A stretch of 64,000 nucleotides of DNA from Candidatus Rokuibacteriota bacterium. Its GTDB lineage: Bacteria > Methylomirabilota > Methylomirabilia > Rokubacteriales > CSP1-6. Of this stretch, positions 1 through 64,000 are shown in pieces. The stretch is from NCBI GenBank assembly GCA_016866775.1, contig VGLJ01000017.1, positions 1 through 64,000 on the forward strand. Reading direction: 5' to 3'. The notes under the pieces were generated by a model that saw only the letters and a list, made by a program, of their open reading frames with translations, was not told where the DNA came from and did no database searches. Each line of letters starts with the position of its first letter. Position 1 is the stretch's first letter. Both the position numbers and the translations under genes were made by a program.

Positions 1-116
1 GGCTGTGGCCATCGAGTCGCCTTGGTTTTGTGCGATGAGTCGTCTTGTCAACGCTCTTTTCGCACACTTCAGAGGCTCGATGGCTCTCTTCTTTCATCCT
101 TCACGCATAATCCGGG
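1..116. other. left edge without a gene
   Basis: No supported gene. The base composition looks less GC-rich than the rest of the window. A short ORF running into the sulfurtransferase region is antisense to that gene and is not credible. This stretch may hold the 3' flank of a gene lying outside the window. Confidence 0.5.
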
Positions 117-992
117 CTAGTCACGCTCCATCGGCAGCGACGGGTCCCTCGCCCACTCCGACAGTGACGCGTCGTAGACGGCCACGTCGTCCTTGCCGAG
201 CAGCATGAGCACGAACGCGCCGCTCGACGCCGCGATCCCGCCGCCGCAGTAGGTGATCACGCGGCCCGCGTCGAGCGCGCCCGCCGCCTTGAACTTCTCG
301 CGCAGCACGTCCGCCGGCAGATACGCGTGCGTGGTCGGATCGACGAGATCGCGAGCGACGACGTTCGTGCTTCCCGCGATCCGGCCCGGACGCCCGTACG
401 CCACCCCGCCCGTCCCGCGATGCTGCTCTTCCGTGAGCGCGTTGATCAGACACGTCGCGCGGTCGCCGACGCCGGCGAGGACCGCCTGCTTGTCGACGAA
501 GAGATCCGTCCGCGGCTTCGCGACGAAGCGCCGCGCCGGCCGCGCGCCGGCGTCGCTCGCGACCGGGCGCTTCTCCACCGTCCACTTCTTCCAGCCGCCG
601 TTCAGCACCGCGGCGTTCTCGAAGCCGGACGCGCGGAGCATCCACCACACGCGCGCGGCCCACATGTTGACGGCGCGGTCGTAGAGGATCACGCGCACGC
701 CGTCGCCGGCGCCGAGCCGCCCCATCTCCGCGGCGAGCTGGGCGGCCGGCGGCATCATGTAGAGGAGGTGCGCCGGCCCGTCCTTCGCGGACAGCTCTCC
801 GGTCAAATCCGCGAAGCCCGCGCCCGGGATGTGGCTCTCCTTCCACTTCGCGACGCCGGACTCCGCGCGGAACCCGCCTTCCGGCTTCGGATGGAGATAG
901 ACCGTGCACTCGAGGACGCGCACGCCCGGATCGTCGAGGTGCTGCGACAGCCACTCGGTCTCCACGAGGTACTGCGGCCGCGCGAAGCTCAT
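117..992 (-). CDS. rhodanese-type sulfurtransferase (thiosulfate / 3-mercaptopyruvate type)
   Basis: A 291-aa protein with two tandem rhodanese domains, the usual length of TST/MST enzymes. These move a sulfane sulfur from thiosulfate or 3-mercaptopyruvate to an acceptor through a cysteine persulfide. The C-terminal domain carries the active-site loop CGGGIAAS, with the nucleophile at about Cys249. The N-terminal domain has Asp (ILYDRAV) at the matching position and is non-catalytic, as is normal. The loop differs from the classic CRxGx[RT] and CG[ST]GVT forms, so the donor cannot be assigned. The ATG start shares its A with the TGA of the upstream cyclase-family gene (TGATG), so the two are translationally coupled. 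Confidence 0.9.
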   Translation of the reverse strand: MSFARPQYLVETEWLSQHLDDPGVRVLECTVYLHPKPEGGFRAESGVAKWKESHIPGAGFADLTGELSAKDGPAHLLYMMPPAAQLAAEMGRLGAGDGVRVILYDRAVNMWAARVWWMLRASGFENAAVLNGGWKKWTVEKRPVASDAGARPARRFVAKPRTDLFVDKQAVLAGVGDRATCLINALTEEQHRGTGGVAYGRPGRIAGSTNVVARDLVDPTTHAYLPADVLREKFKAAGALDAGRVITYCGGGIAASSGAFVLMLLGKDDVAVYDASLSEWARDPSLPMERD

Positions 993-1894
993 CAGAAGAT
1001 CGCGATCGGGTGCGCGGGAGCGCCCGTCGCGCCTTTCAGACGAAGCGGTGTCGCCGTGAAGAGGAACTCGTAGCGGTTGTTCTCCTTGCACGCGGCGGCG
1101 AGCCGCTCGGGGTTCGTGTTGTCGACGAGCGCGAGCCCGAGGAACGGGATGGCGAGGTGGACGCCCATGCCGAAGCCCGCGTAGCCGATCGGGCGCTCGT
1201 CCATCATGTCCCACGAGATCGCGGCGATGTCCTTCTCGCGGAACCACTCGAGGCACGAGAGGTGGAGCCCCGGGTGCGGAGACTCGCGCGGCACCCACTC
1301 GGGATGCTCCTTGCGGAAGCGCTCGTCGCCGCTGCGCACGACGACGACGTCGCCCGGCTGCACGGTCACGCCCTGGCGCCGCGCGACCTCGTCCAGCTCC
1401 TTCGGCGTCACCGGGGTGCCGACCGTGACGTAGCCTTCCTTGCGCCCCGCCGCGACGTCGAGCAGCACGCCGCGCGAGGTGATGCCGTCGAACAGCGGGT
1501 CGATCGGGCACCACGCGGCGCCCGCGACGCTCAGGCTGTCCTTGAACGAGCGGCCGTTGTAGAGCTCGCGATCCCACGCCACGTGGCAGAGCGCGTCGAC
1601 GTGCGTGATCCAGAAGCCGTGATAGACCATGTCGAAGCGATCGAGCACGACGTCCGCGCGCTCGCGCTCGGACGGAAACGTCGCCGAGTACATGAACACC
1701 GGCATCGGGACGACGTCGCGCGCGAGCGAGACGGTCTGGCCGGTCTTCACGAGCCCCAGCGCCGCCTGCCGCTTCGCGGCCGTGATGAGGTTCACGGTGC
1801 CCTTCTGGTCGTCGTTGCCCCAGCGGCCCCAGTTGTTCAGCTCCTTGAAGTAGCCTTCGACGCGATCCTGCGTGGGCGCTTTCCAGTCGGCCAT
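992..1894 (-). CDS. cyclase family protein (kynurenine-formamidase-like metal hydrolase)
   Basis: A 300-aa protein of the cyclase/kynurenine formamidase family, metal-dependent hydrolases that act on amides, esters or lactones. The hallmark HxDxxxH metal motif is visible as HVDALCH at residues 98-104. A C-terminal stretch with HLAIPFLGLALVDN fits the conserved core. The ATG start is supported by the N-terminal MADWKAPTQD typical of longer members. It is the first gene of a two-gene unit with the sulfurtransferase and is divergent from the deacetylase gene across only 33 nt. Its substrate is not evident; no tryptophan-degradation genes lie nearby. Confidence 0.88.
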   Translation of the reverse strand: MADWKAPTQDRVEGYFKELNNWGRWGNDDQKGTVNLITAAKRQAALGLVKTGQTVSLARDVVPMPVFMYSATFPSERERADVVLDRFDMVYHGFWITHVDALCHVAWDRELYNGRSFKDSLSVAGAAWCPIDPLFDGITSRGVLLDVAAGRKEGYVTVGTPVTPKELDEVARRQGVTVQPGDVVVVRSGDERFRKEHPEWVPRESPHPGLHLSCLEWFREKDIAAISWDMMDERPIGYAGFGMGVHLAIPFLGLALVDNTNPERLAAACKENNRYEFLFTATPLRLKGATGAPAHPIAIF

Positions 1895-1927
1895 CGGTCA
1901 CTCCTTTGAACGCGATACTATGCCGCC

Positions 1928-2860
1928 GTGAGCCCATCGTCCACGCCCGGGCCGTTTCCGCGCGATCTGGTCGGGTACGGCGGCGACCCGCCGCATCCGC
2001 GCTGGCCCGGTGATGCGCGCCTCGCGGTGAACTTCGTCATCAACTACGAGGAAGGCTCCGAGTACAACGTCCCCGACGGCGACGGATTTTCCGAGGGCAC
2101 GCTCACCGAGGCGCCCGGCCGCGACGTGCAGGGCCGCGATCTCGCCGCCGAAGGCATGTTCGAGTACGGCAGCCGCGTCGGCATCTGGCGCGTGCTGCGC
2201 CTCTTCAAGGAGCGCAACCTCCCGCTCACGGTGTTCGGCTGCGCGCTCGCGCTCGAGCGGAATCCGAAGGTCGCGGCGGCGATCCGCGACGCCGGCCACG
2301 ACGTGTGCTCGCACGGCTGGCGGTGGATCAAGCACTACCAGCTCAAGGAAGAGGAGGAGCGCGAGCACATCGCGAAAGCGATCACGTCGTTTCAGACGAC
2401 CGTCGGCGCGCGGCCGCTCGGCTGGTACTGCCGGTACGGGCCGAGCGTGAACACGCGCCGCCTGCTCGTCGAGGAAGGCGGCTTCCTCTACGATTCCGAC
2501 GCGTACAACGACGAGCTCCCGTACTGGGTGCGCGTGAACGATCGCCCGCACCTCGTGGTGCCGTACAGCCTCGTGGCGAACGACACGAAGTTCGCGGCCG
2601 GCGGGCTCGTCACCGCGAACGACTACTTCACGTTCGTGAAGGACGGGTTCGACGTGCTCTACCGCGAGGGCAAGACGCAGCCGAAGATGATCTCGTTCGG
2701 GCTGCACCTGCGCATCATCGGGCATCCGTCACGCGCGGCGGGGCTCGAGCGCGTGCTCGACTACATCATGGGCCACGAGGCGGTGTGGGTGACGCGACGG
2801 ATCGATATCGCGCGTCACTGGATCGCGACGCATCCGGCAGGCGGTACTATGGCGCGGTGA
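1928..2860 (+). CDS. polysaccharide deacetylase family protein, PuuE / allantoinase-like
   Basis: A 310-aa NodB-fold protein. The N-terminal NYEEGSE (about 39-45), the SHGWRW motif (128-133) and the extended EREHI segment resemble the PuuE branch, which includes metal-independent allantoinases and related C-N hydrolases, rather than true chitin deacetylases. It starts at GTG 1928. The divergent partner on the minus strand begins 33 nt away, so the two promoters must share that short gap. A role in ureide or cyclic amide breakdown would suit the hydantoinase genes at 10-15 kb, but that is inference. Confidence 0.85.
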   Translation: MSPSSTPGPFPRDLVGYGGDPPHPRWPGDARLAVNFVINYEEGSEYNVPDGDGFSEGTLTEAPGRDVQGRDLAAEGMFEYGSRVGIWRVLRLFKERNLPLTVFGCALALERNPKVAAAIRDAGHDVCSHGWRWIKHYQLKEEEEREHIAKAITSFQTTVGARPLGWYCRYGPSVNTRRLLVEEGGFLYDSDAYNDELPYWVRVNDRPHLVVPYSLVANDTKFAAGGLVTANDYFTFVKDGFDVLYREGKTQPKMISFGLHLRIIGHPSRAAGLERVLDYIMGHEAVWVTRRIDIARHWIATHPAGGTMAR

Positions 2861-2920
2861 CCCAGACGACGACCGACACGACGACCCCCGCCCCAATCCG
2901 CCTCACCGTTCCGCAGTAAC

Positions 2921-4210
2921 TTGCGCCTTCCGTTCTTCTACGGCTGGGTCGTCGTGGCGGTGGCGTTCGTCACCATGGCCGTCGGCGTCAACGCACGCAC
3001 GGTGTTCTCGCTGCTGTTCCCGCCGATTCTCGAGGAATTCCGCTGGGAGCGCGGGCTCACCGCCGGCGCGTTCGCGATCGGCTTCATGATCTCCGCCGTC
3101 GGCGCGCCGTTCCTCGGCGTGCTGATGGACAAGAAGGGCCCGCGCTGGATGCTGAGCCTCGGCGTGGTGCTCGTCGGCGGCGGCATGGCGGGCGCGTCGT
3201 TCATCACGGAGCCGTGGCACCTCTATCTCACGCTCGGCTTCCTGGTGTCGGGCGGGAGCGTCGCGCTCGCGTACACGGGCCACGCGCTGTTCCTGCCGAA
3301 CTGGTTCGTGCGCCGCCGCTCGTTCGCCGCCGGCATCGCGTTCTCCGGCGTCGGCATCGGCTCGATCGTGATCTTCCCGTGGCTGCAGGGCGTGATCGTC
3401 GCTCGCGGCTGGCGGTACGCGTGCGTCGCGGTGGCGATCCTCGTGTTCGGGCTGATCCCGCTGATCATGCTGCAGTACCGGCGGCCGCAGGATCTCGGCC
3501 TCGTGCCCGACGGCGACACGGCCGCGCACGCCGCGGACGCGGCGCGGGCGCACCCGGCGAACGTCGTCGACCCGGTGTGGGCGGCGGTGGAGTGGACGCC
3601 GGCGCGCGCGATGAAGACCGCGCGCTTCTGGTGGCTCGCCGTCGCGTTCTTCTCGGGCCTCTGGGCGTGGTACGCGGTGCAGGTCCACCAGACGCGCTAC
3701 CTGATCGACGTCGGCTTCGACTCGACGACCGCCGCGCTCGCGCTCGGGCTCGTCCCCTTCATGGGGATCGCGGGGCAGATCGCGCTCGGCCACTTCTCCG
3801 ATCGGATGGGGCGCGAGATGGGCTGGACGCTGGGGGCCGGCGGCTTCGCGCTCTGTTACGTGTTCCTCCTCGCCATGCGCGACCATCCCTCGCAGGCGGC
3901 GCTCTACGCGATGGTGATCGCGCAGGGGTTGCTCGGCTACGGACTCGCGTCGGTGTTCGCGGCCGTTCCCGCGGAGCTCTTCCAGGGGAAGCGCTACGCG
4001 ACGATCTTCGGCGCGCTGAACTCGTCCGCCGTCGCGGGCGGCGGCGTCGCGCCGTGGGTGACGGGCGCGATCTACGACCTCACCGGCACCTACGCGCCCG
4101 CGTGGTGGCTCTCGATCGGCTTCTGCCTCGTGTCGATCGCGTGCATCTGGATCGCCGCGCCCCGCAAGGTCCGCGCGGTGGCCGGGCGCGTGCGCCGCGT
4201 GCCGGGGTAG
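2921..4210 (+). CDS. MFS transporter, oxalate/formate-antiporter-like
   Basis: A 429-aa integral membrane protein with about twelve hydrophobic segments. The loop between TM2 and TM3, GVLMDKKGPRWML, is the major facilitator G-x3-D/R-x-G/R-R signature. It resembles the monocarboxylate / oxalate:formate antiporter subgroup of inner-membrane carriers. The start chosen is TTG 2921, directly at FYGWVVV, where this family normally begins. The 20-codon GTG ORF at 2857-2919 just upstream looks like leader sequence only. The cargo is unknown; a small organic acid is likely given the FMN hydroxyacid oxidase nearby. Confidence 0.87.
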   Translation: MRLPFFYGWVVVAVAFVTMAVGVNARTVFSLLFPPILEEFRWERGLTAGAFAIGFMISAVGAPFLGVLMDKKGPRWMLSLGVVLVGGGMAGASFITEPWHLYLTLGFLVSGGSVALAYTGHALFLPNWFVRRRSFAAGIAFSGVGIGSIVIFPWLQGVIVARGWRYACVAVAILVFGLIPLIMLQYRRPQDLGLVPDGDTAAHAADAARAHPANVVDPVWAAVEWTPARAMKTARFWWLAVAFFSGLWAWYAVQVHQTRYLIDVGFDSTTAALALGLVPFMGIAGQIALGHFSDRMGREMGWTLGAGGFALCYVFLLAMRDHPSQAALYAMVIAQGLLGYGLASVFAAVPAELFQGKRYATIFGALNSSAVAGGGVAPWVTGAIYDLTGTYAPAWWLSIGFCLVSIACIWIAAPRKVRAVAGRVRRVPG

Positions 4211-4221
4211 GATTCAAGGCC

Positions 4222-4965
4222 ATGATCGACACCGTCACGAAGTGGATCGACGACGCCCAGCGCATTGTGGTGCTCACCGGCGCCGGCATCTCCACCGACT
4301 CCGGCATTCCGGATTTCCGCGGGCCGCAGGGCGTGTGGACGAAGAACCCCGAAGCCGAGAAGATGTCGAACATCAGCTACTACGTCGCCGACCGCGAGGT
4401 GCGGAAGAAGGCGTGGCGCTACCGCATGGAGAACCGGATGTGGCAGCGGGAGCCGAATCCCGGCCACCTCTCGTGCCTCCGGCTCGAGCAGCGCGAGAAG
4501 CTCCTGATGCTCGTCACGCAGAACGTCGACGGCCTCCATCTCAAGGCCGGGACGTCGCCGGGCCGGCTCGTCGAGATCCACGGCACCATGCGCGAGGTCG
4601 TGTGTCTGAGCTGCGGCGAGCGCGCGCCGATCGAGCGAGCGCTGGCGCGCGTCGAGGCCGGCGAGGACGATCCGCCGTGCCGGAGCTGCGGCGGCATCCT
4701 GAAGACGGCGACGATCTCGTTCGGCCAGGGCCTCGTGCAGAGGGACATCGAGCGCTCGCAGCTCGCCGCACGCCGCTGCGATCTCATGCTCGCCGTCGGC
4801 TCGACGCTGTCGGTCTACCCGGTCGCCGGGATCGTGCCGGTGGCGAAGGAGCACGGCGCGCGCGTGGTGATCGTCAACGCGGAGCCGACGGCCATGGACA
4901 GCATGGCCGACGCGGTGCTGCGCGGCTCCATCAGCGAGATCCTCCCGCAGATCGTCCGCGCATGA
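4222..4965 (+). CDS. Sir2-family NAD-dependent protein deacylase
   Basis: A 247-aa sirtuin, which removes acyl groups from lysines using NAD+ and releases nicotinamide and O-acyl-ADP-ribose. All core motifs are present: GAGIS (20-24), DFRGP (31-35), TQNVDGLH (99-106), catalytic His120 in EIHG, zinc-binding cysteine pairs CLSC (128/131) and CRSC (153/156), and GSTL near the NAD site. The length is normal for a bacterial CobB-type enzyme. The stop overlaps the next gene's start (ATGA), so it is translated together with the LLM oxidoreductase. A role in controlling acyl-CoA synthetases is plausible but not shown here. Confidence 0.93.
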   Translation: MIDTVTKWIDDAQRIVVLTGAGISTDSGIPDFRGPQGVWTKNPEAEKMSNISYYVADREVRKKAWRYRMENRMWQREPNPGHLSCLRLEQREKLLMLVTQNVDGLHLKAGTSPGRLVEIHGTMREVVCLSCGERAPIERALARVEAGEDDPPCRSCGGILKTATISFGQGLVQRDIERSQLAARRCDLMLAVGSTLSVYPVAGIVPVAKEHGARVVIVNAEPTAMDSMADAVLRGSISEILPQIVRA

Positions 4966-5966
4966 AGTTCGGCCTCGGCCTCGCCGCCCAGCACCGTCCG
5001 GACGACGACCAGGCCGCGCGCTTCCGCGAGCATCTCGAGCAGGTCCGGCTCGCGCGCGCCGTCGGCTTCAGCACCATCTGGGCGAGCCAGCACTTCCTCG
5101 CACAGCCGTTCACGTACTTCCAGCCGATCCCCACGCTCGGCCGCGTCGCCGCCGAAGCCGAAGGCATGACGCTCGGCACCGGCATCATCCTGCTGCCGCT
5201 CTTCCAGCCGCTCGACGTCGCGGAGCAGATGGCCACGCTCGACGTGATCACCGGCGGGCGCACGATCCTCGGCGTCGGCCTCGGCTATCGCGACGAGGAG
5301 AACACGGCGCTGGGCGTCGACCCGAAGAGCCGCGTCGGGCGGCTCACCGAAGGCGTCGAGATCATCGAGCGGCTGTGGATGGGCGAGCCGGTCACGTACG
5401 AAGGCCGGCACTACACGCTGCGCGACGTGCGGACCTCGCTCCGCCCGGTGCAGCGGCCGCGCCCGCGCATCTGGCTCGCCGCGAACACCGACGCCGGCGT
5501 GAAGCGTGCCGCGAAGCTCGGCGACGCATGGCTGATGAACCCGCACTCGACGCTCGCGAGCATCGAGCGTCAGCTGGCGCTCTTCCACGAGACACGCCGG
5601 GCGCTCGGCCGCCCGCGCGCCACCGACATCCCGCTGATCAAGGAGTGCGTGGTCGCCGAGGACGCGGCGACGGCGCTCGCCGAGGCGCGCCCGTTCCTCG
5701 AGGCGAAGTACAAGGCGTACCAGCAGTGGAACCAGGACGACGCGCTGCCGAAGGGCGAGACGTTCGACCTGCCCTTCGAGGAGCTCGCGCGCGATCGCTT
5801 CATCGTCGGCGACCCGGCGCGCGCCGTCGACGAGATCGCGCGCTACCGCGAGCGGCTCCGCATCACCGAGCTGAGCTTCCGCGTGCAGTGGCCCGGGATG
5901 CCGCAGGCGACCGTGCTCCGCACGATCCGCCTGCTGGGCGAGAAGGTCCTCCCAAAACTCCGCTAG
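4962..5966 (+). CDS. LLM class flavin-dependent oxidoreductase
   Basis: A 334-aa luciferase-like monooxygenase (bacterial luciferase / F420-dependent reductase fold). The N-terminal MKFGLGL, the barrel segment TLGTGIILLPLFQPLDVAEQ and the GVGLGYRDEE stretch are typical. These enzymes use FMNH2 or F420; which one is used here cannot be read from the sequence. The start overlaps the sirtuin stop by 4 nt. The gene ends in CTAG shared with the stop of the convergent pdxH gene (5963-5966). Its substrate is unknown. Confidence 0.9.
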   Translation: MKFGLGLAAQHRPDDDQAARFREHLEQVRLARAVGFSTIWASQHFLAQPFTYFQPIPTLGRVAAEAEGMTLGTGIILLPLFQPLDVAEQMATLDVITGGRTILGVGLGYRDEENTALGVDPKSRVGRLTEGVEIIERLWMGEPVTYEGRHYTLRDVRTSLRPVQRPRPRIWLAANTDAGVKRAAKLGDAWLMNPHSTLASIERQLALFHETRRALGRPRATDIPLIKECVVAEDAATALAEARPFLEAKYKAYQQWNQDDALPKGETFDLPFEELARDRFIVGDPARAVDEIARYRERLRITELSFRVQWPGMPQATVLRTIRLLGEKVLPKLR

Positions 5967-6592
5967 GGTTGCAGGCGCGTGGCCGCCCAGGCGCCGCCTT
6001 TGAATCCTCCTTCGAGCGGAGTCAGCGAGCGTGTCCAGCGCGCGCGATCGTGCACGCGCGCCGGCTGGCCGACCCAGAGCTCGACGCGCTCGGCCCACAC
6101 GCGGTACCCGCCCCAGCGCGGCGGGCGCGGCACCGGGCCGGTCGCGCGCGTCGTCAGATCGGCGATCCGCGCGAGGAGCTCGGCGCGCGAGCCGAGCGGC
6201 TGGCTCTGCGCGCTCGCCGACGCCGCGACGCGCGCGTCGGGCGGGCGGCCGTTCCAGTACGCATCGGAATCCGCGTCGGGCGCGAGCGTGACCGGGCCTT
6301 CGACGCGCACCTGTCGCTCGAACGCGTCCCAGTGGAAGACGCACGACGCCCACGCGGTCCTGGCGAGCTCGCGGCCCTTGTCGCTCTCGCGATCCGTGTA
6401 GAACACGAGCCAGCCCGCCGTCGCGTCGAAGCCGCGGCAAATCGTCATGCGCGCGCGGGGCCGGCCGGCGCCGTCCACCGTGGCCAGCGTCATCGCCGTC
6501 GCGTTGCGGATCTCCTTCGTCGCCTCGTCGATCCAGCGCCGCACGAGCGGCAGCGGGTCGTCGGGAAGCGCCTCGGGCAGGCTCTCTTTCAT
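5963..6592 (-). CDS. pdxH: pyridoxamine/pyridoxine 5'-phosphate oxidase
   Basis: A 209-aa FMN enzyme that oxidises PNP or PMP to the cofactor PLP. The split-barrel core ATAMTLATVDGAGRPRARM, the dimer-interface segment ASCVFHWDAFERQVRVEG, and the C-terminal PPRWGGYRVWAERVELW with RVHDR are the standard PdxH landmarks. Start ATG 6592 (MKESLPEALPDD) fits family length; an upstream in-frame ATG would overlap the start of the divergent oxidase gene. PLP supply suits the several PLP aminotransferases in this window. It is convergent with the LLM gene, with a 4-nt CTAG overlap. Confidence 0.92.
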   Translation of the reverse strand: MKESLPEALPDDPLPLVRRWIDEATKEIRNATAMTLATVDGAGRPRARMTICRGFDATAGWLVFYTDRESDKGRELARTAWASCVFHWDAFERQVRVEGPVTLAPDADSDAYWNGRPPDARVAASASAQSQPLGSRAELLARIADLTTRATGPVPRPPRWGGYRVWAERVELWVGQPARVHDRARWTRSLTPLEGGFKGGAWAATRLQP

Positions 6593-6611
6593 GCGCGTAG
6601 AATACGCCGCC

Positions 6612-7700
6612 ATGAGCACATCCGGCCTCGAAGACAAGTTCCAGAACCTGCACGAGATCGTGAAGGCCGCGAAAGCCTCCCTGCCGCAGGGCCCGTGGGA
6701 TTACCTGGTGGGCGGCGCCGAGACGGAGACCACGGTCCGGCGCAACCGGCAGGCGCTGGACTCGATCGCGTTCCGGCCGCGGGTGCTGCGCAACGTCGCG
6801 CAGGTCGATCTCGCGACGACCTTCCTCGGCAAGAAGCTCCGGATCCCGGTCATGACCGCGCCCGTCGGGGGCCTCGAGACCTTCGATCCCGCCGGCGGCG
6901 CGGCCGTCGCACGCGGCACCGGCGAGTTCGGCGTCGCCCAGATGCTCAGCTCGGTCTGCATGCCCGGGCTCGAGGAGACGGCGAAGGCCGCCGACAACGT
7001 CCGGATCTTCCAGCTGTACGTCCGCGGTGACACCGCGTGGGTCGACGACATCGTCAGGCGCGCGATCGACCACGGCTACGCGGCGTTCACGATCACGGTG
7101 GACACGGCGCACTACAGCCGGCGCGAGCGCGACATCGCGACCAGGTTCGTGAAACCGTGGCGCCAGCGCGCGACGGGGTTCGCCTTCCAGGCCGGGATGA
7201 CGTGGGACCTGGTCAAGCACTTCAAGGACACGTTCTCGATCCCGCTCGGCCTCAAGGGCATCGCGACCGCCGAGGACGCGGCGCTCTGCGTCGAGCACGG
7301 TGTCGACTTCGTCTACGTCTCGAACCACGGCGGGCGGCAGCTCGACCACGGCCGTGGATCGATGGACGTGCTGCCTGAAGTGCTCGAGGCGGTGAATGGT
7401 CGGGCGCGCGTCGTCGTCGACGGCGCGTTTTACCGCGGCGCCGACGTCGTCAAGGCGATCGCGATGGGCGCCGATCTCGTCGGGCTCGGCCGGCTCCCGT
7501 GCTTCGGACTCGCCGCCGCGAGCGTGCCGGGGCTCATCCGCGTGCTGGAGCTGATCGAGGAAGAGATCAAGATCGCGCTCAGCCTGCTCGGCGTCGATCG
7601 GCTCTCGGCTCTCGATCGCTCGTACCTGCACAGGGGCGCGCCGCCGGTGGTGCCGGCCCACGTCATGAGCGCGTTTCCGCTGATCGGCGAGGGGTACTGA
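6612..7700 (+). CDS. FMN-dependent alpha-hydroxy-acid oxidase/dehydrogenase
   Basis: A 362-aa TIM-barrel flavoenzyme of the glycolate oxidase / L-lactate dehydrogenase / mandelate dehydrogenase family. It oxidises an L-2-hydroxy acid to the 2-oxo acid. The signature SNHGGRQLDHGRGS places the catalytic base at about His239 and a substrate-binding Arg at about 242. The FMN-contacting Lys is near residue 215 (GLKG). The N-terminal PQGPWDYLVGGAETE matches the family. It diverges from pdxH with about 20 nt between starts. The hydroxy acid used is not evident. Confidence 0.9.
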   Translation: MSTSGLEDKFQNLHEIVKAAKASLPQGPWDYLVGGAETETTVRRNRQALDSIAFRPRVLRNVAQVDLATTFLGKKLRIPVMTAPVGGLETFDPAGGAAVARGTGEFGVAQMLSSVCMPGLEETAKAADNVRIFQLYVRGDTAWVDDIVRRAIDHGYAAFTITVDTAHYSRRERDIATRFVKPWRQRATGFAFQAGMTWDLVKHFKDTFSIPLGLKGIATAEDAALCVEHGVDFVYVSNHGGRQLDHGRGSMDVLPEVLEAVNGRARVVVDGAFYRGADVVKAIAMGADLVGLGRLPCFGLAAASVPGLIRVLELIEEEIKIALSLLGVDRLSALDRSYLHRGAPPVVPAHVMSAFPLIGEGY

Positions 7701-7724
7701 TCGCGCGCTGAGGAAGGTCTTCTG

Positions 7725-7752
7725 CGGGCGCCGGACGACTCCCCGGCGCCCG
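7725..7752. terminator. perfect 10-bp inverted repeat between convergent genes
   Basis: CGGGCGCCGG (7725-7734) and CCGGCGCCCG (7743-7752) are exact reverse complements with an 8-nt loop. The repeat lies between two convergent genes ending at 7700 and 7773, so a bidirectional terminator is the natural reading. There is no T-tract on either side, so termination by hairpin alone is uncertain. Confidence 0.55.
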
Positions 7753-7772
7753 CGAGACCGGTGTTGCGGGGG

Positions 7773-7955
7773 CTACTTCTTCTCGGTCGCCTTGGCCGCG
7801 TCCTTCTCCATCTTCTTCTCGGCCTTGTCAGCCGGGCTCGCGGGCGTCGCCGGGGTGGCCGGCGTGGCGGGCGTCGTCGTGGACTGCGCGAAGACCGGCG
7901 CGCTCGTCACGAAGAGGAAAGCGCCCGCTGCGAGGAGTGCAAGTGTCCGACTCAT
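7773..7955 (-). CDS. small secreted Ala/Pro/Lys-rich protein
   Basis: A 60-aa protein not recognised as a family. Residues 1-24 form a clear Sec signal peptide (MSRTLALLAAGAFLFVTSAP...) with a probable cut after VFA-Q. The mature part has three PAT repeats followed by a highly charged lysine/glutamate tail (ADKAEKKMEKDAAKATEKK). Similar low-complexity periplasmic mini-proteins are common in related bacteria and their function is unknown. It lies 46 nt downstream of the URO-D-like gene on the same strand. Confidence 0.65.
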   Translation of the reverse strand: MSRTLALLAAGAFLFVTSAPVFAQSTTTPATPATPATPASPADKAEKKMEKDAAKATEKK

Positions 7956-8001
7956 ACCGTTCCCTCCATGGGTGGCTGCTGCTGCAGCGTGCTACTGCTA
8001 T

Positions 8002-9012
8002 TTACGATACCAGCCGGGTCGAGCCCGGGTTCCCGCGCACCACTTTTCCCACGGCGTGCAACAACGTGTCAGGTGTGTCCGGATTGATCGAGCAATCGGG
8101 ACCAAGCAAGAGCGATCGGCCCGCCATCTCGTCGATCGCGGCCTTCGTTCGTGTCACCAGCGTGTCAGGTGTCAGTGACGCGATTGACGGTTTCGCCGGC
8201 AATCCGCCGACGACCGCGCGGCCGGTGCGCCGGTGTCCTTCCTTCAAGGATGGGTTGCCGGGCACGGTCGCCCAGCTGAACGCGGTGACGGGATAGTCGA
8301 CGAACTCGTCGAACCAGACGTCCTCGCCGCACACGTGCAGGAGATTGAACGGCGCGCCGTCGACCGCCGAGAGAATCGCGCGGTCGAACGGCCGCTGGAA
8401 CCGGCGGCACTCCTCGACGGTTGCCAACGCGCGTGTCGCCACGTTGGTGGCGTAGAAGAGCCCATCGGCGCCCGCGGCGACACACGCGCGCGCGTACGCC
8501 GTCAGCGTCTCGGCGATGGCGCCGAGCCCGCGCTCGACCGCGGAAGGATCGGAGCGCAACAGCGCGAACGCCTGCGGCTTGCCGCCGCGCACGAGGAACG
8601 GCAGCACCATCAGCGGCGAAAAGATCGTCCAGATGACCGGAATCTCCGGGCCGACGCCCGCGCGGATCTTCTTCAACGCCTCGAGCTGCTCGCCGAGCGC
8701 CCCGCCCCGCGGATCGGCGGGCTTCAGCCGGGCCACGTCGTCCGCCGTCGCGAGCGGCTCGCGCGTGACGGTGTACGGTGTCGCGCGCTCGCCCGACGGC
8801 GTGTACGTGAGCCCCCACATCTCGGCGAAGCACTGCGCGCGCGACTGCGGCTTGAGGAAGTCCCAGCCGAAGGTGCCGGCGAGCCGGAGCGTTTCGTCCG
8901 CGAGGCCGGCGGCCGAGTTCTCCGTGGCGAAGTTGTGGAGCCAGAAGCTCAGCGGCACGCGGTCGACGGGCTCGCCGCGCAGCGCCGCCATCACACGCGC
9001 GCGCGGGGTCAT
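8002..9012 (-). CDS. uroporphyrinogen-decarboxylase-family (URO-D) protein
   Basis: A 336-aa URO-D/cobalamin-independent methyltransferase-fold protein. The N-terminal VMAALRGEPVDRVPLSFW and the late segments FNLLHVCGEDVW, GGLPAKPSI and LLLGPDCSINPDTP are family landmarks. Haem-forming HemE enzymes have a FxGxPxT motif; here the matching region reads differently, so this is more likely an uncharacterised methyltransferase-like or decarboxylase paralogue than HemE. Start ATG 9012 overlaps the stop of the upstream YkgJ-type gene (ATGA), which helps fix both ends. Confidence 0.85.
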   Translation of the reverse strand: MTPRARVMAALRGEPVDRVPLSFWLHNFATENSAAGLADETLRLAGTFGWDFLKPQSRAQCFAEMWGLTYTPSGERATPYTVTREPLATADDVARLKPADPRGGALGEQLEALKKIRAGVGPEIPVIWTIFSPLMVLPFLVRGGKPQAFALLRSDPSAVERGLGAIAETLTAYARACVAAGADGLFYATNVATRALATVEECRRFQRPFDRAILSAVDGAPFNLLHVCGEDVWFDEFVDYPVTAFSWATVPGNPSLKEGHRRTGRAVVGGLPAKPSIASLTPDTLVTRTKAAIDEMAGRSLLLGPDCSINPDTPDTLLHAVGKVVRGNPGSTRLVS

Positions 9013-10279
9013 GACAGCACCACGCGCGGCACGAACCCGCGCTCGCGGTAGAGCCGATCGGCCAGGAGCGTGAGCACCGGGCTCAGCTCGAAGAGCCGGG
9101 CGAACTGCGCGGGCAGCACGAAGCGCTGCTCGATCAGGCGGACGGCCGCGCGCACGTCGTCGAGCGTCGTCGCCGCGCGCCCGTCCCCGAACGCGCGCTG
9201 CTTCGCGATCCACTTCATCAGCGAATAGAGCGTGAGCATCGTGTGGTACCCCCTGAACACGCCGTGCATCGGCGTCAGCGTCTTGCGGACGATCACGTGG
9301 CGCCAGTACTCGCGGAGGAAGTCCGCCCCCTGCGGGTCGTCGTCCGCGAACCTCACGCGCGCGACCGCGGCGATGTCGAACGAGCCGTCGCCGCCCAGCA
9401 GGTCCGGCAGACGACCGGAGGGCCGGCGGAGCGCGACGTAATGGCGGTAGAGCGCGAGCACGAGCCCCAGACGCGAGGTCTTCGCGCGAGCCACGTGACG
9501 AGCGGCGCGAGGTAGGCGAGCGAGCCGCGTGCGCGTGGCCTGACGGTCAGCGCCGGCTCGATGAGCGGGCGATGCCGATCGCGCGCGAGCTCCGCGAGTC
9601 CGCCCAGGAGCGTCTGCCCGCCCGCGCCGCGCGACGGCCGCTGCTCGAGGCGCGCGAGGCTCACCGCGAGCGCGACGAGCAGGCTGCCCGCCAGGAGCGC
9701 GTTCGGAAACGGCACCGTGCGCTCGCCGAGGATGGTGCAGAGCCCGTCTTCGAGGGCGCGGTATCGCGGCCAGTCGATGTCGACGCCCGAGTAGAGCACG
9801 ATCGGATCGGGCAGCTTCTCGATCCGCGCGCTGCCCACGGCCACGTCCGCGACCGCGCTCGCCTGCTCCGCCAGCCCCGCGCCCCGGTGATGAAGCACGG
9901 CGCTGCACGCGAACGAGAGCCCGGCCGCGATGCCGTCGGGCGTCTCGACGAAGTGGTACGGAAACTCGCGGCACACCTGCGGCTTCGCGGCATGGCCGAG
10001 GTGCGTGTGGATGCCGCACCGGTTCTGCCCGGAGAGGAAGGCGCAGGCGCCGGACGGCGCGCGCGCGAACGTCATCCGCTCGCCGCTCGCGAGCGGCAGC
10101 GGCAGGCGTGTGAACTTTTCGCCGGCGCCGAGCGCCGGATCGTGTCGCGCCCAGTCGACGTCTTTGAGCCTGGCGGGCGCGGCGTCGTCCACGCCGATGA
10201 GCCACTCGCCGCGGCAGCAGTCGCCGCAGCTCTGACACGTGAACACGACGTCGGCGGCGAGGATCAGCGCGCGCGGCAT
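9009..10279 (-). pseudogene. YkgJ-family cysteine-cluster protein, frameshifted
   Basis: The N-terminal part (from ATG 10279) carries the cysteine cluster CQSCGDCC (residues 15-22) plus further cysteines in GACAFL, NRCGIH and QVCREFPYHF. This is the metal- or Fe-S-binding signature of YkgJ proteins. That frame loses coding character near 9480-9500. The rest of the protein (RLGLVLALYRHYVALRRPSG... ending RGFVPRVVLS) continues in another frame to 9009, where the stop overlaps the URO-D start. The intact product would be about 420 aa. A single small indel explains the break; real mutation and sequence error cannot be separated here. Confidence 0.75.
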
Positions 10280-10330
10280 GGCGGCAGTCTACGCCTTGAC
10301 CTTTCCCGGCGCGGGCCGTAGCTTCCGCGA

Positions 10331-12457
10331 GTGGCCAGCTATTCGCTCGGCATCGACATCGGCGGCACGTTCACCGACCTCGTGGTCTACGACCACGACG
10401 GATGCTCACAGCTCAGCCGCAAGGTCCTCACCACGCACGACGATCCGGCGCGCGCGGTGGCGGCCGGCGTCGCCGCGCTGCTCGCCGAAGGCGCCGTCGA
10501 TCCCGCGCGCATCACGCGCGTGGTCCATGCGACCACCCTGTTCACCAACGCGCTCATCGAGCGGCAGGGCGCGCCGACAGGACTGATCACCACCGCCGGC
10601 TTCGCGGACACGCTGGAGATCGGGCGCGAGCGGAAGTTCGAGCTGTACGACATCGACATCGAGCGGCCGGAGCCGCTCGTGCCGCGTCACCTGCGGCTCG
10701 AGGTGCGCGAGCGCGTGCGCGCGGACGGACGTGTGATGACGAAGCTCGACGCGCGGCAGGTCGAGGCGCGCGCGAAGCAGCTCGCCGCCGCGGGCGTCAC
10801 GTCGATCGCCGTGGTGTTCCTCCACGCGTACGCCAACGCCCGGCACGAGGCGCAGGCAGCACGGCTGATCGCGCGGAAGCTCCCGCGGGTCGCGGTGACG
10901 ACGTCCCACGAGGTCGCGTCCGAGATCCGCGAGTTCGAGCGCGCGTCGACGGCCGTGGCGAACGCGTACATCAAGCCGCTGGCGCGCCGGTACCTCGAGC
11001 TGATGGCGCGCCGGCTCGGCGAGCTCGGCATTCCCGCTCCTCTGCTGCTGATGCTGTCGAGCGGCGGGCTCACGCACGTGGCCGAAGCGGAGCGCACGCC
11101 GGTACAGATGCTCGAGTCGGGACCCGCCGCCGGCGCGATCGCCGCGGCGTTCTTCGGTCACGAGGACAGCGGCGGCAAGCTGCTCGCCTTCGACATGGGC
11201 GGCACGACGGCCAAGCTGAGCCTCGTCGAGGGCGGCGAGCCGCTGACGGCCTACAGCTTCGAGGCCGCGCGCCAGCGGCGCTTCATCGAAGGCAGCGGGT
11301 TGCCGATCCGCATCTCGACGATCGAGCTGATCGAGATCGGCGCGGGCGGCGGCTCGATCGCGGCCGTCGACGAGATCGGCCTCTTGAAAGTCGGGCCGCG
11401 CAGCGCCGGCTCGCATCCGGGCCCCGCCTCGTACGGCCTCGGCGGTGGCGAGGCGACGGTCACCGACGCCGACTTCCTCCTCGGCTACCTGAACCCCGCG
11501 TACTTCGCGGGCGGCGAGGTGAAGGTCGACATCGGCGCCGCGCGGCGCGCGATCGATCGTGTCGCCGCGCGCGTGCGATTGTCCCCGGAAGCCGTCGCGT
11601 GGGGCATCCACGACATCGTCAACGAGAACATGGCGGGCGCCGCGCGCGTGCACGTGGCGGAGCGCGGACGCGATCCGCGCGACTACGCGCTGCTCTGCAC
11701 CGGCGGCGCCGGACCTGTCCACGCCTACGCGGTCGCGCGCAAGCTCGGCCTCACGCGCGTCGTCTGTCCGCCGGCGGCGGGCGTCGCCTCCGCGCTCGGC
11801 CTGCTCGTGGCGCCGGCGCGCGTGGATCGCGGGGCGACCGTCGGCATCCGGCTCGACCGCGATCGTGTCGGCGCGCTCGAGACGGCGTTCCGCACGCTCG
11901 AGGACGCAGCGCTCGCGGTGATGGCGGACACGGGGCTCACGCTCAAGACCGCGAGCGTACGACGGCTCGCCGACGGCCGGTTCCTCGGACAGGGCTTCGA
12001 TCTCGTCGTCACGCTGCCCGACGGGCCGTACGCCGACGACGAGGCGACGCGCCGCGCGCTGCAGGAGGCGTTCGAGCGCGCGTATCGCGAGAAGTTCGCG
12101 CTGACGCCGCCCAACGTGCCGGTCGAGTTCATCAACATCCGGGTCGCGGTGCGCGCGCCCGTGGCTGCCGCCGATGGGGGTTTGGGGGTCCTGAGTTGTG
12201 GGGCCCCGATGTTCAAAGACAGAGCGCGGCGTGTCAGCGCCGGCGGTGGCGCGGTCAAAGGCGTGCGGCCCGCGTACTTCCCCGAAGCCGGCGGCTGGAC
12301 CGAGACCACCGTCTACGACCGCGCGCGGCTCGGGGCGGGGTTCGAATTCACGGGGCCCGCGGTCGTGGAAGAGGAAGGCTCGACGCTGGTCGTCGGACCC
12401 AGCGGCCGGGCGCATGTCGCGCCGAGCGGGAACATCGTGGTGACGCTCGAGCCATGA
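10331..12457 (+). CDS. hyuA: hydantoinase/oxoprolinase subunit A (ATP-dependent)
   Basis: A 708-aa subunit of an ATP-dependent cyclic-amide hydrolase acting on hydantoins, 5-oxoproline or an N-methylhydantoin-like substrate. The N-terminal DIGGTFTD (9-16) is the phosphate-binding loop of the ASKHA fold. The centre has FDMGGTTAKLSLVEGG and the glycine-rich EIGAGGGSIA. It starts at GTG 10331, 51 nt from the divergent YkgJ gene. Residues about 613-640 form a glycine-rich linker from a locally unusual DNA stretch (12170-12240), just before the conserved AYFPEAGG. The stop overlaps the GNAT gene start (ATGA). Its partner hyuB is the fourth gene of the operon. Confidence 0.93.
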   Translation: MASYSLGIDIGGTFTDLVVYDHDGCSQLSRKVLTTHDDPARAVAAGVAALLAEGAVDPARITRVVHATTLFTNALIERQGAPTGLITTAGFADTLEIGRERKFELYDIDIERPEPLVPRHLRLEVRERVRADGRVMTKLDARQVEARAKQLAAAGVTSIAVVFLHAYANARHEAQAARLIARKLPRVAVTTSHEVASEIREFERASTAVANAYIKPLARRYLELMARRLGELGIPAPLLLMLSSGGLTHVAEAERTPVQMLESGPAAGAIAAAFFGHEDSGGKLLAFDMGGTTAKLSLVEGGEPLTAYSFEAARQRRFIEGSGLPIRISTIELIEIGAGGGSIAAVDEIGLLKVGPRSAGSHPGPASYGLGGGEATVTDADFLLGYLNPAYFAGGEVKVDIGAARRAIDRVAARVRLSPEAVAWGIHDIVNENMAGAARVHVAERGRDPRDYALLCTGGAGPVHAYAVARKLGLTRVVCPPAAGVASALGLLVAPARVDRGATVGIRLDRDRVGALETAFRTLEDAALAVMADTGLTLKTASVRRLADGRFLGQGFDLVVTLPDGPYADDEATRRALQEAFERAYREKFALTPPNVPVEFINIRVAVRAPVAAADGGLGVLSCGAPMFKDRARRVSAGGGAVKGVRPAYFPEAGGWTETTVYDRARLGAGFEFTGPAVVEEEGSTLVVGPSGRAHVAPSGNIVVTLEP

Positions 12458-13008
12458 GCGCGAACGTGTTCGCCGCCCCGGTCTCGCTGCAGACGGCGCG
12501 CTTGCTGCTCAGGCGCAACACGCCGGACGACGCGAAGCCGATGTTCGAGACCTGGGCCCAGGATCCCGAGGTCACGCGCTTCATGACGTGGGCGCCGCAT
12601 CGGAGCGTCGAGGAGACACACGGCTACCTCGAGTACTGCACCACCGTGTGGCGCGCACGCACCGCGTTCCCCTGGGGCATCGTCGAGCGCGAGACCGGCG
12701 CGCTGGTGGGCGGGATCGAGGCGCGCGTCGACGGGCATCGCGTCGAGTTCGGCTACGTCCTCGCGCGCAGGGTCTGGGGGCGGGGCTACGCGACGGAGGC
12801 CTCGCGGGCCGTCGTCGCGCTCGCGCTCTCGGCGCCCGCGATCCAGCGCGTGTGGGCGTACGTCGACTGCGAGCACACCGCGTCGGTGCGCGTGCTCGAA
12901 AAGGCGGGCCTCGTGCGCGAGGGCTGCCTGCGCAAGTGGTACGTCCCGAGCGGCTTCGGCGTCCCGCGCGACATCTGGTCGTACGCCATCGTGAAGGAGC
13001 CGTCATGA
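12454..13008 (+). CDS. GNAT-family N-acetyltransferase (RimJ/RimL-like)
   Basis: A 184-aa GNAT enzyme transferring an acetyl group from acetyl-CoA. The N-terminal LQTARLLLRRNTPDDAKPMF is typical of the RimJ/RimL branch. The CoA-binding loop is seen as VWGRGYATEA (R/Q-x-x-G-x-G/A), followed by ASVRVLEKAGLVREG. The start overlaps the hyuA stop and the stop overlaps the next start (ATGA both times), so it is part of the hydantoinase operon. The target is unknown; N-acetylation of a released amino acid or of ribosomal protein N-termini are both possible. Confidence 0.9.
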   Translation: MSANVFAAPVSLQTARLLLRRNTPDDAKPMFETWAQDPEVTRFMTWAPHRSVEETHGYLEYCTTVWRARTAFPWGIVERETGALVGGIEARVDGHRVEFGYVLARRVWGRGYATEASRAVVALALSAPAIQRVWAYVDCEHTASVRVLEKAGLVREGCLRKWYVPSGFGVPRDIWSYAIVKEPS

Positions 13009-13670
13009 GCGTTCAGGCCGTACGCACGGCCATTCCCGTGCTCGACCTCGGCCCATTCCTCGCCGGGGTCGCAGGCTCGCTCGCGACGACCGCGGAGAGG
13101 CTCCGCGACGCGCTCGAGCACGTGGGCTTCTTCTGCATCGTCAACCACGGCGTGTCGTGGCCCCTGGTGCACGAGATCTTCGCCGAGGCGCGCCGCTTCC
13201 ACGCGCTGCCGCTCGACGACAAGCTCGCCCTGACGATGAGCAAGCACGATCCCGACGTGATCAACGACGTGCCGCTGCGCGGGCTCAACCAGTGGCCGGC
13301 CAATCTCCCGGGCTTTCGCGACAGGCTGCGCGAGTACTTCGCCACGATGGAAGCGTTCTGCACGCGCCTGCTGCCGCTCTATGCGCGCGCGCTCCGGCTG
13401 CCGGACGACTTCTTCGCCGAGCCGTTCCGGCAGGCGCAGATCTCGCTGCGCCTGTCGCACTACCCGCGCGTGCCGGCCGAGGATGATCAGTTCGGTCTCT
13501 CCCCGCACACCGACGCCGGCTTCATGACGCTCCTGCCCGACAACGACGTGCCGGGGCTCGAGATCCGCCCCGCCGGGTGGGAGTGGGTGCCGGCGCCGCA
13601 CGGCGACTCTCTCGTCTGGTTCATGCAGCGCAACTACCACGGCGCCACCGAGGAAGCGCGGCGACCGTGA
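13005..13670 (+). pseudogene. isopenicillin-N-synthase-like 2OG-Fe(II) oxygenase with internal deletions
   Basis: A 221-aa ORF with the N-terminal DIOX domain (IPVLDLGPFL, HVGFFCIVNHGV) and one iron-ligand motif, HTD (about 168-170). Family members are normally about 320-340 aa. The region after LALTMSK jumps directly to DVINDVPLRGLNQWP. After HGDSLV the sequence jumps to VWFMQRNYHGATEE, which resembles the normal C-terminus. The second iron-binding His and the RxS 2-oxoglutarate motif are therefore missing. Both losses keep the reading frame. The product is very unlikely to be an active oxygenase. It overlaps hyuB by GTGA. Confidence 0.75.
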
Positions 13671-15277
13671 CCGCGTTCGACGCCGTCACGCTCGAAGTCC
13701 TCTGGACGCGGATCATCTCGATCGTCGACGAGGCGGCCAAGGCGATCGTCCGCACGTCGTTCTCGACGCTGTCCAACGAGGCGAACGACTTCGCGTGCAT
13801 CCTCACGGACGCGCGGGGATACGCGCTGGCGCAGAACAGCGGCAGCATTCCGTCGTTCATCGGCACGCTGCCCGCGACCGTGCGCCACTTCCTTCGCGAG
13901 CTCGGGCCCGAGCGCATCCATCCCGGCGACGTCCTGATCACCAACGACGCGTGGATGGGCACCGGCCACATGAGCGACGTGTCGGTGCTGAGGCCGCTCT
14001 TCCATCGCGATCGGCTCGTCGCGTTCTCGGCGACCACCGCGCACATGCCGGACATCGGCGGGCGCGTCCGCGCCATCGAGGCGCGCGAGGTGTTCGAGGA
14101 AGGTCTGCACATCCCGCTCGCGAAGCTCGCCCATGCCGGGCGCGCGGACGACACGCTCGTGCAGCTCATCCGCGCCAACGTGCGGACGCCCGACATGACG
14201 ATGGGCGACATCTGGGCGCAGGCGGGCGCCAACGAGCTGATGGAGCGCCGCGTGCGCGCGCTGCTCGACGACTACGGGCTCGACGGCTTCGAAGCGCTCG
14301 CCGACGAGCTCTTCGGCCGCACGGAGCGTGCGATGCGCGCCGCGATCACCGCCGTACCGGACGGCACGTATCGCTACGGCTTCCGCACCGACGGGGTCGA
14401 CGTGCCGTTCGACTTCAAGATCGCGCTGACCGTGAAGGGCGACGAGATCGTCGCCGACTACACGGGTACGTCACCGCAGCAGCCGCGCGCGATCAACTGC
14501 GTCTACGCCTACACCTACGCGATGACCGCGTACGCGATCCGGTGCGCGCTCCTGCCCGGGCTTCAGAACAACGAAGGCATGTACCGGCCGGTGAAGGTCG
14601 TCGCACCCGAGGGCTCCCTGCTCAATCCGCGATTCCCCGCGGCCGTCGTGAGCCGCGCGACGACCGGTCACTACGTGCCGGTGCTCGTGTTCGGCGCGCT
14701 CCACCGGGTGATTCCCGAGCGCGTGATGGCGGGCGTCGGCTCGCCGTTGTGGGCGATCACCCAGTCGGGCGTGCGCGACGACGGCCGCCCGTACACCAAC
14801 GTGTTCTTCTTCAACGGCGGCATGGGCGCCACGGCACGCAAGGACGGCGAGCACGTGATGTCGTGGCCGAGCAACATCTCCTCGACGCCCGTCGAGGTGG
14901 CCGAGCGCAACAGCCCGCTGTTCGTCCACTACAAGCGCATGCGGCCGGGCTCCGGCGGCGCGGGCACGTTCCGCGGCGGGCTCGGCCAGGACATTTTGCT
15001 GGAGAGCGAGTCCACGCGGCCGATCGTCGCCAGCTTCATGGCCGAGCGCACGACATACGCCGCGCCGGGCTTCGCCGGCGGCGTGGACGGCGGCCTCGGC
15101 GACGTGCAGCTCAACGGCACGTCGATCGACCACCGCAAGCAGTACGTCTTGAAGAAGGGCGATCGCGTGCTGGTCCGCACGCCGGGCGGCGGCGGCTACG
15201 GCCGCGCGGCGAGGCGCGACGCGACGCTCACCGCGCGAGATCGCCAGCGCGGCTACGTGACGAAGCGCGCGCGCTGA
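13667..15277 (+). CDS. hyuB: hydantoinase/oxoprolinase subunit B
   Basis: A 536-aa partner of HyuA. Typical segments are RTSFSTLSNEANDFACILTD, the HPGDVLITNDAWMGTGHMSD region, ADYTGTSPQQPRAINC, and the C-terminal glycine-rich MRPGSGGAGTFRGGLGQ and RTPGGGGYG. Start GTG 13667 overlaps the stop of the oxygenase remnant. The A and B genes are separated by two unrelated genes instead of being adjacent, but all four are coupled by 4-nt overlaps. The A/B complex should hydrolyse a cyclic amide with ATP; the exact substrate is unknown. Confidence 0.93.
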   Translation: MTAFDAVTLEVLWTRIISIVDEAAKAIVRTSFSTLSNEANDFACILTDARGYALAQNSGSIPSFIGTLPATVRHFLRELGPERIHPGDVLITNDAWMGTGHMSDVSVLRPLFHRDRLVAFSATTAHMPDIGGRVRAIEAREVFEEGLHIPLAKLAHAGRADDTLVQLIRANVRTPDMTMGDIWAQAGANELMERRVRALLDDYGLDGFEALADELFGRTERAMRAAITAVPDGTYRYGFRTDGVDVPFDFKIALTVKGDEIVADYTGTSPQQPRAINCVYAYTYAMTAYAIRCALLPGLQNNEGMYRPVKVVAPEGSLLNPRFPAAVVSRATTGHYVPVLVFGALHRVIPERVMAGVGSPLWAITQSGVRDDGRPYTNVFFFNGGMGATARKDGEHVMSWPSNISSTPVEVAERNSPLFVHYKRMRPGSGGAGTFRGGLGQDILLESESTRPIVASFMAERTTYAAPGFAGGVDGGLGDVQLNGTSIDHRKQYVLKKGDRVLVRTPGGGGYGRAARRDATLTARDRQRGYVTKRAR

Positions 15278-15283
15278 GCGCGG

Positions 15284-16114
15284 TCAGGGCGCCGAGAGGC
15301 GGCGAATGAACGCGTCGACGCGGCGCTCGGCGTCCACGGTCGCCGGCGCGTTGTGCTCGAGCGTCTTGTCCCACTGATTCAGGATCTTCGGCCCGCGGAA
15401 GTCGAACGCGTGGTGCGCGTCCGGATAGACGGTGACGTCGATCGGATACCGCTCGCTCCGTGAACGCGCGCCGAGATCCACGCACGACGGCGCGGGCGTC
15501 CAGTCGTCGAGCTCACCGATCAAGACGATGGCGGGCGCGTAGAGCGTCGGCCGCATGGTGGAGCATGAGGGGTAATAGGCGATTCCGGCCGTGAATCGGT
15601 GGGGCACGGCGCCGAACAGCAAGTCATCGAGCGCGCGCAGCACGGTCGAGCCGCCGTGCGAGAGCCCCTGGATCACGACCCGATCCCGGCGAACGAACGG
15701 CTGCGTCGCGAGGTACCGGAACGCGTCGTAGGCGTCGAGCGCGCGCGCCATGGGAGAGACGCGCCCGTCGCCGCAGACTTCGTTGGTGAGCTTTCGGGGA
15801 CCGAAGCTGTCGAGGATGAGGGCCACGTATCCGCGTGACCGGTACCACTCCGCCCACTCGAGCTGCCGCTTCCACGTCGCCTGGTGCGTGGTCTCGAACC
15901 TGAGCCCGGAGCAGCCGTGCAGGAGGATGACCGCGCCGAACGGACCGTTGCCCTCGGGCCGAACCATGTAGCCGGTGAGCGTGGGTGGCATCACGGCTCG
16001 GCCGTCCACCGCCGGCCCCCGCGCGATCTCGATCGAGCGCGCGGCGCCGCCGCACGCGGAGAGCGCGAGGGCGAGCGCCGCCAGCCCGAGCGACGCTCGC
16101 CCCCGCCGAATCAT
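15284..16114 (-). CDS. dienelactone-hydrolase-like alpha/beta hydrolase lipoprotein
   Basis: A 276-aa alpha/beta hydrolase with an N-terminal lipoprotein signal (lipobox LSAC, Cys21), so probably membrane-anchored outside the cytoplasm. The triad is visible: Ser152 in GLSHGG, Asp at about 203-204 in ELDDWTP, His234 in PDAHHAFDF. VILLHGCSG forms the oxyanion-hole strand. It is the last gene of a three-gene minus-strand operon; its start overlaps the aminotransferase stop (ATGA). The substrate is unknown. Confidence 0.87.
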   Translation of the reverse strand: MIRRGRASLGLAALALALSACGGAARSIEIARGPAVDGRAVMPPTLTGYMVRPEGNGPFGAVILLHGCSGLRFETTHQATWKRQLEWAEWYRSRGYVALILDSFGPRKLTNEVCGDGRVSPMARALDAYDAFRYLATQPFVRRDRVVIQGLSHGGSTVLRALDDLLFGAVPHRFTAGIAYYPSCSTMRPTLYAPAIVLIGELDDWTPAPSCVDLGARSRSERYPIDVTVYPDAHHAFDFRGPKILNQWDKTLEHNAPATVDAERRVDAFIRRLSAP

Positions 16115-17463
16115 GTCAGCGCGCCGTCGTCCTTCAGGCGCGCGAGCGCGCGGTCGAACGCGTCCACCCAGAAGTCCACGTCCGTGTCGGTCATCGCCGC
16201 GTTGAGCCACGCGATGCCCGAGCCGCGGTTGGTGTCGACGCCGTGGTTCAACAGCGCCAGGTGGAGCTTGCCGCCGAGCGCGCCCATGCCGCGATCGAGC
16301 CGCGCCTCGTCCGCCTGATAGGTGTCGATGCCGAGCTCGGCCGCGTCCGCGCCGAGGAACACGCGCACGATCGACGAGAAGCCGTAGGCGCAGCCGCGCA
16401 CGCCACGCGTCTTCAACGTCTGGTTGATCCCGTCGCGCAGACGGTCGCCGATGCGGTTGAGCTCCTTCTGCACCTCGCCCGTCTTGAGGATCTCGAGCGC
16501 GGCCACGCCCGCGGCGGCGATGAGCGGCGTGCCGCTGTACGTGCCCTGGTCGGCGACGCGCTTCGTCCGGTCGCGCCTGGCGTCGCCGCTGAACGCGACC
16601 CCGTCCATCAGCTCCGCGCGTCCCACGAGCGCGGCGCCGGGGAGGCCGCCCGCGACGGCCTTCGCGAGGCACGTCATGTCGGCGGTGACTCCGAAATACT
16701 CCTGCGCGCCGCCGGCCGCCAGGCGGAAGCCCGTCACCACCTCGTCGAAGATCAGGACGACGCCGCGCTCACGCGTGAGCTGGCGCAGCGCCTTGAGGAA
16801 CGCGGGATTCGTCGGCACGGTCATCGACCGCGACGCGGCGGGCTCGAGGATCACCGCGGCGACCTCGTGCTCGCCGAGCAGCTCCTTCACGTGCGCGATG
16901 TCGTTGCAGCGGGCGACGAGCGTCTCCGCGAGCGTCGCCTCCGGCACGCCGGCCGACGCCGGGATCTCGAACGGATCCTTGACCGCCGCCATCACCGAGT
17001 CGTGCAGCCCGTGGAAGTGGCCCCGGAACTTCACGATCTTCGTGCGCCCGGTGTGGGCGCGCGCGACGCGGATGGCCAGCGCGGTGGTCTCGGTGCCCGT
17101 CATCATGAAGCGCACGCGCTCGGCGCCCGGGACGATCGCGTGGATCAGCTCGGCCCAGCGCACCTCGATCTCCGAGCCCGCGCTGTAGTGCGTGCCCTTG
17201 GCCGCCTGCTCGGTGACGGCCTTCGTGACCGCGGGATGGTTGTGGCCGAGGATCATCGCGCCGTGGCCGCTCCACCCGTCGATGTACCGGTGCCCGTCGA
17301 CGTCCCACTTGTAGGCGCCGTCCGCGCGCGCGACGTAGAACGGAAACGGCGAGAACACGCGCCCGTCGTGCGCCGCGCCGCTCGGCATCAGCGCCGTCGC
17401 CCGCTCGTAGAGCGCCTTCGATTTCGGCCGCGCGTCGGTGTATTCCTGCTCGATCGTCATCAT
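16111..17463 (-). CDS. class III PLP aminotransferase (glutamate-1-semialdehyde-aminomutase-like)
   Basis: A 450-aa fold-type I PLP enzyme. The PLP lysine is about Lys268 in CLAKAVAGGLPGAALVG; the pyridine-binding Asp lies in IFDEVVTGFR at about 240. YIDGWSGHGAMILGHNHP resembles the HemL / aspartate-aminotransferase-family group. Sequence around the active site is like HemL, but location in an operon with a molybdenum oxidoreductase and a lipoprotein hydrolase argues for a catabolic transaminase rather than haem synthesis. It begins with two consecutive ATGs; the first overlaps the upstream stop. Confidence 0.88.
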   Translation of the reverse strand: MMTIEQEYTDARPKSKALYERATALMPSGAAHDGRVFSPFPFYVARADGAYKWDVDGHRYIDGWSGHGAMILGHNHPAVTKAVTEQAAKGTHYSAGSEIEVRWAELIHAIVPGAERVRFMMTGTETTALAIRVARAHTGRTKIVKFRGHFHGLHDSVMAAVKDPFEIPASAGVPEATLAETLVARCNDIAHVKELLGEHEVAAVILEPAASRSMTVPTNPAFLKALRQLTRERGVVLIFDEVVTGFRLAAGGAQEYFGVTADMTCLAKAVAGGLPGAALVGRAELMDGVAFSGDARRDRTKRVADQGTYSGTPLIAAAGVAALEILKTGEVQKELNRIGDRLRDGINQTLKTRGVRGCAYGFSSIVRVFLGADAAELGIDTYQADEARLDRGMGALGGKLHLALLNHGVDTNRGSGIAWLNAAMTDTDVDFWVDAFDRALARLKDDGALT

Positions 17464-19508
17464 GCCCTCGCTTTAGTGACTTCGACCTTCGCGTCGAACG
17501 CCGCCTGCCCGCCGGAGAACCCGTGCATCTCGACACCGTGGTCCGGCACGACGGCGGTGCCGGACGTCAGACGATTCAGGCCGTCCCATCCGTCGCGCAT
17601 CCACACCGTCCCGGCCGGGATGCGCGCCGTCACGCGCGCGCGCGCCGTCATCTCGCCGCGCTCGTTGTGGATGCGGATCGCGTCGCCGTCCTTCACCTCA
17701 CGCGCCGCGGCGTCGTCGGGCGCGATCCACAGCTCGGGCTCGGGATCGGCCTTCGCCAGGCTCGGCAGCGCGCGCCCGTGATCGTAGAACCCGTGGAAGT
17801 GCGAGAGCGTCCGCCCCGAGCGCAGCGTCAAGGGAAGCGCCGACGCGGGCAGGTCGTCGTGGACGGGCAGCGCGGGCAGGCCGAGTGCCAGCGCCTGCTC
17901 GGAGTACAGCTCGATCTTCCCCGAGGGCGTCGCGAAGCGCCGCTCGGGATGCGCGACGTGCGAGATGTTCAGCGCCCGCATGCCGCCTTCCATCGCGAGA
18001 TCGGCGACGGTGGCGTGCCCGGTGCTCGGATGATCGAGGATCGCGTCGATCGGTCCCGCGTCCGTCTCCCACGGCCAGAAGTCGGTGACGCCGACCCGGC
18101 GCGCCAGCTCGCGCAGGATGAAGCCGAGCGGCTTCGCCTCGCCCGGCGCGTCGAGGATCTTCGGCATCAGGTAGAGGTGCGTGTTCGTGCTCTTGCATCC
18201 GAGCTCTTCGAGCCAGGCCGTCGCCGGCAGCACCACGTCGGCGTAGCGCCGCGCGGTGTCGTTGAAGAAGAGGTCGTAGCTCACGACGAGGTCCTGGCGC
18301 GCGAGCCCGGCGCCCACCGCTCCGGCGTCCGCGTAGGACGAGAGCATGTTGGTGCCGAACAGCAGCATGACGCGGAGCCGCCGCTCGAGCATCGCCTCGG
18401 TGATGCGGGGCATCTGGTTGGGGATGTCGTCGCCGGGCGGACGCCGCTCGGTGGCGACGAGCGCGTGATTCAGCATCTGGCCGTGCGTCGACGCGCCGTG
18501 GCGCGGTCCGAAGCCGCCGCCCGCGACCCCGAGGTTGCCGGTCAGCGCGGGCAAGCAGCCGATCGCGCGGCCGGGCTGCCAGCCGTTCGCGCCCTTGTAC
18601 ATCGAGCTGCCGCCGACGACGATCATCGCCGGGCGCGTCGTCGCGTAGCGACGCGCGAGCGCGACGATGCGCTCGGGCGCGAGGCCGGTGATCGGCGCGG
18701 CCCACGCCGGCGAATGCGCGCGGACGTGCGCGGCGAGCGCGTCGAAGCCGACGGTGTGCCGCGCGACGAAGTCCCGGTCGTGGAGGTTCTCGGCGAGGAT
18801 CACGTGCATCATCGCGAGCGCCAGCGCCGCGTCGGTGCCGGGGCGAATGACGATCACCTCGTCCGACTGCGCCTTCGCTTCGGTCTCGCGGATGTCGATC
18901 GTGATCACGCGGGCGCCGCGCTTGCGCGCGACCGCCACGTGGCGCGCGGTGTTCGGCTGGCTCGCCACGTTCGCGCCCCAGAGCACGATCAGCGCGCTGT
19001 TCGCGCTCATGTCCTCCTTCGTGCTGGTCTCGAGCGCGCCGGTGAGCCCGAGGCCCCACCCGCCGAGGCCCCAGCAGATCATCGTGCCCGTCCACGCCTG
19101 ACAGCCGTACAGGTTCGCGAGACGGCGGAGCAGGAGGCCGCCGATGCGCGTGCCGTAGTTGTTGGCGGCGAGCCCGTGGCCGGACCAGAGGCCGACGGCG
19201 CGCGGACCGGCGGCGCGCATGTGGAGCGCGATGAGGTCCAGCGCTTCGTCCCAGGTCGTCTCGCGCCACGACGTGTCGCCGCGGCCCGCGCGCACGAGCG
19301 GACGGAGCAGCCGCCGCGGGTTGTCGATGATCTCGCGCGAGGCCTGACCGCGCATGCACAGGAAGCCACGGCTGTCAGGGTTGTCGGGATCGCCCTTCAC
19401 GCGCAGCAGCGTGCCGTCCTCGACTTCCGCGAGCATGCCGCACAGCGTGGGGTGGCAGTTCATCGGACACATCGTGCGGAACACGCCCGTGGCGCCGGCC
19501 ATGGCCAT
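17460..19508 (-). CDS. molybdopterin-dependent oxidoreductase, DMSO-reductase family, single subunit
   Basis: A 682-aa catalytic subunit with bis-MGD folds. The N-terminal [4Fe-4S] cysteines are at 14, 18, 23 and 51 (CPMNCHPTLC ... FLCMRG). Later landmarks are NYGTRIGGLLLRRLANLYG, IVLWGANVASQPNTARH, DVVLPATAWLEELG and the C-terminal molybdopterin-binding domain around DGDAIRIHNERGEM. There is no twin-arginine signal, so it is cytoplasmic. No electron-transfer or membrane subunit gene is adjacent. At the usual metal-ligand region the sequence reads TGTMICWGLGG; whether Cys is the ligand is unclear. It is the first gene of the operon with the aminotransferase and hydrolase. Confidence 0.9.
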   Translation of the reverse strand: MAMAGATGVFRTMCPMNCHPTLCGMLAEVEDGTLLRVKGDPDNPDSRGFLCMRGQASREIIDNPRRLLRPLVRAGRGDTSWRETTWDEALDLIALHMRAAGPRAVGLWSGHGLAANNYGTRIGGLLLRRLANLYGCQAWTGTMICWGLGGWGLGLTGALETSTKEDMSANSALIVLWGANVASQPNTARHVAVARKRGARVITIDIRETEAKAQSDEVIVIRPGTDAALALAMMHVILAENLHDRDFVARHTVGFDALAAHVRAHSPAWAAPITGLAPERIVALARRYATTRPAMIVVGGSSMYKGANGWQPGRAIGCLPALTGNLGVAGGGFGPRHGASTHGQMLNHALVATERRPPGDDIPNQMPRITEAMLERRLRVMLLFGTNMLSSYADAGAVGAGLARQDLVVSYDLFFNDTARRYADVVLPATAWLEELGCKSTNTHLYLMPKILDAPGEAKPLGFILRELARRVGVTDFWPWETDAGPIDAILDHPSTGHATVADLAMEGGMRALNISHVAHPERRFATPSGKIELYSEQALALGLPALPVHDDLPASALPLTLRSGRTLSHFHGFYDHGRALPSLAKADPEPELWIAPDDAAAREVKDGDAIRIHNERGEMTARARVTARIPAGTVWMRDGWDGLNRLTSGTAVVPDHGVEMHGFSGGQAAFDAKVEVTKARA

Positions 19509-19548
19509 CAGGATAGTCGAAACACGGCGCGCGCGTTATCCTCCGGCC

Positions 19549-20709
19549 ATGTCTTTCGACTTCGACCGCATCGTCGAGCGCCGCGGCACCGACTCCAACA
19601 AGTGGCACAAGTACGGCCCCGACGTCCTTCCGCTGTGGGTCGCGGACATGGATTTCGCGTCGCCGCCGGCAGTCGTCGATGCCCTGCGCGCGCGCGTCGA
19701 GCACGGCGTGTACGGCTACCTGCGCGAAGGCGTGCCGGCCGAGCTCGTCGGCGTGTTCACCGATCGCTGCCGCAAGCGGTACGGCTGGGACGTTCCCGGC
19801 GACGCGCTCGTGCTCATGCCCGGCGTGAATCCCGCGAACAACGTCGCGGCGCGCACGTTCTGCGCCGCCGGCGACGGCCTCGTGATCCTCACGCCGGCGT
19901 ACCCGCCGCTCTTGCGTGTCCCAGGCAACGTCGGGCTCGACGCACGGCTCCCTGCGCTCGCGCGCCGCGCCGACGGCCGCTACGAGATCGACTTCGACGC
20001 GTTCGAGCGCGCGATCACGCCGGCGACGAAGGCCTTCCTCCTCTGCAACCCGCACAATCCGGTCGGCCGCGTCTACACGCGCGGCGAGCTCGAGCGTCTC
20101 GCCGAGATCTGCCTGCGGCATCGCTTGTCGATCATCGCGGACGAGATCCATTGCGACCTCGTCTATCCGGGGCACGACCACGTGCCGATGGCATCGCTGA
20201 GCCCGGAGGTCGCCGCGCGCACGATCACGCTGATGGCCCCGAGCAAGACGTTCAATCAGGCCGGGCTCAAGGCCTCGCTGAGCATCGTGACGGACCCGGC
20301 GCTGCGCGAGCGCTTCATCGCCGCACGCGTCGACATGGTGCAGGCGACGGCGAACGTCATGGGCTACACGGCGATGCTGGCCGCGTATCGCGACGGCGGC
20401 CCGTGGCACGAGGCGCTGCTGCGCTATCTCGAAGCCAACCGTGACCACCTCGCCGGCTACGTCGCGCGTGCGCTGCCCGGGATCACGATGGCGAAGCCCG
20501 AAGGGACGTACCTCGCGTGGCTCGACTGCCGGCCGGCGGGGATCGCCGATCCGTTCACGTTCTTCCTGGAGCGCGCGAAGGTCGCGCTGAACGACGGCAA
20601 GCTGTTCGGCGCGCCGGGCGACGGCTTCGTCCGGCTGAACTTCGGAACGCCGCGCGCGCTCTTGACCGAAGGCCTCGATCGGATGCGCCGGGCGCTCTCC
20701 GCGCGGTGA
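19549..20709 (+). CDS. MalY/PatB-type PLP C-S lyase or aminotransferase
   Basis: A 386-aa fold-type I PLP enzyme of the MalY/PatB group (cystathionine beta-lyase-like). N-terminal FDRIVERRGTDSNKWHKYG and LPLWVADMDFASPPAV are diagnostic for the group. CNPHNPVGRVY, ADEIHCDLVY and the PLP lysine Lys233 in APSKTFNQAGLK complete the site. Such enzymes release homocysteine from cystathionine or thiols from cysteine conjugates. Start ATG 19549 diverges from the molybdoenzyme 40 nt away. The stop overlaps the GTG of the methyltransferase. Confidence 0.9.
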   Translation: MSFDFDRIVERRGTDSNKWHKYGPDVLPLWVADMDFASPPAVVDALRARVEHGVYGYLREGVPAELVGVFTDRCRKRYGWDVPGDALVLMPGVNPANNVAARTFCAAGDGLVILTPAYPPLLRVPGNVGLDARLPALARRADGRYEIDFDAFERAITPATKAFLLCNPHNPVGRVYTRGELERLAEICLRHRLSIIADEIHCDLVYPGHDHVPMASLSPEVAARTITLMAPSKTFNQAGLKASLSIVTDPALRERFIAARVDMVQATANVMGYTAMLAAYRDGGPWHEALLRYLEANRDHLAGYVARALPGITMAKPEGTYLAWLDCRPAGIADPFTFFLERAKVALNDGKLFGAPGDGFVRLNFGTPRALLTEGLDRMRRALSAR

Positions 20710-21324
20710 CACGCCCGGCGGATCGCTGGGGCGCGGGCATCGTTCCGAGCTACGACGCGATCGCCGACGAGTACGCGCAGCAGTACTTCGACGAGCTCGA
20801 CGGCAAGCCGTTCGACCGCGCCTGGCTCGATCGCTTCGCGGAGAGCGTGAAGGGCCGCGGGCGCGTGTGCGATCTCGGCTGCGGTCCGGGCCAGATCGCG
20901 CGGTATCTCGCGGCGCGGGGCGTCGATGGTGGCGACGGCGCGCCGCCTCAATCCGAAGCTCGAGTTCTCCCAGGGTGATTTCTTCGCGCTCGACCTCGCC
21001 GAAGGCGCGCTCGCCGGTGTCGCGGCGTTCTACTCGCTGATTCACTGCGCGCGCGGCGAGCTCCCGCGCGCGGCGCGCGAGATCTTCCGCGTGCTCCAGC
21101 CGGGCGGGCGCTTGCTGATGACGGTACACGCGGGAGCAGGCGAGGTCGGCCGCGACGAAGCGTTCGGCAAGCGCGTCGCGCTGGTCGCCACGCTGTTTTC
21201 GGAGAGCGAAGTCCGCGCGGCGGTCGAGGGCGCAGGCTTCCGGATCGACGAGATGGTCACGCGCCCGCCGTACGACTTCGAATACCAGAGCCAGCGGATC
21301 TACACGGTGGCGGCTAAGCCGTAG
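20706..21324 (+). pseudogene. SAM-dependent methyltransferase, broken by a small deletion
   Basis: The first frame (GTG 20706) reads through motif I, VCDLGCGPGQIARYLAARGVDG. The second (from about 20926) continues with VATARRLNPKLEFSQGDFF, motif II-like LAGVAAFYSLIHC and LQPGGRLLMTVHAG to 21324. Normal class I methyltransferases have about eight more residues here, ending in an acidic SAM-ribose-binding residue (motif 'GIDLSPGM'). That piece is lost and the frame shifts at about 20920-20926. Without it SAM binding should fail. It is coupled to the MalY gene by GTGA and converges with the VC0807-family gene by 11 nt. Confidence 0.8.
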
Positions 21325-21880
21325 CGCGCTCCAGCACCGCGCGGCGGACCCCGCGCAGGCCGTACCAGAACGACCACATCATCAGCAGGGCGATCATCGG
21401 GCCCGCGGTCGCCACGTTGACCGCCACGTACACGTCGATGCTGAAGTTGAGCAGCACCACCAGCCGGAACACCGCGCGGAACAGCAGGTAGCAGCCCCAC
21501 ACGATCGAGATGTGCGCGAACGTGCGGCGCACGGCGGGCAGCGCGCGAATCTCCAGCGGCAAGGGATAGGTCTCGAGCGCCAGGACGCCCGCGAGGGGAC
21601 GGCCCATCGCGACCGAGACCAGGAACGCCGAGCCGTAGACGAGGTTGACGAGCACCGGCGGCGCGAAGTAGCCGATCGGGCTCTGCGACAGGAGGGCCGC
21701 CGCCGCCTGGACGAGCGCGATCGCCAGGCCGATCCGTGCCGCCAGCCCTGGGCGCGCGTGCCGCCGTTCCCAGATGTAGACGCCGATCGTCCACAGCGTC
21801 GCGGCGGCGACGCCGAGCACGAGCCCGTGCAGCTTCCACCCGGTGTAGAAGATGACGGTGGCGCCGAACGCGTCGCGCAT
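21314..21880 (-). CDS. VC0807-family integral membrane protein
   Basis: A small membrane protein with about five to six hydrophobic helices (AFGATVIFYTGWKLHGLVLG..., GLAIALVQAAAALL..., ISIVWGCYLLFRAVF..., GPMIALLMMWSFWYGLRG). It resembles the VC0807/DUF3159-like family of unknown function. ATG 21880 gives 188 aa. The homologous-looking segment starts about 17 residues earlier (LLTGPSFRQLLFGGGPRF), where the only start-like codon is a CTG near 21932 overlapping the upstream stop; that is probably the true start. It is downstream of the VOC gene on the same strand. Confidence 0.6.
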   Translation of the reverse strand: MRDAFGATVIFYTGWKLHGLVLGVAAATLWTIGVYIWERRHARPGLAARIGLAIALVQAAAALLSQSPIGYFAPPVLVNLVYGSAFLVSVAMGRPLAGVLALETYPLPLEIRALPAVRRTFAHISIVWGCYLLFRAVFRLVVLLNFSIDVYVAVNVATAGPMIALLMMWSFWYGLRGVRRAVLERATA

Positions 21881-21927
21881 GAAGCGCGGCCCGCCGCCGA
21901 ACAGCAGCTGCCGGAACGACGGGCCCG

Positions 21928-22236
21928 TCAGCAGCCGCAGCCGTCCGAGCCGCCGGCGATCCTGCGCTCGATCAGCTCGAGCCGCGTGTCGTCCGGCCCC
22001 TGGATGAACGCGATGCGCCCGCCGTTCGGCAGCCGGATCGGCCCTTCGAGCAGCGTCGCGCCGAGCCCGGTGAGCCGCCGGATGCCGCCGTCGGCGCTCT
22101 TGCAGCGGAGGAAGCGATCGCCGAACACGCGGACCTCGTCGCTCGCGATCTCGAAGTCGAACGCCTTCACGTACCACTCCGCGGTCTTCTTCGGGTCGGG
22201 CGACTTCAGGTGGATGTGGTTGATGCGGAAGCCAAT
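21928..22236 (-). CDS. VOC (glyoxalase/dioxygenase-like) small protein
   Basis: About 102 aa with vicinal-oxygen-chelate fold motifs: INHIHLKSPDPKKTAEWYVKAFDF at the start and GRIAFIQGPDDTRLELIE at the end. The usual metal ligands His (NHIHL) and Glu (LELIE) are visible. No ATG, GTG or TTG precedes the conserved start in frame; the codon at the expected Met is ATT (22234-22236), after a GGGGAG-like ribosome site. So either a rare ATT start is used or the start codon is damaged. The first in-frame ATG (22170) would delete the first strand and His ligand. Confidence 0.6.
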   Translation of the reverse strand: MGFRINHIHLKSPDPKKTAEWYVKAFDFEIASDEVRVFGDRFLRCKSADGGIRRLTGLGATLLEGPIRLPNGGRIAFIQGPDDTRLELIERRIAGGSDGCGC

Positions 22237-22264
22237 GCGCTCTCCCCTTTCGTGCGAGGTGGGG

Positions 22265-23818
22265 CTAGTTGATGCGGCGCTCGCGCCCGCGCCAGTACGG
22301 CTCGCGGAGCTCGCGCTTCAAGAGCTTGCCGGACGGGTTGCGCGGCAGCGTCGGCGCGAAGTCGACGGAGGTCGGGCACTTGTAGTGCGCGAGCCGCTCG
22401 CGTGCGAAGGCGATGATGTCCTTGGCGCGCGGCGGCGTGCCCCCGCGCGGCACGACGATCGCCTTGACCGTCTCGCCCCACCGGTCATCGGGCACGCCGA
22501 TCACCGCGACGTCGCCGACCGCCGGGTGCTCGGCGAGCGCGTTCTCCACCTCGGCCGGATAGATGTTCTCGCCGCCCGAGATGATCATGTCCTTCACGCG
22601 GTCGGTGAGGAAGAGGTAGCCGTCCGCGTCGAGATAGCCGGCGTCCCCCGTCTTCAACCACCCGTCGGCGGTGATCGTGCGCGCGGTCTCCTCCGGCCGC
22701 GCCCAGTAGCCCTTGAAGCTTTGCGGCGACCGCGTCCACAGCTCGCCGATCGTGCCCGGCGCGCATTCGGCGTCGGTGACGGGATCGACGATGCGCAGCT
22801 CCACCCACGGAAACGGCTTGCCCGCGGAGCGCAGGAGCCGCGCGCGCGGCCCGCCGGTCACGTGATCGCCGGGATCGAGCTGCGTGATCGCGCCCGTCGT
22901 CTCCGTGAGCCCGTAGACCTGCGCGAACGGGCACCGGAACGTCCGCATCGCGCGCACGAGCACGTCGTTGGTGATCGGCGACGCGCCGTAGACGATCGAG
23001 CGCAGCGCCGTGTAGTCGCGCGCGTCGGCGCCCGGGACCCCGGCCAGCACCTGCAGCATCGCGGGCACGAACAGCGCGTTCGTGATGCGCTCGCGTTCGA
23101 GCGCGGCGAGGATCTCCGCCGGCGCGAATTCCCGGAAGAGCACCGAGCGCGCGCCTTGCGCCATGCCGACGAGCGCCCAGCCCGAGCCCCCGATGTGGAA
23201 CAGCGGCATGCAGACGAGGTTCACCGAGCGCTCGTCGAATCCCCACAGCGGTCCCGTGTATGGGATCAGCGTGCCGAGGTTCGCGTTCGTGAGCATCGCG
23301 CCCTTCGGCAGTCCGGTCGTGCCCGACGTGTAGAGCTGCATCGCCACGTCACCCGGCGCGGTCGGCGTCATCGGATCCGTCGCGGGATGCCGCGCGAGCC
23401 ACGTCTCGTACGCCTCGTGGCGCGAGTGACTGCCGATCACCACGATCTTCTCGACGGTCTTGAGGGTGCCTTCCATGGCGCCGAGATGGCCGAGGAACTC
23501 CGGCCCGACGAAGAGCAGGCGGGCCGCCGCGTCGTTGATGACGTACGCCATCTCGGGAGGCGCCAGGCGCCAGTTGACGGCGACGTTGACGACGTTCACC
23601 TTGCCGCCGCCGAAGAGGACCTCGAAGTACTCGAAGCCGTTCTTGTCGAGGAACGCGACGCGGTCCTGCGCCGCGAGCCCCGCGGCGCGCAGGGCCTGCG
23701 CGCCGCGGCTCGAGCGCGCATCCATCTCGGCCCACGTGAGCGCACGCTCGCCCGACGTGATCATCGGGCGCTGGTCGCGCGCGCGTGGCCGGATGATGCC
23801 GGCGAGCGACCAGCTCAT
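22265..23818 (-). CDS. acyl-CoA synthetase (AMP-forming)
   Basis: A 517-aa ANL-superfamily ligase that activates a carboxylic acid to acyl-AMP then acyl-CoA. P-loop motif YTSGTTGLPKG (about 163-173), YGLTETTGAITQLDPGD, GELWTRSPQSFKGYW, WLKTGDAGYLDADGYL and the hinge DRVKDMIISGGENIYP are all intact. The C-terminal catalytic lysine is about Lys498 in NPSGKLLK, a site known in this family to be acetylated and freed by sirtuins (one is encoded at 4.2 kb). It is in a minus-strand block with an alpha/beta hydrolase and two acyl-CoA dehydrogenases. Chain length is not evident. Confidence 0.93.
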   Translation of the reverse strand: MSWSLAGIIRPRARDQRPMITSGERALTWAEMDARSSRGAQALRAAGLAAQDRVAFLDKNGFEYFEVLFGGGKVNVVNVAVNWRLAPPEMAYVINDAAARLLFVGPEFLGHLGAMEGTLKTVEKIVVIGSHSRHEAYETWLARHPATDPMTPTAPGDVAMQLYTSGTTGLPKGAMLTNANLGTLIPYTGPLWGFDERSVNLVCMPLFHIGGSGWALVGMAQGARSVLFREFAPAEILAALERERITNALFVPAMLQVLAGVPGADARDYTALRSIVYGASPITNDVLVRAMRTFRCPFAQVYGLTETTGAITQLDPGDHVTGGPRARLLRSAGKPFPWVELRIVDPVTDAECAPGTIGELWTRSPQSFKGYWARPEETARTITADGWLKTGDAGYLDADGYLFLTDRVKDMIISGGENIYPAEVENALAEHPAVGDVAVIGVPDDRWGETVKAIVVPRGGTPPRAKDIIAFARERLAHYKCPTSVDFAPTLPRNPSGKLLKRELREPYWRGRERRIN

Positions 23819-23836
23819 GGCCGGGTGGCGCGGCCG

Positions 23837-24604
23837 CTACGGTAACGCGTCGAGGAACTCGACGAGCACGCGGTTGAACTGCTCGGGCTGATCGAGGTTC
23901 GACGAGTGCCCCGCGTCCCGGATGACCTCGAGCCGCGCGCCGGGAATCTTCTTCGCCATGTACTCGCACGGCGCCACGAACGGCTCGTCGCGGTCGCCGA
24001 CGATCACCAGCGTCGGCACGCGGATGGACGGCAGCGCGTCGATCACGCGCGCATCCTGCTGCGCCAGCATCCCGCGCGCCGCGTGCGCCAGCCCCTGCGC
24101 GGAGCGATGGAACTGGCGCGCTTCGCGCGCCTCGCGACTGCGCGTGCTGAGCGCGTCGAGGCCGCGCGCCTCGAAGTCCGCGGCCCGAACCCGGGCGCGC
24201 TCGTTCCACTTCTCGCGCGCGTCGGCGTTGCGGTAGCCGGGCCCGGAGTCGCAGATGACCAGCGCCTCCACCATCTCGGGATGCGCGACGTAGAACTCGA
24301 GCGACATCGTCCCGCCCAGCGAGAGTCCGCCGATCACCGCGCGCCGCACGCTCAGGTGATCGAGCAGGGCCTTCATGTCCGCGACGGTCAGCGCGTGCGA
24401 GTACTGCGCGGGATCGCCCGGACTTTCGGTCCAGCCGTGGCCGCGCATGTCCCAGCTGATCACGCGGTAGCGGTCGCCGAGGACGTCGTGCTGCCCGCTC
24501 CACATCCGCCGGGTTGCCGAGTAGCCGTGGCTCAGCAGGATCGCGCGTCCGCGGCCGGTGACTTCGTAGTCGATCTCGATGCCGTTGAGCTTCACCGTGG
24601 CCAT
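23837..24604 (-). CDS. alpha/beta hydrolase
   Basis: A 255-aa alpha/beta-fold hydrolase. LLSHGYSATRRMW gives the oxyanion strand, GGLSLGG the nucleophile Ser95, VIVGDRDEPFV the acid region and DAGHSSNLDQP the catalytic His. It resembles 3-oxoadipate-enol-lactonase-like or lipase-like hydrolases. The start shares one base with the stop of the acyl-CoA dehydrogenase gene (TGATG). The neighbours suggest hydrolysis of an ester or lactone feeding beta-oxidation. Confidence 0.87.
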   Translation of the reverse strand: MATVKLNGIEIDYEVTGRGRAILLSHGYSATRRMWSGQHDVLGDRYRVISWDMRGHGWTESPGDPAQYSHALTVADMKALLDHLSVRRAVIGGLSLGGTMSLEFYVAHPEMVEALVICDSGPGYRNADAREKWNERARVRAADFEARGLDALSTRSREAREARQFHRSAQGLAHAARGMLAQQDARVIDALPSIRVPTLVIVGDRDEPFVAPCEYMAKKIPGARLEVIRDAGHSSNLDQPEQFNRVLVEFLDALP

Positions 24605-25659
24605 CAGCGCTCCGTCAAGTGGTTCCAGAGATTGTCGGCGCCGCGCGCGGCGACCCCGCGGCCCAGCGCCATCGCCCACGCGCTCTCGCTCCCGAACTCC
24701 GCGCGCCACGACCACAGGCGCCGGGTGGCGAAGTGCAGCGAGTGCTCGTACGTGAAGCCGATGGCGCCGTGCACCTGGTGCACGAGGCCCGCGCTCACGC
24801 CGGCGGCCTCGCCCACGCGGATCTTTGCCGCCGCCGTCTCGAACGCGGAGTCGCCGCGATCCGCCGCGCGGAACGCGAGCTCCGCCGCGATGCCCGACGC
24901 CGCCACGTGGCCCGCGACGACCGCGAGGTAGTGCTGCAGCGCCTGGAAAGTTCCGATCGGCCGGCCGAACTGCTTGCGCTCGGTGGCGTAACGCACGCCC
25001 TGCTCGAGAATCGACTCGAGCGCACCCGCCATCTGCGCGGCGCGCGCCATGGCGCCGTACAGGCGGATCGCGTCGGCCGACACGCCCGGCGCGGGCGCGG
25101 CGGCTACGACGGGCGCGTTCTCGAACACCAGCGTGTCGCGCGGCTCCAGCGCGAGGTTCCTGTCGTCGGTGATCCTCGCCGCGCCCGTCGCGACCAGCGC
25201 CACCGTCGCGGCGCCGTCCGCCTCCGCCACCGTCACGACGTGCCCGGCGGCGCGGCCCCAGGGCACGCGCGTCGCGGTCCCGCTCACGCGCCACGCGGCG
25301 CCGCTGCGCGTGAGCGTCAGGCGCTCGTCGCCGTGGACGGGCGCGAGCGTGATCGGACCGTACGGCACCTCGAGCCCGGCGCGTGACAGGAGCGCTCCGG
25401 CCACGATCGTCTCGGCGAGCGGCACGGGTGCGGTGTGACGCCCCGACGCGCGCACCACCACGTGCGCGTCGAGCCACGTCCCGCCGGCGCCGCCCGCGCT
25501 CTCGGCCACGAGCGGCATCGTGAGCCCGCCTTCCTCCAGCGCGCGCCAGAGCTTCTCGGGCCACACGCCTTTCTCGGAGGACTCGAGGAGCTCCTTCGTG
25601 ACGAGGTCGGTGAAGAGCCTGCTGACGGTGTCGGCGAGGAGCGATCCCAATTCGCTCAT
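24604..25659 (-). CDS. acyl-CoA dehydrogenase family protein (short, divergent)
   Basis: A 351-aa flavoprotein subunit with the C-terminal helical domain ERKQFGRPIGTFQALQHYLA and HQVHGAIGFTYEHSLH, typical of acyl-CoA dehydrogenases. The N-terminal and middle domains are shorter and less conserved than in the partner gene at 25656-26807. In many actinobacterial and steroid/acyl degradation systems two such unequal subunits form a heterotetramer; the two genes overlap by ATGA here, which suggests the same arrangement. Confidence 0.87.
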   Translation of the reverse strand: MSELGSLLADTVSRLFTDLVTKELLESSEKGVWPEKLWRALEEGGLTMPLVAESAGGAGGTWLDAHVVVRASGRHTAPVPLAETIVAGALLSRAGLEVPYGPITLAPVHGDERLTLTRSGAAWRVSGTATRVPWGRAAGHVVTVAEADGAATVALVATGAARITDDRNLALEPRDTLVFENAPVVAAAPAPGVSADAIRLYGAMARAAQMAGALESILEQGVRYATERKQFGRPIGTFQALQHYLAVVAGHVAASGIAAELAFRAADRGDSAFETAAAKIRVGEAAGVSAGLVHQVHGAIGFTYEHSLHFATRRLWSWRAEFGSESAWAMALGRGVAARGADNLWNHLTER

Positions 25660-26807
25660 CGCAGCCCCAATCCCCGCGCGATGATGCCGCGCAAGACCTC
25701 GCGCGTGCCACCGCGCAGGGAGAACGACGGCGCCACCTGGGTGATGTAGCCGTGCACCTGCTGGAGCTGCGAGCCCGTGTCGAGCGTCGGCTCGAGGTCG
25801 AGCAGCGCGTGCACGAGCTCGGGCACCGACTGCTCGAACGTGGTGCCGACGTCCTTCACCGTCGCCGCTTCGAGATTCGGATTCTCGCCGTGCTGCAGCA
25901 TCCCGGCGACCGACAGCGACATCTGCCGCAGCGTGGTCATGCTCGCCACGAGGCGGCCCACGGCCTCGGCCCCGCGATCGTCGGGTCGCGCCGAGACCTC
26001 GCGCACGAGCTCCTTGACCAGCGCGATGCTCGAGAGATAGCGCTCGGGCCCGCTGCGCTCGAACGCCAGCTCCGTCGTCACCTGCTTCCAGCCGTCGCCT
26101 TCGTTGCCGAGCCTGAAGTCGTCGGGGATGAACGCGTCGGTGAAGTTGACCTCGTTGAAGTGGTGATGGCCGGCGAGGTCGATGATCGGGCGGATCGTGA
26201 TGCCCTTCGTCGCGCGCAGGTCGACGAGGAACTGCGTGAGCCCCTCGTGCTTCCTGTCCGGCACCACCTGCGTGCGGAACAGCGCGATGAGGTAGTCGCT
26301 CAGATGGGCGTTGCTCGTCCACACCTTCGTGCCGTTGACGAGGTAGCCGCCGTCGACCTTCGTCGCGCGCGTGCGGACCGACGCGAGGTCGGAGCCGGAG
26401 TCCGGCTCGCTCATGCCGATCGCGAAGGCGAGCTCGCCGCGCACGATCCCCGGCACGATCTTCTGCTTCTGCGCCTCCGTGCCGAACCGCAGCACCGTCG
26501 GACCGCTCTGCCGGTCCGCCACCCAGTGCGCGCTGACCGGCGCGCCCGCCGCGAGCATCTCCTCCAGCACGACGTAGCGCTCGAGGAAGGTGCGCTCGTG
26601 GCCGCCGTACTGCTTCGGATACGTCATGCCGATCCAGCCGCGCGCGCCGACGCGCTTCGAGAACTCCCTGTCGAACCCTCCCCACGACCGCGCGCGCGTG
26701 ACGGGATTCGCGCCGCGGAACTGCTCGCGCAGGAAGTCGCGCACCTCCTCGCGCAGCGCCTCGGCCTCGGGCGGAAGATCGCGCAGCGTGAAGTGGAAGG
26801 TCGGCAT
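25656..26807 (-). CDS. acyl-CoA dehydrogenase
   Basis: A 383-aa FAD acyl-CoA dehydrogenase, introducing a 2,3 double bond into acyl-CoA. IGMTYPKQYGGHERT, the FAD/substrate segment FAIGMSEPDSGSDLASVRTRA, VNGTKVWTSNAHLSDYLI, and NEGDGWKQVTTELAFERSG are standard. Start ATG 26807 (MPTFHFTLRDLPPE) fits homologue length. It is the first gene of the minus-strand lipid block and is coupled to the second dehydrogenase. Electron acceptor (ETF) genes are not in the window. Confidence 0.92.
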   Translation of the reverse strand: MPTFHFTLRDLPPEAEALREEVRDFLREQFRGANPVTRARSWGGFDREFSKRVGARGWIGMTYPKQYGGHERTFLERYVVLEEMLAAGAPVSAHWVADRQSGPTVLRFGTEAQKQKIVPGIVRGELAFAIGMSEPDSGSDLASVRTRATKVDGGYLVNGTKVWTSNAHLSDYLIALFRTQVVPDRKHEGLTQFLVDLRATKGITIRPIIDLAGHHHFNEVNFTDAFIPDDFRLGNEGDGWKQVTTELAFERSGPERYLSSIALVKELVREVSARPDDRGAEAVGRLVASMTTLRQMSLSVAGMLQHGENPNLEAATVKDVGTTFEQSVPELVHALLDLEPTLDTGSQLQQVHGYITQVAPSFSLRGGTREVLRGIIARGLGLR

Positions 26808-26881
26808 GCCGTGGATTCCAGCACGAGGCCCCGGCGCGTGCAACCGTGCTAGACTCCGCCCGCTTTTCGAGAGGGGACGCC

Positions 26882-28948
26882 ATGCGCCACGCCGCCGCGC
26901 TCAGCGCTGTCGCCGTTGCCGTGACACTCGCGGGCGCGGCCCTCGCGAGCGCCCAGGCCCCGCCGCAGCAGGACATCCCCCGCCTCGCTCCCGTCGTCGT
27001 GACACCATCGCGCATCGAGGAGCGGGTCGGCGACACGCCCGCGAGCGTGACGGTCATCGGCGGCGAAGCCGTGCGCAATGCGCCGCAGCAGACCGTCGAC
27101 GACCTCCTGCGCCAGGTGCCGTCGTTCAGCCTGTTCCGCCGCTCGTCGAGCATGGTCACGCATCCGACGGCGCAGGGCGTCTCGCTCCGCGGCATCGGAC
27201 CGAGCGGCGCGAGCCGCGCGCTCGTGCTGCAGGACGGTGTCTCGATCAACGATCCGTTCGGAGGCTGGGTGCAGTGGGCGCGGCTGCCGCTGCTCGGCAT
27301 CCAGCAGATCGAGGTGATGCGCGGCGGCGGCTCCGCCCTCTGGGGCAACGGCGCGCTCGGCGGCGTCATCCACGTCCTCCCGCGCCGGCCGACGGAGCGG
27401 AGCCTCGCGTTCGAGGGGAGCTACGGCTCGTTCGACACGCGACGCTTCGACCTCTTCGCGACCGAAGCGCTCGGTCCGCTGCGCGTGAGCGCCGAAGGCG
27501 CGAAGTTCGACACGAGCGGCTACCGCATCGTGAAGGAATCACGCCGCGGCTCGATCGACGAGCCCGCGGACTTGCACAGCGGCGTCGGGACCGCGCGCGT
27601 CGAGCTCGCGCTCTCGCCGGACGCGACCGTCTTCGCGACGGGCGGCTACTTCGCCGAACAGCGCGGCAACGGCACGCCGCTGCAGGTCAACGACACCGAG
27701 ATCCTGCACTTCGTCACCGGCGGCACGCTACGCACCGGGGACGGCAGCGCGTGGCGCGCCACCGTGTTCACGCAAGGGGAAACGTTCCAGAGCACGTTCT
27801 CGACGCAGGCGAACGACCGGAACAGCGAGACGCTCGCGCTTCGGCAGCGCTCCCCGTCGGAAACGGCCGGCGGCACGCTCCAGTGGAATCGCTCGTTCGG
27901 CGACCACGGCCTCCTGGCCGGCCTCGACACGCGCTGGGTGGCGGGCGAGACGAACGAGGAAGTGTTCGCCGCGGGCGTGCGGCTGCGCAAGCGCGTCGCG
28001 GGCGGCGAGCAGACGCTCCTCGGCGGCTTCGTCCAGGACGCCTTCAAGGTGACGCCATGGCTCGAGCTGACCGGCGCCCTGCGCGTCGACTGGTGGCACA
28101 GCTACGGCGGTCTCAAGGAAGAGAGTCCCCCGGCCGCCGGCGTCCAGGCGCGGCTCGACTTCCGCGCCGTCGAGTACGTGATCCCGAGCCCCAAGGTCGC
28201 CGCGCTCGTGCACGTCACGCCCGCCACGGATGTCTTCGCGTCGGTCTACCAGGGCTTCCGCGTGCCGACGCTCAACGAGCAGTACCGGCCGTTCCGCGTG
28301 CGCAACGACGTGACCGTGGCGAACGCGAGCCTCGAGCCCGAGCGCCTCACCGGCGGGGAGGCCGGCGTGAGCCAGCGCTGGGGGCCCGTCGACGCGCGAA
28401 TCACCGGCTTCTGGAATCAGGTGCAGGACCAGATCCTCAACGTCACGCTCGCCACCAATCTGCCGGACTGTCCGGCCGGGACCACGTGCCGGCAGCGACA
28501 GAACATCGAGCTCACGCGGATCCGCGGCGTCGAGACGGAGATCGAAGTGCGGCCGTTCCCGCGGTGGCGCCTCACCGCGAGCCACGTCTATCTCGACGCG
28601 CACGTGATCGAGTCGGCGATCGCGGGACTCGAGGACAATCGTCTCGCGCAGGTGCCGGATCACGTCGTCACGCTGGGCGTGCACTGGGAGGACCCCGCGT
28701 GGTTCGCAGCATCGCTGTTCGTGCGGCGCGTGGGCCGGCAGTTCGAGGACGACCTCAACACGCTGCCCATGGGGGCGTACACGACGGTCGACGCGCGCAT
28801 CGCGCGGCAGCTCGGCCGTCACATGCAGCTCTACCTCGCGGTGGAGAACCTGCTCGCCGAGACCTTCACCGTCGCGCGCACGACCGAAGGCGTGGTCTCC
28901 ATCGGCGCACCACGCATCGTCCACGGAGGCATCCGTCTTGCCTTTTAG
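26882..28948 (+). CDS. TonB-dependent outer-membrane receptor
   Basis: A 688-aa outer-membrane barrel. The signal peptide (MRHAAALSAVAVAVTLAGAA...SAQA) precedes a plug domain with VVVTPSRIEERVGDTPASVTVI, VSLRGIGPSGASRALVLQDG, IEVMRGGGSALWGNGALGGVI. The C-terminus ends VHGGIRLAF, an aromatic last residue expected for BAM insertion. No TonB box can be assigned with confidence. Start ATG 26882 follows a GAGGGG ribosome site. The ligand is unknown; genes just downstream encode a periplasmic sugar-dehydrogenase-like protein and a cytochrome c, so the receptor may import a substrate or cofactor for them. Confidence 0.93.
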   Translation: MRHAAALSAVAVAVTLAGAALASAQAPPQQDIPRLAPVVVTPSRIEERVGDTPASVTVIGGEAVRNAPQQTVDDLLRQVPSFSLFRRSSSMVTHPTAQGVSLRGIGPSGASRALVLQDGVSINDPFGGWVQWARLPLLGIQQIEVMRGGGSALWGNGALGGVIHVLPRRPTERSLAFEGSYGSFDTRRFDLFATEALGPLRVSAEGAKFDTSGYRIVKESRRGSIDEPADLHSGVGTARVELALSPDATVFATGGYFAEQRGNGTPLQVNDTEILHFVTGGTLRTGDGSAWRATVFTQGETFQSTFSTQANDRNSETLALRQRSPSETAGGTLQWNRSFGDHGLLAGLDTRWVAGETNEEVFAAGVRLRKRVAGGEQTLLGGFVQDAFKVTPWLELTGALRVDWWHSYGGLKEESPPAAGVQARLDFRAVEYVIPSPKVAALVHVTPATDVFASVYQGFRVPTLNEQYRPFRVRNDVTVANASLEPERLTGGEAGVSQRWGPVDARITGFWNQVQDQILNVTLATNLPDCPAGTTCRQRQNIELTRIRGVETEIEVRPFPRWRLTASHVYLDAHVIESAIAGLEDNRLAQVPDHVVTLGVHWEDPAWFAASLFVRRVGRQFEDDLNTLPMGAYTTVDARIARQLGRHMQLYLAVENLLAETFTVARTTEGVVSIGAPRIVHGGIRLAF

Positions 28949-28994
28949 ACCGGCCGGACGTACCGTCTGGCCGTCTCACAGGGGAGGACCAATC

Positions 28995-30188
28995 ATGCGG
29001 TACGTGAGCTCGCTCATCGCCGTCGCGCTCGCCGTCGTCGTGATCTTCGCGCCGCTGACGTTCGCCCAGGCCCCACCGCCCTGGAAGCAGGGCCAGCCGC
29101 CGGAGATGGCGAACTCGCCGCTGGCGCCCGTCGCGCAGCCGCCGGCGCCGAAAGCGCCCGGGGAAATCCCGATCAGCAAGATCAAGGTGCCGCAGGGCTT
29201 CAAGGTCGAACTCTGGGCGCACAGCCTCCCCAACGCCCGAGTCATGGTGTGGGGTGACAAGGGCACGCTCTTCGTGTCGAGCCGCGTGGCCGGCAACGTG
29301 TACGCGATCGTCGAGCAGGGCGGCCAGCGCGTGACGAAGACACTCGCCAAGGGCCTCAACTTGCCGAACGGCGTGGCGTTCAAGAACGGCACGCTGTACA
29401 TCGCCGAGATCCATCGGATCACGAAGATCGACGGGATCGAGGACAAGCTCGACAACCCGGGCGAGCTGAAGGTGGTCTACGACACGCTGCCGAAGGACGT
29501 GCCGCACGGCTGGAAGTATCTGGCGTTCGGTCCGGACGGCAAGCTCTACTTCAACATCGGCGCGCCCTGCAACATCTGCATCCCGCCCGACACGCACGCG
29601 AACATCTCGCGCATCAATCCGGACGGCAGCGGCTTCGAGTACTGGGCGCACGGCGTCCGGAACAGCGTCGGCTTCGACTGGCATCCGGACACGAAGGAGC
29701 TCTACTTCAGCAACCACGCGCGTGACTGGATGGGCGAGGACGTGCCGAACGACACGTTCCACCACGCGCCGAAGAAGGGTCTGCACTTCGGATACCCGTA
29801 CTGCCACCAGGGCGACATCCCGGATCCGCAGTTCGGCAAGGGCCGGAGCTGCGGCGAGTTCGCGCCGCCGCTCCTCAAGACCGGGCCGCACGTCGGTGGC
29901 AACGGCGTGATGTTCTACACCGGCGCGCAGTTCCCGGCCGAGTACAAGAACCGCGCGTTCCTCACGCAGCGTGGCGCGTGGAACCGTACGCAGAAGACCG
30001 GCTACAAGGTGATGATGGTCACGCTGCGCACCGGCGACGTGCCGAAGTACGAGACCTTCGCGGAAGGCTGGCTCGAGAACAACCAGCCCTGGGGCCGGCC
30101 GAACTACACCGTGCACATGAAGGACGGATCGATCCTGCTGTCCGACGACTACGCGGGCGCGATCTACCGGATCAGCTACTCCCGCTGA
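28995..30188 (+). CDS. secreted PQQ-type sorbosone-dehydrogenase-like beta-propeller
   Basis: A 397-aa periplasmic protein with a Sec signal peptide (cut near FAQA) and a proline-rich spacer (PLAPVAQPPAPKAPGE) before a six-bladed propeller of the glucose/sorbosone dehydrogenase family. KVPQGFKVELWAHSLPNAR, HGWKYLAFGPDGKLYFNIG, AHGVRNSVGFDWHPDT and GYPYCHQGDIPDPQ are typical. Members use PQQ and pass electrons to a c-type cytochrome; the overlapping next gene encodes one. Start ATG 28995 follows a GGGGAGG site. PQQ use and sugar substrate are inference. Confidence 0.88.
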   Translation: MRYVSSLIAVALAVVVIFAPLTFAQAPPPWKQGQPPEMANSPLAPVAQPPAPKAPGEIPISKIKVPQGFKVELWAHSLPNARVMVWGDKGTLFVSSRVAGNVYAIVEQGGQRVTKTLAKGLNLPNGVAFKNGTLYIAEIHRITKIDGIEDKLDNPGELKVVYDTLPKDVPHGWKYLAFGPDGKLYFNIGAPCNICIPPDTHANISRINPDGSGFEYWAHGVRNSVGFDWHPDTKELYFSNHARDWMGEDVPNDTFHHAPKKGLHFGYPYCHQGDIPDPQFGKGRSCGEFAPPLLKTGPHVGGNGVMFYTGAQFPAEYKNRAFLTQRGAWNRTQKTGYKVMMVTLRTGDVPKYETFAEGWLENNQPWGRPNYTVHMKDGSILLSDDYAGAIYRISYSR

Positions 30189-30781
30189 TCGCGTTCGCTC
30201 GTTTCACCGGCGCCGCGCTCGCCGCCGCGTTCCTCGCGGCGGGCGCGGCGCCGGTCTTTTCAGCGGACATCGAAGCCGGACGCGCGAAGTCCCGGGCGTG
30301 CGCCGCCTGCCACGGCCCGGACGGGAACGCGACGATCCCCGGCACGCCGTCGCTCGCGGGCCAGCCGACGATCTTCACGCACTGGCAGCTCATCAAGTTC
30401 CAGGACGGCCGCCGCAAGAACGAACCGATGGCGCCGTTCGTGGCGAACCTCTCGTCCGGCGACATGGCCGACCTCGCCGCGTTCTACGCCGCGCAGAAGC
30501 CGGCGCGCCGCCCCGCTCAGCTCGACCCGCAGAAGGTGGAGGACGGCAAGAAGGCCGCGGTGTTCTACCAGTGCACGTCGTGTCACCGCCAGAACCTGGA
30601 GGGGCACGAGCAGATCCCGCGTCTCGCCGGCCAGGACCTCGAGTACCTGCGCAAGATGATCCGCGGCTTCAAGGAGAAGACGGCGTCGGATCTCGACGGG
30701 ACGATGACGATGGCGGCGGTGCCGCTGACCGACGGAGACGTCGAGGTCCTCGCGCAGTTCTGCGCGAGCCTCGGCGACTGA
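30185..30781 (+). CDS. di-haem cytochrome c (c4-like)
   Basis: About 198 aa with an N-terminal secretion signal (TGAALAAAFLAAGAAPVFSA) and two CxxCH haem sites, CAACH and CTSCH. Candidate Met axial ligands lie in NEPMAPF and MTMAAVP. The two-domain layout is cytochrome c4-like, a soluble periplasmic electron carrier. The frame has no ATG, GTG or TTG before the signal; a CTG at 30185 overlaps the TGA of the dehydrogenase gene in the same way as ATGA pairs elsewhere, so translation probably starts at that CTG by coupling. It is the likely electron acceptor for the upstream dehydrogenase. Confidence 0.85.
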   Translation: MIAFARFTGAALAAAFLAAGAAPVFSADIEAGRAKSRACAACHGPDGNATIPGTPSLAGQPTIFTHWQLIKFQDGRRKNEPMAPFVANLSSGDMADLAAFYAAQKPARRPAQLDPQKVEDGKKAAVFYQCTSCHRQNLEGHEQIPRLAGQDLEYLRKMIRGFKEKTASDLDGTMTMAAVPLTDGDVEVLAQFCASLGD

Positions 30782-30894
30782 GCTTCTAAGGCCACTGTCC
30801 GCGTGAGTGCACTGTATCGGCGAGGACATACTTGCGGGGTCTGTGGACGGTAGTAAGATTCCGCTCCGCAGGCCGAGTCGCTGGAGCAGACTCC

Positions 30895-30920
30895 GTGAGG
30901 GGCGAATGGCTCGCCCCTCG
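30895..30920. repeat. short inverted repeat upstream of riboswitch-like element
   Basis: TGAGGGGCGA, a 5-nt loop ATGGC, then TCGCCCCTCG form a 10-bp stem with one mismatched end pair. It lies about 115 nt after the cytochrome c stop and just before the riboswitch-like sequence. It could end transcription of the cytochrome gene; there is no T-tract. Confidence 0.45.
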
Positions 30921-31023
30921 CGGAATGTGATCAGGAACTGGGGGGATTGCCCTCAGAAACCCGGCAACCTGATCTCGACCCTGGCCAATCGCGTCCCGTA
31001 CCCCCAGGAAATCGCACGATCCG
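30921..31023 (+). ncRNA. SAM-I (S-box)-like riboswitch, orphan
   Basis: The core at 30939-30969 matches the S-box consensus closely: a purine-rich GGGGGGA strand, ATTGCCC, then CAGAAACCCGGCAACC. The canonical element reads GGAGGGACTGGCCC followed by GAAACCCGGCAACC. Downstream, GGCCAAT...TCC (30982-30996) resembles the canonical GGTGCCAATTCC joining region, and GGAAATC (31008-31013 region) resembles the closing GGAAGAT. A P1 stem can be drawn between CGGAATGTG (30921-30929) and CACGATCCG (31015-31023), with one mismatch and one wobble. The 3' half is weak, so it could be a decayed copy. No methionine or SAM gene follows. Confidence 0.55.
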
Positions 31024-31087
31024 CCGGCGGGATCCCGGCTAACTTGGACAGCAGTGGCCCGGCCTATAGAATTGGGTCGACGTATGC

Positions 31088-31411
31088 ATGGCGCTCCTAT
31101 TCGCGAAGAACTTCCTACGCGAGGTACCTACGTTGCGACGACTGATGGTGAAGCAAGTTCTTGGCGGAATGGCGGGACGCAAATTGGCTCTTCGTAGCTT
31201 TGCACGAGGACCTCTTGTCGAAGACTATGTCTGCCAGTCAGCAGAAATCGTGCAGAGCTCGGTTATAGATCGCTCGTCTGACCTTGAGGGAGAGGCATTA
31301 CGCATCATCGGGGATATCTTTTGGCTGTTCCGCTGGATTAGTTTCGACGCGGGAACGATCCGTAACGACGTTCGAAGTTTCTTAGCTGGTGAATTCCCGC
31401 CAAACTGGTAA
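31088..31411 (+). CDS. hypothetical protein in lower-GC island
   Basis: A possible 107-aa protein that I do not recognise. It begins MALLFAKNFLREVPTLRRLM and ends LAGEFPPNW, with one hydrophobic stretch (IIGDIFWLFRWISF) and no signal peptide. Base composition is visibly less GC-rich than the neighbours and codon third positions are mixed, unlike native genes. It sits between the riboswitch-like element and the FadJ-type gene. It may be acquired DNA, a remnant of a gene once controlled by the riboswitch, or not a gene at all. Confidence 0.35.
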   Translation: MALLFAKNFLREVPTLRRLMVKQVLGGMAGRKLALRSFARGPLVEDYVCQSAEIVQSSVIDRSSDLEGEALRIIGDIFWLFRWISFDAGTIRNDVRSFLAGEFPPNW

Positions 31412-31437
31412 CAAGACTCCACAAAAAGAGGAGTGCC

Positions 31438-33525
31438 ATGGCGAAGCTCACGCAATCCGTCGATCTCACCAGCCGCGGCCGCGTGGCCGTGATCACCGTC
31501 GACAATCCGCCCGTCAACGCGCTCAGCCAGCACGTCCGGCAGGGGCTGCGCGACGGGATCACGCAGGCGCAAGGCGACCACGCCGTGCAGGCGATCGTGA
31601 TCGTCTGCGCGGGACGCACGTTCATCGCCGGCGCCGACATCACCGAGTTCGGCAAGCCGCCGGCGGAGCCCGGGCTGCACGGCGTGCTCGACATGATCGA
31701 AGGCTCGTCGAAGCCGGTGATTGCCGCGATTCACGGCACGGCGCTCGGCGGTGGCCTCGAAGTCACGCTCGCGTGTCACTACCGCGTCGGCGTGAAGGAC
31801 GCGCGTTTCGGGCTGCCCGAGGTGAAGCTGGGCCTCTTGCCCGGCGCGGGAGGCACGCAGCGCCTGCCGCGCGTGGTGGGTGCGGAAAAGGCGCTGCAGA
31901 TGATCGTCAGCGGCGACCCGATCCGCGCCGACGAAGCGCTGAAGGTGGGGCTGATCGACGAGATCGTCGACGGCGACCTCACCGCCGCCGGTGTCGCGTT
32001 CGCCGAGAAGGTGCTGAACGAGAAGCGCCCGCTGAAGAAGATCCGCGACCTCAACGACAAGATCGCCACGGCGAAGGCCAAGCCGGAGATCTTCAGCGAG
32101 TTCCGCAAGTCGGTCGCGCGTCAGACGCGCGGCTTCCGCGCGCCGGAGAACTGCATCAAGGCGGTCGAGGCCGCCGTCACCCTGCCGTTCGACGAAGGCA
32201 TCAAGCGCGAGCGCGAGCTCTTCCAGGAGCTGATGCGCTCGCCGGAGTCGAAGGCGCAGCGCTACTTCTTCTTCGCCGAGCGCGAGGCCGCGAAGATTCC
32301 CGACGTGCCGGCGAGCACGCCCGGGAAGGAGATCAAGAAGGCCGCGGTCATCGGCGCCGGCACGATGGGCGGCGGCATCGCGATGAACTTCGCGAACGTG
32401 GGCATTCCGGTCACGGTCGTCGAGATGAACCAGGAGGCGCTCGACCGCGGCCTCGGGATCGTCCGCAAGAACTACGAGGCGACGGCGAGCCGCGGACGGC
32501 TGACGGCCGCGGACGTCGAGAAGCGCATGGGCCTGATCACCGGGACCACCGATTGGAACGCGGTGAAGGACGCCGACATCGTCATCGAAGCGGTGTTCGA
32601 GGAGATGCCGATCAAGAAGGAAGTCTTCGCGAAGCTCGACGGCCTCGCGAAGCCCGACGCGATCCTCGCCACCAACACCTCGACCCTCGACGTGAACGAG
32701 ATCGCCTCGGCCACCAGGCGGCCGGAGAGCGTCATCGGGACGCACTTCTTCAGCCCCGCGAACGTCATGCGACTGCTCGAGAACGTGCGCGGCGCGAAGT
32801 CGTCGCCCACGGCGGTCTCGACCGTGATGACTCTCGGGCGCCGGATCCAGAAGGTGCCGGTGCTCGTCGGCGTCTGCCACGGCTTCGTGGGCAACCGCAT
32901 GCTGCATCAGCGCGGTACGCAGGCCGAGCAGCTGATCCTCCAGGGCGCGCTGCCGCACCAGGTCGACAAGGTGCTCACCGACTTCGGCTTCCCGATGGGC
33001 CCGTTCGCCATGGGCGACATGGCCGGCCTCGACGTCGGCTGGCGCATCCGCAAGGGCCTTGGACGGAAGTCACCCGTCGCCGACCGCATCTGCGAGCTCG
33101 GGCGCTTCGGCCAGAAGACGGGCTCGGGCTACTTCAAGTACGAGAAGGGCGATCGCACGCCGATCCCCGATCCCGACGTCGAGAAGATCATCGTCGACGT
33201 GGCGACCGAGCAGGGCATCACGCGCCGCTTCATCTCCGACGAGGAGATCCTCCAGCGCCTCCTCTATCCGATGGTGAACGAGGGCGCGAAGATCCTCGAG
33301 GAGAAGATCGCGATCCGCGCGAGCGACATCGACGTGATCTGGGTGTACGGCTACGGCTGGCCGGTCTACCGCGGCGGCCCGATGTTCTGGGCCGATCAGC
33401 TCGGCCTGAAGAACGTCCGGGACAAGCTCAACGAGTTCAGGAAGCAGTCGGGCGACGCGTTCTGGACGCCGGCGCCGTTCCTCGACCGTCTCGCGAACGA
33501 AGGCAAGAGCTTCACCGGCCAGTAG
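31438..33525 (+). CDS. bifunctional enoyl-CoA hydratase / 3-hydroxyacyl-CoA dehydrogenase (FadJ/FadB alpha type)
   Basis: A 695-aa beta-oxidation enzyme. The N-terminal crotonase domain (about 1-190) has AGRTFIAGADITEF and the oxyanion segment GTALGGGLEVTLACHYRV, with Glu in LPEVKLGLLPGAGGTQRLPR. The NAD domain starts at about 300 with AAVIGAGTMGGGIAMNFANVG. The dehydrogenase domain has GTHFFSPANVMRLLENV and CHGFVGNRML. The two reactions hydrate 2-enoyl-CoA and oxidise the 3-hydroxyacyl-CoA. A strong AAAGAGGAG ribosome site precedes ATG 31438. The thiolase partner is not adjacent. It probably works with the acyl-CoA dehydrogenases and CoA ligase at 22-27 kb. Confidence 0.94.
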   Translation: MAKLTQSVDLTSRGRVAVITVDNPPVNALSQHVRQGLRDGITQAQGDHAVQAIVIVCAGRTFIAGADITEFGKPPAEPGLHGVLDMIEGSSKPVIAAIHGTALGGGLEVTLACHYRVGVKDARFGLPEVKLGLLPGAGGTQRLPRVVGAEKALQMIVSGDPIRADEALKVGLIDEIVDGDLTAAGVAFAEKVLNEKRPLKKIRDLNDKIATAKAKPEIFSEFRKSVARQTRGFRAPENCIKAVEAAVTLPFDEGIKRERELFQELMRSPESKAQRYFFFAEREAAKIPDVPASTPGKEIKKAAVIGAGTMGGGIAMNFANVGIPVTVVEMNQEALDRGLGIVRKNYEATASRGRLTAADVEKRMGLITGTTDWNAVKDADIVIEAVFEEMPIKKEVFAKLDGLAKPDAILATNTSTLDVNEIASATRRPESVIGTHFFSPANVMRLLENVRGAKSSPTAVSTVMTLGRRIQKVPVLVGVCHGFVGNRMLHQRGTQAEQLILQGALPHQVDKVLTDFGFPMGPFAMGDMAGLDVGWRIRKGLGRKSPVADRICELGRFGQKTGSGYFKYEKGDRTPIPDPDVEKIIVDVATEQGITRRFISDEEILQRLLYPMVNEGAKILEEKIAIRASDIDVIWVYGYGWPVYRGGPMFWADQLGLKNVRDKLNEFRKQSGDAFWTPAPFLDRLANEGKSFTGQ

Positions 33526-33536
33526 CGCGGGCCGCG

Positions 33537-34511
33537 TCATCCGCCGCCGTCGGGCGCGGCCAGCCGCTCCCAGGCGCGCACGCGCCGGGCCTCGCGCAAC
33601 GCGCCCGCGACCGAGCCGAAGCCCTGACGGTCGCGGCGCCAGCGCGCGCGCTCGTCCTCGTCGGCTTTCTCCCAGTGCGCGTCGGCGTGGTCGAGCAGGT
33701 TCGCGTCGCGCGCGAGCGTGCCCGCGAGCGCCACGTGCGTTTCCGCGGCGTCGGCATCGAGGCGCGCGAGCGCCCGCGCGGCGACGATCGCCGCGACCGT
33801 GCGCTCGACCACCGTCCGGGGAAACGCGAAGCGCCGCGCGGCACCGAGGAAGTAGCCGAGCACGCCCGCGTGGATGTAGATGTCCTCCACCGTGCGGAAG
33901 CGCTTCACGTAGCCGGTGTAGCCATCGCCCGGCAGCACGGCGTCGGGACCGACCACCACGTCACGGAGCTCCAGCTCCGCGTGCGGCACTTCGGGCACGA
34001 ACTTCGTCGGCGGCATCCGCCGGATCGTGACGCCGGGTGATCCCGCATCGAGCGCGGCGAGCGCGACGCGCTTGCGCCCGCCCGCATCGAGCCCCTGGTG
34101 CGCGGCCACGAGCAGGACGTCGGCGACGGGCGCCATCGTGCTCCACCGCTTCTGGCCGTTGAGGACGAAGCCCCCGGTCTCACGCGGGGCCAGCGACGCT
34201 TCGATGGCGCGCGGCGAGTTCCCGCCGGGCTCGCTCACGCAGAACGACGCGATCGCGTCGTCGGCCAGGCGGCCGGGCGCGAGCGCGCGCAGCGCGCCCT
34301 GATAGCCGCCCGCGAACGCGCCGGCGAGGCGATCGGCGCGAAAGCCGGCGAGCGCCGCGCGATCGAACGGCGACACGAGGTCCGGCTCCGACGAGCGGAC
34401 GTGACGCCACCACGCGCCGACGTCGTCTCCGACCGCGACGACGAGCGGCGTCGCGCGCAGGAGTCGAGCGAGCAGGGGCGCGGTGTCATCCACGTCGCGA
34501 TTGTGTACCAT
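33537..34511 (-). CDS. acyl-CoA dehydrogenase-like protein
   Basis: A 324-aa acyl-CoA dehydrogenase homologue. The middle domain is clear: SFCVSEPGGNSPRAIEASL, GGFVLNGQKRWSTMAP and DAVLPGDGYTGYVKRFRTVED. The C-terminal helical region is short and lacks the usual ERxxFG motif, and the whole protein is shorter than the normal ~380 aa. It may be a catalytically altered paralogue. Start ATG 34511 lies 25 nt from the divergent reductase gene. Confidence 0.75.
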   Translation of the reverse strand: MVHNRDVDDTAPLLARLLRATPLVVAVGDDVGAWWRHVRSSEPDLVSPFDRAALAGFRADRLAGAFAGGYQGALRALAPGRLADDAIASFCVSEPGGNSPRAIEASLAPRETGGFVLNGQKRWSTMAPVADVLLVAAHQGLDAGGRKRVALAALDAGSPGVTIRRMPPTKFVPEVPHAELELRDVVVGPDAVLPGDGYTGYVKRFRTVEDIYIHAGVLGYFLGAARRFAFPRTVVERTVAAIVAARALARLDADAAETHVALAGTLARDANLLDHADAHWEKADEDERARWRRDRQGFGSVAGALREARRVRAWERLAAPDGGG

Positions 34512-34536
34512 GCGTGGGCGCGAAAGGAGAAAGCGG

Positions 34537-35436
34537 ATGAGCGAGCGCGTCGGATTCATCGGCCTCGGCACGATGGGCGGCCCCATGGTCGCGAACCTCG
34601 CGAAAGCGGGCCAGGCGCCCGTCGTCCACGACGCGAGCGCGGCCGCGACCGCGGCGGCGGCGACGCACGCGGGCGTGACCGTCGCCAGGTCTCCCGCGGA
34701 CGTCGCCTCGCAGGTGAGCGTGCTCTTCACGTGTCTGCCGAACGACGCGATCGTCAAAGCGGTCTACCTCGGCGCCGACGGCATCACGAGTGGCGCGCGC
34801 GCCGGCCTCGTCACGTGCGACTGCTCGACGGTGAGCCCCGAGGCGACGCTGGACGTGGCGAAGGCCGTCGCGGCGAGGGGCATCACCCACATGGACACGC
34901 CGATGCTCGGCTCGCAGCCGCAGGCGGTCTCGGGCGAGATCTTCTTCATCGTCGGCGGTGACCAGGCGACGGTCCCGGTGATCGCGCCCTATCTCGAGGC
35001 GATGGGCAAGCTCCACATGTACGTGGGCCCGTCGGCGAGCGGCAACCGCGTGAAGCTGATCCACAACGGCCTCGTCGCGGTCAACGCGGTCGCGGTCGCG
35101 GAGGCGCTCGCGGTCGTCGTGCAGGCCGGCGTCGATCCGGCGACGTTCTACGAAGTCGTGCGCAAGGGCGGCGGCATGGCGTACGGCACGTACTTCGAGC
35201 GGCGCGCGAAGCGGATCTTCGACGGCGACTTCTCGCCGACCTTCATGGCCGAGCTGATGCTGAAGGATGCGGGCCTGGCGCTCGACCTGGCGCGCGCGGC
35301 GAAGGTGCCGACGCCCATCCTCGAGGAGACGAAGCGCACCTACGACGAAGCGATCGCGAAGGGCTGGGGCAAGGAGGACTTCTCGGCGGTGACGCACGTC
35401 ATCGAGCAGCGGATCGGACGGAAGCTTTCCACGTGA
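34537..35436 (+). CDS. NAD(P)-dependent beta-hydroxyacid dehydrogenase (3-hydroxyisobutyrate dehydrogenase family)
   Basis: A 299-aa enzyme with the N-terminal Rossmann motif VGFIGLGTMGGPMVANLAKAG. Conserved family elements are DCSTVSPEATLDVAK and DTPMLGSQPQA, with the catalytic lysine in GNRVKLIHNGL. ADHVFMKDAG-like FMAELMLKDAGLALD is also present. Members reduce or oxidise tartronate semialdehyde, 3-hydroxyisobutyrate or similar. A good AAAGGAGAAAG ribosome site precedes ATG 34537. The stop overlaps the GTG of the thioesterase gene. The exact substrate is unassigned. Confidence 0.92.
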   Translation: MSERVGFIGLGTMGGPMVANLAKAGQAPVVHDASAAATAAAATHAGVTVARSPADVASQVSVLFTCLPNDAIVKAVYLGADGITSGARAGLVTCDCSTVSPEATLDVAKAVAARGITHMDTPMLGSQPQAVSGEIFFIVGGDQATVPVIAPYLEAMGKLHMYVGPSASGNRVKLIHNGLVAVNAVAVAEALAVVVQAGVDPATFYEVVRKGGGMAYGTYFERRAKRIFDGDFSPTFMAELMLKDAGLALDLARAAKVPTPILEETKRTYDEAIAKGWGKEDFSAVTHVIEQRIGRKLST

Positions 35437-36266
35437 GCTGGATCGAGACCGTCCGCAGCGGCGTCCACGCCTGGGAGCTGGACAACACCGAGCACTTCAC
35501 CGTGGCGTACTACTTCCAGCGCCTCGGCGACGCGACGTACGCCATGCTCGACGCGCTCGGCATGACACCGGTCGGAGCCGACACCACCGAGGTCTACGTC
35601 CGCTATCAGCGCGAGATGCGCATCGCCGACATCTTTCACATCGAGACCGGCGTCATCGACGTGACCGACGACTCGCTGCTGCTCGGCCACAAGATCTTCG
35701 ACAGCGGAGACGGCACGCTGACGACGACCGCCGAGCACCGCCTCGTCGCCAGGCTCTCGCCGGACGCGCGCAAGAAGGCTGACGCGCACCGGGTGACGTG
35801 GGACGGCCCGAAGCGCGAGGCACGCCCGCAGCCGCGCGGGCTCGAGGGCTTCTACGACACCGCGCGCGACAGCGTCCGGCCGTGGGAGATCGACGTCACG
35901 GGCGGCAGCGCGCTGCTCCACGTGATCCACCGGTTCTCGATCGCGAACGCGCAGGTCGGCGCGCCGTTCGGGCTCACGCCGGCGTTCTACCGCGAGCAGC
36001 GGCGCGGGTTCTCGACGTTCGAATTCCACGTCCGGATCGGCGCGTCGCTGCGCGCCGGCGACCTGCTGGTGGTGAAGAGCGCGCCGCTGCACATCGGCAA
36101 CACGTCGCTGCGCGTGTTCCACCAGATGCTCGACGCGCGCACGGGCAAGCGCATCGCCACTCTCGACCAGTTCGGCGTGATCCTCGACCTCGACGCGCGC
36201 CGGCCGACCCCGCTCCCCGACTGGATGAAGGAGCGCGCGAAGGCGCTCCTCGCGCCGACGGCGTAG
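35433..36266 (+). CDS. tandem hotdog-fold thioesterase family protein
   Basis: A 277-aa protein with two hotdog-like halves. The first is centred on NTEHFTVAYYFQRLGDATYAMLDALGM and the second on HVIHRFSIANAQVGAPFGLTPAFY. Each half has the long helix followed by strands such as VYVRYQREMRIADIFHIETGV and FEFHVRIGASLRAGDLLVV. The fold suggests hydrolysis of an acyl-CoA thioester. It is coupled by GTGA to the upstream dehydrogenase. A role in releasing CoA from a branched or hydroxy acyl group is plausible. Confidence 0.82.
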   Translation: MSWIETVRSGVHAWELDNTEHFTVAYYFQRLGDATYAMLDALGMTPVGADTTEVYVRYQREMRIADIFHIETGVIDVTDDSLLLGHKIFDSGDGTLTTTAEHRLVARLSPDARKKADAHRVTWDGPKREARPQPRGLEGFYDTARDSVRPWEIDVTGGSALLHVIHRFSIANAQVGAPFGLTPAFYREQRRGFSTFEFHVRIGASLRAGDLLVVKSAPLHIGNTSLRVFHQMLDARTGKRIATLDQFGVILDLDARRPTPLPDWMKERAKALLAPTA

Positions 36267-36269
36267 CGC

Positions 36270-38030
<1,761 letters not shown>

Positions 38031-38360
38031 ACGCACCACCGCGAGCGGATCCCGATCTCGCGCACGATCACCGCCAATCGCATCATCGATGAGTTCGTCT
38101 CACGGTTCACGCACACCGTGCCGATGGACTGGTTCCTGCCCGGCGTGCCGCCGACAGGCAAGCGGGTCGAGGTCGTCGTCATCGTGGTCGTCGAGTTCGA
38201 CGACGAAGGCCGGATCGCCGCCGAGCGGATCCACTGGGATCAGGCGACGGTGCTCGTTCAGCTCGGGCTCCTCGATCCCGCAGGGCTGCCGGTGGCGGGC
38301 GCGGAGACGGCGCGGAAGGTCCTCGACCCCGACCGACCCTCCAACACACTGATCCCGTAA
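38031..38360 (+). pseudogene. NTF2/SnoaL-like protein, 5' end missing
   Basis: In frame from just after the kinase stop: [20 protein letters not shown], then [17 protein letters not shown], and [20 protein letters not shown]. This matches the C-terminal part of NTF2-like ester-cyclase-type proteins. About the first 50 residues, including any start codon, are missing. The first ATG in frame (38118) lies inside the conserved region. The abrupt join to the kinase suggests a deletion that removed the end of one gene and the start of the next. Confidence 0.65.
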
Positions 38361-38366
38361 CGAGCC

Positions 38367-38733
38367 GTGCCGCGCACGTTCCCGGTGGCCGTCCACCTCT
38401 GCTCCGCCGGTTCAACACCGGATACGAGGACGGCAACTACAGCGTGCCCGCCGGCCACCTCGACGGTGGGGAAACCGTCACGCAGGCCGCCATCCGCGAG
38501 GCGCGCGAGGAGATCGGTATCGAGCTGTCACCGGAGGACGTCGCCGTCGCCGGCACGATGCACAGGAAGTCACGCACGGAGCGCGCGCCGTCGAACTGCG
38601 AGCCCGACAAGTGCGACGACCTGCTGTGGGCGCCGCTCGGCACGCTCCCCGCGAACACGTGCCCTGCGTCCGGCGCGCGCTCGAGAACCACGCGCGCGAG
38701 AACGTGGCGGGGTTCGAGGAGTTCGGGTGGTGA
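38367..38733 (+). pseudogene. NUDIX hydrolase with three lesions
   Basis: It begins GTG 38367 ([11 protein letters not shown]). A deletion just before CTGCTCCGCCGG (about 38400) removes the next strand and shifts the frame. The NUDIX box follows in the new frame as [20 protein letters not shown], complete with the metal-binding REAREE. A second loss near 38580 removes the strand before [15 protein letters not shown] 1-nt loss near 38659 shifts the C-terminus, which in the restored frame reads [20 protein letters not shown] and stops at 38733. The intact gene would encode a nucleotide-diphosphate-type hydrolase of about 150 aa. Confidence 0.78.
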
Positions 38734-38766
38734 CGGCCGCCGCGCGACGCGGCGGCCGTCCTGCGC

Positions 38767-39423
38767 TCAGCGCGCGGCGGTGGCGAGACCCGTCGGACAG
38801 GCGACGCCGGTGCCGCCGAGCCCGCAGTAGCCCATCGGGTTCTTGGCGAGGTACTGCTGGTGATAGTCCTCGGCGTAATAGAACGCGGGCGCGTCGAGAA
38901 TCTCGGTGGTGATCGGCCCGTATCCCGCCGCCTTCAGCACGCGCTGGTACGCGTCGCGTGAGGCTTCCGCGAGCCGGCGCTGCGCCGGTGAGGTGACGTA
39001 GATCCCCGAGCGGTACTGCGTGCCGACGTCGTTGCCCTGGCGCATGCCCTGCGTCGGGTCGTGGCTCTCCCAGAACGTCTTGAGCAGCGCCTCGTAGCCG
39101 ACCTTCGCGGGATCGAAGACGACGCGCACGACCTCGTTGTGGCCCGTCCGCCCCGAGCACACTTCTTCGTACGTCGGGTTCGGCGTCACGCCGGCCGCGT
39201 AGCCCGCGGACGTCGAGATCACGCCCGGCATCTGCCAGAACTTCCGCTCGGCGCCCCAGAAGCAGCCGAGGCCGAACATGGCGAGCTCGAGCCCCGCGGG
39301 GAACGGCGGCTCGAGCGGCGCGCCGTTCACGAAGTGCTTCGCCGGGACCGCCATCTTCTGCGTGCGCCCGGGAAGCGCCGTCTCGCGCGTCGGCAACTCG
39401 AGCTTGCTCCTCGACCACGGCAT
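38767..39423 (-). CDS. msrA: peptide-methionine (S)-S-oxide reductase
   Basis: A 218-aa MsrA, which repairs oxidised methionine. The catalytic motif GCFWGAE places Cys at about 54. [45 protein letters not shown] and the C-terminal [18 protein letters not shown] are canonical. The C-terminal cysteines (GYCG, ACPTG) may serve as recycling residues. It has a 20-25 residue N-terminal extension over the shortest homologues. It lies 9 nt downstream of the cupin gene. Confidence 0.95.
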
Positions 39424-39432
39424 TCGGGCCTC

Positions 39433-39930
39433 CTATCTCGTGTCGTTCATGCCAAGCGAACGTTCGATGGACACGACGTCGGCGGGCCGCGCGAACGGCG
39501 CCGGCGCGGGCTCGCCCTCGGCGCGCGGGCGGCCGATCGCCTTGAAGAAATCCTCGAGGCCCGGCGGCGTGATCACCCAGAGCATCACGAGCTCGTCGGC
39601 GGTGTCGTTGACGATCTCGTGCTTCACGTCGTACCCGAGCATGCACGCGGTCCCCGGCACGAGCTCGTGTCGCACGCCGTCGACCATCACGTGGCCCCGG
39701 CCCCGGAAGCAGATCTGCAGCTCGACCTGGTCACCGTGCGAGTGCTCGCGCACGCGGCCGCCGGGCGGAATCGTCTGGTAGCCCAGCGCGAGCGTCCCGA
39801 ACCCGGTGCGCGCAGGGAACAGCGCCGGATCGGCGTGACCGTTGGCGGGCACGGGCTGCCAGTAGGACGGCCCGTCCCCGGGCTGGACGACGACGGCGCG
39901 GCCGCGGAGCTTGTCTTCGCTCATGCTCAA
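39433..39930 (-). CDS. cupin domain protein
   Basis: A 165-aa single-domain cupin. The first motif is seen as [23 protein letters not shown] (G-x5-HxH-x3-E region) and the second as [18 protein letters not shown], giving a likely His/His/Glu/His metal site. Such proteins are dioxygenases, isomerases or small-molecule sensors. Starts at ATG 39930 or 39924 are equally possible. It is 4 nt downstream of the enolase-superfamily gene and upstream of msrA on the same strand. Confidence 0.82.
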
Positions 39931-39934
39931 GAGC

Positions 39935-41110
39935 TTACCTCTTGCGCGGCGGATGCGCGCCCACCGCGTCCTCGTTGACCTCGGTGCCCCACCCCGCCCC
40001 CGTCGGCAGGTGAAGATGGCCGTCGCGGATCTCCGGCTTCACGGTCACCAGGTCGTCGTACCACGGCACCGTGTCGGGATCGATCTCCATGATTCTCAGA
40101 TTGGGGACGACGGCGCAGAAGTGCGCGTTCATCATCGTGGCGAGGTGCCCGTAGAAGTTGTGCGGCGCCACGTTGATCTCGTACGTGTCCGCCATCGCCG
40201 CGATCTTGAGCGACTCGGCGACGCCGTTCCACGGCGTGTCGACGATCGCAACGTCGACCGACCCGTGCTCGAAGAACGGCCGGTAGTCGCGCCGCCCGAA
40301 GAGGCACTCGCACGACGCCACCGGGATCGTCGTGTGATCGCGGATGTAGCGCAGCGCCTTCGCGTCGCGCGTGTCGATCTCGATCCAGAAGATGTCGAAC
40401 GGCTCGACGGCACGCGCGACCTTGAGGAAGCCTTCCGTCTTGAAGTTGAAGTTCAGGTCGAGCAGGAGGTCGACGTCCGGCCCCGCGCCCTCGCGAAACG
40501 CGGCGAGCTCCTCGCGCAGCGCCGTCAGGACGTGGCGGTCGGCGTTCAGCTCGGGGAACGAGCCCTTGCGCGCGAATCCCGGCGAATGGAGGTAGGGTTC
40601 CTTGCCGAGGACGAACACGTTGGTCTTCAGCGCGGTGTAGCCACGCGCGCGCACTTCCTTGCCCGCGTTGACGATATCTTGCAGGGTGCGCAGCGGCGGG
40701 ATCTGCATCTGCTCCGCCCACGCGAGCCGATAGGTTCCGCAGTGCGACCAGTAAAGCCGGATGCGATCGCGCACGGGTCCGCCGAGCATGGCGTAGACGG
40801 GCACGCCGAGCGCCTTCGCCTTGATGTCGAGCAGCGCGTTCTCGATGGCGCCGATCGCCTGCTGCACCACGCCGCCCGCCGCCTGGCGCCGCACCGCGTA
40901 CAGGAGCGTGACGATCGCCTCGTGCGCGCGCGGGTCCTTGCCGGCGATCTGCGGCGCCAGCCCGTCGATCACCGCGGAGACGCCGAGCCCGCCGAACGAC
41001 TCGTTGTACTCGCTCCAGCCGACGAGCCCGTCGTCCGTCGAGATCTTCAGGAAATCGAAGCTGCGCTGGCCGGCGTCGGCGTGGAGGTGCTCGACCTTCG
41101 TGATCTTCAT
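39935..41110 (-). CDS. mandelate racemase / muconate lactonizing enzyme family protein
   Basis: A 391-aa enolase-superfamily enzyme that abstracts a proton alpha to a carboxylate. The N-terminal capping domain begins [14 protein letters not shown]. The barrel has [13 protein letters not shown] with a candidate catalytic Lys, and metal ligands Asp in [11 protein letters not shown], Glu in FWIEIDTRD and Glu in [12 protein letters not shown]. The distal part has the acid/base His region [12 protein letters not shown]. It resembles the galactonate / gluconate dehydratase side of the family rather than muconate cycloisomerase. The cupin gene is coupled downstream. Confidence 0.88.
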
Positions 41111-41121
41111 GGCGCCGTATC

Positions 41122-41379
41122 CTAGCGCCTCACGAGGTCGTCGGTGCGCTGACGCGGCACCGGCGAGCGCGCCGGCCGGCTGCCGTCGCGCAGCGCTTCG
41201 GCCTCCGTCGCGTAACAGCGCTCCGGGCTCGCCTCCTCGTACCAGGCGCTCCCCGGCAGGTGGTAGATCCGGCGCCCCGATTCCGAGAGGTAGCCCTTGA
41301 CAGGATGCGACGCCGGACATGACCAAGGCGTGTCGGGCGGAACGCCGGGGCGCTGCAGCGCGAGCACGAGCAGGAGCAT
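41122..41379 (-). CDS. small sunset-domain protein
   Basis: About 85 aa. After a short hydrophobic N-terminus (MLLLVLALQRPG) it has the 'sunset' domain pattern: HPVKGYLSESGRRIYHLPGS followed by AWYEEASPERCYATEAEALRDGSRPAR. This small domain is often found with nucleases or in secreted proteins, and its function is not settled. ATG 41379 is used; an in-frame GTG three codons upstream is possible. It is divergent from the MBL gene across about 31 nt. Confidence 0.75.
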   Translation of the reverse strand: MLLLVLALQRPGVPPDTPWSCPASHPVKGYLSESGRRIYHLPGSAWYEEASPERCYATEAEALRDGSRPARSPVPRQRTDDLVRR

Positions 41380-41410
41380 CGTGAGCACGGAGCTAACGTA
41401 CAATGCTCGA

Positions 41411-42427
41411 GTGACCGCTCTCGAACATCCCTGGGCGGAGGCGCCTGCGCCCGGGACCACCCAAGCCGTCGCTCCCGGGATCCGCTGGCTCCGTATGCCG
41501 CTGCCGTTCGCGCTCAACCACATCAACCTGTGGCTGCTGGACGACGGCGACGGTGTCGCGATCGTCGACACGGGTCTCGGCCTTCCCGACACGCGCGCGC
41601 TGTGGGAGCAGATCTTCGCCCACGAGCTCGGCGGCAAGCCGGTGACCCGCGTGATCGCGACGCACTTCCATCCCGATCACTTCGGCAACACGGGCTGGCT
41701 CACCGAGCGATGGGGCGTCGATCTCTGGTGCACGCAGGCGGAGTTCCAGGCGGCGGTGATCGCATGCTCGGCTCCCGGACGGAGCACGATCGCGCGCGAG
41801 CACTACCTCCGTCATGGGATCGGCGCCGAGGCGCTCGAGCGCCTGCGGCAGCGCGGCAACCACTATCCCGGGCTTGTGCCGACGCTCCCCAACGCGTACC
41901 GCTGCATGCGCGACGGCGATCATCTCGTCATCGACGGCCGGCGCTGGGAGGTCGTCGTGGTGCTCGGCCACGCGCCCGAGCACGCCGCGCTCTGGTGCGC
42001 CGAGATGAACGTGCTCATCTCCGGCGACCAGGTGCTGCCGAAGATCACCACGAACGTGAGCATCTGGTGGGACCGGCCGCTCGACAATCCGCTCAGGCTC
42101 TATCTCGACTCGCTCGCGCGCTTCCGCCCGATGCCGGGGAACACGCTCGTGCTTCCGTCGCACGGCCTGCCGTTCCGCGGCCTGCACACGCGCCTCGACG
42201 CGCTCCGTTCGCACCACGACGAGCGCCTCGCGGAGACCCTGGACGCGCTCGGTGAGCCGCGCAGCGCGGCCGAGCTCATCCCCGTGCTCTTCCGGCGCCA
42301 GCTCGACACGCACCAGCTCAGCTTCGCGATCGGCGAGGCGCTCGCGCACCTGAACTACCTCGAGGCCGCCGGCAGCCTCACCCGCACGCTCGACCCCGAC
42401 GGCGTCCAGCGCTTCCGCAAGGCGTAG
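41411..42427 (+). CDS. MBL-fold metallo-hydrolase
   Basis: A 338-aa metallo-beta-lactamase-fold hydrolase. The metal motif THFHPDHFGN (HxHxDH) is intact, with further ligands in LGHAPEHAALW and ISGDQVLP and SHGLPFRG. A C-terminal helical region (EPRSAAELIPVLFRRQ ... ALAHLNYLEAAG) is the winged-helix-like domain of the LACTB2/glyoxalase-II-like subgroup. GTG 41411 begins TALEHPWAEAP. Likely substrates are thioesters or nucleic acids, which cannot be decided here. Confidence 0.88.
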   Translation: MTALEHPWAEAPAPGTTQAVAPGIRWLRMPLPFALNHINLWLLDDGDGVAIVDTGLGLPDTRALWEQIFAHELGGKPVTRVIATHFHPDHFGNTGWLTERWGVDLWCTQAEFQAAVIACSAPGRSTIAREHYLRHGIGAEALERLRQRGNHYPGLVPTLPNAYRCMRDGDHLVIDGRRWEVVVVLGHAPEHAALWCAEMNVLISGDQVLPKITTNVSIWWDRPLDNPLRLYLDSLARFRPMPGNTLVLPSHGLPFRGLHTRLDALRSHHDERLAETLDALGEPRSAAELIPVLFRRQLDTHQLSFAIGEALAHLNYLEAAGSLTRTLDPDGVQRFRKA

Positions 42428-42555
42428 GGTCCCTTCGCAGTCCTGGGAACGATGTTGGCCCCCCGTTGTTGACAGGTAGATCTTGATGTAAGCTCCGGCC
42501 CCAATCTTGGCCCGTCCGCTCCGTCCCTGATCGCTCGACTGGGAGGGAAAGACGA

Positions 42556-44172
42556 ATGCGTTCACGACGCTCACTCGCAGCTCTCGCACTGATGACCGCC
42601 GTCCTCACCCTCGTCCTCGCCGCGCCGCCGCTCGCCGACGCGCAGACACCGAAGCGAGGCGGTACGCTGCGGGTCTCGTACGGCAACGAGATCGCGCACC
42701 TCGATTTCCACACCGCGCCCGGCTACGAAATGATGTGGGTCGCGATGAACGTCGGCTGCGGGCTCGTGAACATCACGCCCGACGGCAAGTTCGTGGCTGA
42801 CGCCGCCGAGTCGTGGTCGTCCACGCCCGACGGGCTTCTGTGGACGTTCAAACTGCGCAAGAACGTCATCTTCCACGACGGCACGCCGGTCGACGCCACC
42901 GCGGTGAAGTTCAGCATCGATCGCCTCATGGACCCCAACACCAAGTCGGGCATGCGGACCTTCTACGAGTCCGTGCACTCCGTCGAAGTGATGGATCCCC
43001 AGACCGTGCAGATCCGGCTGAAGCAGCCGTACGCGTTCCTGCTCCACATGCTGGCCGCGTACCGCACCGGGCTCATCCTCTACTCACCGACCGCCACCCA
43101 GAAGTTCACGGTCGAGGACCGCAAGCAGGGCAAGCCGGGCTCGATCATCGGCTGCGGGCCGTTCAAGTTCATCGAGTGGGTCAAGGGCAGCCATCTCGCC
43201 ATGGAGCGCTTCGACAAGTACTTCGTTCCGGGCTACCCGATCCTCGACCGCATCATCATCCGCGTGATCAAGGACCCGGTCACCGAGATGGCCGCGTTCA
43301 AGAACGGCGAGATCGACTTCATCGCCTCGTTCTCGCCCGAGCACGTGGACACGCTGAAGGCGCAGGTGCCGCGGGCGAACGTCATGACGGGCAAGGAAAC
43401 GACGCCGATGCTCGCCGCGATGAAGGTCACGGTCCCCGCGGACGGCAAGCCGATGTCGAAGGAGCGGAAGCCGCACCCGCTCTTCGGCGACGTGCGCGTG
43501 CGCAAGGCGATCGGCTGCTACGGCATCGACCGCAAGGAGATCGTGAAGATCGCGTTCAAGGGCCAGGCGACGCCGTGGGTCGGCATGAACCCGCCCGGCA
43601 CGCTCGACACCGTGGACGTCAACCACCTCTGCCCGTACGACCAGGCCAAGGCGAAGCAGCTCCTCACCGAAGCGGGGTACGGGCCGTCGAAGCCGCTGAC
43701 GTTCGAGCTGATGGCGAACACCGAGAAGAGCGTCTTCAACGTCATCGCGACCGTCATCCGGGACCAGCTTTCGCGGCTCGGCTTCGTGAACGCGAACGTG
43801 CGCGTCGTCGACAAGGTCCACTGGATGAACACGACGCTGCAGGACGGTCCGTGGGACATGTACGTCGAGGACCTCCTGTCGCTGCTCACGCTCGACTCGA
43901 ACGGCTACCTCTCGAACAGCACCTCGACGTGGAGCCATCCGCGCCACAACGATCCCAAGGTCGACGAGTACTACGCGCGCTACGCGCGGGAGCTGGACGC
44001 CGGCAAGCGCAAGGCGATCGCGAAGGAGCTCGTGGAGTACATGGCCGACAAGATGTACTGGAACAACGTCTCGGGCTCGCCGTTCTACATGGTCGCGCAG
44101 CCCTGGGTGAAGGGCTACACGTACAACGCCGAGTTCGAAGTGCACTGGTGGACGGTCTGGCTGGACAAGTGA
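42556..44172 (+). CDS. ABC transporter substrate-binding protein, family 5 (peptide/nickel type)
   Basis: A 538-aa periplasmic binding protein with a Sec signal peptide (RRSLAALALMTAVLTLVLAAPPLADA). KRGGTLRVSYGNEIAHLDFH, WTFKLRKNVIFHDGTPVDATAVKFSIDRLMDP and ADIVIIR-like ILDRIIIRVIKDPVTEMAAF are typical of DppA/OppA proteins. A GGGAGGG ribosome site precedes ATG 42556. Two permease genes follow directly. The ligand is unknown: peptides, opines, glutathione-like or other compounds are possible. Confidence 0.93.
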   Translation: MRSRRSLAALALMTAVLTLVLAAPPLADAQTPKRGGTLRVSYGNEIAHLDFHTAPGYEMMWVAMNVGCGLVNITPDGKFVADAAESWSSTPDGLLWTFKLRKNVIFHDGTPVDATAVKFSIDRLMDPNTKSGMRTFYESVHSVEVMDPQTVQIRLKQPYAFLLHMLAAYRTGLILYSPTATQKFTVEDRKQGKPGSIIGCGPFKFIEWVKGSHLAMERFDKYFVPGYPILDRIIIRVIKDPVTEMAAFKNGEIDFIASFSPEHVDTLKAQVPRANVMTGKETTPMLAAMKVTVPADGKPMSKERKPHPLFGDVRVRKAIGCYGIDRKEIVKIAFKGQATPWVGMNPPGTLDTVDVNHLCPYDQAKAKQLLTEAGYGPSKPLTFELMANTEKSVFNVIATVIRDQLSRLGFVNANVRVVDKVHWMNTTLQDGPWDMYVEDLLSLLTLDSNGYLSNSTSTWSHPRHNDPKVDEYYARYARELDAGKRKAIAKELVEYMADKMYWNNVSGSPFYMVAQPWVKGYTYNAEFEVHWWTVWLDK

Positions 44173-44181
44173 GGACGTCGC

Positions 44182-45156
44182 GTGCGCGTCTACCTCCTGA
44201 AGCGGCTGATCGAAATCGTGCCGACGGTCCTCATGATCACGCTCGTCGTGTTCGTGATGATGCGCTCGATCCCGGGCGATCCGGTGGTGGCCCTCCTCGG
44301 TGACGCGTACACCGAGGAGGACGCCGTCAAGGTCCGGGCGGAGTACGGGCTCGACCGGCCCATCCTCGTGCAGTACGCGATCTGGCTCGGGAAGCTGGTG
44401 CGTGGCGACTGGGGCCACTCGATCCTGAACGGGCGGCCCGTGCTCCAGGACGTGCTCATCCGGCTGCCCGTCACGATGGAGCTGATCGTGCTGTCGATGC
44501 TCGTGGCGCTGGCGATCGCCATCCCCGCCGCGATCATCGGCGCGATCCGACAGAACACGTGGGCCGATTACACGGCGACGTCGGTCGCGATGATCGGCGT
44601 GTCGATTCCGGAGTTCTTCATCGGCGTCCTGCTGCTGCTCCTCTTCTCCGTCGGCATGGGCGGATCCCTCCCGAGCTCGGGCTGGACGTACCTGCCGGGC
44701 ACGTGCCCGACGATCGTCTGCCAGGCCGGCCTGCTCGGGAACGCGCAGCACGTGCTCATGCCCGCGCTGGCGCTCGGCGTCGGTCGGGCGGCGCTGCTGA
44801 CGCGGCTGCTGCGCGCGAGCATGCTGGAAGTCATCCGCACGGAGTACGTCACCACCGCGCGCGCGAAGGGGCTGGCGGAGCGGCCGGTCGTCCTGAAGCA
44901 CGCGCTCAAGAACGCCCTCATCCCGACGGTCACGGTCATGGGCCTGCAGGTGGGCTTCCTGATCGGCGGCGCGATCGTCGTGGAGACGCTCTTCGCGATG
45001 CCCGGGCTCGGCACGTTCGGCATCGACGCGATCATCGCCCGCGACTACCAGCAGGTGCAGGGCTTCGCGCTCATCACCGCCATCGCGTTCGTCGTCATCA
45101 ACCTGCTGGTCGACCTCACGTACACGTTTCTCGACCCACGCATCCGGTACGCCTGA
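44182..45156 (+). CDS. ABC transporter permease (DppB-like)
   Basis: A 324-aa permease of the peptide/nickel importers. It starts GTG 44182 (MRVYLLKRLIEIVPTVLMITLVVFVMM) and has about six membrane helices. The loop before the last helices reads EYVTTARAKGLAERPVVLKHALKNALIPTVT, the EAA coupling motif that docks with the ATPase. TLFAMPGLGTFGIDAI is also a DppB landmark. The stop shares one base with the start of the second permease gene. Confidence 0.94.
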   Translation: MRVYLLKRLIEIVPTVLMITLVVFVMMRSIPGDPVVALLGDAYTEEDAVKVRAEYGLDRPILVQYAIWLGKLVRGDWGHSILNGRPVLQDVLIRLPVTMELIVLSMLVALAIAIPAAIIGAIRQNTWADYTATSVAMIGVSIPEFFIGVLLLLLFSVGMGGSLPSSGWTYLPGTCPTIVCQAGLLGNAQHVLMPALALGVGRAALLTRLLRASMLEVIRTEYVTTARAKGLAERPVVLKHALKNALIPTVTVMGLQVGFLIGGAIVVETLFAMPGLGTFGIDAIIARDYQQVQGFALITAIAFVVINLLVDLTYTFLDPRIRYA

Positions 45157-46133
45157 TGAGCGGTGGAATGGAGACAGACGGCCACGTCCGCAGGACAACG
45201 CCTCCTGCGATCAGCGGCGGTAGCCTTTCGGAAGCCGAGCTCCCCAGGGCCGGTGCGGCGTGGGTACCGAGCGCGCACGCCGAGTCGCCGTTCATGGAGG
45301 GTGCGCGACGACTGCGGAAGAGCGTCACGGCGCTCATCGGTCTCGCCATCGTCGTGCTCCTGCTCGTCGTCGCGATCTTCGCGGACGTCCTCGCCCCCCA
45401 CAACCCGATCGTCAACGACCAGCGTGCGATGTTCTCGACGCCGACGTGGGAGCACCCGCTCGGCACCGATCAGCTCGGGCGCGACATGCTGTCCCGCATC
45501 ATTCATGGCACGCGCATCTCGCTGCTGGTGGGCGTGTCCTCCGTGATCCTCGCGCTCTTCGTCGGCGTGCCGCTCGGCATGGTCGCCGGCTACTACGGCG
45601 GCCGCGTCGACCGCGGGATCATGCGGGTGATGGACCTCATCCTCGCGTTCCCGATCTACCTGCTCGCGATCATCCTCATGGTGATCTTCACGCCCACGGC
45701 GGGCCTGATCGGCACCATCAAGGTCACCGGGGCGATCGCGATCGTGCGCATCCCGATCTACGCGCGGCTCGTGCGCGGCAGCGTGCTGTCGATCAAGGAA
45801 AAGGAGTTCATCGAGGCATGTCGCGCGCTCGGCCAGCGCGACCCCGCGATTCTCTTCCGGCACGTGCTGCCGAACTGCCTCGCGCCGATCATCGTGACGA
45901 CCACGCTCGGCGTCGCCACGTCGATCATCGTCGAAGCGACGCTGTCCTTCCTCGGCCTCGGCACCCAGCCCCCGACCCCGAGCTGGGGCTGGGACTTGAA
46001 GGCGAACGTCTCGTTCATCCAGTCGAACGCGTGGCTCTCGGTCTTCCCCGGCCTCGCGATCTTCGTCACCGTGCTGGGCTTCAACCTCTTCGGCGACGGG
46101 CTGCGCGACGCGCTCGATCCGCGATTGAAATAG
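45156..46133 (+). CDS. ABC transporter permease (DppC-like)
   Basis: A 325-aa permease pairing with the DppB-like gene. A hydrophilic N-terminus of about 50 residues leads to LRKSVTALIGLAIVVLLLVVAIFADVLAP, then HPLGTDQLGRDMLSRIIHGTRISLLVG, the family hallmark. The coupling loop is IEACRALGQRDPAILFRHVLPN. PTPSWGWDL and FPGLAIFVTVLGFNLFGDGLRDALDP end the protein. No DppD/DppF-type ATPase gene follows, so ATP-hydrolysing subunits must come from elsewhere. Confidence 0.94.
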   Translation: MSGGMETDGHVRRTTPPAISGGSLSEAELPRAGAAWVPSAHAESPFMEGARRLRKSVTALIGLAIVVLLLVVAIFADVLAPHNPIVNDQRAMFSTPTWEHPLGTDQLGRDMLSRIIHGTRISLLVGVSSVILALFVGVPLGMVAGYYGGRVDRGIMRVMDLILAFPIYLLAIILMVIFTPTAGLIGTIKVTGAIAIVRIPIYARLVRGSVLSIKEKEFIEACRALGQRDPAILFRHVLPNCLAPIIVTTTLGVATSIIVEATLSFLGLGTQPPTPSWGWDLKANVSFIQSNAWLSVFPGLAIFVTVLGFNLFGDGLRDALDPRLK

Positions 46134-46249
46134 CGCGCCCGCGACGCGCGCGCGGTCTGTAACAAGGCGCATCCCGCTCCCGGGCCTCCATGGCATCGGT
46201 CTGCAGCCTTCTTTTCGTCGACAGAAAGAAGGACGTTGGAGGACCAGCC

Positions 46250-46960
46250 ATGAAGCGGGCGCATCTGGCGCATCTCAGGACAATAGGGCTGGCGACCGCG
46301 GCGGTGCTGCTCGTCTCGGGGCCGGCGGTGGCTCAGACGAGCACCGAGGCACCGGCTCAGACGGGCACCGATACGTCCACGTCGAGCGTGTCTCCCTCGA
46401 CCCCGTTGTCGGAGCTCACCGTCTCGGATCTGGTCAATGCGTGGCCGGAGGTCCAGTCGCAGTTCCCGGGCCTCAGCGTCGACGTGAGCCCGAACGTCGG
46501 TGTCGATGCGAACGTCGGGCTCAGCAACACGGACGCAAACGTCGGGGCGAACATCAGCCCGGGCGTCAGCATCGGCGGCGGCGACCAGACGGTGACGAGC
46601 GGCGTGCAGTCGGGGCAGACATCGGCGGACGTGAACTCTTCGTCCACGATGACCCAGGGCTCGACGTCGACGCAGACGTCCGGCACGGCGACGCAGCCGT
46701 CCCGCACGGCGTCATCGTCGGATTCGGGCGGCGCGGCGTCTCCGCCCACCACCTCGAGCGCCGATACGACCACCGTCAATCCGAAGCCGCGGGGCAGCAC
46801 GGGGCCCACGGTCGAGAGAAAGCGCGCGAGAAGCAGCGACGCTGAGGGATCTCCTCCCACGTTTCCCGCGCACATTGGGGCCGGCCTTCAGGCCGGCCCC
46901 ATCTTTTTCGCGATCGAGGCGGCGATCGTAACGAATCCAACGATGCCCGCACAGCTGTAA
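46250..46960 (+). CDS. secreted Ser/Thr-rich low-complexity protein
   Basis: Up to 236 aa, not recognised. Start ATG 46250 follows a TTGGAGGA ribosome site and opens a Sec signal peptide (RTIGLATAAVLLVSGPAVAQ). The mature part has a short ordered region (STPLSELTVSDLVNAWPEVQSQF), glycine/asparagine repeats of the type DANVG, then a long Ser/Thr/Gln-rich tail. The frame runs straight through a terminator-like hairpin at 46877-46908, so the last ~40 codons are probably not genuine. A frameshift into a neighbouring frame would end the gene at 46845, just before the hairpin. Confidence 0.6.
   Translation: MKRAHLAHLRTIGLATAAVLLVSGPAVAQTSTEAPAQTGTDTSTSSVSPSTPLSELTVSDLVNAWPEVQSQFPGLSVDVSPNVGVDANVGLSNTDANVGANISPGVSIGGGDQTVTSGVQSGQTSADVNSSSTMTQGSTSTQTSGTATQPSRTASSSDSGGAASPPTTSSADTTTVNPKPRGSTGPTVERKRARSSDAEGSPPTFPAHIGAGLQAGPIFFAIEAAIVTNPTMPAQL
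46877..46908 (+). terminator. intrinsic terminator hairpin
   Basis: GGGGCCGGCC (46877-46886), loop TTCA, GGCCGGCCCC (46891-46900) is a perfect 10-bp stem followed within 3 nt by TTTTT (46904-46908). It is the best rho-independent terminator in the window. It lies at the end of the secreted low-complexity gene. Confidence 0.8.
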
Positions 46961-46996
46961 CAACGCGAACGACGTCCGCCCACGCGCTGGTGGCAT

Positions 46997-47581
46997 GTGA
47001 TCGGCGGATCGCCGCCCAGCGGGGGTGTCTCCGCGTCCGCCCAGGTCTACGACCCGGTCACCGACACGTGGACGGACGGGCCGTCACTCGATACCGCGCG
47101 CACCACGTTGGGCGCAGCGGCCGTCGGCAACGTGATCTACGCCTACGCAGGCTACAACGGCGACGCCTACACCCCGTCGAGCCACTTCACCAGCCTCGAG
47201 GCCCTGACCGTCTCGGAGGCGCCGCCGCCGACCGACCAATGCGCCACGGATCTCGCGGCCGCGCTTGAGGAGATCGCCTCGCTCCAGGAGCAGGTCGGCG
47301 AGCTCCAGGCGCAGCTCACGAGCCTCACGCAACAGAACGCTTCGCTGAGTGCCCAGGTCGTCGCCTTGACCGCGGAGAACGCGCAGCTCCAGGCGACCGC
47401 GAACGCCGTCAGCACCGACCTGGCCGCGGTGCAGCAGGATCTGGCGCGCGCGTTCAGCAACAGCGGGTTCCAGCTTCCGGGCGCGACGCCGGTCGATCAG
47501 CTGAACAACCTCATCCGGGCGATCCTCGACCTCAATCTCGGGCGGAAGCAGGGCGTCTACAAGAACCTCGGAGGGCGATAG
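46997..47581 (+). CDS. Kelch-repeat fragment with coiled coil and conserved C-terminal module
   Basis: A 194-aa ORF from GTG 46997. Residues 1-55 hold the end of a Kelch propeller: VYDPVTDTWTDGPSLDTART and AAVGNVIYAYAGYNG. Normal Kelch proteins have several such repeats and a signal peptide; these are missing, so the 5' end appears lost. Residues about 80-148 form a heptad-rich coiled coil (LEEIASLQEQVGELQAQLTS...). Residues 149-194 form a module (F-x-L-P-G-A-T-P-x-x-Q-L-x-N-L-x-x-A-I) that recurs in the protein at 60286-60777. Probably secreted or cell-envelope when intact. Confidence 0.6.
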   Translation: MIGGSPPSGGVSASAQVYDPVTDTWTDGPSLDTARTTLGAAAVGNVIYAYAGYNGDAYTPSSHFTSLEALTVSEAPPPTDQCATDLAAALEEIASLQEQVGELQAQLTSLTQQNASLSAQVVALTAENAQLQATANAVSTDLAAVQQDLARAFSNSGFQLPGATPVDQLNNLIRAILDLNLGRKQGVYKNLGGR

Positions 47582-47614
47582 CGACGGCTCCAACGCCCGC
47601 AGGTGACCGGCCCA

Positions 47615-47649
47615 ACGACGCGCGATCCATCCGCCGGATCGCGCGTCGT
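47615..47649. terminator. perfect 14-bp inverted repeat
   Basis: ACGACGCGCGATCC (47615-47628) and GGATCGCGCGTCGT (47636-47649) are exact reverse complements around a 7-nt loop. It lies 34 nt after the coiled-coil gene and 44 nt before the DAHP synthase gene. It has no T-tract; it may still stop transcription or protect the mRNA 3' end. Confidence 0.6.
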
Positions 47650-47692
47650 CCACCCGTGAGTCGATCGGCGGCTGTGCGATAATCCCCGGCCT

Positions 47693-48748
47693 ATGCAGCG
47701 GACGTACGACCTCCGCATCGAGCACTACAAGCCGCTCCTGCCGCCGGCGATCCTGCTCGAGGAGCTGCCGCTTTCCGACCGCGGCTCCGAGACCGTCGCG
47801 CGCGGGCGGCAGGAGGTCTCGCGGATCCTGCGCGGCGAGGACGACCGGCTCGTGCTCGTCGTCGGCCCGTGCTCGATCCACGACACGGACGCCGGGCTCG
47901 AGTACGCGCGCCGGCTGAAGCAGCTCGCCGAGCGGCACGCGGGCGAGCTCTGCATCGTGATGCGCGTGTACTTCGAGAAGCCGCGTACCACCGTCGGCTG
48001 GAAGGGCCTCATCAACGACCCGAAGCTCGACGGCACGTTCGCGATCAACGAGGGCCTGCGCAAGGCGCGCCACTTCCTGCTCGACCTCGCCGACATGGGG
48101 CTGCCGGCCGGCTCCGAGTTCCTCGATCCGATCTCGCCGCAGTACACGTCGGACACCGTGACCTGGGGCGCGATCGGCGCGCGCACGACCGAGAGCCAGG
48201 TGCACCGCGAGCTCGCGTCCGGGATGTCGATGCCGATCGGCTTCAAGAACGGCACGGACGGCGGCGCGCAGATCGCGATCGACGCGGTGCGCGCGGCGGC
48301 GCATCCGCACCGCTTCCTCGGCGTCACCGAGCAGGGCCTGGCGGCGATCGTGTCCACGCGCGGCAACCAGGACTGCCACGTGATCCTGCGCGGCGGCGAG
48401 GGTGGACCCAACTACGACGCGATGAGCGTGCAGAAGACGGCGGCCGCGCTCAAGACCGCGGGCGTCGCGCCGCGGCTGATGGTCGACGCGAGTCACGGCA
48501 ACAGCAGCAAGGACTATCGCCGGCAGCCCGTGGTCGTGCACGACGTCGCGGCGCAGATCGCCGAGGGCGAGCGCGCGATCGCCGGCATGATGATGGAGAG
48601 CTTCCTCGTGGACGGCCGCCAGGACCTCGTCGATCCCGGCACGCTGCGCTACGGGCAGAGCATCACCGACGCGTGCATGGGCTGGGACATGACGGCGCCC
48701 GTCATCGCCGAGCTCGCGGACGCGGTGCGCGCGCGCCGAAAGCGGTGA
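47693..48748 (+). CDS. 3-deoxy-7-phosphoheptulonate (DAHP) synthase, class I
   Basis: A 351-aa enzyme that condenses phosphoenolpyruvate and erythrose 4-phosphate, the first step of aromatic amino acid synthesis. LVVGPCSIHDTDAGLEYA, MRVYFEKPRTTVGWKGLINDP, GSEFLDPISPQY, GARTTESQVHRELASG, and VDASHGNSSKDY are the AroF/G/H-type motifs, including metal-binding Cys and His. N-terminal residues contribute to feedback binding in this type, but which amino acid inhibits cannot be told. The stop overlaps the GTG of the CoxL-like gene, an unrelated partner. Confidence 0.96.
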   Translation: MQRTYDLRIEHYKPLLPPAILLEELPLSDRGSETVARGRQEVSRILRGEDDRLVLVVGPCSIHDTDAGLEYARRLKQLAERHAGELCIVMRVYFEKPRTTVGWKGLINDPKLDGTFAINEGLRKARHFLLDLADMGLPAGSEFLDPISPQYTSDTVTWGAIGARTTESQVHRELASGMSMPIGFKNGTDGGAQIAIDAVRAAAHPHRFLGVTEQGLAAIVSTRGNQDCHVILRGGEGGPNYDAMSVQKTAAALKTAGVAPRLMVDASHGNSSKDYRRQPVVVHDVAAQIAEGERAIAGMMMESFLVDGRQDLVDPGTLRYGQSITDACMGWDMTAPVIAELADAVRARRKR

Positions 48749-51069
48749 TCGGCAGCTCGCCGCGCCGCGCGGCCGACCAGCGCTTCGTCTTCGGCACCGG
48801 CCGGTTCCTCGACGACATCACGCCGGCCGGCCATCTCCACCTCGGCGTCGTGCGCAGCGTGCACGGCCACGCGCGCATTCGCTCGATCGATCTGACGGCG
48901 GCGCGCGCGCATCCCGGCGTCGTCGCGGCGTGGGCCGCCTCGGACCTTCAGGGTGTGGCGCCAACGTTGCCCACCGCGTACGGCGGAGGGCCCAAGGGGC
49001 GGCCGTGGGCGATTCCCGTGCTCGCCCGCGACGTCGCGCGCTACGCCGGCGAGCCGCTCGCCGTCGTCATCGCCGACGATCCGTATCGTCTCGCCGACGC
49101 GCTCGGCACGGTCGTGGTCGACGCGGAGCCCTTGCCCGCGGTGACGCGCGTGGCGGACGCGCAGCGCGCGACGACCACGGTTCACGCGGACTGGCCGGAC
49201 AACGCCGCGCTCGGCGTGAAGGGCGGCGTGGGCGACATCGACACGGCACTCGGCGCGGCGGACGTCGTGGTGCACGAGCGCTTCCGCCACGCGCGGCTCG
49301 CGGCCGTGCCCGTCGAGACGCGCGGCGTCCTGGCGTATCCAGACGGCGACACGCTGGTGGTGTGGTCGTCGACGCAGAGCCCGTACAGCCTGCGCGACGT
49401 CGTCGCCGCCGCGCTCGAGCTGCCGGCGGAGCAGGTGCGCGTGCTGATTCCCGACGTCGGCGGCGGCTTCGGTCCGAAGGGCGCGATCTATCCCGAGGAG
49501 ATCCTCGTCGCCGCCGCCGCGCGGAAGCTCGGGCGCCCCGTGAAGTGGGTCGAGAGCCGGCGCGAGAGCTTCCTCGCGATGGGGCACGATCGCGAGCAGG
49601 AGCACGACGTCCGCGTGGGCTTCCGCCGCGACGGCACGATCGTCGCGATCGACGGATCGTTCCTCGCGGACGTCGGCGCGTATCCCGCGCAGGGCGACGG
49701 CCTCACCGCGAACACCGTCAACCACCTCTGCGCGCCCTACCGCGTGCGCCACTACCGGAACGCCGGCACGAGCCTCGTCACGAACAAGACGTTCAACGCC
49801 GCGTATCGCGCCGCCGGCCGTCCCGAAGCGACCTTCGTGATGGAGCGGCTGATCGACATCGGCGCGCGACGGCTCGGGCTCGATCCCGTCGACGTGCGGC
49901 GCCGCAACCTGATCCGCGCCGACGAGATGCCGTACAAGCCGGGCCTCACCTACAAGGACGGCGTGCCGATCAACTACGACCCCGGTGACTTCCCCGCCGC
50001 CTTCGAGCAGCTGCTCGCGCGCTTCGGCTACGAGGACTGGCGCAAGCGCCAGGCCGCGCAACCCGCGGGCCCCAAGCGTCTCGGCATCGGCGTCGCGTGT
50101 TACCTGCAGGGCACGGGGCTCGGCCCGTTCGAGAGCGCGACCGTCCGTGTCGATCCGAGCGGCAAGGTCTACGTGCTGATCGGCGTCGTCGCGCAGGGCC
50201 AGGGCCACGCGACCACGCTCGCGCAGATCGCCGCCGCCGAGCTCGGCGCGCGGTTCGACGACGTGACGGTCGTCGCGGGCGACACCGCGCTCGTTCCGTA
50301 CGGCATGGGCACCGGCGGCAGCCGCGTGACCGCCAACGCGGGCCCCGCCGTGGCACGGACGGCGCGCGAAGTCCGCGCGAAGGCCGCGCGCGTCGCCGCC
50401 GAGCTGCTCGAGTGCGCGGCGGACGACGTGCGGATCGAGGAAGGGCGCGTGCACGTCGCGGGGCTGCCGACGAAGTCGCTGCCGCTCGGCCGCGTCGCCC
50501 ACGCGGCGATCAAGTCGAAAGCGCTGAAGCCGCTCGGCGAGCCCGGCCTCAACGCGTGCACGTACTTCTATCCCGACACGGTCACGTGGGCCTTCGGCGG
50601 CAGCGCGGCGGCCGTCGACGTGGATGCCGAGACGGGGGCGGTGCGCGTGCTCCGCTACGTGGCGACGCACGACCCGGGTCGCGCGATCAACCCCGTGATC
50701 GTCGAGGGTCAGCTCCAGGGAGGGCTCGTGCAGGGCATCGGCGCCGGCTTGATGGAGGCCGTGGTCTACGACGCCGACGGCCAGATGCTCACGGCGAGCC
50801 TGATGGACTACGCGATCCCGAAGGCGGCCGACGTCCCGTTCATCGAGGTGATCCTCGACGAGCATCCGTCGGTGATCAACGACCTCGGCATCAAGGGCGT
50901 CGGCGAGAGCGGCTGCATCGCGCCGGCCGCCGTCATCGCGAACGCGATCGAGGACGCGCTCGCCGAGCGCGGCGTGACGGTCCGCGAGGTCCCCGTCACG
51001 GGGTATTTGATATGGGGGGCCGCCTCTAGCGGCCCCCCAAGCCCCCCCGACGCTCCGGGCCGGGAGTGA
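48745..51069 (+). CDS. xanthine-dehydrogenase-family molybdenum hydroxylase large subunit (CoxL form-II-like)
   Basis: A 774-aa molybdopterin subunit. It has RFVFGTGRFLDDI at the N-terminus, IPDVGGGFGPKGAIYPEE, QGQGHATTLAQIAA and the C-terminal GVGESGCIAPAAVIAN. At the position that separates CO dehydrogenases it reads AYRAAGR (about residue 352), close to form II AYRGAGR and unlike AYxCSFR of true CO dehydrogenase, so the substrate is probably not CO. The FAD and [2Fe-2S] subunit genes are not adjacent. The last ~20 residues (after VPVTGYLIWG) are encoded by a dispersed hairpin repeat and are foreign to the family. Confidence 0.92.
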   Translation: MIGSSPRRAADQRFVFGTGRFLDDITPAGHLHLGVVRSVHGHARIRSIDLTAARAHPGVVAAWAASDLQGVAPTLPTAYGGGPKGRPWAIPVLARDVARYAGEPLAVVIADDPYRLADALGTVVVDAEPLPAVTRVADAQRATTTVHADWPDNAALGVKGGVGDIDTALGAADVVVHERFRHARLAAVPVETRGVLAYPDGDTLVVWSSTQSPYSLRDVVAAALELPAEQVRVLIPDVGGGFGPKGAIYPEEILVAAAARKLGRPVKWVESRRESFLAMGHDREQEHDVRVGFRRDGTIVAIDGSFLADVGAYPAQGDGLTANTVNHLCAPYRVRHYRNAGTSLVTNKTFNAAYRAAGRPEATFVMERLIDIGARRLGLDPVDVRRRNLIRADEMPYKPGLTYKDGVPINYDPGDFPAAFEQLLARFGYEDWRKRQAAQPAGPKRLGIGVACYLQGTGLGPFESATVRVDPSGKVYVLIGVVAQGQGHATTLAQIAAAELGARFDDVTVVAGDTALVPYGMGTGGSRVTANAGPAVARTAREVRAKAARVAAELLECAADDVRIEEGRVHVAGLPTKSLPLGRVAHAAIKSKALKPLGEPGLNACTYFYPDTVTWAFGGSAAAVDVDAETGAVRVLRYVATHDPGRAINPVIVEGQLQGGLVQGIGAGLMEAVVYDADGQMLTASLMDYAIPKAADVPFIEVILDEHPSVINDLGIKGVGESGCIAPAAVIANAIEDALAERGVTVREVPVTGYLIWGAASSGPPSPPDAPGRE

Positions 51070-51092
51070 ATCCCGGCCCTTCGCGAGTGCCC
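51014..51092 (+). repeat. double-hairpin dispersed repeat, copy 1
   Basis: Hairpin 1 is GGGGGGCCGC / GCGGCCCCCC (51014-51023, 51029-51038). A C-rich spacer with GACGCTCC follows. Hairpin 2 is GGGCCGGGA, loop GTGAA, TCCCGGCCC (51057-51079), then TTCGCGAGTGCCC. Hairpin 2 and its flanks are nearly identical to copy 2 at 55533-55603. The copy lies across the 3' end of the CoxL-like gene. It resembles REP/BIME-type elements in design. Confidence 0.8.
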
Positions 51093-51106
51093 GCGGTAGC
51101 GCGCGG

Positions 51107-51575
51107 TTAACCGGTCGGGATCGGAGGCGGCGGCGGGTACGCGTCGTCGGGGAACGGATAGTCCGGCGGCGCGACCGGCGGCAGCGGCGGCGGCGCGGCG
51201 ACCACATCCCGGGCCGGTGCTCCCAGCGCCAGCCACGATCGCGCTCGAAGCGCCAGAACGCGGCGGCGCGATGACGCTCGAGATGCCGGCGACGCTCCCA
51301 CTCGCGCCGATCCCATTCATGACGCTCCGCCGCGCGGCGGAACTCCCAGTGGCGCTGCTCCGCCTCGCGGCGACGCTCCCATTCGTGTGTGCGGCGCTCC
51401 AGGTGCTCGCGCCGCTCCTCGCGTCGTTCCTCGCGGCGCCCCTTCACTCGATCGCGGTGATCGTCCGTCGGTCCCTGTGTCGGTCGTTATCGCTCCAGGC
51501 GGGCGGCACCACGCTCAGTGTGGCCACCACCGCCAGAACTCCCAGGCCAAGCGCGCGACGAATTGCGGTACGCAT
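51107..51575 (-). pseudogene. secreted Arg/Glu-rich protein with Pro-rich tail, frameshifted twice
   Basis: ATG 51575 opens a signal peptide (MRTAIRRALGLGVLAVVATL, cut near AWS). The frame shifts near 51470. The next frame encodes a long Arg/Glu/Trp-rich helix built of repeats such as REERREERREH, EWERRREAEQRHWEF and HEWDRREWERRRHLE. A second shift near 51215 leads to a proline-rich end (APPPLPPVAPPDYPFPDD). The intact protein would be about 155 aa. I do not know its function; such charged periplasmic proteins resemble heptad-repeat envelope proteins. Confidence 0.65.
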
Positions 51576-51663
51576 CGCGTTTCACACTCCCGGCGGGACG
51601 GCCCGCCCCTATGTCTGTGTACATGTGACGTTGGGGCGGGCGCGTTGATTTACGCGCGGGGTG

Positions 51664-53082
51664 CTACCGATCGAGCCGCGGGCGTTTCGCGGCCCACGGC
51701 CGCGCTTCCTCGAACGCGGCCGACGCCTGCAGCACCGTGAGATCGGCGAAGCGCCGGCCGACGATCTGCAGGCCGACCGGCAATCCTGCCGGCGTGAAGC
51801 CGGCCGGCACCGTCGCCGCGGGCTGGCCCGTGAAGTTGAACGGATAGCTGAACGAGGCCCAGCCCAGCCAGTCCCAGAGGTTCGACGGCTGCGGCCAGTG
51901 CGCGGGGTTGATGCGGCCGCACTCGAACGCGGCGACCGAGAGCGATGGCGTGAGCAGGAGGTCGTAGCGCTCGAACAGCGGACGCACGCTGTCCCAGTAC
52001 GCGAGCTTCCGGCCGCGCATGTCGATGTAGTCGACCACGCTGTGGGAGAGGCCGTCCTCGATCGACGCGACGAGGCCCGGATCCATGCGCTCGCGCCACT
52101 CCGGGAGATAGCGCGCGTAGTTGCCCGCCTCGTGCGCGTTCCACATCATCCGGATCATGTGGTGCGAGTCGGCGAAGCCCGTCTTCACTTCCTCGACGGT
52201 GGAGCCCAGCGACTCGAACGCGCGCGCGGCCTCGCGGACGATCGCCGCCACGTCGGGGTCCACGCGCAGGGTGTCGAGATTCGGGCTGAACGCCACGCGC
52301 AGCCCGCGCACGCCCGCGCGCAGCTTGCCGACGTAATCGTCGACGGGGCCCGGCAGCGACGTGCGATCCCACTCGTCCGGTCCGGCCATCACGCTCAGCA
52401 TGAGCGCGGCGTCGGCGACCGTGCGGGTCATCGGCCCGTTGTGCGACGAGGAGTCGTTGTTCGAGACCGGATACATCGGCACGCGCCCGTACGACGGCTT
52501 CAGCCCGAAGATCCCGCAGAACGCGGACGGGATGCGGATCGAGCCCGCGCCGTCGGAGCCGTGATGCAGCGGCCCGAGCCCTGCCGCCGCCGCGGCGCCG
52601 GCGCCGGCGCTCGAGCCGCCGGTCGTCATCGCGGTGCTCCACGGGTTGCGCGTGCTGCCGGTGAGCGGGCTGTCGCCCATGCCCTTCCAGCCGAACTCGG
52701 GCGTCGTCGTCTTGCCGAGCATCACGCCGCCGGCGGCGCGCAGTCGCGGCACGAACGGCGCGTCCGCGTCGGGCACACGCGTCGCGAAGATGTGCGAGCC
52801 CGACATCGTGCGGATGCCCTTCGTGAGCGCGAGGTCCTTGATGGAATACGGGATGCCGTGCAGCGGGCCGAGCGCGCCGCCCGTCATCACCGCGTCTTCC
52901 GCGCGCTTCGCGTCCGCGAGCGCGAGCTCCGGCGTGGGCGTGCAGAACGCGTTGAGGGCGGGATTCAGCTTCTCGATGCGCGCGAGCACCGCGCGCGTCA
53001 GCTCGACGGGCGACAGCTTCTTCGCGCGGATGAGCGCGGCGAGCTCCGTGGCGGGCGTGTAGCAGAGGTCGACGTCTGTCAT
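51664..53082 (-). CDS. amidase (amidase-signature family)
   Basis: A 472-aa amidase-signature hydrolase. The Ser-cisSer-Lys triad is visible: Lys in IPYSIKDLALT, the cis-Ser in MTTGGSSAGAGAAAAAG, and the nucleophile Ser in GSDGAGSIRIPSAFCGIFGLKPS. The C-terminal FSYPFNFTGQPAATVPAG is typical. It splits an aliphatic or aryl amide into acid and ammonia or amine. It lacks GatB/GatC partners here and is not GatA-like in context. It is followed on the same strand (upstream) by the D-aminoacylase gene, 22 nt away, suggesting co-transcription. Confidence 0.92.
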   Translation of the reverse strand: MTDVDLCYTPATELAALIRAKKLSPVELTRAVLARIEKLNPALNAFCTPTPELALADAKRAEDAVMTGGALGPLHGIPYSIKDLALTKGIRTMSGSHIFATRVPDADAPFVPRLRAAGGVMLGKTTTPEFGWKGMGDSPLTGSTRNPWSTAMTTGGSSAGAGAAAAAGLGPLHHGSDGAGSIRIPSAFCGIFGLKPSYGRVPMYPVSNNDSSSHNGPMTRTVADAALMLSVMAGPDEWDRTSLPGPVDDYVGKLRAGVRGLRVAFSPNLDTLRVDPDVAAIVREAARAFESLGSTVEEVKTGFADSHHMIRMMWNAHEAGNYARYLPEWRERMDPGLVASIEDGLSHSVVDYIDMRGRKLAYWDSVRPLFERYDLLLTPSLSVAAFECGRINPAHWPQPSNLWDWLGWASFSYPFNFTGQPAATVPAGFTPAGLPVGLQIVGRRFADLTVLQASAAFEEARPWAAKRPRLDR

Positions 53083-53104
53083 GGGAGAAGCCTCCTCGAG
53101 ATCT

Positions 53105-54607
53105 TCAGCGGCCGCGACGCAGGCCGCGGCCGGGACGTGCGCCGGTATGACGGCCGTCGCGCGCGACCGCGGCGCCGTTGACGTAGACGGCGCGGATGCC
53201 CGTCGGCGCCTGCCGCGGCTCCGTGTACGTGGCGGCGTCGTCGATGCGCGCCGGATCGAACACGACGAGATCGGCGTAGGCCCCCGGCCGGATCGTCCCG
53301 CGGTCGAGGAGCTGGAACTTCGCCGCGGGCATGCCGGTCATCCGGTGGAGCGCGGTCGGCAGCTCGAGCACCTTCTCCTCGCGCACGTAGCGGCCGAGCA
53401 CGCGCGCGAAGCAGCCGTAGAGCCGCGGATGCGGATTGCCGCCGGTCGGCACGCCGTCGGAGCCGATCATCGTGGTCGGGTGGGCGAGCACGGCCTTCAC
53501 GTCGCGCTCGTCCATCGTGAACACCACGACCCAGCACGCGTCGCCTTCGCCGTCGAGCACGCGCTGCGCCGCGCCCTCCGTGTCCACGCCCCAGTTGGTC
53601 GCGAGCGTCGCGACCGTGCGGCCCTCCCACTCCGGATGCTTCGGCGAGGACGAGATCAGCACGTCGCCGCCCTCGAGCTGCCCGAGCCCGCCGGGGCTGT
53701 CGGCACGGAACGAGTTGTTCTGCATCACCGCGGCGAGCGTCGTGCTGCCGGCGGTGTACGGATACTGATCCGTCGTCACGTCGACGCCGCGCGCGCGCGC
53801 CTCGTCGATCAGCGCCAGCGAGTCCCGCACGCGGCCCCAGTTGCGGCGCCCGCTCGCCTTGTGATGCGAGATCTGCACCGGCACGCCCGCCTCTTCGCCG
53901 ATGCGGATCGCCTCACGCACGGCGTCGAGCAGCCCATCGGCTTCGTTGCGCATGTGCGTCGCGTACAGGCCGCCGCTCGGCCCGCGAAGCTCGCGCACGA
54001 GCGTGATGATCTCGTCGGTCTTCGCGTAGCGGCTCGGCTCGTAGATGAGTCCCGTCGAGAGGCCGACGGCGCCGGCGGCGACGCCTTCACGCACCCACGC
54101 CTTCATGCGATCGAGCTCGGCCGCGGTGGGCTCGCGCGTGTCGTTGCCCATCGCGCCGCGCCGCATCGAGCCCTGGCCGATGAGCACGGCCACGTTGCAG
54201 CTCGGCCGCACGCTGTCGACGCGCTCGAGGTACCCCTTGAAGCCCTCCCACGGCGTGGGATCGGCGTCGGGATGGAGGCGGCGGAATCGCACGAGCCCCG
54301 CTTCGAACGGGACGACGCCCGATCCGCAGTTGCCGACCACGTCCGTCGTCACGCCCTGCAGGACCTTGAACGGCACTTCGGGCTCGAGGATCACCGCGTA
54401 GTCGTCGTGGCTGTGGACGTCGATGAAGCCCGGCGCGACCGCGAACCCGCGCGCGTCGACCTCCACGTCGCCACGATGGGTCACGGTGCCGAACGCGACG
54501 ATCCGCTCGCCGCGCACGCCGACATCCGCCCGCAGCCCGGGCGCGCCCGTGCCGTCGAACACCGTGCCGCCCCGAATCACCAGGTCGAAGCGTTCTCCTG
54601 TCGCCAT
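53105..54607 (-). CDS. N-acyl-D-amino-acid deacylase (D-aminoacylase family)
   Basis: A 500-aa amidohydrolase-superfamily enzyme. Metal ligands and family motifs are present: GFIDVHSHDDY, the bridging Cys region TTDVVGNCGSGVVPF, QISHHKASGRRNWG and MIGSDGVPTGGNPHPR. The flanking beta-sandwich (MATGERFDLVIRGGTVFDGTG at the start, GAYADLVVFDP at the end) is complete. It releases D-amino acids from N-acyl derivatives, or acts on related N-acyl substrates. The start shares one base with the stop of the ROK kinase gene, forming an operon with the amidase. Confidence 0.93.
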   Translation of the reverse strand: MATGERFDLVIRGGTVFDGTGAPGLRADVGVRGERIVAFGTVTHRGDVEVDARGFAVAPGFIDVHSHDDYAVILEPEVPFKVLQGVTTDVVGNCGSGVVPFEAGLVRFRRLHPDADPTPWEGFKGYLERVDSVRPSCNVAVLIGQGSMRRGAMGNDTREPTAAELDRMKAWVREGVAAGAVGLSTGLIYEPSRYAKTDEIITLVRELRGPSGGLYATHMRNEADGLLDAVREAIRIGEEAGVPVQISHHKASGRRNWGRVRDSLALIDEARARGVDVTTDQYPYTAGSTTLAAVMQNNSFRADSPGGLGQLEGGDVLISSSPKHPEWEGRTVATLATNWGVDTEGAAQRVLDGEGDACWVVVFTMDERDVKAVLAHPTTMIGSDGVPTGGNPHPRLYGCFARVLGRYVREEKVLELPTALHRMTGMPAAKFQLLDRGTIRPGAYADLVVFDPARIDDAATYTEPRQAPTGIRAVYVNGAAVARDGRHTGARPGRGLRRGR

Positions 54608-55515
54608 CAGTCCCTTTCCGGCCCACCCTGTGCCGCGAGCGCCAGCGCACCGAGCACGCCCGCCCTCTCACCGAGCGCCGGCGCGACGATGAACTCCTCG
54701 ATCGCGCCGGCGAGCGCGGCGACGCGCACGTAGCCCGCGAGAATCGCCCGCACCTCGGCGCGCACGCGCCCGAGGAGCGTCGGGTGGCGCAGCACGCCGC
54801 CGCCGACGACGATCCGCTGCGGCGACAGCACGGTCACGACGTTCGCGAGCCCCAGCGCGAGGTACCGCGCCACGAGCGTCCAGACCGGATCATCGACCGC
54901 GAGCGCCTCGGGAGGCAAGCCCCGCCGGGCCTGGATGGCCGGACCGGATGCGAGGCCTTCGAGACAGTCGGCGTGGAACGGGCACCAGCCGGCGAAGTCG
55001 TCGCCCGGCGCGCGTGGGACGCGCATGTGGCCCATCTCCGGATGCGCGAGGCCGTGAAGCGGCCGGCCGCCGACCACCGCGCCGCCGCCGATGCCGGTGC
55101 CGACGGTCACGTAGACGAGCGGATCGCACTGCGTGCCCGCGCCCCACCGCCATTCCGCGAGGGCGGCGCCGTTCACGTCGGTGTCGATGGCGACGGGCAC
55201 CACGAGTGCGCGACGCAGCGCACCGACGACATCGGCGCCACTCCATCCGGGCTTTGGCGTGGCGGTGATGGAGCCGAAGGTCGGCGACGCGGGATCGAGA
55301 TCGAGCGGACCGAAGCTGGCGACGCCGACCGCGGCGGGGCGGTGCTCGCGGAAAAAAGCGGCCGCGCGCGCGAGCGTCTCGTCAGCCGTCGTGGTCGGGA
55401 AGCACGCGCCGGCGCGCACGTCGTCCGGACCGCTCCCGACGGCGCACACGGTCTTGGTCCCGCCCGTCTCGATGCCGCCGAACGTCCCGCCTCCCACGAG
55501 GGAGGAACGTACCAC
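54607..55515 (-). CDS. ROK-family sugar kinase (fructokinase-like)
   Basis: A 302-aa ROK protein. GGIETGGTKTVCAVG is the ATP-binding phosphate-1 loop, DTDVNGAALAEWRWGAG holds the catalytic Asp, and VGTGIGGGAVVGG phosphate 2. The ROK zinc motif is seen as HPEMGHMRV followed by CPFHADCLEGLASGPA. This pattern is closest to the bacterial fructokinase group (Mak/GmuE-like). No helix-turn-helix domain is present, so it is an enzyme rather than a NagC-type repressor. It is the first gene of the kinase, D-aminoacylase, amidase unit. Confidence 0.9.
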   Translation of the reverse strand: MVRSSLVGGGTFGGIETGGTKTVCAVGSGPDDVRAGACFPTTTADETLARAAAFFREHRPAAVGVASFGPLDLDPASPTFGSITATPKPGWSGADVVGALRRALVVPVAIDTDVNGAALAEWRWGAGTQCDPLVYVTVGTGIGGGAVVGGRPLHGLAHPEMGHMRVPRAPGDDFAGWCPFHADCLEGLASGPAIQARRGLPPEALAVDDPVWTLVARYLALGLANVVTVLSPQRIVVGGGVLRHPTLLGRVRAEVRAILAGYVRVAALAGAIEEFIVAPALGERAGVLGALALAAQGGPERD

Positions 55516-55532
55516 GGCGGACTTTCGACCTT

Positions 55533-55603
55533 GGGGGGCGAGACGCCCCCCACCCCCCCGGCGCTCCGGGCCGGGAGTGAATCCCGGCCCTACGCGAGTG
55601 CCC
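55533..55603 (+). repeat. double-hairpin dispersed repeat, copy 2
   Basis: Hairpin 1 is GGGGGGCG / CGCCCCCC (55533-55540, 55544-55551). The spacer carries GGCGCTCC. Hairpin 2 is GGGCCGGGA, loop GTGAA, TCCCGGCCC (55568-55590), then TACGCGAGTGCCC. It differs from copy 1 only in the stem of hairpin 1 and a few spacer and flank bases. It fills the gap between the ROK kinase start and the receiver-gene 3' end. Confidence 0.8.
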
Positions 55604-55923
55604 TACGCCGCGGCGAGTAGCTCGGCGACGGCGCCGCGCACGACGTTGACGTCGATCGGCTTGCGGATCGTCAGGTCCGCGCCGAGGTCGCGGGCGACGC
55701 GCAGCGCATTCATCCCCCCGGCGCTCCAGCCCGCGGACACGGCGATCACGCGGGTCGCCGGGAACTCGCGGCGGATCACGGCCAGCGTCTCGAACCCGTC
55801 CTGCTCGGGCATGTAGAGATCGAGAAGCACCAGATCGGGATGACAGACATGGCAGGCCTCCGAGGACAGTGCGCTCAGGCGAGCGCGGCTTGGCCGTCGG
55901 CGTCGATGCGGACGCGGGCCCAC
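55603..55923 (-). pseudogene. response-regulator receiver domain, 5' end lost
   Basis: The C-terminal two-thirds of a receiver is clear. The phospho-acceptor Asp is in DLVLLDLYMPEQDGFETL, the Thr/Ser switch is in RVIAVSAGW, and Lys in TIRKPIDVNVVRGAV. The N-terminal acidic pair (DD) and first helix are missing. In the upstream DNA the frame merges with the end of another gene (55875-56105), where the join reads DGQAALA / ALSSEACH across a small frame change. A deletion seems to have fused the two. Confidence 0.7.
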
Positions 55924-56105
55924 CCCCGCGTGCGAAGCGGTTCGTCGACGGTGAGCCGCCGACGCTCCGTCATGGCGGCGGAGACCGGCTGGTCGCCCCG
56001 CCGGTCGAGCACGATGCCGAGGCGCGCGGACTCGACGAACGTCTCGCGGAGGGCCGTGTAGACGTCCGGGCGATTGCGTGCCACGACGTACAAAATTCGG
56101 GTCAC
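55875..56105 (-). pseudogene. hypothetical protein truncated by fusion to a receiver gene
   Basis: A 76-aa ORF beginning MTRILYVVARNRPDVYTALR, followed by a segment with VLDRRGDQP, then MTERRRLTVDEPLRTRGWARVRID. I recognise the general layout as a small cytoplasmic protein of unknown function, in which an arginine-rich middle section normally sits between VLDRR and the GWARVR end. The last residues (ADGQAALA) look like receiver-domain sequence, not its own. So its C-terminus, and perhaps part of the middle, has been lost at the fusion point. Confidence 0.5.
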
Positions 56106-56172
56106 GCCAGCGAATCCAGCAACCGGCGTGCCGCGTAAGTCCTGCCCTCCGAATGAGAAAAGATTCTCTCTC

Positions 56173-56667
56173 TCAGCGCGCCGCCGGGCGCGAAGCGAGG
56201 CCGATCACGCGGCCGACCTGGGGTGGGCGGGGCAGCGCGTCGTGCGCCGCCTGGATCTCGGCGAGCCGCGCGAGCACGTCCGTCGCCATCGTGGCACCGC
56301 GGCGTGTCTCCAGGGCAACGTGGAGCGACATCAGCTCGTTGGTCGCGGCGAGGTAGCCGTCGGTGGCGTGATACATCGCGTGCACGTAGTGCAGGCGCTT
56401 GGCGTCGTGAGCGAGGAGCTGGGTCGTGAAGCGCAGCGCGTCCCCCGCACGCACCTCCCGATGGTACGTCACGTGCGCTTCGAGGCAGAACGTGGTCACG
56501 CGATGCGCCCGCCGGTGCGCGGCGTCGAGCCCGACCCACCGAAAGAACTCGTCGGTCGCGAAGTCGAAGACGACGAGGTAGTAGCCCATGTTCATGTGGC
56601 CGTTGTGATCGATCCATTCGGGACGGACGACGTCGCGGTAGGAATCGAGTGGCGTGTCGATCGCCAT
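56173..56667 (-). CDS. hotdog-fold acyl-CoA thioesterase (4-hydroxybenzoyl-CoA-type)
   Basis: A 164-aa single hotdog protein. RPEWIDHNGHMNMGYYLVVFDFATDEFF has the DxNxHxNxxxY pattern of the 4HBT group, with Asp and His placed for thioester hydrolysis. EAHVTYHREVRAGDALRFTTQ is the central strand pair. Start ATG 56667 (MAIDTPLDSY) is preferred over an upstream one that overlaps the divergent P-loop gene. It probably hydrolyses short or aromatic acyl-CoAs; betainyl-CoA-type thioesterases look similar. Confidence 0.86.
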   Translation of the reverse strand: MAIDTPLDSYRDVVRPEWIDHNGHMNMGYYLVVFDFATDEFFRWVGLDAAHRRAHRVTTFCLEAHVTYHREVRAGDALRFTTQLLAHDAKRLHYVHAMYHATDGYLAATNELMSLHVALETRRGATMATDVLARLAEIQAAHDALPRPPQVGRVIGLASRPAAR

Positions 56668-56710
56668 GCCGCGCGGCAGCGTACCATACGCCGCGGAGGG
56701 CTCCTCGCGC

Positions 56711-57624
56711 GTGGCCGAGATCATCTTCGTGGAAGGCGTGCCCGGCGCCGGGAAATCGACGACGGCCCAGTTCCTCGCCCGGCAGCTCGCGGCGCACGGG
56801 CGTCCCGCGCGCTGGATCTAGAGGAAGAAATCCCCAACCCGTTCGTGCCGTCGGCGCCGCCGCTCGGGCTCGTCACGTGGCAGGAGGCCACCTGGGAGCA
56901 ATTCGCGGACGCGCACGTCGCCCGCTGGCGCGACTTCGCGCGCGCGGCCGCGGACACACCGGAGGTGATCGTCGCCGAGAGCTTCCTTTTGCAGCGGCCG
57001 GTGTTCACGATGCTCCGGCGAGACGCCGATCCCGCCGCCATCGAAGCGCTGGTGAATCGCTTCGCCGATGCCGTGGCGCCGCTCGAGCCCACGCTCGTTT
57101 ATCTCTCGCACCCCGACCCCGAGGCCTCGTGGCGCGCGGTGATGGCGAAGCGCGGGGGCGGTGAGCTCGCCGCCGCGGTCCAGCGGAGCGAGGACTGGCC
57201 GTTCACCCGGTCGCGCGGTCTCGCGGGACTCGGATGAAGATCCACGTGATCGACGTCGCGGCCGGCACATGGGCCGAGCGGCGTTGGAAGATCTGCACGC
57301 TGCTCGGGATCGCGTCGGACGAGGCGGCGCCGCCGGCGCGCGACACGCTCGCGCCGCTCGCCGGCCGTTACTGCAACGGAAACGAAGAGATCACGATCAC
57401 GCTCGAGGACGAAGGCCTCGTCCTGCGCGGCACGCTGTGGGCATCGAATATGCTCCTGGTCGTCGCCCCGGGTCTGTTCGACGTCGAATCGTGGCCGCTG
57501 CGCATCCGATTCGAGGATAATGCGGCCGGCGTGCCGCGGCGTGCCGCGCGTGTTGCGCTGGGAAGGCGCACGGCTCTGGTGGGGCGGACCCGGAGGCGCG
57601 TATGAGCGAGTTCACGACCAGTGA
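56711..57624 (+). pseudogene. P-loop NTPase/kinase-like protein with C-terminal beta domain, three lesions
   Basis: GTG 56711 gives EIIFVEGVPGAGKSTTAQFL, a Walker A site. A 1-nt loss at about 56819 (ATCTAC to ATCTA) creates an early stop; the next frame continues EEEIPNPFVPSAPPLGLV to SEDWPFTRSRGLAG. A larger deletion at about 57232 shifts to a frame with DVAAGTWAERRWKICTLLGIA and a beta-rich end (GRYCNGNEEITITLEDEGLV, FDVESWPLRIRF). There a 10-nt tandem duplication (57529-57548) breaks the last part, which in the restored frame reads LRWEGARLWWGGPGGAY and stops at 57624. Function is unknown. Confidence 0.72.
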
Positions 57625-58265
57625 CGGTGTTCGACTGGCCTACGCGATCGACGATTTCGCCGATCCGTGGAAGCCGAAGGACACCGTCATCCTCCTCCAC
57701 GCGGCGATGTCCAACCTCCGCCGCTTTTAGTCATCCGGAGCGCGTCGGGAAGCTCGCGCTGTTCTCGAGCACGCCCGGGCTCTCGTACGCGCGACCGGAA
57801 GCGCGCGTCCCGACGTGGCCGGCGATCGTGCGCGAGAAGGGCGTGGACGGTCTGCTCGCGGAAACGGTCGCGGCGCGCGTCGATCCCGGGCGCGTCGACG
57901 CGGGGTTCATCCTCTGGATGCTCGACGAGGCGAAGCGGATGAATCGCGAGTTCACGGCGCGCTTCCTCGACACGATGGCGCGGCTCGATCTCGGCGCGCG
58001 CGTGCGCGAGATCAAGGCGCCGACGCTGGTCGTCGTGGCGGGCGCGGACACGGTCTGCGGGCAGGACGGGTACGAGAAGCTGCGCGCGATCCCGAACCAC
58101 GAGGGGGTCGTGTACGAGGGCGAGCCGCACAACGTCACGAACGGCGTCCCCGACCGCTGCGCGACGGACCTCAGGCGCTTCCTCGCCGGCCGTGAGCGCC
58201 GACTGTATCAACTCGTGGACATTGACTCACCTATCTGCCATCGAGACGCTTTCCGTAAGCCATGA
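57602..58265 (+). pseudogene. alpha/beta hydrolase missing its catalytic core
   Basis: ATG 57602 starts MSEFTTSDGVRLAYAIDDF and reaches VILLHAAMSNLRRF, the oxyanion strand, then stops at 57729. The other end resumes in a new frame as HPERVGKLALFSSTPGL and runs through the cap and the acid strand (VVVAGADTVCG). About 60-70 residues, including the GxSxG nucleophile elbow, are absent. The frame runs on to 58265, overlapping the vapB start. The product cannot be an active hydrolase. Confidence 0.78.
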
Positions 58266-58471
58266 CTACGGTGACCTTGTCGACCAAGTACCAGCTCGTC
58301 CTGCCGCGTGAGGCTCGCGAACGACTGAAGCTCCGCCCGGGGACGAAGCTCACCGTCATGGAAAAGGGCGGTGTCATTTACCTCGTCCCCGAGCGTCCGC
58401 TCCGCGAGTTCCGGGGAGTCGCGGCAGGGCTGAACCCCCGAGGGGTGCGAGAAAAGAAAGATCGCCTCTGA
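58262..58471 (+). CDS. AbrB/SpoVT-type antitoxin (VapB-like)
   Basis: A 69-aa swapped-hairpin AbrB-family protein: TLSTKYQLVLPREARERLKLRPGTKLTVMEKGGVIYLVP is the full DNA-binding domain. The C-terminal tail (REFRGVAAGLNPRGVREKKDRL) is the usual toxin-binding part. In such modules the antitoxin represses its own operon and blocks the PIN toxin encoded next. The stop TGA overlaps the toxin's CTG start at 58468. Confidence 0.88.
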   Translation: MTTVTLSTKYQLVLPREARERLKLRPGTKLTVMEKGGVIYLVPERPLREFRGVAAGLNPRGVREKKDRL

Positions 58472-58835
58472 TCCTGGTCGACTCGAGACGCTGGATCGAA
58501 TATCTCGCCCATCGCCCGCTCGCCAGGCGCTTCGCCCCATACCTGGAAGGTCGCGAACCGCTCGTCGCGTCAGCGATTCAGATCTATGAAGTCTACAAGG
58601 CCATGCGACGCGATTTTTCGGAAGACCGAGCCGTGACCGCGGTCGCAGCACTCCGGCACAGCATGATCGTTCCTGTCGATGAATCGCTCGCCTTGGATGC
58701 GGCGGACCTCGCGCTCCTGCACCGGCTGGCGATGGCGGACGCCCTCGTCTATGCGACGGCGCGCCGTCACAGCGCGAGATTGATCACCACGGATACGGAC
58801 TTCGCGGTCTCCCCGACGCTCTGGTGGTTCGCTAG
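58468..58835 (+). CDS. PIN-domain ribonuclease toxin (VapC-like), C-terminal 1-nt frameshift
   Basis: Translation probably starts at CTG 58468 (ILVDSRRWIEYL), since no ATG, GTG or TTG fits. Acidic metal ligands are present: Asp in ILVDS, Glu in IQIYEVYK, Asp in MADALVYATA and Asp in TTDTDF. The sequence after TTDTDF suggests a 1-nt loss near 58808. In the restored frame it reads AGLPDALVVR and stops at TAG 58833-58835, sharing CTAG with the convergent peptidase stop. As written, the frame runs to 58896 with an unrelated tail. The RNA target is unknown. Confidence 0.8.
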
Positions 58836-60262
58836 CGGTTACCCCGCCGCGCGGTCTCGTAGTGATCGGCCAGCACCTGCGCCACGCATGCGGTGACCTT
58901 CATGCCAGTCGGCAGGTCGAGGAACTCGTTCGGGCCGTGCGCGTTGGAGCCGGGCCCCATCACGCCGGTGATGAGGAACTGCGCCTGCGGGAACCGCTCA
59001 CCGAGCATGCCCATGAACGGGATCGAGCCGCCGAGGCCCTGGTACATCGCCGGCTTGCCGAAGTAGGTCTTCGACGCACGCTCCGCGGCGTCGAGGAGCC
59101 ACGGCGCCGTCGGCGGCGCCGCCCAGCCGTTGCCCGGCGCGTCGATCGAGTACGTGACCTTCGCCCCGTACGGTGGGTCCTTCTCGAGCAGCGCCTTCAG
59201 CGCCTCGCCGGCGCGGAACGCGTCGCGCGTCGGCGGCAAGCGGAGCGAGAGCTTCACCGTCGTCTGCGGGCGCAGCACGTTGCCGCCGTCGGCGGGGAGC
59301 GGAAGCCCGGCAGCGCCGGTGATCGCGAGCGCGGGCCGCCACGTGTTGTTGAGGTCGAGCTCCACGGGGTCGTGGCTCAGCGCCCGCATGCCCGGCACGA
59401 ACGGCCATTTCGTGCCGATCTCGTCACCGAGCACCTGCGCGACCGCGCGCGCCTGGTCGACGCGCTCCTTCGGAATGTCGACGTGAAAGTCGCGCGGGAT
59501 GATCGCTCCCGTCTTCTCGTCCTCGAGGCGCGAGAGGAGCTGTCGCACGATGCGGAAGCTCGACGGCACGATCCCGCTCGCGGCGCCCGAGTGCACGCCT
59601 TCGGTCAGGACCTCGACCGTGAGATCGCCGTTCACGATGCCGCGCAGTGACGTCGTTCCCCAGAGCTGGTCGTAGTTCCCGCAGCCGGAGTCGAGACAGA
59701 CGACGAGGCTCGGCGTGCCGACCTTCGCGGCGAGCGCGTCCATGTACGCCGGAAGGTCGTAGCTACCGCTCTCCTCGCACGCCTCGATCAGCACGAGACA
59801 TCGCGCGTGCGGCACACGTGCCGCCTGCAGCGCTTCGATGGCCGTGAGCGCGGCGAACGTCGCGTAGCCGTCGTCGCCGACACCGCGTCCGAACAGCCGA
59901 TCGCCCTTCCGCGCGGGGACCCATGGCCCGAGCCCCTCGGCCCAGCCGACCATCTCCGGCTGCTTGTCGCAGTGCCCGTAGAGCAGCACGGTCTCGTCCG
60001 ACGCGCCGGGCACGTCGATGAGGATCACGGGCGTGCGGCCGGGCAGCCGATGGACTTCGAACGAGAGCCCCTCGATCGCGCGCTTCACGCTCCAGTCCTC
60101 GAGGAGCGCCACCGCGCGGTCGATGTGGCCGTTCTCCTTCCACTTCGCGTCGAAGTGCGGTGACTTCGCGGGGATGCGGATGTACTCGGTGAGCGCGGGG
60201 ACGATGCTGCCGTCCCACACCTTGTTGACGTAGTCGCGGGTGGCGGTGGCGTCGATGGTCAT
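58832..60262 (-). CDS. M20-family metallopeptidase
   Basis: A 476-aa M20 (ArgE/DapE/CPG2-type) zinc peptidase. LLYGHCDKQPEM gives the first His and Asp, GRGVGDDGYATFAAL the bridging Asp, and IEACEESGSYDLPAYM the catalytic Glu and metal Glu. The lid/dimerisation domain follows (TEGVHSGAASGIVPSSFRI), and the end has PGSNAHGPNEFLDLPTG with a metal His. It likely removes a terminal residue from dipeptides or N-acyl amino acids, in line with the peptide importer and D-aminoacylase. It is convergent with vapC by CTAG. Confidence 0.92.
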   Translation of the reverse strand: MTIDATATRDYVNKVWDGSIVPALTEYIRIPAKSPHFDAKWKENGHIDRAVALLEDWSVKRAIEGLSFEVHRLPGRTPVILIDVPGASDETVLLYGHCDKQPEMVGWAEGLGPWVPARKGDRLFGRGVGDDGYATFAALTAIEALQAARVPHARCLVLIEACEESGSYDLPAYMDALAAKVGTPSLVVCLDSGCGNYDQLWGTTSLRGIVNGDLTVEVLTEGVHSGAASGIVPSSFRIVRQLLSRLEDEKTGAIIPRDFHVDIPKERVDQARAVAQVLGDEIGTKWPFVPGMRALSHDPVELDLNNTWRPALAITGAAGLPLPADGGNVLRPQTTVKLSLRLPPTRDAFRAGEALKALLEKDPPYGAKVTYSIDAPGNGWAAPPTAPWLLDAAERASKTYFGKPAMYQGLGGSIPFMGMLGERFPQAQFLITGVMGPGSNAHGPNEFLDLPTGMKVTACVAQVLADHYETARRGNR

Positions 60263-60285
60263 GAGCGCATGGTACCGCGACGGCG

Positions 60286-60777
60286 GTGTCGCGCTCAGCG
60301 GCGCCCCCGAACACGGAGCTGCTAGCTCAGGTCAACATGCTGACGAGGCAGAAGACGCGGCTGGAGGGGCAAGTCAGCGCGCTCTCCACGCAGAACTCCA
60401 CGCTGCAGGGCGAAGTCAACACGGTCACCACGCAGAACACACGGCTGCAAGACCAGGTCGATGCGCTCACCGCGCAGAACACGCAACTGCCGAGGACGAA
60501 CACGACGCTGCAGAACGATCTCGCCGCGGTGCAACCGACGATCGCCGCGCGTGATACGCTGATCGCGCAGCTCCAGGCGCAGCTCGCGGCGCAGACGCAG
60601 GTCGCGACGGCGATGACGACAACGGTGACGGCCAGCGTCGATCTCGTCGAGGTGCCGCTGCAGCAGGCGTTCAACAGTCCCAACTTCACGATCCCCGGCA
60701 CGACGCCAGCGGAGCAGCTCGAGAACCTGACCGAAGCGATTGCGGCGTTGAAGAACGGAGCGGCGCCACGAAGATGA
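60286..60777 (+). CDS. coiled-coil protein with conserved C-terminal module
   Basis: A 163-aa ORF from GTG 60286. Residues about 9-85 are a long heptad coiled coil with 7- to 14-residue repeats (LSTQNSTLQGEVNTVTTQN, TRLQDQVDALTAQN). Residues 125-163 hold the module L-x-x-A-F-x-x-x-x-F-x-I-P-G-T-T-P-x-x-Q-L-x-N-L-x-x-A-I, matching the end of the protein at 46997-47581 at about half of aligned positions. No signal peptide is visible and the start lies close to the peptidase start, so the 5' end is probably lost. Function is unknown. Confidence 0.6.
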   Translation: MSRSAAPPNTELLAQVNMLTRQKTRLEGQVSALSTQNSTLQGEVNTVTTQNTRLQDQVDALTAQNTQLPRTNTTLQNDLAAVQPTIAARDTLIAQLQAQLAAQTQVATAMTTTVTASVDLVEVPLQQAFNSPNFTIPGTTPAEQLENLTEAIAALKNGAAPRR

Positions 60778-60800
60778 AGAAGAAGTAACGCCTGAAGACG

Positions 60801-60834
60801 CCATGGCCCCGGGTGGTAGCATCCGGGGCCATGG
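60801..60834. repeat. perfect 12-bp inverted repeat covering a start codon
   Basis: CCATGGCCCCGG (60801-60812) and CCGGGGCCATGG (60823-60834) are exact reverse complements around a 10-nt loop. The ATG inside the right arm (60831-60833) is the start codon of the nitroreductase gene. In RNA the hairpin would bury both the start codon and the region where a ribosome site should be. It may also end transcription of the coiled-coil gene. Confidence 0.7.
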
Positions 60835-61325
60835 ACGCCTACCGCGCCGTCGTCGACAAGCGGGACCAGCGCGCGTTCCTTCCCAGGCCGATCCCCGACG
60901 AAGCGCTGCGGCGCATCCTGCAGGCGGCGCGCATGACCGGCAGCTCCAAGAACAGCGAGCCCAATCGGCTCGTCGTCGTGCGTGACCCCGACCGAAGAGC
61001 CGCGCTGGCCGCGGTCGGCGCGTTCGCGAAGTTCCTCGTACAGGCGGCGGCGGTGATCGTCATCGCGCAGACGCAGCGGCACGAGTTCGACGCCGGCCGG
61101 TGCGCGCAGAACATGATGGTCACCGCGTGGGGCGAAGGGATCGGCTCGTGCCCCGCGCACCTGCCCGAGGCCGAGGTCGCGAAGCTGCTGAAGATCCCGG
61201 CCGATCTGCACGTCAACCGCGTGATCGCCTTCGGCTACGTCGAGGCCGCGCGCGCGACCGCGCCGAAGTCCGTCGCCCGAAAGCGCAAGCCGCTCGACGA
61301 GCTCGTGCACTGGGAGACCTGGTGA
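60831..61325 (+). CDS. nitroreductase family protein
   Basis: A 164-aa FMN-dependent nitroreductase-fold protein, on the short side for the family. MDAYRAVVDKRDQRAFLPRPIPDEALRRILQAARM gives the N-terminal RxxRxF-type FMN-phosphate site; SSKNSEPNRLVVV the second contact; and AWGEGIGSCPAHLPEAEVAKLLKIP the C-terminal FMN/dimer region. The lower central part is shortened. Start ATG 60831 lies inside a perfect inverted repeat. The stop overlaps the cyclase GTG. Confidence 0.85.
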   Translation: MDAYRAVVDKRDQRAFLPRPIPDEALRRILQAARMTGSSKNSEPNRLVVVRDPDRRAALAAVGAFAKFLVQAAAVIVIAQTQRHEFDAGRCAQNMMVTAWGEGIGSCPAHLPEAEVAKLLKIPADLHVNRVIAFGYVEAARATAPKSVARKRKPLDELVHWETW

Positions 61326-62881
61326 CCCGCGTGGTGACGCGCGAGCAGATCCCGCGGCTCGTCCATCGCGCCGGGCGCATGGTCGGCATCGGCAACCTGC
61401 TGGGCGGCGTCGTCACCTTTCTCTACTTCAGCTTCATCGACGTCTCCGCCCGGGCCGGAATGGACCCGAACTTCAAGGCCTCGATCGTCTACTTCATCGT
61501 CTCGTTCGCCATCGTGGCCGGCCTCGCCCAGCTCGCGGGCACGCGCTCCACCGCGCCGCTCGAGGCGTGGGCCAGGAGTACCGGGCCGCCCGACGTCTTC
61601 GTGCGCCAGCGCGCGATCGCGCTGCCGTTCGTCATGGCGCGCGTGAGCGCGATCGGCTGGCTCTTCGCGGGCGTCGCGTGGTCCGTCGTGTGGCCCGCGC
61701 TCATCGGCGAGCACCAGCCGGTGGCGATCCTCCGGCGCTTCGTCGGCATCGTGCTGGTCGGCGGCACCGTGACGAGCGTCTTCCTCTTCTTCGCGATCGA
61801 GCGCATCTGGCGGCAGGCCCTGCCCGTCTTCTTTCCCGACGGCGACGTGACCGCCACGCCCGGCGCCGCCCGCGTGCCCGTGCGCGCGCGCCTGCTGGCG
61901 ATCTTCCTGTTCGTCGGAATCGTGCCGCTCGCGCTGATGGGCGTGCTCACCTACACGCGCGCGATGATCCTCGCCGGCGCTTTGCCCGACGCCGCGGCGG
62001 CGATGCTGAGGGACATGGCGATCTTCAACGCCTTCGTGATCGTCGTGGGCGGCGCGATCGCCGCCGCGCTCGCCGTCTTCGTCTCCCGGAGCGTCGCGGA
62101 GCCGCCGAAAGACGTCGAGGTGGCGATGGAGCGCGTGGGGCGCGGCGACCTCGAGACCCGCGCGGCCGTCGTCTCGACCGACGAGATCGGCGCGGTGGCG
62201 GAAGGCTTCAACCGGATGGTCGCGGGCCTCCGCGAGCGCGAGCGCACCCGCGAGACGTTCGGCAAGTACGTGAGCCCCGAGGTACGCGACGAGATCCTGG
62301 CCGCCGGCGCTCCGATGGAAGGCCACCGCCGCGAGGTCACGATCCTCTTCAGCGACCTCCGCGACTTCACGCCGTGGGTCGAGTCGCAGCCGGCCGAAGA
62401 CGTCGTCCGCGACATCAACGCGTACTTCACGCTGATGGAAGGTGCGATCCGCGCGCACGGCGGCCTCGTCGTGCAGTTCATCGGCGACGAGATCGAGGCG
62501 GTCTTCGGCGCGCCGGTCGCCGAGCCGCCCCACGCCGACCACGCGGTCGCCGCCGCGCTCGAGATGTGCCGCCGGCTCGAGACGTGGAACGAGTCGCGCC
62601 GCGCGAACGGAGCGATCATCCTGCGCCACGGCATCGGCATCCACACCGGCGACGTCATCGTCGCGTCCATCGGCAGCCCCGAGCGCCTGTCCTATGCGCT
62701 CGTGGGTGATCCCGTCACCCTCGCCTCCCGGATCCAGGGCCTCACGAAAGAGGTCGGTGGCGACGTGCTCGTCAGCGGCGACACCGTGCGCCGACTGAAA
62801 GAGAGAGTCTCGCTGGAGGCGTTGCCCGCCGCCCGCGTCAAGGGACGCCTGGCGGAAGTGGAGGTCTATCGTGCCGCCTGA
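61322..62881 (+). CDS. membrane adenylate/guanylate cyclase (class III) with HAMP domain
   Basis: A 519-aa protein. About six membrane helices fill residues 20-260, a HAMP linker follows (EPPKDVEVAMERVGRGDLETRAAV), and the cyclase domain starts at about 325. Metal-binding Asp residues lie in VTILFSDLRDFTPWVES and VQFIGDEIEAVFGAP. The purine/transition-state region reads HGIGIHTGDVIVASIGSPERLSYALVGDPVTLASRIQGL. It should make cAMP (possibly cGMP) in response to a membrane signal. It starts at GTG 61322, coupled to the nitroreductase, and its end overlaps the HAD gene by 11 nt. Confidence 0.92.
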   Translation: MTRVVTREQIPRLVHRAGRMVGIGNLLGGVVTFLYFSFIDVSARAGMDPNFKASIVYFIVSFAIVAGLAQLAGTRSTAPLEAWARSTGPPDVFVRQRAIALPFVMARVSAIGWLFAGVAWSVVWPALIGEHQPVAILRRFVGIVLVGGTVTSVFLFFAIERIWRQALPVFFPDGDVTATPGAARVPVRARLLAIFLFVGIVPLALMGVLTYTRAMILAGALPDAAAAMLRDMAIFNAFVIVVGGAIAAALAVFVSRSVAEPPKDVEVAMERVGRGDLETRAAVVSTDEIGAVAEGFNRMVAGLRERERTRETFGKYVSPEVRDEILAAGAPMEGHRREVTILFSDLRDFTPWVESQPAEDVVRDINAYFTLMEGAIRAHGGLVVQFIGDEIEAVFGAPVAEPPHADHAVAAALEMCRRLETWNESRRANGAIILRHGIGIHTGDVIVASIGSPERLSYALVGDPVTLASRIQGLTKEVGGDVLVSGDTVRRLKERVSLEALPAARVKGRLAEVEVYRAA

Positions 62882-63584
62882 AGTGAAAGCGCTCGGGTTC
62901 GACGTGTTCGGAACGGTGGTGGACTGGCGCACGAGCATCACGCGCGAGGGCGAGGCGTTCGGCCGCGCCCACGGCATCTCCGGCGTCGACTGGGTCACGT
63001 TCGCGGAGGCGTGGCGCGGACTCTACCAGCCGATGATGAACAAGGTGCGCCACGGTGAGATCGGCTGGACGAAGCTCGACGATCTGCATCGCATGGCGCT
63101 CGACCAGCTCCTGAAGGACTTCAGCATCAAGGGCGTCGGCGAGGCCGACATCGACCATTTCAATCGCGCGTGGCACCGGCTCGATCCGTGGCCGGACGCG
63201 GTGGCCGGCCTGACGCGATTGAAGAGGACGTACGTGCTCACCACGCTGTCGAACGGCAACGTCGCGCTGATGGTCAACATGGCGAAGCGCGGCGGACTGC
63301 CGTGGGACGTGATCCTCGGCGCCGAGCCGACGCGGCACTACAAGCCGCAGCGCGAGGCCTACACCGGCACCGCGGAGTATCTCGGCATCCGGCCAGAGGA
63401 GCTGATGCTCGTGGCGGCGCACAACGGCGACCTGAAGGCGGCGAGCGGCTTCGGCCTGCGCACCGCGTTCGTGCCGCGCCCGAAGGAGCACGGCCCCGGG
63501 CAGACGAAGGATCTCGCCCCCGATGGGGCGTGGGACGTGGTCGCGCAGGACTTCGTCGACCTCGCCGAGAAGCTGGGATGCTGA
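62871..63584 (+). CDS. haloacid dehalogenase, type II
   Basis: A 237-aa HAD hydrolase. The nucleophile Asp is in ALGFDVFGTVVDWRTSI, the phosphate/carboxylate Ser-Asn motif in LTTLSNGNVALM, Lys in HYKPQREAY, and the acidic/Asn pair in LVAAHNGDLKAASGFGLRTAFV. The HNGDL pattern and the D-V-F-G-T start are those of L-2-haloacid dehalogenases. True dehalogenation is an inference; many members act on other substrates. GTG 62871 begins inside the cyclase gene, and the stop lies inside the start of the metallophosphoesterase gene. Confidence 0.9.
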   Translation: MPPEVKALGFDVFGTVVDWRTSITREGEAFGRAHGISGVDWVTFAEAWRGLYQPMMNKVRHGEIGWTKLDDLHRMALDQLLKDFSIKGVGEADIDHFNRAWHRLDPWPDAVAGLTRLKRTYVLTTLSNGNVALMVNMAKRGGLPWDVILGAEPTRHYKPQREAYTGTAEYLGIRPEELMLVAAHNGDLKAASGFGLRTAFVPRPKEHGPGQTKDLAPDGAWDVVAQDFVDLAEKLGC

Positions 63585-64000
63585 TCGCGCAGATCTCCGA
63601 CACGCACATCAAGGGCGACGGTGTCTTGGCGTACGGCCACATCGACACGTCGGGTTTCCTCTCGCGCGCCGTCGATCACATCCTCCATCTCGATCCACGG
63701 CCCGACGTCGTCCTCGCGACGGGCGACCTCGTCGACGCCGGAACACCGGCCGAGTACGCGCGCCTGCGCCACCTGCTGGTACCGCTGCCGATGCCGGTGT
63801 ACCTGATTCCCGGCAACCACGACAATCGCGACGCGCTCCGCGCGACGTTCGCGGACCAGCCGTGGATGCCGCGCGAGGGCTTCATCCAGTACGTCGTCGA
63901 CGACGGGCCGTTGCGGCTCATCGCGGTCGACACGCTCATCCCCGGCAAGCCGAGCGGCCGCGTGGACGCCGAACGCTTGCGATGGCTCGACGCGCGGCTC
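63578..64000 (+). CDS. metallophosphoesterase (CpdA/cAMP phosphodiesterase-like), partial
   Basis: 141 codons before the right edge. LIAQISDTHIKGDG is metal motif 1 (DxH), DVVLATGDLVDAGTPAEY motif 2 (GDxxD), and LIPGNHDNRDALR motif 3 (GNHD). This arrangement is that of class III cyclic-AMP phosphodiesterases and 2',3'-cAMP or phospholipase-like relatives. Its place two genes after an adenylate cyclase fits a cAMP make/break pair. The C-terminal half, with the remaining His ligands, lies outside the window. Confidence 0.88.
   Translation, partial: MLIAQISDTHIKGDGVLAYGHIDTSGFLSRAVDHILHLDPRPDVVLATGDLVDAGTPAEYARLRHLLVPLPMPVYLIPGNHDNRDALRATFADQPWMPREGFIQYVVDDGPLRLIAVDTLIPGKPSGRVDAERLRWLDARL

Follow-up and report, generated by a model that had tools for sequence, protein, structure and literature searches.

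Two open frames on the forward strand of the window (the 64,000-nucleotide stretch of contig VGLJ01000017.1 of a Candidatus Rokuibacteriota bacterium), here termed A and B, end in a similar C-terminal tail, which raises the question of whether the tail is a module joined to different proteins or the shared terminus of two paralogues. The frames and their parts are listed in Table 1.

Similarity of A and B from linker to tail

The tail similarity between A and B is real. The two tails align without a gap over 34 residues, 16 of which (47%) are identical (tail A 47441-47542 and tail B 60658-60759; LARAFSNSGFQLPGATPVDQLNNLIRAILDLNLG / LQQAFNSPNFTIPGTTPAEQLENLTEAIAALKNG), and the local score of 79 compares with a mean of 19 (sd 4) and a best of 42 among 2,000 shuffles (z 15). 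Used as a query against its own genome, the tail of A recovers B at E 9.2e-5 and has no other match, while the tail of B recovers A at E 1.3e-4. An earlier note on this DNA had placed the tails at these positions, alike at about half of 34 aligned residues and each preceded by a coiled coil, all of which is borne out; its description of the second protein as otherwise different is not.

The coils in front of the tails also align, with 24 of 55 residues identical in a gap-free stretch (44%), and a full alignment from the linker to the end has 42% identity with one large gap. B has ~39 residues more than A between the coil match and the tail, and the two matches follow in the same order in A and B. 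A near-full B query against the genome returns B and A only; in this 5.13 Mb GC-rich genome these are the only copies found, at loci 13 kb apart. B is thus paralogous to A along almost its entire length.

Table 1. Features of frames A and B and their surroundings (positions in the window)
Feature	Position	Strand	Basis or remark
Terminator-like hairpin upstream of A, 11 pairs then TCTTTTT	46876..46901	+	
Open frame A, 206 codons + stop: Kelch remnant, linker, coiled coil, tail	46961..47581	+	Coding-like codon use in frame
Probable Kelch propeller remnant, ~last 1.5 blades	46985..47182	+	Pfam Kelch_1 E 1.9e-9, starts mid-blade
Predicted long helix / coiled coil of A (residues 91-168)	47231..47464	+	AlphaFold2, heptad pattern
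Tail A: AF....FxLPGxTP turn and predicted final helix (residues 177-201)	47441..47578	+	Alignment, AlphaFold2
Open frame B, 170 codons + stop: linker, coiled coil, tail; paralogue of A	60265..60777	+	
Predicted long helix / coiled coil of B (residues 16-136)	60310..60672	+	AlphaFold2, heptad pattern
Stretch of B missing from A (net ~39 residues)	60535..60657	+	A/B alignment
Tail B: AF....FxIPGxTP turn and predicted final helix (residues 148-163)	60658..60774	+	Alignment, AlphaFold2

Probable truncation and coding status

The preferred reading, with a probability of about 0.6, is that A and B are diverged, probably 5'-truncated paralogues of one linker-coil-tail gene, in which the tail caps the coil. 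The parent gene would have encoded the linker, the coiled coil and a terminal helix-turn-helix and, in the line of A, a Kelch propeller in front of these. Both copies would then have lost their 5' part, with A retaining ~1.5 Kelch blades and B starting at the linker. Kelch repeats were perhaps never present in B; hence, the parental architecture is drawn from one copy. The loss is proposed to have occurred by deletion, the tail to act as a cap, and the frames to be either remnants or weakly constrained genes.

The Kelch region of A resembles propeller proteins of the Kelch_1 family (PF01344) in having two stretches of repeats that score over the family cut-off, but differs from them in that only ~1.5 blades are left, which is too few to close a propeller. 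The region opens mid-blade at ~46985, some 10 codons or less from the stop at 46958-46960, and is joined to the coil by a linker, APPP. B opens at 60265, adjoining the start of a divergent M20 peptidase gene at 60262, and begins at a similar linker before the coil; no Kelch repeats are found in B by Pfam. A signal peptide is not seen by eye in either frame, although the frames themselves may be truncated. As A starts inside the Kelch region, B starts at the linker, and neither shows a signal peptide, both are probably 3' remnants of genes whose 5' part was lost. An assembly error may also lie behind the truncated look.

The Kelch proteins read in relatives of the phylum are mostly ~320-400 amino acids long or more and, unlike A, end without a coiled coil or such a tail. 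The sole other Kelch protein found in the same genome (L026; G000:C6:73000-77500) has a 375-codon open frame with a lipoprotein-like signal (VIAAVAGC); lacking both coiled coil and tail, it was rejected as a relative. Upstream of A, a Ser/Thr-rich, secreted-looking frame (46190-46960) passes through the strong terminator-like hairpin and stops at a TAA in frame with A, which makes its 3' end doubtful; an alternative frame ends shortly ahead of the hairpin, with its stop at 46843-46845. Between A and a DAHP synthase gene lies a perfect inverted repeat with arms of 14 bases, a loop of 7 bases and no T run (47615-47649). No Rfam family is detected in 46000-61500.

Codon use is coding-like in both frames but falls below that of the neighbours (0.25 in A and 0.15 in B vs 0.34-0.61 per codon). 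In the tail, codon positions 1, 2 and 3 are identical at 22, 20 and 15 of 32 codons, where composition predicts 9.2, 8.2 and 12.6; over 37 codons of the coil, the counts are 24, 25 and 19 for an expected 11.0, 11.5 and 14.6. Positions 1 and 2 are, thus, far more alike than composition predicts and position 3 slightly so. Third positions are thus close to saturated and the protein is further from it, as expected of an old split with some constraint. The pN/pS of A vs B is ~0.75 with a bootstrap range of 0.53-1.02, by which neutral drift is possible.

Under another reading, A and B are not remnants: each would be a whole, expressed gene for a small coiled-coil protein restricted to this lineage. 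The open frames of 170-206 codons, their codon use, the conservation excess at positions 1 and 2, and, in B, a candidate ATG at 60337 preceded by AGG are consistent with complete genes, but A starts mid-blade with no clear ribosome-binding site and sits behind the terminator-like hairpin, and no sigma-70-type promoter-like site is found near A or B (a weak test in this organism). This reading is, on balance, unlikely.

A shared module or the end of a paralogous pair

The earlier note took the tail to be an undescribed module shared by different proteins, perhaps for envelope sorting, anchoring or assembly. That the tail is undescribed holds: searches of A and B against Pfam and NCBIfam give Kelch and coil matches only, with weak coiled-coil noise over the tail itself, and a PDB sequence search with tail A finds nothing significant. 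A literature search on Kelch, coiled coil and Rokubacteria likewise found no paper. A free-standing module with a sorting, anchoring or assembly role in envelope proteins, attached to unlike coiled-coil proteins, would account for a tail conserved at 47% with no family model; it is nevertheless improbable, as the coils are homologous too, more members are absent from ~760 genomes and from the pattern scans, no signal peptide is seen by eye, and the tail has neither a hydrophobic segment nor a sortase motif. Conservation does not set the tail apart from the coil, as identity is 47% in the former and 44% in the latter. Judged from the alignments, the tail is the terminal part of two paralogues and not a module common to unrelated proteins.

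The tails share their C-terminal position with LPxTG and PEP-CTERM sorting tails. By contrast to these, they have no hydrophobic segment: the most hydrophobic 19-residue windows average 0.75 and 1.01 (Kyte-Doolittle), and both lie outside the tail. The LPGAT and IPGTT stretches do not fit the sortase LPxTG pattern. Together with the lack of a visible signal peptide, this leaves sorting or anchoring at the envelope without support.

No third family member is found in ~760 genomes overall. The tail is absent from 95 genomes of the phylum and from 388 wider relatives. Profile searches of 195 relatives, the check proposed by the earlier note, return weak matches only, as do those of 369 genomes of another phylum and two tiny phyla, and all prove unrelated on reading. 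Two motif scans over 84,980 species genomes find no true member, where prefilters that require short conserved stretches could let diverged members escape. Viral contigs, plasmids and phages also yield none. The search scope is that of these genome, viral, plasmid and phage collections, which may omit records very near this genome.

Among the candidates rejected, six weak tail matches in relatives and three other weak matches turn out on reading to lie in frames or proteins of no relation. The LPGDTPVEQ stretch of a sirtuin-like protein is taken as chance among the 369 genomes, and the match of an adenylate-cyclase-like protein spans 21 residues, most of which belong to a helix. Three pattern matches in the genome collection and fifteen in viral sequences are likewise attributed to chance.

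The earlier note had named two outcomes that would speak against its module. One, a lack of further family members, is what was found within the searched scope. The other, a match due to chance or low complexity between two unrelated coiled-coil proteins, is very improbable: coil composition is biased, and the coil score of 110, although reached by none of 2,000 heptad-preserving shuffles, is approached by them (maximum 108) such that the coil evidence on its own is modest, but the tail match, with its z of 15 and genome-wide E of 9e-5, is collinear with the coil match.

The tail as a putative coil cap

Both frames have the heptad hydrophobic pattern of a coiled coil within a long predicted helix, with L/I/V/M at 15 of 20 places in two heptad columns of A and at 23 of ~35 in B. 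In AlphaFold2 models, which are of monomers and rest on two-sequence alignments, the coil is predicted with a pLDDT of mostly 88-97 over residues 101-160 of A and of 93-98 over residues 21-120 of B, while that of the tail is moderate (~58-79). The predicted tail is made up of the last part of the long helix, a PG-TP turn and a short second helix. That second helix lacks clear amphipathicity, as 0.27 and 0.06 of shuffles reach a hydrophobic moment as high. A Foldseek search of PDB with the model of B has no match below E 4.7.

From these models, the tail is best read as a helical cap that would close an oligomeric coiled coil. The parent coil would have oligomerized the chain, and the tail (the long-helix end, an F-x-[LI]-P-G-x-T-P turn and the short helix) would pack on the coil end, cap it and fix its register. 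A role in coil assembly is, thus, possible and is the preferred guess for tail function. That the tail represents a new type of helix-turn-helix cap, one that terminates coiled coils and sets their register, in a family known so far only from this genome, is doubtful.

The foldon of T4 fibritin offers a likeness in working principle only, as a short folded element at the C-terminal end of a coil. The foldon is beta-structured. By contrast, the tail of A and B is predicted, in models of monomers, to form a helix-turn-helix, and tail A has no PDB sequence match. The foldon is a 27-residue trimerizing domain (PMC5496177).

With no relative in any other genome searched, A and B form a small pair of orphan genes and not carriers of a widespread sorting or anchoring module. 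The record is thereby corrected, in that the supposed shared module is the terminal part of a paralogue pair. If expressed, the pair would make up a small family of orphan coiled-coil proteins in a lineage that is poorly studied, and it might provide a compact coil cap.
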